A stretch of 64,000 nt of DNA from Stratiolaelaps scimitus (Eukaryota; Arthropoda; Arachnida; Mesostigmata; Laelapidae). The notes beneath the pieces were generated by a model. That model saw nothing but the letters and a program-made list of their open reading frames with translations, was not told the DNA's origin and ran no database searches. Location: assembly GCA_019614645.1 (NCBI GenBank), contig JABWDB010000004.1, forward strand, positions 22,072,001-22,136,000, in the 5' to 3' direction. Every line of letters begins with the position of its first letter. The first letter of the stretch is position 1. Both the position numbers and the translations under genes were made by a program. Shown piece after piece: positions 1 to 64,000 of the stretch.

Positions 1-293
1 TAGCCGGGTCATCATTCTGTGAAGCAAGTGCTCGATGCGACGCTCGTCAGAAACGTCTGGTGGTAGAAACATTGTATCAATTCTCAGTCGAAGGCTATTC
101 TCGAAATGATATTATAGTTTTCATACAAACACTTCTCACGCTTTCAAAACAAACAATCATGCTGTTTGGATTTCCATGTGATTGAACAGAAACCTTCAAA
201 TGATTTCCTTGTATCTTCTATTTGGGTTTGTATAAAATTATTTTTATGGATCATATAAATAAAAGCTCTCTTAATATCGTTACTTGGTACAAG

Positions 294-350
<57 letters not shown>
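294..350. repeat. (TA)n microsatellite
   Basis: Nearly uninterrupted TA dinucleotides with a single TG interruption near 340. Confidence 0.95.
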
Positions 351-1683
351 CTGAAAATATAAGTATATTACGGATCTCGTCAGAACTTGTCTAATACTAC
401 GTTTATCAATACAGCAAAATATTTTATTTAAAGTAAGGTCCTTATCTCAGCCTGACAGGGTGTTCGATCATGACCAGTCACACGATGCGGCCATGAACCC
501 CGACGATATTGCACATTGCTTTTACAGATATTCCATTCAATCAGAATAGATGAGAAACCAGAAACCAGAACGCCGACTTCCTGCAAGTCTGGAGTCGGAC
601 ACAGCTGTACAGAAGCGCATTTGACGCTGTGCCTATTTCATTTCGTACTCGAATGGCTTCGCAAGTATGCCCCGAATTAGTCCGCACTGCCGCCTGTCTC
701 ATCACACTACTAGGGTTAATCACTTTATCCCATTGCAAGTATCATCACGAGGGCAATAGTGGGACTAACGATGCGGCGAAACTAATCATCTATAACTTTC
801 CGATACGATGCCTTGATATCATTACTTCTCTATGGGTTATACCTTTCCCGTCACTGTTTTGCCTGAGGAGCACTTGGCTGACGCGGGGTCGGTCACGTCA
901 TGGATGGATCGCGTCGATCTTCATGCCTTTACAATATGCGCTTCTGCACTACGATAAACGTCTCGGCCACGATAGCCATAAATACAATTATCCCAATGCA
1001 ATTGGTCAATGCGACCACCAACAGCAGCACAAGTTCAGCGCGACTGAAGCGAGGAAACAAAGCGAGGTAGACAGTCGTCAGAAAGCCGCGGCCCGAAATG
1101 CTCTCCCCACGATGGCCGATGACACGGTTCTGTTAATTGAAACGATGTTGAAACTGCTCAGCAAGCATTCGATGATGGTTGTGATCTTTACCGAAATAGC
1201 TACGACCGCCTCTGGCGTTTCGTGAGTCGAGCTGGCGGCTACCTAGCGGCGCGTCAGCGAGCGCGCCATTCGGTAGCGTCAAGTAGCAGCGACGACGCGG
1301 GGCTGACTGGCGGTGACGCTGGCGGACGCGTTTTCTGAACGCTTTCTGTAGCTGTCAATGACATGGATAGGCATTCGGCTACGGCTGGCTCAATGGCATG
1401 AAAATCATAGGCGCGAGAAGCCGATTTCGATGTCGAGTGCAAGGAGGTCGCGACAATCAGGAACCGAGACTGTAGTGAAATATACCCCGGATCTCGTGGT
1501 TACACAAAAATAACGACGAGTAAGAAAAACCGAAGCGAAAATAACAGTATTTCCATAGCATACAGTCTGAGTTCTGGTGTCAGGTCGGAGGTCAATTCGT
1601 TGAATTCATTGCTACCGAAATCGCCACCGTTACCCATCATCACCACGGGCGAATCGATATTGTGGATATTTGGATACGTCTAT

Positions 1684-1704
1684 GAGTGTGTGTGTGTGTG
1701 CGTG
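1684..1704. repeat. (TG)n short microsatellite
   Basis: A run of TG dinucleotides with one CG interruption. Confidence 0.85.
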
Positions 1705-2849
1705 TGGGAATTAATCGGTAAACTCGGAGTCAACGGATGCTGCTCGCCAACAGCGCCGCAACTAGACTCAATCACCGTTAATCGCAAGACAAAGCTATTA
1801 GTGAGTGTCATCCTTGTGCAGTCACAAAACGGATAGCGATGTCGACACGGACAAATCTCACTCATTGCAATACATATAGTGGCATCTGAGACGCGAAGCA
1901 GAGATTCGAAATTAATCAGAACGTGAGGAACATCTAGCCGGGCCTGCAAGCAAGCTAATTAACAACAAGGTCATCTCATACGGATGACTAGGAAGGAATC
2001 GTTTCGGCAAAACTGACACACGTAGCTATCTCACAAATCCACCAACGACAAACTCCATACCTAAAATATATTATACATGTACACAGCGTACGCCAACACT
2101 GACTACTACTTCAAGATATAGCAATCGTTCAGATTCTCCAAACGGTGAATTCGACCATTCGAGCAAATGTCCCTCTGTATCCATCTCTCAGCGTGTATCT
2201 CCTGCTGTCACTATACGCGCGTATTTCGGCAGCCAGCACCGTTACACAGTTAGTGTCCAACCCATCTATAGTAGCCCCGCTCAACTTGACGTCAATAAAA
2301 CACATTTCGTTCGGCTCGACGAGGCAGCAGAAGACGCCACACAACTCACTCAATAAATGCAATAAACGCTACTTCTGCCGCTGCTGCTGCTGCTAAGCCG
2401 CTAAACTGCTAAGGTGAGCTGTCGTTTCTCCCTGCAGCAGCAGCCGCCGATAGAGATATCAATGGGGAGAATTTATGACGCCGTTGGGCCATGTTTGTTT
2501 GCTGCCCGCATCCCCCGTTCCACCGTTCGCTTCCCTCTTCATTGCTCGCTATAACCCGAGACCTGCTCACCGGAGTTGTCCAATCGACCGGGCCAACAGA
2601 GCCCAAGTTGTGGTCGGTTGCTCGCTTTCGGTGCATTTGTCTCCGCGTGCGTGCATCGATATGTGTCAGCGAGTGGTAGACATCGCTTGAGGGGTCGTCT
2701 CGGGTGTGATTTGTTTCGAATTAGCTATCGCCATCTACACATATCTGTAATGTGGATGGGACCCTCTGGGAGGGGGTGGGGGTTAGGCCAGCTAAAGGAG
2801 AACTGTCCACGGACGGGGCAGCCTTCACATTTTCATCTCACTTGAGCTT

Positions 2850-2882
<33 letters not shown>
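2850..2882. repeat. (CCG)n trinucleotide repeat
   Basis: About eleven consecutive CCG units at the edge of a GC-rich patch. Not in a supported coding frame. Confidence 0.93.
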
Positions 2883-2883
<1 letters not shown>

Positions 2884-4250
2884 CGTTAGCGTCTTCGAAG
2901 GCATCGTGCGCGGCAGCCAGTCGGAAGCCGCCAGTGCGATAATTGTATTGTCAGCTTAAGGTTGCGGCTGCCCGCTGCCGCCAGATAACCGGAGGGGGCC
3001 CTGTCCTCGCGGGTGTGCACGATCCCCGCTCGCTCGCTTGCTCGCCTTCTGTGCAGTTAATTTTATTTCATTTAGGATATTATTTGCTATTGGTTTGTCT
3101 GCTCATCTATTTGCTTAACGGCGGGCTCGAGGCCAGCAGCAGAAAGGCCGGGTAGTGAACGGCGACTAGACCGACGTTGAAGTGCGTGTTAATTGAACAA
3201 CAGGTAGAGTGGGCCTCAGGCAGCCACTGATCAACGGCCAACGGAGCGAACAGGTCGTATAGTGTCGTGACGAGATTTGAAACAAAAATTGATAGGGTTT
3301 ATTTTTAACTGCCAAAATATACCTATATATATATATATATATATACGTTAGCAGTTCTTGCAGACGGAGACCTGCTCTTTGCTCGGAGAACACCGTATGG
3401 ATATCTCTGGAGATATCGAACGGCCGAATACGTCTAGATTCGAGGCTGGAGATGCGAATATAAAATAGAGGCAATGAAGGAAATTGACGTGGATAGGCAA
3501 TTAAATTAATTTACGAAATCTGAGGTTCTACCGTTTGCTGTAGTTCAACTCGCACGAGCAATCCAATAACTTTGGATATAGTCGTAATAATCAATTGATG
3601 CACCTCGAATTGTGATTGGGTCAATACGTTCGATGATTGTAATCAGATGGGTTGGTCATATGCGTTGCACATTTTCGGTGCGCGATCTAATGTAAGATCA
3701 ACAAGGTGGCTTGAGATGCATTGGAACTCTCACTGATTTGCCGTAGCTGGTGAGCTTCGGTTGTCGTTGTGGGAATTCAATTCGACTAGAAATCTGAACG
3801 ATATCAAACTTTCAGCCGGACGAAAGAGGGAACATTTCTAATCCGGCATGAACTTCAGCTCAACAGATGATGTGGAACGGGACTAGTGTCGATCTCGACG
3901 GAATATGATTGCGTATATACATATGATTGGGAATAGTTCGGAAAACATGGTAAAATGCCGGTCATACTTGGGAGTTCACCCAGTTTGTAATCAAATTCGT
4001 GGTCGACGCGAAATAACCGCATGGCCCTTTCGATCGTTCAGTGGTTGAATTTTCTCAGCATCAAATAAAGATCACCGAATTATTAGTATAATACTATCGA
4101 ACTAGCTGTAGGAAGTCGACTAATGCCAGATAAATCCTTGCCTCCAGCCAGCTCGATCAGGAGGCCAGTAAGTCACCAGCGGCATTCCCCGAACCAGGCA
4201 CGATTCGCCGAGGCGAAGCGGTCTTCTATCTATCCTAAGTAAAAATTGTT

Positions 4251-4260
4251 CATACCTTTC
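4251..4260 (-). promoter_or_regulatory. Candidate 5' splice donor
   Basis: The minus strand reads GAAAG followed by GTATG. This fits the donor consensus AG/GTRNG and sits just before the in-frame stop of the eh1 exon, which makes it the natural exon end. Confidence 0.45.
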
Positions 4261-5477
4261 TCGTCGTCAAAGGTGAGTCCACGAGGCGCGACATGTGCTG
4301 GCAGCGGTGAGGGAGCTCCCGTGTTCTTAGCCGAGCCCCCGTTTTGGAACAGGGCCCCCGACAGATTCGACGGATGACTTCCCGGTTGTCCAGCTCCAGC
4401 CACAACTCCCGCCATCACCTGCTGGTGACGCTGATGATGGTGGTGGTGGTGCTGCTGCAGATGGCCGGCTGGATGCTGCTGCCGCAGCGGGGGCGAACAC
4501 GGGGGCGAATTTGAGCAGTCGCCATCGATTGCGACGAGATTCAGCGGCCGGTTGGCTGACTGTGGTCCGCCAGCTCTCTTGCTGTTGCCGAGAATGTCAA
4601 TGATGAAGTGCGGCGTCGGCGATTTCGGCGGCGACGCGTAACGGTGCTCGTGCCACGAGGTCATTTGTAGCGCAGAGCTCGAATCCTCGTCGCCTGCCCC
4701 TCCCGCCGGACGTCGTACGGCTGTCGTGGTCGAGCCGCTGTTGTTGTTTGTCGAGCAGCGAACGAGATCGTTGTCAACGTCGTCAACGTCGTCAACGCCC
4801 TCTTCGTCGTCGCCGATATCGACGTCGGTCGGCTCCACCGATTGGCAGCGGCCAGCGTTCCGATCCTCGTCGTCGACCTCTGCGTCGGCGTCTCCACAGT
4901 TCTCGTTGTCGCTGTGGTCCCCGGCGGTGGGGCGACGACAATCGGACGGCTCTTCACGGTGACGTTGGACGCGACGATGATGGGGTGGAGAAGAACGATG
5001 ATGAGAGTCGCTGCTGAGACGGCGGTCGTCCGGGGCCGCGCATCCGTTGCCGCGAGGGTCAAGGCGTCCACCAAGATGCGGCTGCCATAGGGTACCCTGC
5101 TGTAGGAGCAAGGCCGGCGGTGAATGCGTGGGCGGCTCCGAAGGCGCTGGAGGGGCGGGGGACGCGGCCAGCTCAGGGCCCGTCAGCCCCACCTCGAGAA
5201 GAGCCGTCGAATCTATCCTGGCGGGAAGTCGCGTCCAAGCAAGGCCAACCAGCCACCTGCTGCTGGCGAGAGCCAGGACAGCCCGAGGTTGGCTGTGGTG
5301 GGACGACTGCCCTAAACGTCGCTGTTTCTCTCCTATTCGTCTTGGGACAGATAGGGGTGCCCAATGATGACGCGGGGCGGGGCGAATTGTTTCGCGGGTG
5401 GGTGGGTAGCTCCCTCGAGCCTTCCTGGCTACGCCGATCTGCTCTCCTGTTTCGATGTTTTGATCACAACCACGCAA
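4256..5477 (-). CDS. Probable coding exon of an eh1-motif transcription factor (partial)
   Basis: The minus-strand frame from the ATG at 5477 stays open for about 407 codons to a good splice donor. The exon would end at 4256, followed by GTATGA, leaving a one-base split codon; the frame otherwise runs into a stop about 25 bases later. Visible features are an acidic stretch (residues about 190-237, rich in Asp/Glu), a Ser-Pro-rich patch, then FIIDILG at residues 291-297 (bases 4587-4607), preceded by SPTPH. FIIDILG fits the eh1/octapeptide Groucho-binding pattern found in many NK-type, engrailed-type and paired-type homeodomain repressors. After it comes a Gln/His run (about HHHHHHQRHQQ) and a Gly/Ser/Pro-rich tail. 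The homeodomain would have to be in a later exon and I do not see it in the window. The first 100 residues are low-complexity and the true start may be further in or on an upstream exon. If real, the protein acts in the nucleus as a repressor. I cannot name the family member. Confidence 0.5.
4587..4607 (-). other. eh1-like Groucho-interaction motif
   Basis: Encodes FIIDILG. Phe at position 1, Ile at 3 and Ile-Leu at 5-6, followed by Gly, matches the eh1/octapeptide core. It is flanked by Ser/Thr-Pro residues as is usual for such motifs in homeobox proteins. Short motifs occur by chance, so the context (acidic stretch, His run, splice donor) carries part of the weight. Confidence 0.5.
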
Positions 5478-7996
5478 GGCGGCGCGCGGCGGCCGTTAGA
5501 TGTCGTCGTTGGCTCGATTGGATTCTGCTGGCTGATGATAGTCACAAAAGCACCCGACGAACAGCCAACGCTCGAACACTCCGAGGCGGGAAGCAAACAA
5601 TGAGACGCACTTTGAAACTTCGATGCGGGATCGACCCTCTCTCTATTCATTCGTTCTTCTTGCTTACGCCGAACAGGTTGTTTGAACTTGTGAACACGTT
5701 TCCCGGCTCCTACGAGCCCCGTTTGCGCACTTAACGAATACACACTGCTATGGTGACGATGAACAAAGATGATGTCTCCTTCCACTCAACTGTCAACTCG
5801 ACATAAACACTGTTCGTGTACACCGCAGTTCACTCCCGGATGGCTGTTGAACGTCGTCTGTTGTTGATCATTGGCCCGGCATACTACTTGTATGAAGGTG
5901 TGGTACGTCGGCACCTGCTTCTGCTGTCATTGCTGCTGCTGCTGGTGTCGATCGTTGTCGACAAGATGTCGCGGTTTTAGTCCAGGGTTTAGGAAGATTG
6001 AACAACAGCATTGGCTCACCGTTGTCGTCACTTTGCTCGCCACCATTCAGACGTTATTCTGACGGTCGACAGTCTCAGAGGTATCACGCCACGTTTCGCC
6101 TCCGCTTGACGTTGACAACCATTTGTTGGGTACTTTGTCAGACCACTCTAGATTCACTACACGAACGCGTCATTGACAACAATTCCGCGCCATCTGCATA
6201 CCTCGGTACGAATTATCACGGTGATTATCTGTATGACGCTGCTGCCGAACTCGAAAACGGGGGAAAGACCGCAGAAAGCAAGCTCTCTCACATCTCTCCT
6301 GGATGGTCGTCTATCTCCACTTCACCTTGATCTATGTTAACGCTGAATCATTTGTTGCTTGACTTGATTTCGCAGACGGGGGTTCGCTGTTGGTTTTTCG
6401 TCACCGGACGTCAGCTCCGGTTCGACGACACAGACGGGGGTGGTTTCACTTGACACGCTCTCCTTTTGTTGTCCTTGTGGTGTTCGTTTTTGACTTTCGT
6501 TTTGCTAAGCCCCTCGCCCGGGATAGAGCAGCAGAGGTTGGGGATGGCCACGGTTTGACCTCACTACGATGATAGGAAGTGGTGTATGATCCTGTGTTCG
6601 CACGTCACTGTAACTGCCGTTCTGCTTAACTTGCTAGCGTCTCAAGGCATCTCGCTCCATCTCCAGTGATGTGCTGTTCCTTTCTGACTAATTGCTACTA
6701 ATTGTTACTAAGCTACAGAGAAGGTCGCCGAGCTTGCTGTGACTATCTAGCACCACTATCGCTGACTGAGCACACGGATGAAATCGATGATGACACACAA
6801 ATGGATGTTTGGTTCACCTCATATTGTATCAATGTTGCGGGAACGTTTGATTGCGCTTGTTGCTTGTATTTGTTGTTGTTGTTGCAGCTGCTGCCATTAA
6901 CAATGGTCACATTTTCACCGCTGCGCACAGACACTAATCGAAGCCGGTGGTTCCTATGGCCGCTGTAGCGAGAGAAGCCTCCAGTGAGAAACGCATTGGC
7001 AGGGTTAACAACAGCTTTTAGCAGGTGTGTTACCTGCTTGCTCCTGCCACTGTTTGAGGAACAACGATCGAGGCGTATACACCATGGCACCACGGGCACT
7101 GCCGTTGAGGGTAGTCACGTTGTCGCGTTGCTGCTGTGTGCCAGCTGTTCGTCCGGTCGTCGGGTTGGGACGGCCAATTGGGCCACAGTGCGTCCGGGAC
7201 CAACCACACGCTCGACTCGGCTATCGTCTGCCTCGGTCTCGCGTGCGGCTCTGTTGGCCCCGCACAGGCCACGACATAACCGCGCAAACGACGACGACGG
7301 AGGCGGGACCTACGAAGCGCAGGCGCCCAAGCGACGACGCTCGCCCTCTCCACACGGCGGGACTAAGTTGTTTGAGGGAGGATGACGCGATTTCGCCGGA
7401 TTGTCGGCGACCTGACGACAAGTAAACGTTGTCTACGAAGTCAACTTATGTCGAACGAAGTTGAAGTATATTAAATTACGACGTACCGACGCGATTCATT
7501 GACAATGATGAATGTCCGAGGTAATAACACCGAAGATGGACAATGGCTTTATGCAAACGAAGTAAACACAGCTTCGACTAAGAGGTTGACGAGGCGTCGC
7601 ATACACTTTGTAGAAGTGGTGCTTACTCATTACTGGTGCTTAGTCGTTTTGTTTAGAAAGAATTATCAAACGGGCCAGTATGCTGCTATAGCCGATATCT
7701 AAAAATTGACATTAAATCCATGTGCGGTTTCGGCACCAATACGCATATCGAACAACAATAGTGGCAGTGCGCCAAGACGTATTCTATGCCCCGACCTAAT
7801 CCCTCGGGGTCGAAGTGGTATCGTTCGCCCGAACATCTTCGTTCTGCTCTCATCCCTTTATCATATGGCCGCTGATGTTCAGTCAATACAATTTGTTAAC
7901 GCTCTCATTAAGCGGCCCGTCTGCCTTCTTGACTGCGAACCGGTCGTTGCACACTCTCTCAAGCTCCGGCCAGTCTCAATAACTGGAACAGCGGGT

Positions 7997-8036
7997 GTCT
8001 CAGCGGCGGCGGCCGCGGCGGCTGCGGCGGCGGTAG
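7997..8036. repeat. CGG-rich imperfect trinucleotide tract
   Basis: Imperfect GCG/GCC trinucleotides. Translated they give poly-Ala on either strand, which explains the apparent long frames over this spot. Confidence 0.85.
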
Positions 8037-8730
8037 CCGTCAGTCGCGCGGTGATCTCTAGACGGGCGACTGACTCTTCCAAGAGAGCCCTGCTGTTTCT
8101 GCAGCAGCACCAACTTCGGGCGTAAAACAGAGCATCGGCTAACGCAGCAGCGTTCGCTGCCGCTGAGCCGCTGCGACTGAGGAGTGTTGACTTAGCAGCA
8201 GCGACGGCAGTAGTCATTGATAGCCTATGAGGACCATTAGAGGGAGGAGGACATCGCCGGGCACAAACGACAACGATTATCTCAGCCAAGCGAAGAGCAG
8301 CCGAAGCAGGCCGCGCCAGCATTGGCAACCGGCAAACGAGTCTCAGGGAATGGCGAACGGCTCGAGAGTCTGCCGGCGCTCCTGCGCGAATCATGACTGA
8401 GCAAACGGCCGGGGCGGCGGCAGGGGCGACGGCGGCAGGGACTCAACAAACGCCTGCTCAAACCGGCGGATGGTGGACAGCGGCGAGTGATGCGGTGCTC
8501 CGGAGTCCAGACACTGTGTCCGCTGCCACCGACACAAAGCTGATAGCACGGGCACAATGTTGCTCCAACAGCTACAGACAACTACAACTGCGTATGGATG
8601 AGTGGCAATTTTACAGGCGAGGAAATGATACGACTGATGATGACGAAGTACCGCAATGACAACGACAATGATATTTCCAGAAAAGTCCGCCGTACGATAT
8701 ACCACTACGCCAAGCCAAATGCCTAAACAG

Positions 8731-8734
<4 letters not shown>

Positions 8735-8770
<36 letters not shown>
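8735..8770. repeat. (TA)n microsatellite inside a short inverted repeat
   Basis: TA dinucleotides bounded by cagcac (8728-8733) and its complement gtgctg (8774-8779), so a transcript could fold as a hairpin. Confidence 0.9.
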
Positions 8771-8773
<3 letters not shown>

Positions 8774-8875
8774 GTGCTGTGTAATGTTTCAATATACGTA
8801 TCGTACTAATGGCAACCAACGATGGAGAGATGCCGTTGTTGTTGTTGTTGGTGATGCCATTCACGTCATGCCTAA

Positions 8876-9098
8876 TAGGTTGTAATGATTGTGGGCACCC
8901 GTCTTAACCGCTACCCCATCCGACCATATTTCACCTCAACATTGAACGTGCACGGTACTGCTTTTAGCATTGCTTCGTAAGGCGGACCCCTGAATGCAAA
9001 TGTGGGCAACGGTGAGAATCGAACCCGTGCACCTACGTCCGTCTCCTCCAACGATTGCGGGAGGCGCACGTGCGAGTGCACCAAGCCACCGGGCTGCA
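8876..9098 (-). mobile_element. Candidate tRNA-derived SINE-like repeat
   Basis: On the minus strand a tRNA-like head starts near 9098. An A-box-like TGGCTTGGTGCA lies at 9077-9088 and a B-box GGGTTCGATTC at 9016-9026, roughly 60 bp apart, as in a Pol III internal promoter. It is followed by a body (about 8940-8995) that is about 85 percent identical to a segment at 14378-14430. I cannot fold the head into a clean cloverleaf, so it is tRNA-related rather than a functional tRNA. The 3' limit is uncertain; 8876 is my guess. Two copies with shared body, one with target-site duplications, support a dispersed retroposon. Confidence 0.45.
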
Positions 9099-9188
9099 CA
9101 TATCATGTACAGCTTTACGTATATACGTTTTCTGGAACGTATTCTCACAACGCTCGAAATCACCGATAACTTGATAGCATGATAAATA

Positions 9189-9216
9189 GTTGTTGTTGTT
9201 GTTGTTGTTGTTGTTG
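9189..9216. repeat. (TTG)n trinucleotide repeat
   Basis: About nine consecutive TTG units immediately followed by more imperfect trinucleotides. Confidence 0.93.
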
Positions 9217-9536
9217 CCACTGCTACTTCAGTTATTGCTGCCGCTGACAATGATGGCTGCTCTCTTCTAACTGTTGGCTGGTTGGGTCTATTGTTGTAGC
9301 TAGCTACTCGGCGATGATGTCCCCGCGGCCCCACCATAGCACCGAATCGGCGGTAGCGACCAGTGGTAGTTGGAACGGCTATCTATCTATCTATAGCCGT
9401 TGTTTAACAGACGGCGCCCACCGTCGCCGCCGGCGCGAGGCATCGCACTCTGGCAGTGGCCGGAGTGATGTGAGATGGCTGGTGCTTGCCATCTGTCCGT
9501 CCATCGGCCTGTCGGGCCGCTGGTCCGTGGCTGCTC

Positions 9537-9597
9537 CCGCCGCCGCCGCCGTCGCCACGGCATCGGCGGCTGCTGCGGCGGCGGCGGCAACAGCAGC
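9537..9597. repeat. GCC/GCG imperfect trinucleotide tract
   Basis: Imperfect GCC, GCG and GCT units in a CpG-dense patch. The apparent poly-Ala frames on both strands are by-products. Confidence 0.8.
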
Positions 9598-9815
9598 GTA
9601 GTGAGTGTAGAGCCGTAGCGCGGTGTGGAGCAAACGGTGAACAGCGAAGGGCGGGCGGTCAGGCGCTCGCGGACGGGGAGGAGGAGCCAGCAGGCGCAAG
9701 GGCCCTCGCAGCGGCGCAGTCTCTCGTACGGCGCGGCACAGAGCAGCGCACCACACCACAACAGACAGCAGCAGCAGCAGGAGGCGGCGGGGCGGCTTTC
9801 TCACTATCTCTATTT

Positions 9816-9817
9816 CT

Positions 9818-9854
<37 letters not shown>
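9816..9854. repeat. (CT)n microsatellite
   Basis: A polypyrimidine CT run with a few G interruptions on the + strand. Further CT-rich DNA follows at about 9910-9955. On the minus strand this is a GA run of the kind bound by GAGA-type factors near arthropod promoters. Confidence 0.9.
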
Positions 9855-9857
<3 letters not shown>

Positions 9858-10265
9858 TTCTGTGTGTAGCGGCCCTCTGCGTTCGGGGCTCGGCTCTTGG
9901 TTCTCGGTCAGCTCTCTCTCTCTCTCTCCTTCCTTTCTCCCTCTCTCCGTCCCTCTCTTGGTCTCCGTGTCTGTGTCGGCTCGCCGCGCCGTCAGGGCCC
10001 AGGGGCGGCCCTGCCCCGACGTACGACTGCTGCTGGCTGAGCGTGGCAGGGCCATGATATGTGAGCCGGGTCAGTCACTCGCCCACTACACTAGTACGAC
10101 GACTGGCTGAACGACTACTGCTCGTACTCACACTTTCGCGCTCACAACTCACTGCCATGGGTGGTAGCTGATTTCGGCCGCTGTCGACGTCGTCATCGTC
10201 ATGGTAGGCAGAGTTGGCAGATAGCACGGGGGCCGAACGGTCGAGAGTGGCGCACCGACGGATCG

Positions 10266-10293
10266 GCGAACGAACGAACGGACGAACGAACGA
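10266..10293. repeat. (CGAA)n tetranucleotide repeat
   Basis: About seven CGAA units with one CGGA interruption. Confidence 0.85.
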
Positions 10294-11719
10294 ACAGACA
10301 TACGTACGCGATGATGGCCCCTCTTGGCCCTTGGCGGCGCTGTGGTGTGCCGGCCCATTCTCCGGCAGCGTTCCTATGACGGACCCCCGCCTCAAGAGGA
10401 GAAGTAGAAACGGCGGCAGCGGCGGCGGCGGCAGTGGTGGCGCACTGGCAGCAACGACTTCATCCGCTGGACGAGCACGGAAGATAAAATGGAATTGTAG
10501 AAAACAGAGAAAAACGAAAACGGAATTAGATGTCTGCCTCCTCTCTGCCTGCCTGCCTGCCTGACCTCCTGCCTCCACGGTCGTCAGCCGTATCCGATCG
10601 GGAAGGATCGGATAAGGGGATACCGTGGGCGTGTTAGGGGATAAAAAAAAAAGGCAATATAGCATGGCGGGAGAAGACATCGTTCAAACAGCCTATCGAT
10701 AGATGAGAGCAATGGCTAGATTCGCTACATAGATTGCTTTTTCTGACCTACCTCCTCTCTGCCTGACCTCTCTGAGGTATCCCCAGGAGTCCGAGTCGTC
10801 CAGCCAGGTCGCGGCGGAAGGCGGTTATGAAGGCTGATTCTTGGGCTGGCCTTTTTTTTTCGTTTAGTGAACAATAGTTGTGCTAGATAGATGATCGATA
10901 GAATACTCGAGAGGACTGTTCTGTGGGCCATACTGCTTGCGGCAGAAGGCAAACGGGGTTATCGATAAAGACAGAACGAACGGTGGAAACATGGGAACAG
11001 TGAGGGGGAGATCTCGGGGTGAAGAGGGCAGACGAGACTGGAATCATTGCTTGCTGCTTACATGGGATTGCCAAAACGGTTTCCATTGCTGTCCTGCGAA
11101 GAGCTAGTCAGAAGAGAATCGGCAATCCAATTTAAGGATATACACCGATGTGACTTGAAAGGCGGCAAATTTCACGATCATGACGAATGTTGTTGCTGAC
11201 GAACATCGTTACAAGATACGTGAACACGTCTGAGAGTAAGTCACACTGGTCAGATACTTGCTCATCATTTAAAAATGTTAGGGACCGAGTGCGACAGTCA
11301 GGTTTAAATCTACCGTTCACATATAGCTTGTGTACGAGTATGCACCTATAATGGCGTATCCTTGGAGTCTCTTCGAGAAAGCGAGAAAATAACGAGAATT
11401 CGTTTTATAACACAATTCATCTCCAAAGATCGTTTCCTCTGTTACATGGGCAATTCGAGAGTCTCAATGGCAGAGATAAATTACCTTTGACTAACTAATG
11501 ATCACCAGAATAATGCGGTAGAACAAAAATTAGCGTGTCGGAAAATGAATATCGATAAGCTAAACAAAACATGTTAGCCTTACACAAATGGAAATGTCGG
11601 CTATCCAGAGAGTAAAAACTAGTCAAATCGAAGTGCTTTCGTTGGAACTGTAGATATATGCGTTTTATCGTGTATGGTGACACGAGATCTCGGACCAGAT
11701 TACGTACTCGATCTATTAG

Positions 11720-11745
11720 GATCTAGTACTAATTAGTATTAGATC
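11720..11745. repeat. 26-bp near-palindrome
   Basis: Reads gatctagtac then taattagtattagatc. The two halves are reverse complements with one mismatched pair; the centre is taatta. Confidence 0.8.
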
Positions 11746-12225
11746 GATCGGACTAGCCGCACTGGTAAATATTAAGATTTATCCTTCGGAAAACGGCACC
11801 GTGAGTGAATCTATGGATAGATATAGAGAAATCGGTTTCTCCCTCAATGAATAATATTCTATCTTAGCATAATACCATACGAAATGCTGCACTTGAGGGT
11901 TCGCTATTTTATCTTGCCACATCACGCTTTTGCGGGCGACTGTAACCATCAGTTTAAGAAATGGATACCCCTCTACTGGGGTGCTCAAGCAGTACTCTTT
12001 GCTGTACGATGCAACATCTCATAGGATATTCATTCCTCCATAAACATTCGCGCTTCATGCGCACCAAGTCAACTTGAACTCCCAAATCGAAATCCAAACC
12101 CCCGGATAACCACCCAGTATTTACTGTTAATCCAATTATGGGTCATTTTTCTCTAGCTATTGATTAGGTAGCGCTTGTTCATTTCGATTTGTATACGTTA
12201 CTCAATTGGTATTTTTATTGGCTGA

Positions 12226-12245
12226 CACACACACACACACACACA
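12226..12245. repeat. (CA)n microsatellite
   Basis: About ten CA dinucleotides. Confidence 0.9.
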
Positions 12246-13681
12246 AACAATGTATGTTCGAATTTCGATTTCAAACTACTTGTCTCTTATAGTTAAAAGT
12301 ACAATACATACACACCGTATGTATTTCGATGTTACCGATGGGGCCGACATTGCTGGGCCCCCCCTCGATACGAAACACAGTACAGACGAGAAGATCGTAT
12401 CAAGTCTTCCCGCCACCGAGTAAATGATGTGCGCTCCGCCTCGAGGCTTCTTTGGCTAAGTGTGAGCCAAGCCTGGCTGATTTTGCTGCAGTGGCCGCCG
12501 CTGCTGTCACCGCTTCTTGGCTGCTATTGATGGGACATGTGGGAATTAAGGATCGTTCGTGCCTGGCTTCCCTTCAGCCAGCCGACTCGTCTCCCTCCTC
12601 GGCTGGCTCGCTGGCTGGCTGCCTGCCTGCCTGGATGGAAGAACGACGACGCCAAGCAGGTAGACCGCCAGGAACGAGGGAGCCTTGACGCCTAGGCAGG
12701 GCCCTTTCTCAATGGGCCAATTAGCTCTGGGAAAAAATTCCTTGTAAGCACTTAACCATAACGACAGCGTGTTGGCATGAACGCCAGGAAAACAAAAGGA
12801 TGCCTGCTGGAGGCAGCTGTATATGGCTCCGTGTTTCCGTGTGCGTGTCTGTGTGTGCTGATGTTTGTATTAATGACATTATCGTTCGCATACGCTCTAT
12901 TACGATTACATCGAAGAGATGCTTTAGGAGACCTTTATTGTTGCATTCCCTATGCCAGTCTGTTCAGCTAGCTGCATCAATAGACGTGCAGTAATCTGTT
13001 CCTCAGTATAGTTTACACGAACGTACAACTCCAGATAACACAGCCGCTGTAGCAGCAATGGACGCGGAGGGATGGTTGAGGGAATGCAGGGGTGTTCCAG
13101 GTCAAAGCGTCTGGTTGGCCTCCAGACGGGAATGAGCAATTCTTTTGAATTGTATTTAATTCTACAGTTGAATAGCTAGTTTACCGCCCAACGACGATAA
13201 TTTACTCATGGGAATTGTTCCAGTAGCGTATTCCCGTGAAAATTGCAATTTTAAACTGCAGGTTGCGATATTGTTTAGACGATTTTATGAAATATTTATT
13301 TGGTTAGTAGATTTTACTATCTATAACTGTTTACTCAAGGACAAAATACAGGATAGCGTACTCGGTAGCATATTACTTACAAGGTCCGAAATACACTCCG
13401 TTTAGTAATTAACCCCCCCATCCCCCCCACCTTGTAATTAGTCGTTGTTCAATTAGTAAGTCCAATAATATCGTTGTCGCCTAATCGATTTAGCTACGGG
13501 TTTTGCGTGGCCGTGTATGTACCCGCAATGAACGCAGTGACAACGAATTGGAGGGCTTTCCTGTCTTCGCCTGCAGACTCCATCGTCTGATTTGTTCGTT
13601 GGGGTAAGCTGCTAATCAGACATTACTCATAGACTCTGTGACTACTTTCTGATTCATTTTGTCCACGATGGCCATGCGATG

Positions 13682-13683
<2 letters not shown>

Positions 13684-13737
<54 letters not shown>
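13684..13737. repeat. Long (TA)n microsatellite
   Basis: About 26 uninterrupted TA units ending directly against gggtgttcataaagttatgc, a sequence of the kind seen at ends of some arthropod DNA transposons. Confidence 0.93.
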
Positions 13738-13741
<4 letters not shown>

Positions 13742-14336
13742 GTTCATAAAGTTATGCAACCTTATGAGAAGACAAATTGCAGCCTGGTGGCTATTCAGCC
13801 TCCCTTGAAAGAGAAAAGAAAAACATACTATTGTCCTTGCATCCGCCAAATTTGGGACAGCCTGGCACAGGGTTATCTAGCTTCCCGAACGCCCAGTTGC
13901 ATGTGCTTTTTCGAACTCTTTGCTAACTAAGCCACTGTAGTCCATTTAGGGCCTTCAGCGGCCTGTCCATTATTGTTTTTTTTTCATATACGTATCCCAA
14001 ACGAACATACATTAACAGGGTGCTTTAAATCGGATAGTATGTTAGCAGTTATAAGAGTTAAGAGATTATGGAAATTTTGAAAGCTCTCCCAATGTCACGT
14101 CAGTTAGTTAAACATGCATAGTATTGTAGTAATAAGTTAGAGAAAAGATTAGGATTTCTCAAGTTGATTATTTTGCTGTTCATGTTGCTTGGCTCCGGTC
14201 GTATCTCTAGCGAAGTCAATACCGGGGACGCTAGCCTCGCCATGTTTAAGATGGTTGCACATGGAACATTATGCCACTATTTCCCTGCGTGACAAGTTAA
14301 CATACCTTGAAAATCTAACAAGATACGCACGATATA

Positions 14337-14441
14337 TCGAGAGATTAAAATTAATTTTCCGGGCTAACCCACAGGCAACATTTAACGTCCACGGTACTGC
14401 TTTCGGCATTGCTTCATAAAACGGACCCCTTCGAGAGATTA
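14337..14441 (-). mobile_element. Short retroposon-like insertion with 11-bp target-site duplication
   Basis: An 83-bp insert (14348-14430) is flanked by perfect copies of tcgagagatta at 14337-14347 and 14431-14441. On the minus strand the insert begins AGGGGTCCG, shares a body of about 54 bp with the SINE-like repeat at 8940-8995, and ends in an A/T-rich tail (GGAAAATTAATTT). Direct repeats plus an A/T-rich end are what target-primed reverse transcription leaves behind. It lacks the tRNA-like head of the other copy, so it is either 5'-truncated or a separate short family member. Confidence 0.6.
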
Positions 14442-14713
14442 GTATGTTATTATCAAATAGAAGAATAGCTTGTTTCAGTGTTTCGTTCGCCTGGTTGGCG
14501 TACCAGTAGCACCGGGTGAAAGTACTCTTTACGCAAATGCTTCTAAGCTGAGACCATAGAGGGAAGTGATTGAGTGATTACATTTTAAAGCAACAAGAAT
14601 AGGCTTGAAATAAATTCAAAAGGTCCCTAATTTGACTAGCGTCACCATACATTTTTAATCAACTCAATATTGATGATGACGTCCAATCAATCAACACTAC
14701 TGTGCTCACACAG

Positions 14714-14716
<3 letters not shown>

Positions 14717-14746
<30 letters not shown>
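14717..14746. repeat. (TA)n microsatellite
   Basis: About fourteen TA units. Confidence 0.9.
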
Positions 14747-14749
<3 letters not shown>

Positions 14750-16466
14750 TCACGTTGGTCCTGATATACCATATTTACATAACTGGCACCATTTAACACT
14801 TAGCAGTATCTCTTACCGAGCTCTCACACCCTCTAAAAATATGAGCTATGCGCTTTCAAACACCCTGTATAAACCTGATTCACGAAGTGCGAGATGACGA
14901 CAGTAATGCTTCTCTTCATGGACGCCTACGCGACTAATTGCATGCAACTACAAAGGTGCAACTACACTGTATGGCGCCCACTACCCAGCCCACCGCGTCA
15001 TATTCAGCCACACGGCGGCTGGCCGTGCTGGACTCAACTCAGTGCAACGTGCGTTGTGGAGTAATGCGTCTCGTTAAATGGGATTCTAGCTAATTAATCA
15101 TTTAGTCACCCCTTTCCGGTGAGCGGTTCTAGCACACATCTCGACGCTCCCCCTGCCCACCCCTCATAAACACCCCTGAAACACAACCCGAAACCATTCG
15201 TCCCCGTAGGCGCTGCACCCCCATGGCGGACACAGCGTTCCCCTAACGTTAAACGGCGCCGGCGATTAGGTCCGAAGGGGGGGCCCGTTTGCCACAGGCT
15301 AAACAGCAGTATACGAGTGAGCGCAATAGGATCCGGCAGGAAGGGTGCCCCTGGTGTACTCGTTCAATTTCGAGGCCAGCGCAGCAACGTCGATTTAGTT
15401 GGCGGTTGAGCGCCGGAGCACCCAGCATCACTCAATTAGCAGGCGACGACGGCGAGCGTTATAACAACGACAACGGCTGTCCGGCAAATGCTGGCTGTTG
15501 GAGCCTCGTGCATTAGTTTCCGGGCTCAGCCTCTCTCTCTCGTTTGGTATCGTCCAACATGGGCTAAACGGCAGGCGGCTCTTCGAAAGATGTCCCTCAG
15601 TTGGCCCAACGTTTGGGGCATACATGGGTCATACAACAACTGGTAAACACCTATAGCATTTACATGTATATATACATATATATACACACCAATGCATGTC
15701 TCGTATTATACGCCCCCGTATAATCGTCACGACGCTCGCGGAGGGTGGGTGGGACACAACCACCATCGGTGCAGTAGCCAGTTTGAACGGATGACGAGTA
15801 TCACTATTATTATTCTTATTATCATCCTAGCCGTGCTACTTGCTGCAAGTAGCAGACGTTGCTGTCCTCCTCCTCCTCATCGCAAAAAGGCAGAATTCTT
15901 CGCTGGACTTCGGCACTCGCCCTCTCAGTTCCAGACGATGTGCGTTCGCTCTATTGTTGTCATCGTCGATGGTTTGACTGACGACTGGGCTCGGAGGCTG
16001 TGTAGCTTTTGCTTCGACTGTCGGCGCCAAATACCGACAGACAGCGGGGACCCTGAGTTGGTGTTATTCGTTCGAACTGGGAGAGAAAGACTGAGAGACC
16101 AGAGGCGACGAGAGTCAATGAAAGTTCGGTGGCAGAGGAAGGAAAATGGTTGGCGGTTTAAGCGAACCACGCGAGCTCTGCCAGCGCTTCGCTTATTATG
16201 ACATGTCATTTAGTTCGTCGGAACACCCGAGTACTATGATGGTAGAGGTAGTTATAGTAGTATTAGTAGTGGTGGCAGTACGCTGTTCGATGGACCGGTG
16301 AGGCAGTCACTGCTCGACCACGGGACAAATAGCGAGAGAAGAGATCGCACGATGACACTACACTAAACTACTGAGCACAACTGCGGCGTGTACGATATGA
16401 TTCGATGTAATCTACACCAATCAGTTGGCTAGATCAAATAGAATCATATGTATATATATATATATA

Positions 16467-16588
16467 GCAATTTTTGTAATAGTGATGCAATGAAAAGTTT
16501 TCAAGCTCTTGAATGTATATATATATATTTACATATATACATTTAAGGGCTTGAAAACTATTCATTGCATCACTATTATAAAAACTGC
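16467..16588. repeat. Foldback element: 56-bp inverted repeat with 10-nt loop
   Basis: Left arm 16467-16522 and right arm 16533-16588 are reverse complements at 51 of 56 positions; the loop is 16523-16532. Of the five differences three would still pair as G-U in RNA if the + strand is transcribed. It could be a MITE-like foldback element or a hairpin RNA precursor. There is no protein-coding capacity and I see no clear target-site duplication because it sits between TA-rich tracts. Confidence 0.85.
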
Positions 16589-16708
16589 ATTCATTGCAGG
16601 TCAACAAATATTATAGGAGCAGATCTGCGAGCCATAGAAGTAGACGTTGTATAACACTGTTCCGACGTTTGTATTCACATAATAGTAATCAATTAGTAGT
16701 AACAATCC

Positions 16709-16715
<7 letters not shown>

Positions 16716-16739
<24 letters not shown>

Positions 16740-16740
16740 C
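16716..16740. repeat. (TA)n microsatellite
   Basis: About twelve TA units. Confidence 0.88.
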
Positions 16741-18124
16741 ACGCAAGCACGTCACTCCAACTACCTGACGTATTTGTTGTGGCGCAAAAAAAAATAACGA
16801 TCGAAAAGAGTTAATTCATTCATTGCGCTGGCTGTGCTGAGTGTTATTGAAATTAGTTCTGCCCTCCATTAATGTTCTGCTCCGCTTTGACCACTCGTAG
16901 TTCGTTGCAGCATTAAATGATAAGCACACTGCTTGGTTGAGGGTGCGAACGCTGTGAAAGAAAGAAGAGAGAGAGAGAGCCCCTCCCACGGTGAGCAATC
17001 GGAGGGGTCTAACCACCCACCACGTTCAGGCTCACTCTCTTAATCCCAGCCCCCCCCCCCGCCCTTGTGGCCCTCTCGCATTTCAAACGTTCCCCGCTAC
17101 CTGGACACGGTTGCTGAGAGTTACTCAATCGAAGCCGCTATTGGGGGCAGCCGCTGCGATGGTGATGTCTTTTAATTCCTCAGTCGATCGGGATAGCATG
17201 GCAAGGGGAGCTGTTCCCTGGATGGTTCAGCCTTCAGCAGCAAAGAGAAGGAGTCGAGTCGAGACGAGGCAGGCCAAGCTACGGCGATGCTGGCAGAATG
17301 ATAGTCGGCGGGGCAGATCGTTAACTTGATTAGCCCACCATGGGCATCGCTTTGCGGTAATAGTGGTACATTGGCCGGCGAACTCCTTGCGTTGCGGGCG
17401 CCTTCATGCGTGCTGGCCTTTCCACCCTTGATCACCATCACCACTCACTCACGCTCCCTCCCTCCCTCCCTCTATCTGTTTCTATGTTGGCTGTTTACTC
17501 GACCTCTCCTGAGAGTATGCGTGTTTGATGACAACGACAATAACAACAACAACATCGGGGCCAGACGATGACATCATTGGGGTCGATGGATGGTAAGGGT
17601 CGCGTGCACTCCCCTGTACCCAATACAACTCTTTCACAGGGAGCAAAAGACGAGATTTGCCCGAGACGGATACAGGCAAGCAATAGCGGGATGAAACGGG
17701 AAATCCGGCGAGGCCCATATATTATAATGTTCAGTTAGGCGATTGTCGAAATTCTTATTGAGCTTAGTCCCTCATTACCTACTGCTTAGGTTGTTTTCAT
17801 GTTTCGAATGGTGGCCATCGTAGACGCAGACCTCGAAAGAGTTAAAGGTCTCAGAAGCATATAGCATAACTACCAGAGAAATATGAGAATGATTAGCTGA
17901 TACGCACCCAATCTAACGTGGGATATCCGCATAAGTGAGTTAGACAAGGTGGACTAGCAAGGCTCGTGAAGAGAGAAACAAAATAAAAACAAAGTTGGCT
18001 ATTACCCAACGCAAACTACTCCGGCATTATTTATTAACACTTTTTATTGGTGGCTAGATGAATAAGATGATTTTAGTTCATCATGTTAGTTACAGCTCAC
18101 TGTGACAAATTGATGTTATGGCGA

Positions 18125-18144
18125 TTATATATATATATATATAT
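18125..18144. repeat. (TA)n microsatellite
   Basis: About ten TA units. Confidence 0.85.
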
Positions 18145-21100
18145 TAGGTCAGTCTTATTCGACATGTCTTGAAACAATTCGTAAACCTTTAATAAAGGCG
18201 ATTATTACAATTGAATTCAATATATGTATGCGCTCCTATTTCAGTATTTACGTGTGTGGATTATTATTAAGGCTGCATATGTCCCTTGAATGATTTTCAC
18301 ATGACTTCGCACGAAGTCGGCTTGGGTGATTCTGTTTGATTGCGTTAACCGACCCTATGAATGTATGCCCTCCTTTGCCGCCCTTAAACGAAATGAGCTC
18401 AGTTCGTATCAAGGGCCACCCCTATCGCGTGGGATAGTTGTGCGCGTCTGGTCTGATATTCCCAGCACAATATCTAACCTTTCAGATCGTTTCATGCTTG
18501 TCCTACATCGCTCATACGGTCATCCAATACTCAGCAGGCACAGACAACTGGTTCAACGACAGCGTTCGGTTCGATCGCGCAAAGAAGCCGTTCAAGAAGT
18601 CATCTCTTTCTTTTACAACAATCTGTCGTCAGCATACACCTGTCACTCCGGTGATTGTGTTTTCTCAAACTTTTTCTAATTGTGGTCCTCATTTCGGACG
18701 GTCAAAACGGTGCGACACTAGACACATTGCTGCTCATTTCACTGCTGACGCCCCGGCGATAGAAATCGCTATACGCGTATCGTCGGGGCACGCTTGGAAT
18801 ACTCGTGTTGAGTCCTTAATACGACCTTGATTTTCCCAGCGCTCGGCGTTGAGATAGGCTGCGAGCATACGGGGACAGGCTTCGTCACCATTGACTCGTA
18901 CAACAACTCGATAATTTTATCAGTTAGTGCTCTAGTCACTGTTGTTGTTATTGTCGCCGCTCGACGTAGTTCTTCTATGTGTTCTCGTTATTTTCTCCTA
19001 TTTCCTTTTAGGATTTCGTATTTGATGACGATGTTGCTGCTGCTGCTGCTGTTGTTGCTGCTGGTCTTCGTCGTCTCCGAAGAGCTTTCAACACCGAGGT
19101 GGCGGCCACCACCCCGGCCACGATTTGAGTTCGACGATTTTATTTGCGTCGGAGTGCCGGTGCCGGCCACCGCAACCGTAGTCACCGCTCGGTTACCGTC
19201 GGTACGGATTTTTTCAGCTTCTTCGGCCCAGGGGTTCTGTGCTGGTGTACGTGTATCTTCATGCATCTGGGCATATGCGTCGTTCACTTCTGAACAGTTG
19301 TCTCTCCTCTCTCTTTCTCTCTCTAATTCGTCTTCTTCATCTTCTTCTGCTTCGTCTGAGTTCATTGCGATCCATCGTTGTGGTGTCGCTATCGTTGTCG
19401 CGACGACGGTATCTTGACGCCAGGGAGTCTGCTGACCCAGAGCAACACTAATTGATCTTCTTCGCGGCGTCCGCGATAGCCTGTGACGACGATTGTGGCG
19501 TCGTTTCGCCGTCATCGTCACCAGCGGCGTCATCGGTGCAACGTCATCGAGACAGGCACGTCGTCGACGGTGTGGACGTTCTTGCTTTGTAGGGACAGCG
19601 GCACACAAATGAAGCGGCGGCCACAGCCGTCGATGGGAGGGTGACCATCGCTGCGAGATTGCCGCGTTGTTGCCGTCTCAGTGACGGGGTGTCATTGTTC
19701 TTGTTGTGCGTTTTGCTCTAATTTATAAGCTACAGCTGTGAACGTGGTGTAACAGGAGCACGATTTGTGATTGGGTTAAATTAATGAATAATGTTGTTAC
19801 CCATCTAGCTCGAGGACGGCAAATAGACCGTTCGACTTTGTTGACGTCATTTTAATAAACAATACAGATTGCGCTGAATAGAGCTATGATATTTTATCGG
19901 TGAGCGATCGTCAGTGGACAATTTGAGCGTGCACTACTCGCTCTGAAGTTAGTCCCGTTCCTGAATATCTATAATGCAATTGAAGATTTTGCTTAAGGAC
20001 AACATTTGTAACACGATAATTCAAGTTTCCAAAGTTAACACAATTTAGTATTATATAGTCCGCGTATAGGGTGCTTGGACGGTTTGCCCTTCTTTTAGCT
20101 CTAAAAAGCTGGAGGCCGCAGGCTCAAACCTGGGGCAGGTTCGAACCACTGAACACAGATATACTGTACATTTTAGGTACATGTGAGAAATACATATAAT
20201 TTGAATGAGAAACATATTACCAACAAAACAAACACGAGGCTCTCAAGACGGTCGGCTTGAACAGAAAACGACTGCTCAAACGATATGATCTCAAGTGCTG
20301 TGCTTATGAGGCTGACCACGACCTCCATATGTGAGAGCGGCTTACGATCCGCGACAAGACCTTCCCGTTATGAAGACGCCATGTCTAGCTTATTTGTCCT
20401 TTTCGCTGCTGTTTTGTTTTTCTTATCGCATCGTCTCCGTAGCGCGTCTTTCGATCGGCGGCTTTTGAGGAACCTCTGATTCGAAGGGGTCTATCGGTCC
20501 CGAGGATCGAAAACCCACCGGTGCCGGGTGACATTGAGAGCTGTGTTCGCTAGCTGCGCCTCTCGGCTGACGCCCCGAGCTGATAGCGGCTAGAGAATGG
20601 TAACAGAATTCAATGAACAAGACAAACGGGCTCTGATCGCGGTTTGTTGTTGCTGCTGTGCCGGTGGCGCCGCCATAGCTACCGCTGTCGTTGTTATTCA
20701 GCTACCGATCTGGCGAGACTGCTCGGCTGCCGTAAGTTGCTTCTTGATCTGTCTTCAGTGAAGAATGGCGCTCGTCTATTCCTTTCAAGCGGCTCCCACT
20801 TGCTGGTCAGAAAGCAAACGCCATCCCGGAGTTGATTATATTAGTACGGCCGTTGCGGTACATGCTGATGGCAAGGGTGACGCCGGCGGAAGAAGTATTC
20901 GCCGAAGCCAGAAGACAAAAGCGGAGCGCGCACCGTCAACAAAGAGACGATTTGTCTATGCATACCTACTTATTGATAGTATGAAGTAGATGGGTAGCCA
21001 TGACTTCACTGCAGGCTGGTACCACCTAAGCAAGCGGCGCTCCCCGGGGAGCAAGCCGCGAACATGGTTATTTTAAAGGGAAAGTTTGATGAGAATATCT

Positions 21101-21448
21101 CACAAACGAACATCGAACCCATGGAGAAGTTCTCAGTGGCGATGGTTACCGGTACAGCGATGTATCAATGTGTCACACAAAATCGTGCAGCCTGTCGTCA
21201 TTTTTTGATCGACTTACAATTAAGTATCTCGCTTTCGGAAATAAGTGCATCTTCCGTTAAGCTAGGGAGGGTTTCAGCAAAAAAATATAGCCCTTTGTCC
21301 CCTGTCAAGCAGATAGCATGTGTATTTATATGTTGTGCCGGCGGCCCAGTAACATGGCAGTAAGATTGCATGCGTACCTGACGTGTATGATTTTCGTAAA
21401 GCATCAATAGCTATTGCCATAATACTTCGGTTCATTCCAATTAATTCC

Positions 21449-21515
<67 letters not shown>
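21449..21515. repeat. Long (TA)n microsatellite
   Basis: More than thirty TA units with one TG interruption near 21476. The frame crossing it gives only Tyr-Ile repeats. Confidence 0.93.
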
Positions 21516-21518
<3 letters not shown>

Positions 21519-22766
21519 TGCGGCTAAATCTGGCAAATATTTATTACAATTTTCAATGAAAATATCACCAATCCTCAAGCACTTTACCTCATCTCGCGTG
21601 CCACGACAACGACCGCCGTCCAGCCGAGGTGAACCCATCTAATTCGGCCTTTAATGACACAGCGAGCGAGAGAGGCAGAACTCAGGAAGCAGTCGACAAC
21701 CTATACACATGCGTCCGAGATATGTATCGGAATCCAATCGTGTGTCAGGTATAATTCCACTTAGTTAATTTCCACTCCGAGAGCGCTTCACCTCACGCGT
21801 GCTCTCCCGTGGCTCAGCCGGTTCGGTCCTGTAGCAAGTGGACTGTCGACACCCTACAGTGTGATCACCATCCGTTTGCTCTGCTGCCTGCCTTCCTGCA
21901 GCGATATCCTAATTCCCATTCGTTGTTGGGGGAGCCCGTTGTCCGAACCACTAGTCCTCTGTGTCCACTTCTCATCTGCTGAGCTGTATAAATAAATGCT
22001 CATCCAATGCTGGGGCAGAGGGTCCGTCAAGCGGGCCTTCTATAAGCGTTCATCTATCGGGTCCTGGCATGAAAAGCGGCAACGGACGCTGGACTTGCTT
22101 GGTCTGACTTCGTGTCCTCGCATTTCCCGCTGCTGGACACCCGGGGACATTTAATTAAAACCTATCTTTCTGACCTCAACAGCGTGGGCAAATGGTACTG
22201 AGTGTTCGGATTTCGCGCTCGCCGTAGAGCGGTTCGGATGGCTTCGATGTGAAAGGACGGACGGACTGTCCGCCAGCAACCAAGCTCCTCTAAGGCTCCT
22301 CTAACTTGCCCTAACTATAATACGATTTTTCGTTCTCTCCTATCAGCCTCAGTCAACTCGATTAGTTAGAAGAACGTTTCGTTGCAAATAGCAGCTGCCA
22401 AAAAGGTCTATATAAAGCTGGACCGGTGCATAGGATCTATATACTGTGTGGCATCTCACTATCGGCGGAGCTATGGCACAAACTGCTTTCCCCCCCCCAC
22501 CTCGTCGCGCCGTCCGCGCTGAGTTTATCGACCGCCTCCGGCCAGACGAGTGCCAATCACTACAGTGGTAATCTCCAGCCGACCCGGACATCGGGCCTTG
22601 TCAATCTGCTTATAAATACCTGCAGTGCAGTAGGCCTCCCATTGGAAGCGAATCGATCGGTCCTTGTAAGTCCATAAACAAATTATTTACGTGCATTATA
22701 CAGATGACAAATTGAAGTTTTCATATTTCACAGATTAACAATGGAAATCACTGCCATGGTAGAGCG

Positions 22767-22839
22767 AGAATCACTTCGACAATAGTAGAGCGCTCGCTTA
22801 GCATTCGAGAGGTACTGGGATTGATACCCAGCATCTCCA
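22767..22839 (+). pseudogene. Decayed tRNA-Ala copy at the left edge of the array
   Basis: The 3' two thirds match the array consensus (from about 22785, with one anticodon-stem change giving ATTCGAG and a T-loop ATTGATA), while the first 20 or so bases are unrecognisable. The acceptor 5' strand, D-stem and most of the A-box are therefore lost. Anticodon AGC and a run of nine T downstream remain. It lies 141 bp before copy 1 and probably marks the old array boundary. Confidence 0.75.
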
Positions 22840-22907
22840 GCGATCTTCAGTGTTTTTTTTTGCTAATCTCAATTAACATAACTCAGGTTTGGATCTTCAT
22901 TGCGTGA

Positions 22908-22980
22908 GGGGATGTAGCTCAGATGGTAGAGCGCTCGCTTAGCATGCGAGAGGTACTGGGATCGATATTCAGCATCTCCA
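22908..22980 (+). tRNA. tRNA-Ala(AGC) copy 1, variant T-stem
   Basis: The T-stem 3' strand is TTCAG instead of CCCAG, so two pairs become G-U. Leader gcgtga, trailer gcgatcttcgatg with a T7 run. Probably still foldable. Confidence 0.9.
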
Positions 22981-23061
22981 GCGATCTTCGATGTTTTTTT
23001 AGCTAACCTCAATTAGGGTAACTCACGTTTACTGAAACACATTTGGGTATTGATTGCGTGA

Positions 23062-23134
23062 GGGGATGTAGCTCAGATGGTAGAGCACTCGCTTAGCATG
23101 CGAGAGGTACTGGGATCGATATTCAGCATCTCCA
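23062..23134 (+). tRNA. tRNA-Ala(AGC) copy 2, variant T-stem and position 26
   Basis: Shares the TTCAG T-stem with copy 1 and has A instead of G at position 26 (GAGCA). 154 bp after copy 1. Confidence 0.88.
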
Positions 23135-23215
23135 GCGATCTTCAATGTTTTTTTAGCTAACCTCAATTAGGGTAACTCACGTTTACTGAAGCACGTTTGA
23201 GTCTTCATTGCGTGA

Positions 23216-23288
23216 GGGGATGTAGCTCAGATGGTAGAGCGCTCGCTTAGCATGCGAGAGGTACTGGGATCGATACCCAGCATCTCCA
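23216..23288 (+). tRNA. tRNA-Ala(AGC) copy 3
   Basis: First copy with the full consensus sequence. Trailer gcgatcttc, T8-type terminator. Confidence 0.97.
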
Positions 23289-23370
23289 GCGATCTTCAAT
23301 GTTTTTTTTAGCTAACCTCAATTAGGGTAACTCACATTTACTGAAACACGTTTGGGTCTTAATTACATGA

Positions 23371-23443
23371 GGGGATGTAGCTCAGATGGTAGAGCGCTCG
23401 CTTAGCATGCGAGAGGTACTGGGATCGATACCCAGCATCTCCA
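23371..23443 (+). tRNA. tRNA-Ala(AGC) copy 4
   Basis: Consensus gene, 155 bp after copy 3. Leader acatga; the downstream spacer is two bases short (next gene after 152 bp). Confidence 0.97.
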
Positions 23444-23522
23444 GCGATCTTCAATGTTTTTATCTAACCTCAATGAAGAAAACTTAGGTTTATTGAAATA
23501 CGTTTGGGTCTTTATTACGTGA

Positions 23523-23595
23523 GGGGATGTAGCCCAGATGGTAGAGCGCTCGCTTAGCATGCGAGAGGTACTGGGATCGATACCCAGCATCTCCA
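23523..23595 (+). tRNA. tRNA-Ala(AGC) copy 5, D-stem variant
   Basis: D-stem reads GCCC rather than GCTC, breaking the 12-23 pair and altering the A-box. Leader acgtga is unique in the array. Confidence 0.85.
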
Positions 23596-23676
23596 GTGAT
23601 CTTCAATGTTTTTGTAACTAACCTCAATAAAGATAACTCAGGTTTATTGAAACACTTTTGGGTCTTTATTACATGA

Positions 23677-23749
23677 GGGGATGTAGCTCAGATGGTAGAG
23701 CGCTCGCTTAGCATGCGAGAGGTACTGGGATCGATACCCAGCATCTCCA
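23677..23749 (+). tRNA. tRNA-Ala(AGC) copy 6
   Basis: Consensus gene. Trailer gtggtcttc; the following spacer is 112 bp because of the 31-bp duplication. Confidence 0.97.
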
Positions 23750-24046
23750 GTGGTCTTCAATGTTTTTGTAACTAACCTCAATGAAGATAACTCAGGTTTA
23801 TTGAAACTCGTTTGGGTCTTTATTAGGTTTATTGAAATACGTTTGGGTCTTTGTTACATGAGGGGATGTAGCTCAGATGGTAGAGCGCTCGCTTAGCATG
23901 CGAGAGGTACTGGGATCGATACCCAGCATCTCCAGTGATCTTCAATGTTTTTGTAACTAACCTCAATGAAGATAACTCAGGTTTATTGAAACACGTTTGG
24001 GTCTTTATTAGGTTTATTGAAATACGTTTGGGTCTTCATTGCGTGA
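23750..24046 (+). repeat. Two spacers with a 31-bp internal duplication
   Basis: The spacers after copies 6 and 7 are 112 bp instead of 81. The segment from aggtttattgaaa to gggtcttTATT is present twice. The same long spacer occurs at 24736-24847, 25996-26107 and 27875-27986. Confidence 0.92.
23862..23934 (+). tRNA. tRNA-Ala(AGC) copy 7
   Basis: Consensus gene lying between two long (112-bp) spacers, the only copy so placed. Confidence 0.97.
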
Positions 24047-24119
24047 GGGGATGTAGCTCAGATGGTAGAGCGCTCGCTTAGCATGCGAGAGGTACTGGGA
24101 TCGATACCCAGCATCTCCA
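24047..24119 (+). tRNA. tRNA-Ala(AGC) copy 8
   Basis: Consensus gene, leader gcgtga, after a long spacer. Confidence 0.97.
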
Positions 24120-24200
24120 GTGATCTTCAATGTTTTTGTAACTAACCTCAATGAAGATAACTTAGGTTTATTGAAACACGTTTGGGTCTTTATTACATGA

Positions 24201-24273
24201 GGGGATGTAGCTCAGATGGTAGAGCGCTCGCTTAGCATGCGAGAGGTACTGGGATCGATACCCAGCATCTACA
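24201..24273 (+). tRNA. tRNA-Ala(AGC) copy 9, acceptor variant
   Basis: Acceptor 3' strand is CATCTAC: C71 to A breaks the pair with G2. Trailer gcgatcttc. Start of a block repeated at copies 22-25. Confidence 0.82.
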
Positions 24274-24354
24274 GCGATCTTCAATGTTTTTGTAACTAAC
24301 CTCAATGAAGATAACTTAGGTTTATTGAAACATGTTTGGGTCTTCATTGCGTGA

Positions 24355-24427
24355 GGGGATGTAGCTCAGATGGTAGAGCGCTCGCTTAGCATGCGAGAGG
24401 TACTGGGATCGATACCCAGCATCTCCA
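24355..24427 (+). tRNA. tRNA-Ala(AGC) copy 10
   Basis: Consensus gene, trailer gtggtcttc; corresponds to copy 23 in the duplicated block. Confidence 0.97.
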
Positions 24428-24508
24428 GTGGTCTTCAATGTTTTTGTAACTAACCTCAATGAGGATAACTTAGGTTTACTGAAACACGTTTGGGTCTTCA
24501 TTGCGTGA

Positions 24509-24581
24509 GGGGATGTAGCTCAGATGGTAGAGCGCTCGCTTAGCATGCGAGAGGTACTGGGATCGATACCCAGCATCTCCA
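24509..24581 (+). tRNA. tRNA-Ala(AGC) copy 11
   Basis: Consensus gene, trailer gtgatctcc; corresponds to copy 24. Confidence 0.97.
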
Positions 24582-24662
24582 GTGATCTCCAATGTTTTTG
24601 TAACTAACCTCAATGAAGATAACTTAGGTTTATTGAAACTCGTTTGGGTCTTTATTACATGA

Positions 24663-24735
24663 GGGGATGTAGCTCAGATGGTAGAGCGCTCGCTTAGCAT
24701 GCGAGAGGTACTGGGAGCGATACCCAGCATCTCCA
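24663..24735 (+). tRNA. tRNA-Ala(AGC) copy 12, T-loop variant
   Basis: T-loop AGCGATA: the near-invariant T55 is G, which also damages the B-box. Same change as copy 25. Followed by a 112-bp spacer. Possibly inactive. Confidence 0.78.
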
Positions 24736-24847
24736 GTGATCTTCAATGTTTTTGTAACTAACCTCAATGAAGATAACTCAGGTTTATTGAAACACGTTTA
24801 GGTCTTTATTAGGTTTATTGAAATACGTTTGGGTCTTTGTTACATGA

Positions 24848-24920
24848 GGGGATGTAGCTCAGATGGTAGAGCGCTCGCTTAGCATGCGAGAGGTACTGGG
24901 ATCGATACCCAGCATCTCCA
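24848..24920 (+). tRNA. tRNA-Ala(AGC) copy 13
   Basis: Consensus gene; trailer gtgatctgc is private to this copy. Confidence 0.97.
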
Positions 24921-25001
24921 GTGATCTGCAATGTTTTTGTAACTAACCTCAATGAAGATAACTTAGGTTTATTGAAATACGTTTGGGTCTTTGTTATATG
25001 A

Positions 25002-25074
25002 GGGGATGTAGCTCAGATGGTAGAGCGCTCGCTTAGCATGCGAGAGGTACTGGGATCGATACCCAGCATCTCCA
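25002..25074 (+). tRNA. tRNA-Ala(AGC) copy 14
   Basis: Consensus gene, leader atatga. Its downstream spacer (aataaagataactcagg, then acactttt) matches the one after copy 5. Confidence 0.97.
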
Positions 25075-25155
25075 GTGATCTTCAATGTTTTTGTAACTAA
25101 CCTCAATAAAGATAACTCAGGTTTATTGAAACACTTTTGGGTCTTTATTACATGA

Positions 25156-25228
25156 GGGGATGTAGCTCAGATGGTAGAGCGCTCGCTTAGCATGCGAGAG
25201 GTACTGGGATCGATACCCAGCATCTCCA
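25156..25228 (+). tRNA. tRNA-Ala(AGC) copy 15
   Basis: Consensus gene, leader acatga. Confidence 0.97.
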
Positions 25229-25309
25229 GTGATCTTCAATGTTTTTGTAACTAACCTCAATGAAGATAACTTAAGTTTACTGAAACATGTTTGGGTCTTC
25301 ATTGCGTGA

Positions 25310-25382
25310 GGGGATGTAGCTAAGATGGTAGAGCGCTCGCTTAGCATGCGAGAGGTACTGGCATCGATACCCAGCATCTCCA
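25310..25382 (+). tRNA. tRNA-Ala(AGC) copy 16, doubly mutated
   Basis: D-stem GCTA (C13 to A) and T-stem CTGGC (G53 to C, breaking the conserved 53-61 pair). The most damaged full-length copy; likely a pseudogene. Its following spacer is 79 bp. Confidence 0.7.
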
Positions 25383-25461
25383 GCGATCTTCAATGTTTTT
25401 ATCTAACCTCAATGAAGATAACTTAGGTTTATTGAAATACGTTTGGGTCTTTGTTACATGA

Positions 25462-25534
25462 GGGGATGTAGCTCAGATGGTAGAGCGCTCGCTTAGCATG
25501 CGAGAGGTACTGGGATCGATACCCAGCATCTCCA
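25462..25534 (+). tRNA. tRNA-Ala(AGC) copy 17
   Basis: Consensus gene, trailer gtggtcttc. Confidence 0.97.
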
Positions 25535-25615
25535 GTGGTCTTCAATGTTTTTGTAACTAACCTCAATGAAGATAACTCAGGTTTATTGAAACACGTTTGG
25601 GTCTTTATTACATGA

Positions 25616-25688
25616 GGGGATGTAGCTCAGATGGTAGAGCGCTCGCTTAGCATGCGAGAGGTACTGGGATCGATACCCAGCATCTCCA
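25616..25688 (+). tRNA. tRNA-Ala(AGC) copy 18
   Basis: Consensus gene. The terminator is only T4 (gttttataac) and the spacer has ttaatg for tcaatg, shared with copy 30. Confidence 0.96.
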
Positions 25689-25768
25689 GTGATCTTCAAT
25701 GTTTTATAACTAACCTTAATGAAGATAACTTAGGTTTTTTGAAACACGTTTGGGTCTTCATTGCGTGA

Positions 25769-25841
25769 GGGGATGTAGCTCAGATGGTAGAGCGCTCGCT
25801 TAGCATGCGAGAGGTACTGGGATCGATACCCAGCATCTCCA
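25769..25841 (+). tRNA. tRNA-Ala(AGC) copy 19
   Basis: Consensus gene, trailer gtgatctcc; counterpart of copy 31. Confidence 0.97.
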
Positions 25842-25922
25842 GTGATCTCCAATGTTTTTGTAACTAACCTCAATGAAGATAACTTAGGTTTATTGAAACA
25901 CGTTTGGGTCTTTATTACATGA

Positions 25923-25995
25923 GGGGATGTAGCTCAGATGGTAGAGCGCTCGCTTAGCATGCGAGAGGTACTGGGATCGATACCCAGCATCTCCA
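25923..25995 (+). tRNA. tRNA-Ala(AGC) copy 20
   Basis: Consensus gene, trailer gtgaacttc found only here and at copy 32; long spacer follows. Confidence 0.97.
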
Positions 25996-26107
25996 GTGAA
26001 CTTCAATGTTTTTGTAACTAACCTCAATGAAGATAACTCAGGTTTATTGAAACACGTTTGGGTCTTTATTAGGTTTATTGAAATACGTTTGGGTCTTTGT
26101 TACATGA

Positions 26108-26180
26108 GGGGATGTAGCTCAGATGGTAGAGCGCTCGCTTAGCATGCGAGAGGTACTGGGATCGATACCCAGCATCTCCA
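26108..26180 (+). tRNA. tRNA-Ala(AGC) copy 21
   Basis: Consensus gene after a 112-bp spacer; counterpart of copy 33. Confidence 0.97.
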
Positions 26181-26261
26181 GTGATCTTCAATGTTTTTGT
26201 AACTAACCTCAATGAAGATAACTTAGGTTTATTGAAACACGTTTGGGTCTTTATTACATGA

Positions 26262-26334
26262 GGGGATGTAGCTCAGATGGTAGAACGCTCGCTTAGCATG
26301 CGAGAGGTACTGGGATCGATACCCAGCATCTACA
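26262..26334 (+). tRNA. tRNA-Ala(AGC) copy 22, D-stem and acceptor variant
   Basis: GAGC is GAAC (G24 to A, breaking 11-24), and the acceptor strand is CATCTAC as in copy 9. Likely inactive or poorly charged. Confidence 0.72.
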
Positions 26335-26415
26335 GCGATCTTCAATGTTTTTGTAACTAACCTCAATGAGGATAACTTAGGTTTATTGAAACATGTTTGG
26401 GTCTTCATTGCTTGA

Positions 26416-26488
26416 GGGGATGTAGCTCAGATGGTAGAGCGCTCGCTTAGCATGCGAGAGGTACTGGGATCAATACCCAGCATCTCCA
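26416..26488 (+). tRNA. tRNA-Ala(AGC) copy 23, T-loop variant
   Basis: T-loop ATCAATA: G57 to A keeps the required purine, so function is possible. Leader gcttga, shared only with copy 37. Confidence 0.88.
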
Positions 26489-26569
26489 GTGGTCTTCAAT
26501 GTTTTTGTAACTAACCTCAATGAGGATAACTTAGGTTTACTGAAACACGTTTGGGTCTTCATTGCGTGA

Positions 26570-26642
26570 GGGGATGTAGCTCAGATGGTAGAGCGCTCGC
26601 TTAGCATGCGAGAGGTACTGGGATCGATACCCAGCATCTCCA
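26570..26642 (+). tRNA. tRNA-Ala(AGC) copy 24
   Basis: Consensus gene, trailer gtgatctcc. Confidence 0.97.
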
Positions 26643-26723
26643 GTGATCTCCAATGTTTTTGTAACTAACCTCAATGAAGATAACTTAGGTTTATTGAAAC
26701 ACGTTTGGGTCTTTATTACATGA

Positions 26724-26796
26724 GGGGATGTAGCTCAGATGGTAGAGCGCTCGCTTAGCATGCGAGAGGTACTGGGAGCGATACCCAGCATCTCCA
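26724..26796 (+). tRNA. tRNA-Ala(AGC) copy 25, T-loop variant
   Basis: T55 to G as in copy 12, from which it appears to descend by block duplication. Confidence 0.78.
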
Positions 26797-26877
26797 GTGA
26801 TCTCCAATGTTTTTGTAACTAACCTCAATGAGGATAACTTGGGTTTATTGAAACACGTTTAGGTCTTCATTGCGTGA

Positions 26878-26950
26878 GGGGATGTAGCTCAGATGGTAGA
26901 GCGCTCGCTTAGCATGCGAGAGGTACTGGGATCGGTACCCAGCATCTCCA
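26878..26950 (+). tRNA. tRNA-Ala(AGC) copy 26, T-loop variant
   Basis: T-loop ATCGGTA: the invariant A58 is G. Tertiary T-loop pairing 54-58 would be lost. Confidence 0.76.
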
Positions 26951-27031
26951 GTGATCTTCAATGTTTTTGTAACTAACCTCAATGAAGATAACTTAGGTTT
27001 ATTGAAACACGTTTCGGTCTTTATTACATGA

Positions 27032-27104
27032 GGGGATGTAGCTCAGATGGTAGAGCGCTCGCTTAGCATGCGAGAGGTACTGGGATCGATACCCAGCATC
27101 TCCA
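27032..27104 (+). tRNA. tRNA-Ala(AGC) copy 27
   Basis: Consensus gene. The upstream spacer has cgtttcggtc instead of cgtttgggtc, a marker shared with copies 28, 30 and 38. Confidence 0.97.
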
Positions 27105-27185
27105 GTGATCTTCAATGTTTTTGTAACTAACCTCAATGAAGATAACTTAGGTTTATTGAAACACGTTTCGGTCTTTATTACATGA

Positions 27186-27258
27186 GGGGATGTAGCTCAG
27201 ATGGTAGAGCGCTCGCTTAGCATGCGAGAGGTACTGGGATCGATACCCAGCATCTCCA
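27186..27258 (+). tRNA. tRNA-Ala(AGC) copy 28
   Basis: Consensus gene with the ttcggtc upstream marker; trailer gtggtcttc. Confidence 0.97.
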
Positions 27259-27339
27259 GTGGTCTTCAATGTTTTTGTAACTAACCTCAATGAAGATAAC
27301 TTAGGTTTACTGAAACACGTTTGGGTCTTCATTGCGTGA

Positions 27340-27412
27340 GGGGATGTAGCTCAGATGGTAGAGCGCTCGCTTAGCATGCGAGAGGTACTGGGATCGATAC
27401 CCAGCATCTCCA
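27340..27412 (+). tRNA. tRNA-Ala(AGC) copy 29
   Basis: Consensus gene, leader gcgtga, trailer gtggtcttc. Confidence 0.97.
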
Positions 27413-27493
27413 GTGGTCTTCAATGTTTTTGTAACTAACCTCAATGAAGATAACTTAGGTTTATTGAAACACGTTTCGGTCTTTATTACATGA

Positions 27494-27566
27494 GGGGATG
27501 TAGCTCAGATGGTAGAGCGCTCGCTTAGCATGCGAGAGGTACTGGGATCGATACCCAGCATCTCCA
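27494..27566 (+). tRNA. tRNA-Ala(AGC) copy 30
   Basis: Consensus gene; spacer with tttttataac and ttaatg like copy 18. Confidence 0.97.
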
Positions 27567-27647
27567 GTGATCTTCAATGTTTTTATAACTAACCTTAATG
27601 AAGATAACTTAGGTTTATTGAAACACGTTTGGGTCTTCATTGCGTGA

Positions 27648-27720
27648 GGGGATGTAGCTCAGATGGTAGAGCGCTCGCTTAGCATGCGAGAGGTACTGGG
27701 ATCGATACCCAGCATCTCCA
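27648..27720 (+). tRNA. tRNA-Ala(AGC) copy 31
   Basis: Consensus gene, trailer gtgatctcc. Confidence 0.97.
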
Positions 27721-27801
27721 GTGATCTCCAATGTTTTTGTAACTAACCTCAATGAAGATAACTTAGGTTTATTGAAACACGTTTGGGTCTTTATTACATG
27801 A

Positions 27802-27874
27802 GGGGATGTAGCTCAGATGGTAGAGCGCTCGCTTAGCATGCGAGAGGTACTGGGATCGATACCCAGCATCTCCA
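27802..27874 (+). tRNA. tRNA-Ala(AGC) copy 32
   Basis: Consensus gene, trailer gtgaacttc; followed by the last long spacer of the array. Confidence 0.97.
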
Positions 27875-27986
27875 GTGAACTTCAATGTTTTTGTAACTAA
27901 CCTCAATGAAGATAACTCAGGTTTATTGAAACACGTTTGGGTCTTTATTAGGTTTATTGAAATACGTTTGGGTCTTTGTTACATGA

Positions 27987-28059
27987 GGGGATGTAGCTCA
28001 GATGGTAGAGCGCTCGCTTAGCATGCGAGAGGTAATGGGATCGATACCCAGCATCTCCA
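27987..28059 (+). tRNA. tRNA-Ala(AGC) copy 33, T-stem variant
   Basis: C49 to A (aatggg), breaking the 49-65 pair. Otherwise consensus. Confidence 0.84.
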
Positions 28060-28140
28060 GTGATCTTCAATGTTTTTGTAACTAACCTCAATGAAGATAA
28101 CTTAGGTTTATTGAAACACGTTTGGGTCTTTATTACATGA

Positions 28141-28213
28141 GGGGATGTAGCTCAGATGGTAGAGCGCTCGCTTAGCATGCGAGAGGTACTGGGATCGATA
28201 CCCAGCATCTCCA
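28141..28213 (+). tRNA. tRNA-Ala(AGC) copy 34
   Basis: Consensus gene, leader acatga. Confidence 0.97.
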
Positions 28214-28294
28214 GTGATCTTCAATGTTTTTGTAACTAACCTCAATGAAGATAACTTAGGTTTATTGAAACATGTTTGGGTCTTCATTGCGTGA

Positions 28295-28367
28295 GGGGAT
28301 GTAGCTCAGATGGTAGAGCGCTCGCTTAGCATGCGAGAGGTACTGGGATCGATACCCAGCATCTCCA
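28295..28367 (+). tRNA. tRNA-Ala(AGC) copy 35
   Basis: Consensus gene; catgtttggg upstream and gtggtcttc downstream, the same pair as copy 40. Confidence 0.97.
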
Positions 28368-28448
28368 GTGGTCTTCAATGTTTTTGTAACTAACCTCAAT
28401 GAAGATAACTTAGGTTTACTGAAACACGTTTGGATCTTCATTGCGTGA

Positions 28449-28521
28449 GGGCATGTAGCTCAGATGGTAGAGCGCTCGCTTAGCATGCGAGAGGTACTGG
28501 GATCGATACCCAGCATCTCCA
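28449..28521 (+). tRNA. tRNA-Ala(AGC) copy 36, acceptor variant
   Basis: Acceptor 5' strand GGGCATG: G4 to C gives a C-C mismatch with position 69, next to the G3:U70 identity pair. Confidence 0.82.
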
Positions 28522-28602
28522 GTGATCTTCAATGTTTTTGTAACTAACCTCAATGAAGATAACTTAGGTTTACTGAAACACGTTTGGGTCTTCATTGCTT
28601 GA

Positions 28603-28675
28603 GGGGATGTAGCTCAGATGGTAGAGCGCTCGCTTAGCATGCGAGAGGTACTGGGATCGATACCCAGCATCTCCA
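28603..28675 (+). tRNA. tRNA-Ala(AGC) copy 37
   Basis: Consensus gene, leader gcttga. Confidence 0.97.
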
Positions 28676-28756
28676 GTGATCTTCAATGTTTTTGTAACTA
28701 ACCTCAATGAAGATAACTTAGGTTTATTGAAACACGTTTCGGTCTTTATTACATGA

Positions 28757-28829
28757 GGGGATGTAGCTCAGATGGTAGAGCGCTCGCTTAGCATGCGAGA
28801 GGTACTGGGATCGATACCCAGCATCTCCA
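28757..28829 (+). tRNA. tRNA-Ala(AGC) copy 38
   Basis: Consensus gene with ttcggtc upstream marker; trailer gtggtcttc. Confidence 0.97.
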
Positions 28830-28910
28830 GTGGTCTTCAATGTTTTTGTAACTAACCTCAATGAAGATAACTTAGGTTTACTGAAACACGTTTGGGTCTT
28901 CATTGCGTGA

Positions 28911-28983
28911 GGGGATGTAGCTCAGATGGTAGAGCGCTCGCTTAGCATGCGAGAGGTACTGGGATCGATACCCAGCATCTCCA
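28911..28983 (+). tRNA. tRNA-Ala(AGC) copy 39
   Basis: Consensus gene; trailer ends caaggttttt, a private change. Confidence 0.97.
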
Positions 28984-29064
28984 GTGATCTTCAAGGTTTT
29001 TGTAACTAACCTCAATGAAGATAACTTAGGTTTATTGAAACATGTTTGGGTCTTCATTGCGTGA

Positions 29065-29137
29065 GGGGATGTAGCTCAGATGGTAGAGCGCTCGCTTAGC
29101 ATGCGAGAGGTACTGGGATCGATACCCAGCATCTCCA
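29065..29137 (+). tRNA. tRNA-Ala(AGC) copy 40
   Basis: Consensus gene, counterpart of copy 35 at an offset of 770 bp. Confidence 0.97.
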
Positions 29138-29218
29138 GTGGTCTTCAATGTTTTTGTAACTAACCTCAATGAAGATAACTTAGGTTTACTGAAACACGTT
29201 TGGATCTTCATTGCGTGA

Positions 29219-29291
29219 GGGGATGTAGCTCAGATGGTAGAGCGCTCGCTTAGCATGCGAGAGGTACTGGGATCGATACCCAGCATCTCCA
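29219..29291 (+). tRNA. tRNA-Ala(AGC) copy 41
   Basis: Consensus gene; the ggatcttc spacer ending, typical of the right side of the array, precedes it as it does copy 36. Confidence 0.97.
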
Positions 29292-29372
29292 GTGATCTTC
29301 AATGTTTTTGTAACTAACCTCAATGAAGATAACTTAGGTTTACTGAAACACGTTTGGGTCTTCATTGCGTGA

Positions 29373-29445
29373 GGGGATGTAGCTCAGATGGTAGAGCGCT
29401 CGCTTAGCATGCGAGAGGTACTGGGATCGATACCCAGCATCTCCA
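29373..29445 (+). tRNA. tRNA-Ala(AGC) copy 42
   Basis: Consensus gene, leader gcgtga. Confidence 0.97.
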
Positions 29446-29526
29446 GTGATCTTCAATGTTTTTGTAACTAACCTCAATGAAGATAACTTAGGTTTACTGA
29501 AACACGTTTGGGTCTTCATTGCGTGA

Positions 29527-29599
29527 GGGGATGTAGCTCAGATGGTAGAGCGCTCGCTTAGCATGCGAGAGGTACTGGGATCGATACCCAGCAACTCCA
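29527..29599 (+). tRNA. tRNA-Ala(AGC) copy 43, acceptor variant
   Basis: Acceptor 3' strand CAACTCC: T68 to A gives an A-A mismatch with position 5. Last variant copy in the array. Confidence 0.83.
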
Positions 29600-29680
29600 G
29601 TGATCTTCAATGTTTTTATAACTAACCTCAATGAAGATAATTTAGGTTTATTGAAACACGTTTGGGTCTTTATTACATGA

Positions 29681-29753
29681 GGGGATGTAGCTCAGATGGT
29701 AGAGCGCTCGCTTAGCATGCGAGAGGTACTGGGATCGATACCCAGCATCTCCA
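29681..29753 (+). tRNA. tRNA-Ala(AGC) copy 44
   Basis: Consensus gene; last acatga leader, first gatatctt spacer downstream. Confidence 0.97.
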
Positions 29754-29834
29754 GTGATCTTCAATGTTTTTGTAACTAACCTCAATGAAGATATCTTAGG
29801 TTTATTGAAACACGTTTGGGTCTTCATTGCGTGA

Positions 29835-29907
29835 GGGGATGTAGCTCAGATGGTAGAGCGCTCGCTTAGCATGCGAGAGGTACTGGGATCGATACCCAGC
29901 ATCTCCA
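29835..29907 (+). tRNA. tRNA-Ala(AGC) copy 45
   Basis: Consensus gene, followed by a type B spacer (gatatctt, gggtcttc). Confidence 0.97.
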
Positions 29908-29988
29908 GTGATCTTCAATGTTTTTGTAACTAACCTCAATGAAGATATCTTAGGTTTATTGAAACACGTTTGGGTCTTCATTGCGTGA

Positions 29989-30061
29989 GGGGATGTAGCT
30001 CAGATGGTAGAGCGCTCGCTTAGCATGCGAGAGGTACTGGGATCGATACCCAGCATCTCCA
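29989..30061 (+). tRNA. tRNA-Ala(AGC) copy 46
   Basis: Consensus gene, followed by a type A spacer (gataactt, ggatcttc). Confidence 0.97.
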
Positions 30062-30142
30062 GTGATCTTCAATGTTTTTGTAACTAACCTCAATGAAGAT
30101 AACTTAGGTTTATTGAAACACGTTTGGATCTTCATTGCGTGA

Positions 30143-30215
30143 GGGGATGTAGCTCAGATGGTAGAGCGCTCGCTTAGCATGCGAGAGGTACTGGGATCGA
30201 TACCCAGCATCTCCA
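30143..30215 (+). tRNA. tRNA-Ala(AGC) copy 47
   Basis: Consensus gene; spacer has tttttataac with gataactt and gggtcttc, a mixed type. Confidence 0.97.
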
Positions 30216-30296
30216 GTGATCTTCAATGTTTTTATAACTAACCTCAATGAAGATAACTTAGGTTTATTGAAACACGTTTGGGTCTTCATTGCGTGA

Positions 30297-30369
30297 GGGG
30301 ATGTAGCTCAGATGGTAGAGCGCTCGCTTAGCATGCGAGAGGTACTGGGATCGATACCCAGCATCTCCA
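30297..30369 (+). tRNA. tRNA-Ala(AGC) copy 48
   Basis: Consensus gene, type B spacer follows; first unit of the regular A/B alternation. Confidence 0.97.
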
Positions 30370-30450
30370 GTGATCTTCAATGTTTTTGTAACTAACCTCA
30401 ATGAAGATATCTTAGGTTTATTGAAACACGTTTGGGTCTTCATTGCGTGA

Positions 30451-30523
30451 GGGGATGTAGCTCAGATGGTAGAGCGCTCGCTTAGCATGCGAGAGGTACT
30501 GGGATCGATACCCAGCATCTCCA
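30451..30523 (+). tRNA. tRNA-Ala(AGC) copy 49
   Basis: Consensus gene, type A spacer follows. Confidence 0.97.
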
Positions 30524-30604
30524 GTGATCTTCAATGTTTTTGTAACTAACCTCAATGAAGATAACTTAGGTTTATTGAAACACGTTTGGATCTTCATTGC
30601 GTGA

Positions 30605-30677
30605 GGGGATGTAGCTCAGATGGTAGAGCGCTCGCTTAGCATGCGAGAGGTACTGGGATCGATACCCAGCATCTCCA
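30605..30677 (+). tRNA. tRNA-Ala(AGC) copy 50
   Basis: Consensus gene, type B spacer follows. Confidence 0.97.
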
Positions 30678-30758
30678 GTGATCTTCAATGTTTTTGTAAC
30701 TAACCTCAATGAAGATATCTTAGGTTTATTGAAACACGTTTGGGTCTTCATTGCGTGA

Positions 30759-30831
30759 GGGGATGTAGCTCAGATGGTAGAGCGCTCGCTTAGCATGCGA
30801 GAGGTACTGGGATCGATACCCAGCATCTCCA
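30759..30831 (+). tRNA. tRNA-Ala(AGC) copy 51
   Basis: Consensus gene, type A spacer follows. Confidence 0.97.
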
Positions 30832-30912
30832 GTGATCTTCAATGTTTTTGTAACTAACCTCAATGAAGATAACTTAGGTTTATTGAAACACGTTTGGATC
30901 TTCATTGCGTGA

Positions 30913-30985
30913 GGGGATGTAGCTCAGATGGTAGAGCGCTCGCTTAGCATGCGAGAGGTACTGGGATCGATACCCAGCATCTCCA
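30913..30985 (+). tRNA. tRNA-Ala(AGC) copy 52
   Basis: Consensus gene, type B spacer follows. Confidence 0.97.
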
Positions 30986-31066
30986 GTGATCTTCAATGTT
31001 TTTGTAACTAACCTCAATGAAGATATCTTAGGTTTATTGAAACACGTTTGGGTCTTCATTGCGTGA

Positions 31067-31139
31067 GGGGATGTAGCTCAGATGGTAGAGCGCTCGCTTA
31101 GCATGCGAGAGGTACTGGGATCGATACCCAGCATCTCCA
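31067..31139 (+). tRNA. tRNA-Ala(AGC) copy 53
   Basis: Consensus gene, type A spacer follows. Confidence 0.97.
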
Positions 31140-31220
31140 GTGATCTTCAATGTTTTTGTAACTAACCTCAATGAAGATAACTTAGGTTTATTGAAACACG
31201 TTTGGATCTTCATTGCGTGA

Positions 31221-31293
31221 GGGGATGTAGCTCAGATGGTAGAGCGCTCGCTTAGCATGCGAGAGGTACTGGGATCGATACCCAGCATCTCCA
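31221..31293 (+). tRNA. tRNA-Ala(AGC) copy 54
   Basis: Consensus gene, type B spacer follows. Confidence 0.97.
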
Positions 31294-31374
31294 GTGATCT
31301 TCAATGTTTTTGTAACTAACCTCAATGAAGATATCTTAGGTTTATTGAAACACGTTTGGGTCTTCATTGCGTGA

Positions 31375-31447
31375 GGGGATGTAGCTCAGATGGTAGAGCG
31401 CTCGCTTAGCATGCGAGAGGTACTGGGATCGATACCCAGCATCTCCA
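31375..31447 (+). tRNA. tRNA-Ala(AGC) copy 55
   Basis: Consensus gene, type A spacer follows. Confidence 0.97.
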
Positions 31448-31528
31448 GTGATCTTCAATGTTTTTGTAACTAACCTCAATGAAGATAACTTAGGTTTATT
31501 GAAACACGTTTGGATCTTCATTGCGTGA

Positions 31529-31601
31529 GGGGATGTAGCTCAGATGGTAGAGCGCTCGCTTAGCATGCGAGAGGTACTGGGATCGATACCCAGCATCTCC
31601 A
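31529..31601 (+). tRNA. tRNA-Ala(AGC) copy 56
   Basis: Consensus gene, type B spacer follows. Confidence 0.97.
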
Positions 31602-31682
31602 GTGATCTTCAATGTTTTTGTAACTAACCTCAATGAAGATATCTTAGGTTTATTGAAACACGTTTGGGTCTTCATTGCGTGA

Positions 31683-31755
31683 GGGGATGTAGCTCAGATG
31701 GTAGAGCGCTCGCTTAGCATGCGAGAGGTACTGGGATCGATACCCAGCATCTCCA
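31683..31755 (+). tRNA. tRNA-Ala(AGC) copy 57
   Basis: Consensus gene, type A spacer follows. Confidence 0.97.
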
Positions 31756-31836
31756 GTGATCTTCAATGTTTTTGTAACTAACCTCAATGAAGATAACTTA
31801 GGTTTATTGAAACACGTTTGGATCTTCATTGCGTGA

Positions 31837-31909
31837 GGGGATGTAGCTCAGATGGTAGAGCGCTCGCTTAGCATGCGAGAGGTACTGGGATCGATACCCA
31901 GCATCTCCA
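31837..31909 (+). tRNA. tRNA-Ala(AGC) copy 58
   Basis: Consensus gene, type B spacer follows. Confidence 0.97.
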
Positions 31910-31990
31910 GTGATCTTCAATGTTTTTGTAACTAACCTCAATGAAGATATCTTAGGTTTATTGAAACACGTTTGGGTCTTCATTGCGTGA

Positions 31991-32063
31991 GGGGATGTAG
32001 CTCAGATGGTAGAGCGCTCGCTTAGCATGCGAGAGGTACTGGGATCGATACCCAGCATCTCCA
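31991..32063 (+). tRNA. tRNA-Ala(AGC) copy 59
   Basis: Consensus gene; chimeric spacer follows (gataactt with gggtcttc), a break in the alternation. Confidence 0.97.
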
Positions 32064-32144
32064 GTGATCTTCAATGTTTTTGTAACTAACCTCAATGAAG
32101 ATAACTTAGGTTTATTGAAACACGTTTGGGTCTTCATTGCGTGA

Positions 32145-32217
32145 GGGGATGTAGCTCAGATGGTAGAGCGCTCGCTTAGCATGCGAGAGGTACTGGGATC
32201 GATACCCAGCATCTCCA
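32145..32217 (+). tRNA. tRNA-Ala(AGC) copy 60
   Basis: Consensus gene, type A spacer follows. Confidence 0.97.
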
Positions 32218-32298
32218 GTGATCTTCAATGTTTTTGTAACTAACCTCAATGAAGATAACTTAGGTTTATTGAAACACGTTTGGATCTTCATTGCGTGA

Positions 32299-32371
32299 GG
32301 GGATGTAGCTCAGATGGTAGAGCGCTCGCTTAGCATGCGAGAGGTACTGGGATCGATACCCAGCATCTCCA
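32299..32371 (+). tRNA. tRNA-Ala(AGC) copy 61
   Basis: Consensus gene; reciprocal chimeric spacer follows (gatatctt with ggatcttc). Confidence 0.97.
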
Positions 32372-32452
32372 GTGATCTTCAATGTTTTTGTAACTAACCT
32401 CAATGAAGATATCTTAGGTTTATTGAAACACGTTTGGATCTTCATTGCGTGA

Positions 32453-32525
32453 GGGGATGTAGCTCAGATGGTAGAGCGCTCGCTTAGCATGCGAGAGGTA
32501 CTGGGATCGATACCCAGCATCTCCA
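32453..32525 (+). tRNA. tRNA-Ala(AGC) copy 62
   Basis: Consensus gene, type A spacer follows. Confidence 0.97.
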
Positions 32526-32606
32526 GTGATCTTCAATGTTTTTGTAACTAACCTCAATGAAGATAACTTAGGTTTATTGAAACACGTTTGGATCTTCATT
32601 GCGTGA

Positions 32607-32679
32607 GGGGATGTAGCTCAGATGGTAGAGCGCTCGCTTAGCATGCGAGAGGTACTGGGATCGATACCCAGCATCTCCA
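32607..32679 (+). tRNA. tRNA-Ala(AGC) copy 63
   Basis: Consensus gene, type B spacer follows. Confidence 0.97.
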
Positions 32680-32760
32680 GTGATCTTCAATGTTTTTGTA
32701 ACTAACCTCAATGAAGATATCTTAGGTTTATTGAAACACGTTTGGGTCTTCATTGCGTGA

Positions 32761-32833
32761 GGGGATGTAGCTCAGATGGTAGAGCGCTCGCTTAGCATGC
32801 GAGAGGTACTGGGATCGATACCCAGCATCTCCA
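32761..32833 (+). tRNA. tRNA-Ala(AGC) copy 64
   Basis: Consensus gene, type A spacer follows. Confidence 0.97.
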
Positions 32834-32914
32834 GTGATCTTCAATGTTTTTGTAACTAACCTCAATGAAGATAACTTAGGTTTATTGAAACACGTTTGGA
32901 TCTTCATTGCGTGA

Positions 32915-32987
32915 GGGGATGTAGCTCAGATGGTAGAGCGCTCGCTTAGCATGCGAGAGGTACTGGGATCGATACCCAGCATCTCCA
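32915..32987 (+). tRNA. tRNA-Ala(AGC) copy 65
   Basis: Consensus gene, type B spacer follows. Confidence 0.97.
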
Positions 32988-33068
32988 GTGATCTTCAATG
33001 TTTTTGTAACTAACCTCAATGAAGATATCTTAGGTTTATTGAAACACGTTTGGGTCTTCATTGCGTGA

Positions 33069-33141
33069 GGGGATGTAGCTCAGATGGTAGAGCGCTCGCT
33101 TAGCATGCGAGAGGTACTGGGATCGATACCCAGCATCTCCA
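33069..33141 (+). tRNA. tRNA-Ala(AGC) copy 66
   Basis: Consensus gene, type A spacer follows. Confidence 0.97.
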
Positions 33142-33222
33142 GTGATCTTCAATGTTTTTGTAACTAACCTCAATGAAGATAACTTAGGTTTATTGAAACA
33201 CGTTTGGATCTTCATTGCGTGA

Positions 33223-33295
33223 GGGGATGTAGCTCAGATGGTAGAGCGCTCGCTTAGCATGCGAGAGGTACTGGGATCGATACCCAGCATCTCCA
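33223..33295 (+). tRNA. tRNA-Ala(AGC) copy 67
   Basis: Consensus gene, type B spacer follows. Confidence 0.97.
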
Positions 33296-33376
33296 GTGAT
33301 CTTCAATGTTTTTGTAACTAACCTCAATGAAGATATCTTAGGTTTATTGAAACACGTTTGGGTCTTCATTGCGTGA

Positions 33377-33449
33377 GGGGATGTAGCTCAGATGGTAGAG
33401 CGCTCGCTTAGCATGCGAGAGGTACTGGGATCGATACCCAGCATCTCCA
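33377..33449 (+). tRNA. tRNA-Ala(AGC) copy 68
   Basis: Consensus gene, type A spacer follows. Confidence 0.97.
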
Positions 33450-33530
33450 GTGATCTTCAATGTTTTTGTAACTAACCTCAATGAAGATAACTTAGGTTTA
33501 TTGAAACACGTTTGGATCTTCATTGCGTGA

Positions 33531-33603
33531 GGGGATGTAGCTCAGATGGTAGAGCGCTCGCTTAGCATGCGAGAGGTACTGGGATCGATACCCAGCATCT
33601 CCA
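33531..33603 (+). tRNA. tRNA-Ala(AGC) copy 69
   Basis: Consensus gene, type B spacer follows. Confidence 0.97.
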
Positions 33604-33684
33604 GTGATCTTCAATGTTTTTGTAACTAACCTCAATGAAGATATCTTAGGTTTATTGAAACACGTTTGGGTCTTCATTGCGTGA

Positions 33685-33757
33685 GGGGATGTAGCTCAGA
33701 TGGTAGAGCGCTCGCTTAGCATGCGAGAGGTACTGGGATCGATACCCAGCATCTCCA
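33685..33757 (+). tRNA. tRNA-Ala(AGC) copy 70, right end of the array
   Basis: Consensus gene. Its trailer has a T7 terminator (gtttttttagc) like copies 1-3 at the far left, then leaves the array sequence, with a faint spacer remnant (tattgaaacacattt) at about 33804-33818. Confidence 0.97.
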
Positions 33758-34266
33758 GTGATCTTCAATGTTTTTTTAGCTTTTTACTTTAAAAAGCAAC
33801 GATATTGAAACACATTTTGAACGCTTTGCTTCCTTCGTATTCAATTATTTTTTAAAATTGAGAAAACAACTATTAATGTATGTTATTATTGTATAATGCC
33901 AAGCATAGCTGTTTGACAAAAAGTCCACGGTGAAGTAACCCAGTGAAAGTGGTCCGTCCGGGGAACGGTCAACGTAGCACTGGGGCCCGGCCTTGGACAA
34001 AGAAGACGGTGCCGCGCCCCAGACTAACAGAAAGTTACCCGAGCTATTGCGAACAGCTGCATCTTTTCTCGATACAGCCGAACAAGCGGCCTTCGTCTAC
34101 TGTTGCCAGCTGGACCGCAGTATCCATGGTACAGTAGTACTTCAACGAAGGTCACATCACCATGCACTTTCCTTTACTTTAGACACGGACAAGACGATTA
34201 GTACACTACACAACAATGCAATTTTTAATTTCATATATTTATTTGGGATCGCAGAAAAGACTTGAA

Positions 34267-34344
34267 GTCATACACACATATATATATATTTATATATATA
34301 TATTCACATACACATATATATATATATGTGTGTGTGTGTATGAC
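34267..34344. repeat. TA/CA hairpin
   Basis: gtcatacacaca (34267-34278) is the reverse complement of tgtgtgtatgac (34333-34344), with TA runs between. It would extrude as a cruciform or fold as one long hairpin. Confidence 0.85.
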
Positions 34345-37300
34345 CTCAACTGACCAAATTACTGACATTAGCCACCTTTCGCCATTGTCCGGACAGCCCC
34401 CAGAAGTAACCCGTCACGTTGCAATTTACAGGCGGCAAATTTATCAACAATATACAGTAGTAGCAGGTACAAGACAGAAATCCAGAAAACAACAACAGAT
34501 AACAACTATTTTTCGTCATGCTAATTGGCTACACTGTACGGCGATGAGCCTGATTAGGCTAACTGGGTAGATATAGTGTTTTTGTTTTGAAGTCAAACGA
34601 ATTTGAATGCTCGATTCGTTCTCTTATGAACATGACTAGTGTTTGCTATCATCGCTCGGTGGTGCGGCGATCGTTTAGAGCAAATTGAGCAAAACGCTCG
34701 CTTAGTGCTTGTTTTCTTTGTTATTTTCGCGCCAGCGCACCACCCTGAGTAAGCGACGACCCGCAGTCGCCCTTCTGGCCGCATGACAAGTTCAAGTGGT
34801 CTCAAACCTCCTGTTTAGTTATTGGGGCTCTCGTCCATTGTGAGACTCCCTGCTTAATCGACACGAGAGAGTGGGCATGCTTACATTAGTCTGGCTGGAT
34901 ATGAGGCTCCACTGATCTATCGAATGAGCAAATATTGGACATCTATCGACGCCTACAAATGAAGACACTTACTCGTGGGAACGCGTGGAAGCTTTTGAAT
35001 TGAATTCAATCTGGTGGACTCGCCACGTTGTTCATGTTTAAGAGTGCTGAGGAGCTCTGTGGTGCGATGTCTATAGCGGAGAAAAAAATTATATACTACA
35101 CATTGTATAACATCGTGCACTGTAGACTCGAATGAGTAGGTCGCTCGCTCATCGGATGCCTTGTCGCTTGGCAGGCCAGAATGGTGCCGATTACAACCTT
35201 GGTAAGGCGACACTCCTGCTCTGGCTTCTCTCGGAAACTCCAATTATACGATTTATTGAATTTAAGCCTAGCGAATGTATCGCTTGTTTGAAGCCTGTCG
35301 CTTGTTAGGCGGACACTGGCGACTTCATTTAATAATCAGGGCATTTAAATTAATAGAAGGTTGCTTGTTTTTTTTTGTGATTGAATTTTTGTTTGGCTAT
35401 TTCAAATGATCACATTGTACACAATTGACAAGCAACCCCACACGCAGCACACTGCTGTGAGCTGGCGGCGATCAGCCGGTCCCCGTTTTGCTCTCATCCC
35501 ACGTACTTATGTGAACACTATACTAATTAGTATCGAATAATAAACCGCTATTCGGTATTGATCATTCTAGCCGATTGAACTGCTCCACCTGAACAAAACA
35601 AACGCTAGACATAGCCAAAAACAGTCACGTTGTTTAAGACGTCGTTAATACTAGTCCTATTCAACTCGTTATCTCCCGTTTGAAATTGTGGCTATTATAG
35701 ATCACGATAATGCTTACTCTTGGCTTTTCCGTCAATTGTCTTGAGTTGTTCCAGTTTTTCCAGCACCGAAGTGTACTTCAGGATATAGCCCTACCTTGGC
35801 TGGGACGTCTGCGCAAAAAGAGCTAAAGGAGCACAGCGACATCGATACGTGAGCATGTTTCGTGTTCAACGAGTTGACGGTGGCATCAAGCGTTAATAAC
35901 TCGGAACTGCTGTGGACATATTGACTAGCAACTGCAACAGCGTTCCCATCACCCACGCTAAGCTCATCCAATCTCCCACGCTCCCCGAACGCCGATTATC
36001 GCCTGTTTCCTCTTATTGATGCTTGTTCGTCGTGTTCCGAGTGATCCCAATGGGCCGAGTTCTCGCTCTCGCTCTTCTTTCTGGCTCTCTCTCGTTTCTC
36101 TCTATTTAGCAACAAAAAAAAACGGCAAAAGAGTCACCGCAGGCTATTGATGACTGATTGCGAGCTCGATGCCGATGCGGCGGCGGCGACGATTGCTGAT
36201 GATGATAGAGGTGGTGGTGGTTGTGGTGGTAACGTTTGAACAGTGTGTCTACGCTCTGCATGTCCGTGCATGACTTAAATGACTACTGTGACAAAATGTA
36301 TAGTGGTCATTAACGTCGACGTCGTTGCCCTAATAGAGTTGTCAATGTTGTAATAAAGAGTGCTCTTGATTGACCAGGATCGCAGCAGCAGCAGGAGCAT
36401 CAGCAGCCGACGCGGTGGCGGCGGCGGCGGCGTTACTAGCGCACCGTAGATATCTAGCCAATGGATGTCGGCTGTTGTTGCGCTGGGATCGGCTTGATCG
36501 GCAAACGGCAATACCACACAAGTGACGGCGGATCATGTTCAGCAGCATGCGAGCGGTGCGCGATGCATTAGCTATAAAGGGAGCCCAAGCGGGCTCCTTT
36601 GGTCGGGCCTGACACAATCGACGTCCTGCCCTGACTTCTGCCGTGCGGCTGACCACGCCTGCTGACCCACTGCTGCCAGCCTGAATGGATGGATTCGCAT
36701 TGTGTAGCGGCTTGTCTATTCGGGGCTCGAGTGGATGAAGGGCCTGCGTTTGTCTACACAAGCCAACAACTGTTCTCTTGCGCGCGCTGTTGTATGAATG
36801 AAGGCTATAACGATGATGGCTGGATAGTAATTGCCAATAACCATTTATCCCAATCACCCATGAATCGATCGAGTTATGATCAAGTTGACAACAATCGTGT
36901 TCGACAGCGATAGACAGACACATAGCGGGCGAGAGAGCGAGAGGGACAGCTCGGATCGTGCGGCGTGATGCATCAATCGGCTGGGCTTGCTCGGCTTGGC
37001 CAGCAGCAGAGCTCAACAAAGCGCTCTCCCAGATATGCTATACCGTAGACAACGGCGATGCGTTGGGCGTGCTGTCGGACAGACGAGCGTTCGTTGAGTT
37101 CAGCCAGGCACCCACGCTAGGGAGGAAGTCGCCGGGCATCCAGCAATCAACGAAATAGCTCCTCGATGTCGGCGGCAGCAGCAGCATTGTGGTGTCCGCC
37201 ACCAGTCATCGGCGCAACAACAGTCAGCGCATCGTCGTGCGGCTCTCTACCCTCGTCTACCCATTCACTTTGCTTTGTTCGCTGCGATGTCGTGCTGACG

Positions 37301-37612
37301 AGCTGATCTCCGTTCGATGCAGCTCTATTGCCTCAAATAGCGCGCACGAGAAAACGAACGACACACACCACGACGATGAGAGTCGGAAGGATGGAGAGAG
37401 AGAGAGCGAGAGAGAAAAAGAAGAGTAAATAATATTGATCCTCCAATCGCGTCCGTTGCGAACATCATGTCGTATTGTGTCCGGCCGTAATTCTTGCCGC
37501 TATCAAGGCTACATATCGAAGCAATGGCCATTATCAGTCGGTTACGCTACATGTCGATGTCTTGATAGATGGTAGGGCAACTATCCGATTATATTAACAA
37601 CATGCTGTTTGT

Positions 37613-37660
37613 AAACACACACACACACACACAGACACATATACACACACACACACAGAT
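37613..37660. repeat. (CA)n compound microsatellite
   Basis: CA runs interrupted by GACACATAT, followed by ACATAC units. Confidence 0.9.
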
Positions 37661-38104
37661 ACATATACATACATACACATAAAAAGAACCCATCGAGCAT
37701 ACGGATATATGAACATAAATCTGTTCGTGAAAAGCCATATTTAGTGACACCACGCGTGCGCGCCAGACGAGATAAGGCCCTGAACCGGTGCGGCTTATCG
37801 TGTACGGCTGTTTCTTTTGAAGATTAATGCAAAAATTTAACTCATTCTATTCTATGGAGTCTACGTCTGTTCCAGTGGCGTAATAATTATGTGTTCCTAA
37901 TCGGCCGAAATTAGTAGGCACCGCTTAATGAATGCATATAGCTATAATATGCAGTGTAATGTACGAGAGATTCTTTGTATCGATTCTTAGAACTGGCCAA
38001 ATTCCCTCTCCACTCGTTAGACGCCCTGCTTTGTCAGCAGTCTCAGCTGAGGTCGGTAGGAGCAACAATAATGCAGGAAACGCCAAAACGCTTATTGCAA
38101 TATA

Positions 38105-38105
38105 C

Positions 38106-38140
<35 letters not shown>

Positions 38141-38165
38141 CCTCTCTCTCTCTATATATATATAT
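38105..38165. repeat. (CT)n then (TA)n compound microsatellite
   Basis: About 25 imperfect CT units passing directly into TA units. Confidence 0.9.
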
Positions 38166-39881
38166 TCTATTTGGCGTTACATATTTTCATAATGTATTTT
38201 CACAGCATCACCGAATCAACTTCGAATTTTATCTCAACTCGAGATGGCTCTTCTTTATTCTGTCTCGAGTCCTCATTGAAAACACCGTTTGGTTTGCAAA
38301 GGCTCGGTACTAAAGCATCCAACCGAACGTCGATGTGACGGTGATGGACTCGTCTCGTCCATACTCGTGAGGGTGACGACCATTTATTTGAACACTGTCT
38401 CTATTCTCCGTTTCGTCCCCATTTGTGTGACGCGTCATGCTGTAACGCGTGCGACTGTTCTGTCTGTGATCAGCATAGCAGTAATACTCTCGCCGTGATA
38501 ACAATAGCTGACTCGATATCTTCCTAAAAGCCGAAAGTAACAACATGCGATCCGCCAGCCAGCGCAGCAGATCGATAACGGACGTCGTCAAGTTACACCA
38601 TAAAGTCTCTCTCTCTCTCTAACTCATCAGGGCAATCTGCCGACAGCCGAGGTCAAGCAATTAACCCCTGTGCTCGGTCTCTGGGTGGTGCTCGCCTCAA
38701 CTCTCGAAAAGGGCTCCACTGCCACTGCGCTTAGAGCACGTATTAGGGTCCTAACGACAAAGTTGGTAGGTCCGGGTTTTTGGAGAATCTCTGTTTCACA
38801 TCGTCGACTTAGGGAACCACGGTTGGAAGAACGTCGGCAAGTTCCAAGATGGTTATGCCAATATAAGCCTTGACAAAACAGCGCCACGCTCAGCCATCTC
38901 TCCCTCTCTTTGAGGATGATTCGTATATAAATATTCGCTTTCGGTTCAACTGAAGGGGTTATACAGCATATTGCAGATTAGCGGCAGATAGAACCGAGAG
39001 AGAGAGAGAGAGAAAGATCTATAGACTGCTCAGTAGCTTGTGTCTAACCAGAATGCGACGAGTCTTAACTAGGTACCGCATGCTTAGAGGGATGGCAGAC
39101 TAAACCGAGACTACCGCTATCGTAATTGGTTACTCGACGCTTGTTGTCAAGCTCGACTGAGTCTATTAATGGAGACTCGATCTGCTCGAACCTCAAAGAT
39201 GCCACTGACACGCACGCACAGTCAATAGGATATTTAACGAGGATAGCACACCGTGTAGTGATATAGCTGCTGAATAATTCGAAAATCGTTTACCTAACGC
39301 GAAATGTAGCTGATCAGAGACCGTACCACTAGTCATGTTCTATCTAAATCATAAGTGCGTGGTTGGTCACATGGGGAAGTGTCATATTAAATCGAATGTT
39401 CGTTCGAGAAAGCGAAGAAAAACATGCTCCTCACTAACTGAAGCGGACGCATCGATCAATTGGGGGTGATGGTGGAGGGGGCCGGGGGTGTAACGCTACT
39501 GTTTTTGTCCAGATTTATATTGGCGTCACCGTATGTCCTGTTGGTGATGTTGATTCCGTCACCTTCTTCCGATGTGAAACTCCCCTTTGAAGCTCAACTG
39601 ATGAGCTCGATATTGATATTAATATCGTTTATATAACGCGGACTGGTTAATCGAGGTCGATGATGATAGTGATGTCGTTGCGGTTACGTCACGGCGGATA
39701 CGGTATGGGTGCTGGCGTTATTTCTGGCTTCACCTCTGAGCGGATTACGCGCGCACACCAACGCGAATAGACAGACCAGGAGCTCTTCTGCTCCGAGAAG
39801 CAGCAAGCAAACCAGCAACAAGAAAGGTGGTAGAGGGCGCTATCGCCCCCGATCCCAAGATAATAGTAGCGATAAATAAAT

Positions 39882-39885
<4 letters not shown>

Positions 39886-39918
<33 letters not shown>
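39886..39918. repeat. (TA)n microsatellite
   Basis: About sixteen TA units. Confidence 0.9.
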
Positions 39919-39921
<3 letters not shown>

Positions 39922-40840
39922 GAAACATAGATGCGCACACAAACAAACGCAGTGATTCGAAGTCACTCACTCTATTCGATAACGCTTGGAGAGAAAAAAA
40001 AATTGAAAAAATACACTACCACGGCCGCCAACACCACCAAACATCAGCAGCAGCAGCAGTAGACTCAATAAAAGCGCCCTTGATAACAGGCGTCGTTGAT
40101 CACGTCGCTGTTGACGGCGACGACTCGACTCGATGAGGACGCGCGATCCGGGCGCCCGATTTCAACTTCACCAATTATGGTTATAGACTTCATCATCGAA
40201 TTCATTATTTTTGCCTCCCTCTCTCTCCCTGCCTCTCCCTTCCTTCGTTACTGACTTTGTTATATGTTTGCGTATAGATTTGTTTCGATGTTCTCATGAG
40301 GTCTCCATATCCACGTTGCATCTATTCTTTTATTATTATTATTATTTTTTTTTTTTGTCTCATTCACTGTTCAGTGGCGGATCGTCGCGAGCGCCGAATT
40401 ATTAATGCGGTGACAACGAGCCAGTGCCGTTGAGTCAGTAGATGCGCTGGCCATCGATAATCGGCCAGAGATGCTCCTTTCACCTCTCGGCTACTCGAAG
40501 TCGTTCACTTCGCCTGGGTGCTGACGCGACTTCAACGGCCGTTGAAGATACGTAACGCAACTCACAGTTACTTCGATTTCGTTCGTTGTTCTCCAACGCA
40601 CGATAATCTTTCACTAGTGCTCAGACAACAGGTTTACTCTCAGGGGCCCCTTATTTTGAGCCCCAGTAGCCATCATAGCATTACCCCCGTTCCCCATTCT
40701 GCTGTCCTGCCCGAACTGGCAATTGACTCCGTTGTCCCATAATCGACCCTCCGCGCTGGTGGTATGTCTTGAGATATCGTTTAAATGTGTGGTATTACAT
40801 GATGTCGCAACTTAGTGCACAGTGCAAGACGGCTAGTACA

Positions 40841-40902
40841 AGTTAATAGTACACAATATCAGTTTAATAGTACACATAATCAGTTTAATAGTACACAAGA
40901 TC
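40841..40902. repeat. Three-copy 21-bp tandem repeat
   Basis: Units at 40841-40860, 40861-40881 and 40882-40902 share the core ttaatagtacaca; the first lacks one base. Confidence 0.85.
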
Positions 40903-41512
40903 AGTTTTACAAGTTTGATTTCCAAGCATACGCTTCCAAAGCTCCCCGTGAGACAAGGTGGATCAAAATTTCCAATTTCAATATGCATAATAGATTTCAA
41001 ATTGAAATAGGCTCAAGTTGGTATCGGTTAAACTGACAAGGGACAAGAAAGGAAATTCAATTGAGTAAAGATCGTTTAGCGAATGGGAGATAACAGAGTA
41101 TTGTAATTGAACATGGTGGTACTCTGGGGGTCCCAGTTTTCTTCGTCTACATCGCTTCTCCTGTAAGAAAATCGAAGTTTGTCCAGCACTATCCTGTGGC
41201 CGCTTTGCACTTAATGAAACAATTACGTCCCTAATTAGTAATAATTAACAATCGCTTCTCTCGTTCACAATTCTACTAATGCTGTTCTCGACAGAACAGC
41301 TATCTAATATAAACCTTAATCACATATTCCATCATGAACCATATCGTGCTCCAGTATGAATTCAGATATTGTACACCATATGCCCATGACATTGAATGGT
41401 CATGTGCATAAGGCGCGTCGACGAACGACTCATCTTGAAGAAAAACTAATCACTTGGTGCTGCAATAATCGTAAGAGAGACCCGTCTTCGACGGAAGCCA
41501 AAACCATTATCG

Positions 41513-41534
41513 TTATTATTATTATTATTATTAT
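41513..41534. repeat. (ATT)n trinucleotide repeat
   Basis: About seven ATT units. Confidence 0.88.
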
Positions 41535-43277
41535 GTTCTTACTAGTAGCAAAAAAGAATCGGCGAGCCAAACGAGGTGTGCGGACTTCATAATTGTGTTT
41601 CGGACAATTTCATTCCTTGCTTCTAGCCAATTTGTTCCTGTCTTGGAACACTCTCCATTGAAGTCTCCTTCTGCAGCACGAAAATAATAATAGTTGAGTT
41701 GATGCGAGCCAATTAGCCTATCGTGACACGACACAGATAAAGACGTGAGTGAGTGATGGCTACTTTTAATGGCGTTTGACGGTTGCGGTTTCGCCGGTGT
41801 CGGGTATAACTTCCTCTGTTGTGTGGCGCCGAGGATGACGACTCGATTCGACGATACGGACAACAGAACAGGCTATCTTGGTTGTATCACTTCGGAATGG
41901 TCGCATCTACCAGTTCACTCGTGTTGGGTTAAATATCAACTGCGTATAAACGTAATAGGGTTACAGCACTTCGAACAAGGTGGGGGTTGCACGAGGTGGT
42001 GCAAAAATAAATTCGTTTTTTTTTTATTAATTGAGTCTGGAGTCTTTGTCTTTGTTCTGCCACGGTGTTGAGGTATCAGTCGTCAAAATGAATGCTATTT
42101 AATATATTTATCGAGCATCTTGAGTATCCCGCCGTTATGGAATGACGGCTATTTCGAACTAAAATCGTCAGAGATTCATTCGCTAGCTCTGGCTTGATCC
42201 GCCGTCTAATAGGTTTTGTATGGGTCAGATTCAAGTACGTGATCATCTGACACAATTGAATAAATCTCAATACGAGAATGCGAAAGAGGGATGCCTGGCA
42301 AGAAGATCTTCGGGGGAGAATTTGCAATCGCAACAGAGTCCAGTCTGCAATGCACACGTCTCTGAACAAACAACAACGCTTGGGTAAAATACACCCTGTA
42401 TGCTATTATACAGCCAAGTTGTAATAGAAACTGGATCGGTGGAGCGCTATCAACTCCGTGCGGAACCGCCGAGACGAATCATCCTGACATCCACGATCGT
42501 AAAACGTTGTCCAAATCCACGGCAACGAATCACGTCAACGGGTGGCACAGAGTCATTTCATTCATGAGTAGGCAGAAAATGATGACGCGACTCGAATAAC
42601 GCCCGGATACGGACCACATTAAGAAAGCAGAACAACACAGCCTTCCGATTCTGACCACCGTCAGCCAGCCATGATAACGCATACTGAACGAGGAAAAACT
42701 CCTCCATTCGCTGCTAATACTCTCTCGAGAGAGAGAGAGAGAAGAAGAACATCGTGAGTCGTGCTTCTTGTTTACTCATTAACGATTGACGGACATCGAA
42801 ATACAACCCGATGCCATTACATCGAAAATGACATTGCGACATTTCGGGGCTGACCGGCGAATTGGCTCGCATCCGCGCTGTGGCGCGTCGACGCTCGTCG
42901 TCATTTGAGTGTGGTATTGGCGGCCTTCGGCCGCAGACGGACGTCGCCTCGCGCTGGGGGTGTTACGGCTGGACGGGCGCGTTTTTTCGGCAATATTTCT
43001 CTTTCGGTGTCGGTCAAACGCCGATAACACGGAGAGGCGGGCGGCTCATTTTCAAGGGGGACGATGATTGGGATTCGGGGCGGGACTCGAAGTGGGGACT
43101 CTGCCGACGACCTGTTATGTTCCGTCGTTGTGTGTGTATAGAGGTGTACAAGATGACACCATGAGCGCTGCGACGGCCGTTGGTTTAATTAAATCACAGG
43201 AGGTGATTTCTGCAAAGACAAAATTCGAATATTCTACATCGGCTAATGTCATTTATATACATATAATAGATGAAAAC

Positions 43278-43279
<2 letters not shown>

Positions 43280-43310
<31 letters not shown>
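43280..43310. repeat. (TA)n microsatellite
   Basis: About fifteen TA units. Confidence 0.9.
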
Positions 43311-43311
<1 letters not shown>

Positions 43312-43560
43312 TTGGTCGGCTGAGGCGCGGTGCGGTCAGCAGACAGAATACTTGCAGTGACGGCCATGATGTGATACGGCAACCGGTGGTAAGTACATAT
43401 ACACTACAATATGAGAGAAACGGGCAGTTGTTGTTGTTGCTGTTATTGTTGATATACATATGTATTATATTGGTAGGTAAGCGGCTATGGCAGTAGAAAA
43501 AACATACTTCACACCAGCTACATTCTCTATTTATTGTATATTAATTGAGTTGTATAACTA

Positions 43561-43596
43561 AATGTAATTAGTGCCCTGTAGGGCACTAATTACATT
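43561..43596. repeat. Perfect 16-bp inverted repeat
   Basis: aatgtaattagtgccc and its exact reverse complement are separated by tgta. A perfect 16-bp stem with a 4-base loop. Confidence 0.92.
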
Positions 43597-45444
43597 CAGG
43601 GCTCTATTCAGTATATTTTTATTGGAAATATTACTCTGTCAGAAAAAAAACATGAAGATTGCTAGTAAAGCTTAATATATCAAATTTAAGGCTATGACTA
43701 TCTTACACAAGGCAAATAAAGCCTCGAACAAATGAAGCCCAAATAAAGTCTAAACAAACTGTTTGCATTGGTGTCTCTTCTTAAAATAATAGGCGGGTAC
43801 TAGCTTGCTATTAAACACGCGCTGTTTGTCGATGTGCGCAAGATCGAAGAAGTGGTTAAAGCAGTCTCAATTGGATCATAAAAAGACAATTGTGAACATA
43901 TCAATGGTGTGTGAGAGAGGGTCCAACAAATGGCGGTGCTAATCTTTTAGATGAATAAGTCGTTGCTATTGTTATCATTAATATTGGATGGCTACCGATC
44001 GCTCGCCGCGTCGGGCAGCTCACAGACAACAAACTCCTACCTAATACTCTGGGGACAGCAAATATATATATATATATATAAAATAGCAGTCATAAGTTTC
44101 ACAAGCTACGATTCAAGCTGTCAGCCTAGATACAGCCTCCAATAAGACGAAGCACATCGCATGCTATTTGGTAGACGAAGGAAAAAATCAGTCATAACAA
44201 GAAAAAAGCGGCAGAACAGAGGCGGCACGTCTTTAAAACAGAGAATAATAGATATGCGTTTATTTGGACTGGTTGTGACAAAACAAATTCGAAACGACTG
44301 TTGTCGACCGATCCACGGCTGGATTCTGCGCTATCCTGTACTACTAATTGATCATAGGCAGGCCCGCCTCACTGTTGCTGGTCTTGTTGATCTTCTCGTT
44401 CGTGTAGTTCGATCTTCCAGCACCCATGTCGTTTTCGATTCCACCCCCGTGCGGCGAGCGCTGCTTCGGAAAATTGGCCCCCGCCAATAATCAATCTTGC
44501 GCGTCGTTCCCGAAGACAGGCCCGAGCGATGGTCCGACGCAGTAACAAATGATTACATTAACAACGAAACACATCAAGGACACAGTGTGCCTGTATCGAA
44601 GATCACATGCCGACATAATGCATACACATGGACGCACACACACACACACAAGAGCTCACCAGCTTATCCAGGAAAACGCAAAATCAATGTAACCGATCGT
44701 GTTGTATTGACAAGAAGTCCTTCATCACGCATTGTCATCCATCTCCGCACAATCCTATGTAACTTATAGATATTCAATGTGGTACACGTTGCTCAGGTAC
44801 GGTCGCCCCCTGCGATGTGCGGGGTAGACTAAAAGTGACAACATAATGTTCTCAAACAGAACACAGTGCAAATTACGCGAACAGTTGGGCTTAGTAATTC
44901 GAATGCCATGCAATTTTTGATATAGGTAAATTCACTTACCTAGATATAGTTCTCTTAATGCAATGGCCCTATAGACCAGGTGATACCCGTTGTGCTTTTG
45001 GTGTCGGTACTTTAATAGTACAAAATCCGAAGCCGTCGATCGTCATCTCGTCGGTCAGGCATAGGTCTAAACTCGAGAAGCCACTGAGACATACTGTGAG
45101 TGTGCTTGGGTCGTGTTCGGAGCTGCGCGACCCTAGTGCCTAAGTTTGGGTGTTGGGGGTCAGTCAGCCTTTGCCGCGACGGCGAGTCCTTTATGAACAA
45201 TGGCTTGTGGATTGAAACAATCTTCGTAACGAACGCAGTCGGAGAATCGGGCCAGTTTGATCTCATGGGTAGCGAAAGCGACAACTGTAACACCTCGTCA
45301 AAGCTGCTGTTCCAGCGACTGGTAATGACGTAATTGTGGCAGATGGATGGGTTCATGTAGCCGCCGACTGCGCTGATATATTGGCCTCGCTTCGATTACA
45401 TCGATGTTACGTGATTACTTTAGAATTCTCTCTTTCTCTCTATA

Positions 45445-45472
45445 TAGATATATATATATATATATATATATA
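45445..45472. repeat. (TA)n microsatellite
   Basis: About fourteen TA units preceded by a CT tract. Confidence 0.88.
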
Positions 45473-48400
45473 TTCCCCAATAGCCATTTGGCGTCTTTTC
45501 CAGAGATCTGTGACGACACCGTTAGCGGGGGCGATGGCGAAAGAACAACGACGGAGAGTATTAGCGTGATTAGCTAATAGAAATACAGCTTGGGATTCGC
45601 GAGCAGCAGATAGGAGAAAATGGAGGCCCCTTAAAAAAGGGGACATGGGGGTGGGGGGTTGTTATCGATAGACACTTGTAGATGGGTAACGATTGGTTAT
45701 GCCGGCTTTTTGAACCAGTTTAACATAAAAGTCGATAATCGTCAGGGCTCGCTTTCACTCCGAAACTGACAGAAACCGCATATCGACAGCCCCTCTCTCT
45801 CGCTCTCTCTCTCAATGATAATTACCAGTGTTATTGTGAAGTAGATTTGCAGAATGTCCATCTTATTCAGCTGTACCGTCTAGCCGTTACCGCACTGTAT
45901 GATGATAATGGTTTGCTGGCGATAAGTGGCTTATCTCATGGCAAAGAAGATCAGTGTGCAGAGTTCTTTTTGAGCACAGTGCGTATTGGCGACATGGCCA
46001 CGCTATCCCCGGCGAGAATCATAGTCCCGGCGTCGTTAGGCATAGCACTTTCACAAGCATCATCAACAACACCCCTGCCCCCCCCCCAATGCGCTGTTAT
46101 TATTGTGGTTGTTATTTTAGTGGTCGTCTGTGTCCGATCCAATCGTCGCAAACGGCAGTGGATATCCCGGACACACGAGACCGAGAAACAGAGCGAGAGG
46201 GAGAGAGTAGCTCTCCGTCGAGAGCTCGACTCGAGTGCCAACTCGATAGATAGCGATAGAGCCCAGCGAGCGTCAACGTCGTCGTTGGCGGCAGCGGCTT
46301 CGGCGAACCCCGTCTCGCCCCTTCCAACGGCTGTGAAACCATCCGACAAACCAACCTCTCGAAGAAATGAGCAGGCTGGCATGGTCCCTCGTCGGCGAAG
46401 CGCCAGGCAACGTCGGCGGCGGCGGCGGCTGCGACCGCGTCACAAACTCAGCAACTGACTCTATACCCCACCTACTGCTATTTCTACACAGATTCGATGG
46501 GAAGACGAGCGTGTCGCGAGTCGATCCAAGAAATCGAATCGAGATGAGTGCTTATGTGCGGGCGTCTGCAAGTGAATGTCTGACCCGCTGGATGTAACCG
46601 TGCGCCCTTCTACGAATGGGAGCGTTCTCTAATCTCAATTTTATTAAAAACCACTCAGCGTCCGCCTCAGGACTGGAGGGCCGGCCGGCCGGCGGGTAGT
46701 GGCACTGGTGGCCGGAAGGTGGACGCACTTCGACATATTGGTTTGTTCAAACTCGACAACCGCCGGCGGCCACGGCGACCACGAGTGACGACTTTGAGTC
46801 GATATTCATCTGGGAGCCGAAATCCCCACTGCCTCACTTGCCGCCCCCATCTATGGAACGTTAACTCAGCAGCTGGCCCGATTGGTCAGCGCGTGGACGC
46901 GAGGGTAGCAGCTTGTGAAGATTTGACGATGATGCTCTTTCTGAAAAAGTCTGTCCTTTGAGTGTCCTTCGCTAATGCAAGCAAATGTAGCTCTCTTGAG
47001 CTCCTTGAGACCGTGTTGATGTATGAGTCGGTTGATTGAGCGCGCAAGTCTAGTCGTTGGCGACGACGTACAAGAAGGGAATTGGATATCACACGTCGGT
47101 TCTCTTTGCCACCTCGCGTATGTATACCTATGCTGAGGTAGATGTATACAGATATATATATATTGCTTATTTTCAATTAGTCAAACTAAAGCTCTCTGTA
47201 GAGGCGCTACCGTAGGTGGGTTGTACGTATTATATAAAAAAAAATAAGGAAATGTACTGATTTGATTAATAGATCCGTAAGTGCTACAATGTTATCGGTG
47301 TCACATGTGTTCCTGATTCATATCTACTTACGATTCTAGGTACGGCCCAAAAATCTCTCAGCGTCCGCGCCTCCGCTAAAGGCCCGTCTGGTGGCTCCTT
47401 CAGGCACACCGCCGTTACATTGTTCACGCGCAAGATGTGAAACTTCAATCAGCTGCCCCGCCCTCGCCTCTATAATTATTAGTCCCCTGTTGTCCTGCTC
47501 ATATGCGTCGTCCAAAATCCCTCCCTAAGTGTCTGTAAATGCCATCGGTAACAATCATTATCATAATAATGACGCTCGTCATCATCATCATCACCCATTG
47601 CATTATATAATATAATGTCCGATTTATTTATCGCTCCTTATCGCCGCTCCAAGAACAGCGCCATCACCATCTCTTCTAGCGTTCGACACCCTCGCCTTAA
47701 CCTTTTCCCTTTGAAATCCGCTGACGTCCGGATTCCACAAATCGTTCCTCTGCAAACGTTTTTCCTGGTCGCTCCAATCGACGACACCGAATCCTGTTCT
47801 CTCATCGTCTCCAGCTCCATTCGTATAACAAAGTTTGGCCCCCCCTTCGCAATTTGGATTGCCACCACCTCCGCGAACGTGTGCGGATACGTGAGCATCT
47901 CCTAAAAGTAGCACTCTTAACAGAAGTGCTCCCCACGGACAGCTGATCGCGTACCAAATGCAAACGGAGCTCGGTAACCGGTTTGAGTTCAAGCAGGAGA
48001 GGGTCGCGCTGGTCGGAACGATCGTGATATGGACGGCTTGTTCGATGTTCGTCGGATTCGTTTTAGCATAGGGACAAACGCTAACAGACGCCAGCAATAG
48101 CTGCTATATAAGGACACTTGTGCCGGGGCGCACTGTAACGAACGGCAGCAAGAAATCCAAGAGAAGGCAACACGGCACGATCAAATGGAGAAGATAACAA
48201 TGATTCACGTGTCTCCCGATACAGCTAGCTACGGGGAGGGGAGCACACCTTCAGGGCACCGTGTGGCTAGAGAGCAATGGCTATGCGGCAAAAGTGCTGC
48301 AGGACGGCAGCAGTTGGCAGCTGCGTCGAACGATGTAAATAGGTATTTAGCGATGTAGCAAGGGCCACTCTATGCTTGCTATCGAACGCGATCGACTTCC

Positions 48401-51400
48401 TTATAGGAAGCATGCTGCAATAAGACGCGGAAAAGACCTCTGGCGTAGCGAACATGTCTGCGGTGGGGCACATACAAGCCACAGTTGACCACCTGCTAGA
48501 TGTGTGGGCGAGCGGAATAGATGGATGTTGAATGCTGGCGGGGCAGCCAAGAGCAATTGCGAGTACGTTGAATTGAACGGCGTCTACGTCACGCGAAGGT
48601 CTTCGGTCCCACGGATCGTCGCGGTGTCAACGTCTTCTGCCGCTACCAAGTCGGACAGTGAGAGGGGTTGGTGAGTGGAGCAACAGTCTTGCAGACACTC
48701 CATGTCGACTGAAAGGACACATTTCTTCGCCATCTGTGTAGGCTATGTACCCATATATATATATATATCCCTATGTGCACGTGGCTGGATTCTGGTGGGG
48801 TCGATGAATGGGTATCGATGGGTACAATCAGTTTGGCCGAGTAACATGTCGAAACGATCGCGTAATAGACAGATCATGAATGACAGACAAATCGCTGAGT
48901 TAATATTCTGTCAGGACGCTTTGTAAGAGTGTACTATCTGAACGGTCGTAACTCAGTTGGACAGATCGCTGCGAAGTGAGTGAGTTAGTTGAAACTATAA
49001 AGAATGCTAAGATGTTTAAGAAGTGACATGAGTGTATACAATCACATCGAATAATATATATATAGCAAGATTTACCGAAAAGGCTTAAAGGATGAGATTA
49101 GCCCATCTCGCCAAGTTTACACTCCCTCCATACAAAGTCTAATGGCAATTATACCGAGTGTATATATGTACGTTGTTTATATCAGTTCTGTACAATATAT
49201 ATACACATATACGAATCAAGTCTTCAAAAGGAAAAAAACACATCTCCTGCAAGCAGCACCGCATAACAATACTCCTATTTCCACGATTTACTATCCTGCG
49301 ATCAAATTGAATAATCAAAATACGCCGTCCGATGATGGACTCTGATATTTGGATAATAGGTACACAAACGGGCGAAGCTGCTAGAAAACAGGGAGACATC
49401 TCTCTATCGTGTGTCTGTCTGTTCGGTCAGTCGATGACGATACGATGACAGCCCCTACACCATACTAGATGTACAATACAATGTATGTGATACATACGAT
49501 CGGGTACATCCACTAAATCTCTACGATCATCATTAGACACTCTCTCTCGAAGGCGTTCGCCTTTTGAGCACGATAGAACGAGAGGTATATATCGATTAGT
49601 ATGGCCACTTCACTGATCGGACGAGGCCGGCTCCGCGATCCACCGGTACCCGACAACGACGACAGCGTCGCGTACTTCTCAATTGACTAAACTACTACTT
49701 CTACTGCGCAGCCACTGATTCGGTGGGCTCGGATTCGACATCGCCCGTTGTCGGTGCCGACTTGACGAGCATGCCTCGCTCGGAGGGGTGCCAAGCTTAT
49801 CGAATGAATGATAAGTGAGAGAGAGACTGAGAACAACTATATCGAGGTTCGGCAGCGAAAGGGCGTAAGCGATCTGAAGTATGTTTTCTTTGCTACTTTC
49901 ACCGAATGCGAGCAAACGGCCACGATCGAGGGAAGACCAACTGCGTAATGCTCGACCACTTGGTTAACGAAGCAGCGCTGCCGGCTCGCTTCCAGGCCGC
50001 TCGCAGGGAGATATCCATCTATTTATGTGTATATATAGGCAAAGGCTCGACAGCACCTCTACCTTGATACCCTACCACAACTCTCTCTGGTAGAAGGACT
50101 CGTCTCATATTGACAGACCTAGGAGAGAAACCCTCTTGCAACTTAGTGCAACGACAAAGTTGATATTGAACCACAGTTCGCTGAACGACTTGAAGGACCT
50201 GAACTGCTCTGTGTGTCTCTCTCTCTCCTCTCTCTCCTTTCTGTCTAACTAGAGACAAGCATTGTCACCGTGTGTAGTCGACATTTGATTGAACGGGCGG
50301 CCTTACTCGAGCTGCTAAAGGACACCAGAAAAATTGCAAACCACAATGAGGTACGACTGACAACGCACCCGTTTGATGTGTAAAGTGGTTCGATACAAAC
50401 GAGCGCAGTCTAATCTACACATCTAATGTACTCTACAATAATAATCTGCAGGGCGACAATAGCAAGGATCACGGACTTCTGCCCATACCACGGTTTCTAC
50501 AGCCTTCCTGGGATAGGTTTCAAACTCGACGGGTATACACAGAAGCGGAGAATCTCAGCTCTCTCTCTCTCTCTCTCGCTGGAGTGCGCACCACTGCAGG
50601 TTATCGTAGGACCACCGCTGGTGCAGTGCGGAGAGCTGGCTCTATTGGCTGGTTCGCCACCTCGCTTCTTGTCGTCAAGTGTTTATCTATGTATTTCGTC
50701 CGATTCGGCCGAGCGCAGCTATTTATCTGCCGGCTACTGACTGCCAACTGAACTCTACTCACGCTGCCTCCCGTGACGTACTCGTCACATTCGCTTAAGA
50801 TCACTGCAAGCCGATGGCAGTATACAGCATATAGCACTTTCATCATCTTTCTCGCTCGCTCTCTCAAACACACAAACTCCCCTTGTCGTTTTTGCGCGCC
50901 GAACGCGCGATCGCAATGTCTACGACGATAATGCTGATGTTTGTCGACTCGCCGACAAACCTTGTGGACGCGAGAGTAACAGCACTCGCGGCCATGAGCT
51001 CCGCCACCGCCACAAGCAGTGGCAGGACGATTCCTGCTGGTGTTGTAGTCTCGTCGAACCGCGCGCGCCTCCGACAGTTTTATTTTCTCGATCACGCGGT
51101 TGGCGGCAGGGAGAAGGCGAACGGCGAGACGGCCCGAGTGGCACACTCTCAACGCTCCGATCATCATATTACGCGACTGACCCGTGCGCCGGGTGGAAGG
51201 CCGGTCGGTCGGTCGGTCGGCCGGCTGCGCTGACTGCCTATCTGGTACATTCGCAAATAGTTCATTTTTTTATGACGCGACGGCGAGATCAGACATGGGG
51301 ATGCACATCCGAAGACAGCTCGATCAGGCGCGAGGGGGAGAGAGGAACTGTGAACAATATTATTATGAAGAAGTGAAGAGGGTGTCGAAAGGGGATGAAA

Positions 51401-51642
51401 GAAGAAGGCGTCGGTTGCCGCTGTTGCCTCCAACGTTGCTGGCCACTCATAGCTAATTTATGAAGAGATCCCGATGATGGCGGTGATGACGAGCGAAAGC
51501 TACGGGATGGCCATGGTCTGAAGGGAAGAATATTCGCATTGATGGCTACCATGAGCTCAGAGCGGAAAGGGGATGGAGACCCGAGAAGTATAGGCATTGT
51601 ATAATAGAACAAGCGATTAATGGTAATCATCGGACGAGTGAT

Positions 51643-51669
51643 GGTGGTGGGTGGGGGGTGGGGGGTGGG
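51643..51669 (+). other. G-quadruplex-prone tract
   Basis: Contains ggg, gggggg, gggggg and ggg runs separated by single T bases. This satisfies the usual four-tract, short-loop quadruplex pattern. Confidence 0.75.
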
Positions 51670-52074
51670 TAGCAGCGGTGGCTGTCGACTTCCAGGCGTG
51701 GCCTGAAGCACGCATGCGTCTTGGCTCATTGGCTCATTGTCTCATGGTTTGCAGAGGAATTGACCGTTCAGTTACCGATTGCGAAAACCTGGCAGACCGG
51801 CGATGACATGGGCAGCGATAGTTGCTGGGTGACCTGTAGTCGATGCAGACTTTGAAATCGCTTGCATATTGAAGAGTAACTGCGAGGCGAACTCCGCATG
51901 CATGGAAACGAGTACATATTAGTCCTGAGAACTTAGTAGTCGTCTTGTTGTAATAACGCATACTTTTTTGTATTAGCCAGACAATACAGGACGATACAGA
52001 TACCTGTAAAAAGAAAGAAGCTTAGCTTCGTGAATTTACGAAAACCGGTAGAATTTCTGTAGTCGCAATTTCAG

Positions 52075-52400
52075 GTCTCGCTGAATTTCAAGCCTCGGAG
52101 ATGGATTGTCTGAATAGCGATAACCTCAACACGAACGAATCGCTGCTGAAACAAGACGGTTCTTATTCGTCTCTCGATGTTTGCTCTCTTCTAGGCGATG
52201 ACACGATCATAGAAACAAAAAACGAGTTCTCTAGAGCTTCGAAATCTTGCCAGTTATCACGAGCAGACCTTTCGAACACGAAACGGGCACAAGCCAGCGT
52301 GTCGTATTTTTCTCTCTCTCTCTCTCGCGTCTCTCTTGTGCTGGCTACGAAGGTTGAGAACAGCCACTCCCCGAAGACGACCTGCCTCATCCGGCAGTTC
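52075..52400 (+). CDS. Weak candidate exon, unknown protein
   Basis: A pyrimidine-containing acceptor-like site ends in TTTCAG at 52074. An ATG at 52101 (context GGAGATGG) opens a 100-codon frame to a donor-like GTGAGA at 52401, leaving a phase-0 exon. The first 60 residues (MDCLNSDNLNTNESLLKQDG onward) look protein-like, with Asn/Ser/Asp richness. Residues about 70-82 come from a CT microsatellite, which argues against coding. No domain is recognised. Confidence 0.22.
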
Positions 52401-53889
52401 GTGAGATAACACACTTATACACACACACCGTGGTGCTAAGTGTTTTTTTGGCGTCCCGTGCCTTGGGACCGGCTGGGAGCCGCGCTGAGCCGCCAACGAA
52501 CATAGCGCCCAGAGTAATAAGCGGGCCATTCGTCATATTGCATATTACAAGTGTGTAGGTGTGCATGCGTGGGTACGTTCGTGGGCATGAAACGTTCAGC
52601 TGCTGATTGCAGGCCAGTCGTGCAATCACAGTGGGTGGCAGCAGATAGACTCTTATGCTCGTGTCAGGGAGAACTGGGTTCTCGGAAGAAATGTAGTTAA
52701 AAGCTTGTGTGCTCCCAGACACAACTCCAGCCTTTGCTTACTTTCCTGAAATCGTTTTTATGTCATTCACTTCAGATTCAAAAAGACCCACCATTGTGTT
52801 CCACCATTTGAGGCGAATTCGTCTTCGCCGGATCTTTTGTGTGTAACCCATTTTTATGGCGAGCATGTGATTCGAGAAAAGGCCACGGTTAAATTGCATG
52901 GCTATTCTATGGTGACTCGATAGTGTTCGATTTAAATGGTACAGAATGCCTACATGTTTGCCAGTTGTAGCTCTTCACGGATTTTCATGTTATTCACCAC
53001 CTGGTCGTTTATTATTTAGCAATAAATGTAACTATACATGCCGCGCTCGTCGTGTCATAATCAATAACCTTTAGTCACATGAAGGTCCACGTTGACTGCG
53101 TGTCTTTATTTTATATGACACTTGTCATTTTGCTAAACGTAGTCTTCTGCTACGTGTATTGTACATATCTCACAAGCACTGTACACACATAAACGTCTGT
53201 CTCGTCATCAGTAGCGGTTATCTGTGTTTCCCATACATAAACCCCTCTAGGACACAGTAAGTGGGACATTAGGATCCCGCAGCTGGCACAGGCATGCTCC
53301 TTCGCCCGAAAAGCGTCCCTATAAGGTAGACCTCTCCAGAGTTGGGCCGGGCAAGCAGGACTCCAAGGCGGTAACTGAACGATAGACGCAGCAGATGACA
53401 ACACAGGGGTTGAGGAGCAAGGGGATGTCTCCTTATTCTTCGCCAACTAGGAGGGGGACCCAGCCATTGCCACTTGGTAATAATAGACCAATTTAATGGC
53501 GAGGCCCTTCGAAGGGTTCACCCCGCTTCGCTTCGTGGTAAGATGCAAAGGCAGTGGAGAACACCGCTGTCAGCAGACATCATGTGACTGACTACCTGCT
53601 CCGGTATCCAGCCAGCCTCGGATCTCTGCGAATCAGGCAACCTACCCCACCTTACCTGAACGTCCAGGATCGCTTTATCGCTTTCTCCCCCGCCTCACCC
53701 TTCTCTTACCTTCTCTCTCTCTCTCCATCTCCACACTTGGTTTGCTTGTGCGGCCTAGTGAAGGCAACGAGATCGGGAGCGCATTGGCCTAGTTGACGGT
53801 TAAAGAGGACGCCGCGTTGCTAGGTGGCGATAGTGCTGGTGGTGGTCTCATGTCACAGAAGGACGTGTCTTGGAACGACCGCTAACTTA

Positions 53890-53910
53890 CTGCTGCTGCT
53901 GCTGCTGCTG
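53890..53910. repeat. (CTG)n trinucleotide repeat
   Basis: Seven CTG units. Confidence 0.9.
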
Positions 53911-54426
53911 TTACCGCGGATGCTGCTGGCGTGAAAGACAATCAACGCTTAGCCTTGCTGGTGCCTCACCGCTACCTCGCCATAGCCGCCCTAGCTGAAT
54001 GACATACCAGAGAGAAGTTATCTGGAGAGGTGTAGAGGAACCACAAACGAACTCGGGTGACATGAAGTGAGATGAGACTCCCTAAGGAGAAGGCCTGAAC
54101 TAAGGGGAACGAAGGTGGATGAGTGCAGGGCGTACAATTGCCTGGCGGAGGTTAGATTGGCGGTTGTAGTTGGCTAAGCCTAGGTACAGTCGAAGGGGGC
54201 ATTACGGGCGCGGCCGATGTGGAGACGCAGAAACTCTGATCACGACTTAGACAAAAGATCCTGCAAAGGTAGATCTGCTCGTGCACCGCTACGAGAGCAG
54301 ACGGCAAACAACTGTCGTCTTGCATCAAATCTCTGCTCCACTCAAAGGAGATGTCTTTCGAAGCACACGCTCAAGTTGCAAGCTGCTCTTAATTCTATCC
54401 TTCTATCCGTAATTCTATAAAAGAAA

Positions 54427-54455
54427 AGATCCGGCGACCGAAGGTCGCCGGGTCT
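54427..54455. repeat. Compact 13-bp hairpin
   Basis: agatccggcgacc (54427-54439) and ggtcgccgggtct (54443-54455) pair with a three-base loop and one G-U pair. Very GC-rich stem; function unknown. Confidence 0.8.
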
Positions 54456-56078
54456 TACAATACAATTGTCTATCCATTGCCGCTGGTCTGGTGAGAGACA
54501 GGTCTCCTAAGAATTCTTTCGACTCTGTGTGTCTATAATAAAATATCGACCCTGCTGAACGAAGCGAACGAACGCCAAACGTCCGCTAATGTTTTTTTTG
54601 ACAAAGTGGGCTCGCGAAAATTGGTCAGAGATTGGTGACCCAACAATACGAACAGCAACCGAAGAAGTGAATTTGCATTTTGCAACGTGAGTCGACTTTT
54701 GATGTAGTCACCGAGTCACTTGTAATGCTCGGCCTGTTCAGGCCCAAAAATGGCGAACGACGGCCAGAGGAAAATATCGACAAGTAACCGTTGGTGAGGA
54801 TGCGGCCGCGCTGGTTTCTCCGAGGCTGACTGAGGCCTAACTTGCCTGACGTCAGCCATCGTTGTGGTTGTCCATCTATGTCAAACTTGGGCTGGCTGAT
54901 TTGCAAAATGGCAAAACTGGCGAACGTTGTCATCGTCGAGTAGCATTTTAGCGGAAACTCAGAGAGACGATCTCCGTCGAGGACGACTTTACTATACAAC
55001 ATTTAGACTATAATGACAACGTCGGTCAACGTACTGTCAGTCTTTTTTAGGTTGAGTGCAAAATGCCGATAGTGCCGACCACTGTTTCTTTGTGTCGAAG
55101 GGTTTTGGAGTTAAACGCTTCTGAGATATCTACATATCTACGATACAAAATTTATTTTAATGACAATATGTTTACAGGTCATGTTACGCAGCCTTTTTTT
55201 TTTTAGAGGAGGAAATTTTCTTTAAGCGCACGGTTACATGTTACGTAGCCTAAACTACACAGATTGTGCATCAATTCGTGTCTATGCCGGATCAATTATA
55301 TATATATACATTCTTCAAAAAAGGCGTCAAAAGGAATAGCAGATATCCACTTACATTGCAGTAAGCATTGCAGTCGATGTGTGATGCACGAATGCCGCAT
55401 ATGTTTGTGCCAGCCAGCGCCACTCGAATGTTCTTGAGTCCTGTGTTCATTTAATGTCTCTTTGGGAATAAATCTCCTGTTGTCCAGCATCCTTAACGCC
55501 TGGCAAAGTCCTCGTGACTACCCATGAATCTCATCCAGGAGCGATCCCTTTCCCCGGAGCCCCCACGTCCCCTCGAAGCGACCCCCACTTTGCTCTGTCT
55601 CCACTTCGGCTCTCGATGTCATCCAGCTGGCGGCTGCCCCACCATCGAAACTACACTCGACCTCTCCTGCAGACGACCCGCCTTTGCGATCTCTCTTGGT
55701 GTGTCCGGTCTTACCAACACTCTTCTGGGTGTCTTCGGGACGACAGATCGGTGTCGGTCTTATCTCAATAATAGAGATGGTGCTTGCCTTGCAATGCTGC
55801 TGCTGATGCCGCCGCGGCCGCCGCCGTCGTTCGTCGCGATGCAGAACGCTCCAGCGCTGTGCATCGTCCGTAGTGCTCGAGGCGCGCGGGTCGGCGGGCC
55901 TTCGTGCCTCGCCCGCGATGGCTGCTTATATTGCTGCTGCTTCGTCTCTCACTGATCTCGATTGGGCTACAGCATCCTCTCTTAGGTTCGGTCTCCGCTT
56001 CCCGATGCGACTGTAGCCATACTGCTCGCGATAGCCCAAAGCACAGCCGGCTCCTGCCGCGGCTGCTACTCGCCATGA

Positions 56079-56099
56079 CCACCACCACCACCACCACTA
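56079..56099. repeat. (CCA)n trinucleotide repeat
   Basis: About seven CCA units. Confidence 0.88.
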
Positions 56100-57124
56100 C
56101 AACCAAGTGCGCTGGTATAATATAACAGGCCTATTGGTCAGCATTCTCTAGTGAGATAGATTGCTGCCAGCCACTTCTCTCTCCGCCGACCTCTCTGTCG
56201 TAGTCGTCCGCCTCCATCTCGTTCTCGGTGTCTCCTATGCTCTAGTGGCCTTCTCCCCTTCTCTCTCGTCCTTTGGCCTTATCGGGGGAGCAGTGAGAGA
56301 AGCGATAGTGCAGTCGACGATTGTGTGTGTACGGCTCCCGGTGGCGTCGGAGCCGACAAGAAGCGAGACCAGCACTGGTCCCACTAGTCCCACAGCCGTC
56401 GGAGGTGGCTGGCATCCAAGGGAAAAGGCAGGGAAAAACTGGGACAAAAGACCCGTTCATGGATCCTGCTCGTCCTCTCTCCCCGAAGGACGAAAGCGAA
56501 GAGGAAGAAGCGAGGCGAGACGCGACAACGAGTAGGAAAAGAGAAACGGCAACAGACCAAGATAGCTGTCACGCCTGAGAAGCTATTTGGTAACTGCTAC
56601 TCAATGAGCTGTTAGCTTCTTTTTCTCCAGGGCGCTTGTCATGGCGAGCTGTCGGGGCAGCTTGGCCGGCCAGCAAGGCGCGAAAGGTGGTTGGTTCTAT
56701 CAGCAGCAGCAGCAGCAGACACAGCGTGGCGTCGCGGGGCAGCATTCGCCCTGTAGCGTCCCCTCAACAGCCCTGCGGCCCCGTGTCGTCCGAAACGAAG
56801 AGACGAAGAAGATGTCTCTCTGTTCACTGTCCATGGACACCTTCCACCATCGCCTGCCCCACGTACCACGCCCCGATTTCCCTTCTAGCGACCTCAGCGG
56901 ATTGATAGGCCACACGCCCCTAGCCTAGCCTTGATTCAGTGAAGACGAACACCCGCATCAATGGAGAAGAACACACATTACTATACTACTCGTATAGTAA
57001 AGCTACCCGGCCCCCGTCGCTCACTGCAGTGAGGGACGGAGCAACGATGAGATGAAGGTAGTCACACGGCGACACAGGCTGAGCTCGCAGACACCTGCGT
57101 TTTAGCCAGGTGATCTCCTTCTTG

Positions 57125-57150
57125 CTCTCTCTCTCTCTCTCTCTCTCTCG
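57125..57150. repeat. (CT)n microsatellite
   Basis: About twelve CT units. Confidence 0.9.
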
Positions 57151-59625
57151 TTCTCTCTCTTGGTGCCGTTTTGGGACACGGAGAGTAGACAACAAACTTG
57201 GCTGTTCCCGGTTGACCCTTGGCGGATCGGGCCGGGATGCGGGGCCTAACGGGGAAGCCAGCGGAGCAAAGCTTTCTTCGAGGGCGTCCAAACGCCGACA
57301 GATGGAATGCTGTTCATGAGACTATTCCCGGAATTGCCGTTGCTTGTAGCACCGCCATCGCCTCGTTCAGGTATCTGTCCTCCTCTAGGACATTTCGGTT
57401 TGCAATGGCAAGAGCAGGCCGGTAGCAGAGAGGGAGAGAGAGAGGCAACGAGCATTGCGACAAAACGATATTGGTCCTCAGGAATTCAGGCCCAGGCTGG
57501 TTTGGCCTTAGCTTTCGAAACGACCCACTGTAGTTGAGGCACGTGGTCGACATTAGAGCTACAGGAGATCTAGCGTAGGTATGTATGACTGAATGGATTG
57601 AACTTAATTGTTCTTATTGCAAGCAGTACTTGTAGCTGCGATTTCCAAAAATAGAATCGAAGCATTATTTCCAATACTATGCTTCGAGAATCGCGTCCAA
57701 CCAAGGCATCTCAAAGGAACGCTGGTTATCTACGAGGCTCTACGGCTCTTAGCAATAGAGGTGCGCAGAGGTCGTAAACGACGGGGGGCGGGGGGGGGAT
57801 TAGACTAATAATTGATATCGAAAGATCGTTTTCGTCAAAGTTTGTTTCAGCTAATATATGGCTGACACACGTTCCAACTTGTATATGTAGCCGCCAGCAG
57901 CCTCTATAAATGAACAAATCACCATACTTTGTTTCCTAATCCTCTTCCAAGGCATCGCTTAAAGTTAAACGAACAAACAACCCGCGACTCCAATACCGAA
58001 TGCTGACATCATAGCGCATAATTCAGCGCACCCACAACTTCTCCTGTTCTCCTCGGGCGCTTAACTCAGCCTTCTTCGCTGCGATATCCCGTTGCTCTAT
58101 TGTATTGTATCTATATCAATGTTTGTTTGTCCGAAGTCACTGAACCACGTCCCCTATCAGCATTGCTTCTGAGTCAGTCTGACAATATTTGTTCGTGTTT
58201 AAGTGTTGGCGCCACGGAAGTCGTCTTTGGGGTACTAACAATTCGTCCCGCTACTGTCGCCGCTGCCGCCGCCACCACCGACTACGAGGAGGATTAGACG
58301 TTCGACTGTTCCTTGATTCTCGATTGCTCTATCTCTCGCTCGCATAGCCCGCCCCTCCTATTCGCCCCCTCGTCTCCCTACAGAATCATCAGTGTTAGCA
58401 TCGTTACTGGCATGACACCCCAACGTCAACTTCTGTCTGTCGGCCAGAGGGGAAAGCTCGCTGAGATGAAGACGAAGAAGATTGAAGTGATTGAGCGTGC
58501 GAGTGTACTGCCATCTTCTTCTGCAGTGTCGCCCTGATGGCGGCGGCGGCGGCAGCGACGAAATCACTCATTTTTACTGTAAAATCAGTAGCGACTAACT
58601 GAGGGAGGCAACGCTGCCAGGCTAGCGCCGTTGCCAAGGGTCAAGATCACTTAGTTAGCACGCTGGTCGGACGTCGGCGCCTGTGGCGTCTCGATCCACT
58701 AGGGGATGGTAGCACTGCTGATGCTACTGCAGCCGCTGAAGCAATAGATGGATCTTCAGTAGTCGTTTCGCAGTCAGTGGATCTCCCTCGCGCTCTTCGC
58801 CGCTCGGCTCAATGGCGGGCAGCGACGAATCGAATCATGATATCGCGGGGCGATAACACGTTGTATTGGAAGAGCAGATGCGGCCGACGGACGAGTCGAG
58901 ACATCGACGATAAAAGCTGACGCCTGGGCGTCGCCGGCGATCCGGGCAAGAAGGCCAAGTAGCACCAGCAGCAGTAACGGGTCGCGACGAAATCGCCATT
59001 CGAGAGGTTTCGTTGATCGCTGATTTCCTCCCTAGTCAAATCTTCCGAGGCTAGTCCCCGCCATTGAGAGTAGGATACTGATATCATTCGAAGGAAACTG
59101 TCGCTCGAGTCCGAGTATTAAGCAGGTATTAGAATTAAATGGATTTGGGAAGGAATGACATTTAAACACTCGCGCGTGATAGCTACAACTATTATTGTAG
59201 GCCACTAACAACGACAGATCTACGACTCACTTCAACCCGTGGTGAAGCTGTGGGCATGGTCAGTTCGCTGTTTAGGCCAGTTGGCGTAATGTTTCACTAC
59301 GACTTGCCGGAGAGCGCTGGAAGGGTTCGTGTTAAACGTTGCAAGGGAACGAACGCCAGCAAACACTACATCCGCACAACAACATACACCAACGAACGGA
59401 TAATCGAGTTACTCAGTATCAAGGAAGAGACCAAGCCGCAGTCGCTTCAGAACATTATTGCCAGCTGCATTGCAACACGAGATCTTCGTGTGAGAAGTCA
59501 GAATCAAATGTGTGACAGCAACAAGTATCAATATCTTCGTAATCATATCCATAGCCATGACGAATATAATACTGGGCGTACAAGACGGTGAAAATGGTTT
59601 GCTCAAACCTCGCGGCGGCCAGAGA

Positions 59626-59652
59626 ACGAGAGAGCGAGAGAGAGAGAGAGAG
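59626..59652. repeat. (GA)n microsatellite
   Basis: About twelve GA units with one C interruption. Confidence 0.88.
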
Positions 59653-62600
59653 GTTGGACCTTTTTGCGATATAATACTTCTTCCTTTGTCGAATCGATCA
59701 ATTAACATAGAACAATAAACATTACTGCAACTGTTATACTTCAGCTGGCGACTCTTTCATTATGACGCTCTATCTACAAGACTAAAGGCTGCACCATCAC
59801 CTCTCCTGCCGTTTCTCCTCCAAACATTTCTTCTGGACAACGTCTCCGTTCTCTCTGCCACCCCAGCAGCAGTGGCATAAACAATGTTAGGTTATCTCTC
59901 GATCGGCTTTAGTCCGCTCGTCGGGTGGTCATCCCTGTATCACCTAGCGTATATGGTGGGCTAACGTGAAAGCCGGCGTCGAAGAGGTGAGCACTGCCAT
60001 CGATCGTTCCTATACGCGCGCGACTGCGTTGGATTTGCCCCCCACCCCCCGTTCCCCCCAACCGCGTACCCCAACGGAGGAGAAGTGCAACCAATGCGTA
60101 TTCGTCTTGGCTGTCTCCGCTTCGGCGACTTCAGATCCAGGCGTCCCTGCGACCACCTTCACTCGAACAGTTCTCGTCTACCTGTTCGTATGTGAGCGCT
60201 TGCCGGCCAGCCGGCACGGACAGGGCCACGACTGACTAACTTCCTTCCCATTGCCAGTTGCATTTTCTTCTCTTTCAAGTGGCACAGTAGCATACCGTAT
60301 CTACTATGTCGTTCCTTGGTATTCGCTGGCTGGCCAGTAGGCTCACCGCTTGCATTGTTCCCCCTCTCTATCTATCCATAGTGTTCACTTCCTACTCCAA
60401 CGAAGCGTTCGGCAGCTGCAATACGGGTTTGACTCGCTGCGGCCGGAGGTGGTCCTGCTCGGCGTCAACCTGGCCGAACCCCCAATCCGATGGCCGCTCT
60501 GACCAAATCGCCGAATGCCGCTAATGACCACGCGTTTGTTCCTGGCAATCCCTGCAGACCTCCTAACAAATCGTCATGCACTCCGCTCTCTCCGATTCCC
60601 TGGCCACGCGCCTCTCTTGATTCCATCCTCTTTCTCTCTTTTTCCTCTCTCGGTCTGCCTATCGCTGTTTCGAGATCCACTTCGACTTTGCCGTTGGCCA
60701 GCCTGTCCAACCCGATCTTCGGCCAACGGCCGCTTCAACTTGCTCGGAGGGGCTTTGACCAACTTTGTTTTCCTACCGGCTAAGTTGCGCAGGATTCATG
60801 ACAGGAAACGGTAATGCTGAACGCTGAACATACATATATATACACACAGTAGATGGAGGAGTACGGGAGCGAGGACTAGGAGAGACGGTGTCGACCGGGC
60901 CCGGAGTTCAGAGGCAGAATGAAATAAAGCCAACTCATCTCCTGGAGGAATCTTCAGTGCTATTACCTCAACGGGCGCCGTCACTTTCACCGTTTCCGTC
61001 CTCATCGCCTCTTCCAGCTGACTATCGTGCACGCAACTCGAACCAAGCCCGAACTCATTCTTCAGCTTCCCAACACTATTATACAATCAACCTAACCTTC
61101 AAAGCATTCTTCGCAGCCCGCCGCTTACCATGATACAAACGCACGCCACTCCTGAACAAGACTCCAGGTCACCTGTTTAGCTATTACTACTACTATTTAT
61201 ATAATACGACTAATAGACGGCACGAATCTCCGAAGCATCCGGCGCATACAACTATACATATATGTGGTAAAACATATCTGCCGTTTGTTTCAACGTGCCA
61301 GTTACTTCGGGCGAGGAGGCGGCAGTTCACCCCCCAGCTCTGTCGGTAGAAGGCGTAGTCCTACATCGCCAGTTGTATCATACTAACCTATGTCAGCCTG
61401 TGGACGCTGTAGACGTGCGGGACCTGTGACCAATGGACTGTGAAGCTCGAGCAGTGTCAACTGAAGCAGCGTAACTGGGTAACATGGAGGGGAGAGAAAT
61501 GGGGCCGGGCGAGCGACATCGGCAGGGAATCGAGGTACGCTTACTAACGCGGTATAGACACGGAGGCATTCGCAGGCCCGATCTACTCATCTACCACTCG
61601 AGTGGGGCGGAGGAATTGCTGCCGCTGATGCAGCACTTGCGCGATACCACAACACACAAACAGTGGCTAGGGTTGGCTGGACCATTCTACCGCCTACGTA
61701 GGCAGTCCGAGCCATCAGCTTGGTTAGGGTTGTTATCTTCTACATTCGACTACTTAACGTTTTGATCTAGCAAGTCAGCCGGGTGCGGGGCACGCAGGTG
61801 AAGGACCTTGTTGGCACTTGCGCAAGTGACTCAAATCTGGATAGCTAGATACCCGAGGACACATTTCGGAGCAGACCTTCGTTGTGGAGCAGATCTTCGC
61901 AAATAGGCTCAACTCGGAACATAGCAAGGACGGACCTGTTAAGAGTATCACCGATTCGGTTGAACCCGGAAACCATCCAATGATTAAATTATATTTAAGA
62001 AATATAGATAGTAGCTATGTACATTGTGCATTTTGATTGTCATGCGATCTCCGCAAACTGACGAATGCTTGAGAAACCACTGAAGTAGGCCACTACTTTG
62101 TTAGGGCAAGTGTCAGTACATTTGCCTGCATTGAGTCATTCATGTCAGTCTCTCAGTTCTCTCAAAGCTGCCGGGACCTCTACGCAAAGCAAATACGCGC
62201 ATTGTGAACCAAGTATGCGTATACCCTGCCAAGTGAACAGACCGAAGAGGGTTGGTATCGAATTTTGTGTGTCCGTTTATTTACCGACGCCCCCATCAGA
62301 TAGGGCTGCTGATCGGTGGTGTCAGATCGCTCTGTCCACATCGCAAGCGACAGACTCGGCCGGCGGTCGCTTGGCCGGTTGCTCGGCCAGTTGGAGGCCG
62401 CATGTTCGCAGGGGAGCATGCTCGCATCTATATGCCCCCCTGACTCGCGAAGCCGCTCCTGTTTCGCCCCGCCCGGGCTAAGCAACGACGTGCGGGCTGT
62501 CCACGATCGGGGCTTAACCAGTCAAGATCAAGAAGCCATCACCTCACACAGACCTATACACAGATAGATAGACAAACATAGCCACACAGGGATATACTCG

Positions 62601-63709
62601 TTCAGCATCTCTTCTTTCTCTCACTATGCACCTCTCGCCAGAGCTACAAGGCGGCTACTATTATTTGTGCATGGGTAGGACAAATCAGGAAAAGGAATTG
62701 GTACATTGGTATCAGCTGTTAAGCTCATAGGCAAGCAACGAGATCGCTACTCTATCCTGGTAGAAGTACAGGCAGATACGAAACCAACCAAGCCACCTGA
62801 ACATCTAAAGCCTGAATCCCAACAACAACAACCGCCCATATCCACGAGACACCCGCACCACGCCCCTCAGGCATCGTAGGGTCTGTGCGACTCTGTAGGA
62901 TGAGCAGAGGCAGTCTGTCAGAGACGACGATCTGAATGTATCTGGCAACTGACGATTGTCCTCTCTCCATTGATAATAGAAACTTTATATATATATGTGA
63001 TAACCGAGCGCACACGATGAAATCATGTCGAGTGCAGCTTGGATATAAAAGTCGCGGTCCACCTGTTTGCGTGTGTGGCACCAATAGTGCTAATGATGCT
63101 GATCTGGCCTGGAGGTAAACGAATGCATAATGTCAACTCGCACTGAAATGACATGCGATCTCACTCGACTCCTGGGCGATCTAAGCTAGAAAAAAGTCGT
63201 TTGGATTAGATCAAACTTTGTGCTGGATGACCTATTACAGGGTCTGATAGCAAGGTTCATCTCGGGGAAGCAAGATTGGAATGGGTTATACATACAACTA
63301 TCTCATTCCCCTCAAAACGTCATATATTGACAAAACATATGGTATGACAGTTACAGGTGATAATGAATATCCCTCCCCTCTATAGTTGATGTGCTAATTA
63401 ACTTTCATCCTGCCCAATTCCCAAATAATCAAGGGTAATCCACATTCAGCATACGATGGCTCGCACATTAACAGTACAGACTGTTGTTTTCAAGAAATGA
63501 GCGTTTGACACTGAATTCCTATGGAGGGAACCCGTTCATTATTATACATATTAAGTCAGTTGGTGTTCTTCTCAAACTCAGCACTGACCAAATATGTATG
63601 CTGTTGCCGTCTTTCGTCAAAACCGATGGTCGATTTTCCTGACCACGCACCTCGTCATAGCTGTGAAAACTTCTACACTTGAACATTCTGTTCTCCTTTC
63701 TCTGCAGCT

Positions 63710-63736
63710 ATTATATATATATATATATATATATAT
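63710..63736. repeat. (TA)n microsatellite
   Basis: About thirteen TA units. Confidence 0.9.
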
Positions 63737-64000
63737 CGGTGTTATCGCCATTGCATCTTACAAGTGCCAACACCTTTCAAAGCTCAATTATCACCGCCGA
63801 AAATGATTAATTTTAGTAGCGTATTTTATTACCACAGTACGGATGTGGCCCTTTTCATCGACCATCTGGCGAGCTTACCCTATGTCGTGTCGTGTTGCTT
63901 TTTGTCTTGTTTAGGCCATTAGATCGAGAGCCTCCGATAGGCCAAAAGACACCGCCACAGCGCCCGAACCGCAGTCGTTTTTCTCACCCACAACGATCGG

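Follow-up and report, generated by a model that had tools for sequence, protein, structure and literature searches.

A satellite-like tandem array of 70 tRNA-Ala(AGC) genes in the mite Stratiolaelaps scimitus and its possible role in alanine-tRNA supply

Layout and surroundings of the array

The window analyzed here is the whole 64-kb stretch of mite DNA (64,000 nucleotides). Comparison of both of its strands with a consensus gene identified 70 full-length tRNA-Ala(AGC) genes, all on the plus strand and arranged head to tail. Each array unit is composed of a 73-bp gene without an intron, which makes up 47% of the unit, and an 81-bp spacer. The spacing is regular, with 60 of the 69 start-to-start distances being exactly 154 bp and the remainder 185 bp (five), 152 bp (two), 153 bp (one) and 155 bp (one), and TRF reports a period of 154 with 69.8 copies. 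At its gathering score the Rfam tRNA model gave 70 matches of 43.5-61 bits, every one inside the array, with E-values (9e-11 to 6e-6) far beyond chance. ARAGORN called 68 tRNA-Ala(AGC) genes, all on the plus strand between 22908 and 33757, and no other tRNA genes in the 64-kb window; the two array genes that it missed (24663 and 26724) both carry the change T55G. Consensus comparison, Rfam and TRF therefore confirm the first-pass annotation of 70 full-length, head-to-tail genes of one orientation with a period of about 154 bp. In its many full genes, single orientation and regular spacing, the locus resembles a functional tandem tRNA array. The array ends at 33757; the left end proposed at 22767 belongs to a broken copy, with the first full gene beginning only at 22908.

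22908..33757, plus strand: tRNA-Ala(AGC) array, 70 full genes in mostly 154-bp units (ARAGORN, TRF, consensus comparison, Rfam)
22756..22839, plus strand: broken copy at the left edge (consensus comparison, alignment, sequence)
33758..33838, plus strand: right edge of the array (alignment)

The one broken copy left of the array has 16 mismatches to the 73-position consensus when placed at 22767. Its 5' part is disrupted and it is recognizable from about 22782, with two further substitutions in the remainder; beside it, at 22756-22766, a piece matching gene positions 16-26 can be read off the sequence. At the right edge the first 13 nt are like interior units and a T7AGCT run is like that of the leftmost units, with largely unique DNA after. 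Outside 22741-33840 we found only short, weak blastn matches to the unit in the 64-kb window (best E 0.31), and a tRNA-derived SINE was rejected given this lack of dispersed unit copies within the window. ARAGORN run at a loose setting on the array-masked window produced 29 low-scoring matches, which we treated as noise.

Elsewhere in the window, one coding stretch was recognized on the minus strand (4257-5264), with a longer ORF at 4230-5492 for which there was no Pfam match. Protein searches with the coding stretch returned two relatives, where only the approximately 8,000 candidates sharing most words were scored, and a PDB search with its exon gave seven matches, none of them meaningful (best E 0.086). 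The window holds 50 ORFs that reach 120 aa and 762 that reach 40 aa; of these, 20 were scanned against Pfam and none attained a family cut-off, so that further genes may well lie in the window. Viral contigs had no exact match to two patterns taken from the tRNA gene. A plasmid link was set aside, as the two short bacterial-plasmid matches (38% and 31% of the unit) have no bearing on the array, and a promoter scan of the left flank used a bacterial model that is uninformative for mite DNA.

Gene bodies and turnover of the array

Fifty-seven of the 70 array genes are identical to the consensus and 13 differ. The AGC anticodon and G3:U70 are present in all 70 and every one of the 21 stem pairs is standard in 63 genes. 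A run of at least four T follows the gene in all 70 units (T5 in 65, T7 in three, T8 in one and T4 in one) and sits 13 nt past the gene end. Upstream, 68 of the 70 units have an AT-rich element near -30, which reads TTTATT in 55 and TTTACT in 13. The A box (positions 8-19) is unchanged in 68 genes and the B box (positions 52-62) in 63.

29767..29771, plus strand: example of a T5 terminator-like run, 13 nt past the gene end (read from sequence)
29647..29652, plus strand: example of a TTTATT element, at -34 to -29 (read from sequence)

These counts bear out the earlier description of an intact cloverleaf, AGC anticodon, G3:U70 and T-run terminators in most copies. Most copies retain an intact cloverleaf, internal promoter and terminator, as expected of a functional array, and at the sequence level every unit resembles a gene transcribed by Pol III.

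The variation among copies is unevenly distributed along the array. All 13 non-consensus genes are found among the first 43, and the last 27 genes are all identical.

22908..29599, plus strand: diverged part, first 43 genes, with all 13 non-consensus genes (gene-by-gene comparison)
29681..33757, plus strand: uniform part, last 27 genes (gene and spacer comparison)
25462..26261, plus strand: five-unit block, first copy (unit comparison)
27340..28140, plus strand: five-unit block, second copy (unit comparison)
23794..23856, plus strand: example of a 31-bp upstream duplication (TRF, spacing)

Spacer diversity drops from left to right over the thirds of the array (0.104, 0.056 and 0.014). Among the 26 spacers of the last 27 genes, two types (12 and 11 copies) largely take turns, which creates a 308-bp dimer, and in this right block copies two apart differ by 0.58 and neighbours by 1.76. 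The two five-unit blocks match at an offset of 1878-1879 bp, with unit differences of 2, 2, 0, 0 and 1. Five 31-bp duplications of an upstream stretch (the example above and others from 23979, 24780, 26040 and 27919) give rise to the 185-bp spacings. This combination of a head-to-tail repeat with local homogenization and higher-order repeats is that of a satellite, and the array fits satellite-like turnover.

A stem pair is broken in seven of the 13 altered genes, suggesting that single array copies are not strongly policed. The change C71A, which disrupts the 2:71 pair, occurs in two copies (24201 and 26262), as does the B-box change T55G, in the two genes missed by ARAGORN. Both changes look damaging, and each has spread to a second copy.

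Gene and spacer variation and the possible role of the array

Copies differ far more in the spacer (nucleotide diversity 0.0673) than in the gene (0.0071), the ratio being 9.5 (69 of the 70 units, the last unit being without array spacer). Variants found in a single copy are about equally common in the two (10 of 73 gene columns versus 16 of 81 spacer columns, p=0.39), while those carried by at least two copies are much scarcer in genes (4 of 73 versus 31 of 81, p=7e-7) and the singleton-to-shared contrast between gene and spacer gives p=0.029; these tests count copies and columns as independent observations, though they are not, and leave insertions out. The contrast runs the same way when the three leftmost units are dropped and when only the middle 40, the left 43 or the 40 distinct units are compared. 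Gene bodies are thus more constrained than spacers, as in a functional array, which speaks against a pure satellite without product-linked constraint, although gene conversion from an outside donor would yield the same contrast.

Overall the array does not seem to drift like inert DNA. Because the gene bodies do not drift like the spacers, we suggest that the array spreads like a satellite but is kept like a gene. The first-pass annotation's idea of a tRNA gene turned satellite is partly supported: it holds for the turnover (diverged left, uniform right, 308-bp dimer and multi-unit duplication) and not for the genes themselves, given this lack of drift. Since shared changes are rare in genes and common in spacers, the array is likely maintained to supply alanine tRNA in bulk. 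We propose, with about even confidence, that the tandem array grew by unequal crossing-over and is retained because RNA polymerase III would transcribe its units into additional alanine tRNA. Selection on tRNA dose would eliminate arrays through which damaged copies spread, such that amplification would favor working genes, and a tissue or stage that uses much alanine may require the dose, much as the silk gland of the silkworm does. The broken stem pairs and the spread of C71A and T55G weigh against this proposal. A more speculative one, which we put forward only tentatively, is that the locus is an animal tRNA-Ala factory that evolved a second time, independently, where satellite-like amplification passes mainly working genes and a single tissue or stage turns the array on, flooding itself with alanine tRNA to make a secreted Ala-rich protein.

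Many of the same observations could be accounted for by a neutral satellite that grows and shrinks without use, the gene bodies being homogenized by conversion from intact tRNA-Ala genes elsewhere that share the 73-bp gene only. We consider this unlikely. The satellite-like turnover and the broken pairs in over half of the altered genes agree with it, and conversion acting on the gene only would give the gene/spacer contrast. However, frequent conversion over tracts of approximately 73 bp from unlinked donors is required, and the spacer-borne T run (70/70) and AT element (68/70), features that such donors need not share, also persist. As a special case of tRNA supply, the array may be silent in most tissues and serve oocytes or early embryos rather than secretory tissue; no window feature points to one stage, and we regard such a stock as quite improbable.

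It is also doubtful that the main function of the array is to bind TFIIIC/TFIIIB and insulate the surrounding DNA, as some tDNAs do. The B box is TFIIIC's main contact and the anticodon arm is not contacted by TFIIIC. Of the 14 variable gene positions, however, the B box holds more for its length than any other part of the gene (6 of 11 positions versus 8 of 62 elsewhere, p=0.0047, an approximate test in that two of the six changes, at 61 and 62, are found together in one pair of copies), and none of the 17 anticodon-arm positions varies. The A box is not unusually variable (2 of 12), as a boundary would allow, but neither box is kept above the rest of the gene. In favor of a boundary, CTCF binds a tandem repeat of tRNA genes at human 1q23.3, for which such a role has been proposed (PMC4041453). 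The variable B box and unchanging anticodon arm nevertheless speak against a pure TFIIIC boundary here. Thus, of the three roles suggested in the first-pass annotation, a Pol III/TFIIIC boundary is weakened and extra Ala-tRNA supply, the best supported, is the most likely. We give little credence to a copy number that is partly an assembly artifact: the last 27 genes do not differ from one another and their spacers hardly do, the type of stretch that assemblers miscount, and the right-hand count may be wrong, but the whole array seems hard to explain in this way because there are 40 distinct unit types among 69 units, both flanks are present and the window contains no N.

Comparison with known tandem tRNA systems

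Among the titles listed by literature searches none describes this array, and the one mite-genome match, as far as the available part of that paper goes, concerned mitochondrial tRNAs (PMC4641413). The earlier view that long single-isoacceptor arrays are exceptional is justified as regards size and uniformity, yet tRNA genes in tandem arrays are already known, including those of silkworm tRNA-Ala. Underwood et al. reportedly described a silk-gland-specific tRNA-Ala gene cluster in the silkworm in 1988. The present array similarly consists of tandem tRNA-Ala genes and, by analogy, may have the same kind of role; the silkworm cluster is silk-gland-specific, whereas the mite array is known from sequence alone. 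In Bombyx mori a silk-gland-specific tandem tRNA-Ala gene cluster is mentioned in PMC12308677 and, as a cluster, in PMC12419691.

In Arabidopsis, the core of the SYY tRNA-Ser/Tyr/Tyr cluster is uniform, while its flanks are variable and rich in pseudogenes, and plants that lack the cluster are impaired in making an extensin rich in Ser, Tyr and Pro (PMC12308677); the cluster comprises 27 repeats of a three-gene unit (PMC12419691). As in the mite, a uniform part is combined with a variable part that has more damaged genes. However, the SYY unit holds three genes, with introns in tRNA-Tyr, and its variable regions lie on both sides of the core, whereas the mite array has 70 genes, one intron-less gene per 154-bp unit, and a variable part on the left only. 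In Entamoeba, tRNA genes are also in tandem and the units are mostly uniform, which is ascribed to concerted evolution, but almost all tRNA genes of E. histolytica are found in 25 array types with up to five genes and short repeats between them (PMC2652664), in contrast to the one array of one isoacceptor in the present 64 kb. The human 1q23.3 repeat (9-43 units, copy number variable) also bears tRNA genes, which occupy less than 6% of its 7.3-kb unit (PMC4041453), as opposed to 47% here. Clusters of fifty or more tRNA genes, as in the mite, are present in Nematostella and teleosts, but those of Nematostella and zebrafish have mostly heterogeneous pairs (PMC2888827) rather than one isoacceptor only.

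Whether redundant arrayed tRNA genes are used or debris is an open question, and 70 copies with their spacers as a ruler provide a built-in test, contrasting changes that arise with changes that spread within a single sequence. Tandem tRNA amplification tuned to secreted repetitive proteins has been argued from Arabidopsis and silkworm (PMC12308677, in its available part), and the mite array, if expressed, would be a further case for such matching of translation. Among the known tandem tRNA arrays of silkworm, Arabidopsis and Entamoeba, it stands as a striking case.

Organization of the tRNA-Ala array

Across the whole window we identified 70 full-length tRNA-Ala(AGC) genes, all in + orientation and spanning 22908-33757, arranged mostly in units of a 73-bp gene and an 81-bp spacer, the last gene having no array spacer. 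Gene-to-gene spacing is 154 bp at 60 of 69 intervals, the others measuring 185 bp (five), 152 bp (two), 153 bp (one) and 155 bp (one); the 185-bp spacings arise where the upstream stretch contains a 31-bp duplication, in five units. The AGC anticodon and G3:U70 are present in 70/70 genes, 57 genes are identical in sequence and 63 keep all 21 stem pairs. A run of at least four Ts starts 13 nt past the gene end in 70/70 copies (five Ts in 65). The first-pass annotation, which had described about 70 such genes in one orientation with a 154-bp period, the same anticodon and G3:U70, and T-run terminators in most copies, is borne out on these points. Folding of the array consensus gene yields a cloverleaf, and among four altered copies (named by start position) the cloverleaf is kept in 24663, partly changed in 22908 and 23523, and lost in 26262.

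In their anatomy, the array units look like Pol III genes. Upstream, 68/70 units have an AT-rich element (TTTATT or TTTACT) at -34 to -29 (position read from the sequence), and the listed changes leave the A box (positions 8-19) untouched in 68/70 genes and the B box (positions 52-62) in 63/70. In insect tRNA genes a TATA-like element is known to be important, judging from two paper titles.

No tRNA genes other than those of the array were found at normal thresholds in a search of the whole window. The left edge of the array holds one further copy, which is broken. At 22756-22784 in this copy there is an apparent partial repeat of gene positions 16-26 beside unrelated bases (read from the sequence), suggesting an origin by an insertion or slippage event.

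Array turnover and constraint on the gene

The 69 units with array spacers (numbered from 0) comprise 40 distinct sequences. Spacer diversity, with insertions left out, falls by array thirds from left to right (0.104, 0.056 and 0.014), and the mean edit distance between neighbours drops in parallel, being 15.7 in units 0-22, 8.0 in units 23-42 and 1.8 in units 43-68, although the 31-bp insertions inflate it towards the left. Within units 43-68, a unit is closer to the next but one (0.58 differences) than to its neighbour (1.76), so that the repeat here is a 308-bp dimer. A segment duplication is seen in units 16-20, which pair with units 28-32 at an offset of 1878-1879 bp (2, 2, 0, 0 and 1 differences). 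All 13 non-consensus genes lie within the first 43, the last 27 being identical. The last trailer agrees with the interior over its first 13 nt but then has T7AGCT, the form found at the left end of the array, in place of the T5G of interior units. We infer that the array grew through unequal crossing-over and that its left part is older.

Copies are 9.5 times more diverse in their spacers than in their genes (0.0673 versus 0.0071), with 37/81 spacer and 14/73 gene columns variable (p=0.0006). As a sharper test of constraint, variants were sorted by the number of copies carrying each. Single-copy variants occupy similar shares of gene and spacer columns (10/73 versus 16/81, p=0.39), whereas variants in at least two copies occupy 4/73 versus 31/81 (p=7e-7); compared directly, the singleton-to-shared contrast gives p=0.029, these column tests assuming an independence of copies and columns that is not strictly true. 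With the three leftmost units removed, the counts are 9 (gene) versus 8 (spacer) for single-copy and 2 versus 26 for shared variants. Gene changes therefore arise at much the same rate as spacer changes but seldom spread.

We interpret this pattern as probable selection during array turnover. Two points speak against this interpretation. An identical gene/spacer contrast would result if tRNA-Ala genes elsewhere converted those of the array, since such conversion would affect only the gene. In addition, at least one pair is broken in 7 of the 13 altered genes, and C71A and T55G, both damaging-looking, occur in two copies each; damaged copies therefore persist and occasionally spread. Overall, the array is real and well formed, and the earlier description of a tRNA gene turned satellite holds for its turnover, which is satellite-like (dimer, segment duplication), but probably not for its constraint, which appears gene-like.

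Other features of the window

~4257-5264, - strand: coding exon, 69% identity to P0001 and 37% to part of P0002
9004-9090, - strand: tRNA-like stretch with a B-box-like GGTTCGATTCTCACC and a weak score in a loose ARAGORN run; may be an old tRNA-derived SINE
16467-16588: inverted repeat (59-nt arms, 90% complementary, 4-nt gap), perhaps a hairpin-type element
40843-40907: 21-bp tandem repeat, about three copies

P0001 and P0002 are relatives of the exon's protein from searches scoring the ~8,000 candidates that shared most words. The exon was the only coding stretch recognised, with 20 ORFs of the window scanned against Pfam, and itself had no Pfam match. It carries a conserved SPPKSPTPHFIIDILG motif, which we take to recall EH1-like motifs of homeobox genes.

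Function and known tandem arrays

The array looks most likely like an alanine-tRNA supply array. A main role as a boundary through TFIIIC binding, raised in the first-pass annotation, would predict the A and B boxes as the best-kept parts of the gene, and is weakened because the B box is instead the most variable part (6/11 positions versus 8/62 elsewhere, p=0.0047, approximate because two of the six changes co-occur in the same two copies), with 2/12 A-box positions variable and 0/17 changed in the anticodon arm.

Silkworm silk-gland tRNA-Ala genes form a tandem-repeat cluster, and the Arabidopsis SYY cluster has a uniform core and variable flanks, its deletion impairing production of one extensin (PMC12308677); almost all tRNA genes of Entamoeba histolytica sit in arrays (PMC2652664), and Nematostella and fishes have clusters of at least 50 tRNA genes (PMC2888827). 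Tandem tRNA arrays are thus an established kind, to which the Stratiolaelaps scimitus array adds a member. What sets it apart is that it consists of a single isoacceptor, has intron-less genes, devotes 47% of the 154-bp unit to the gene, and documents within itself the changes that have spread.
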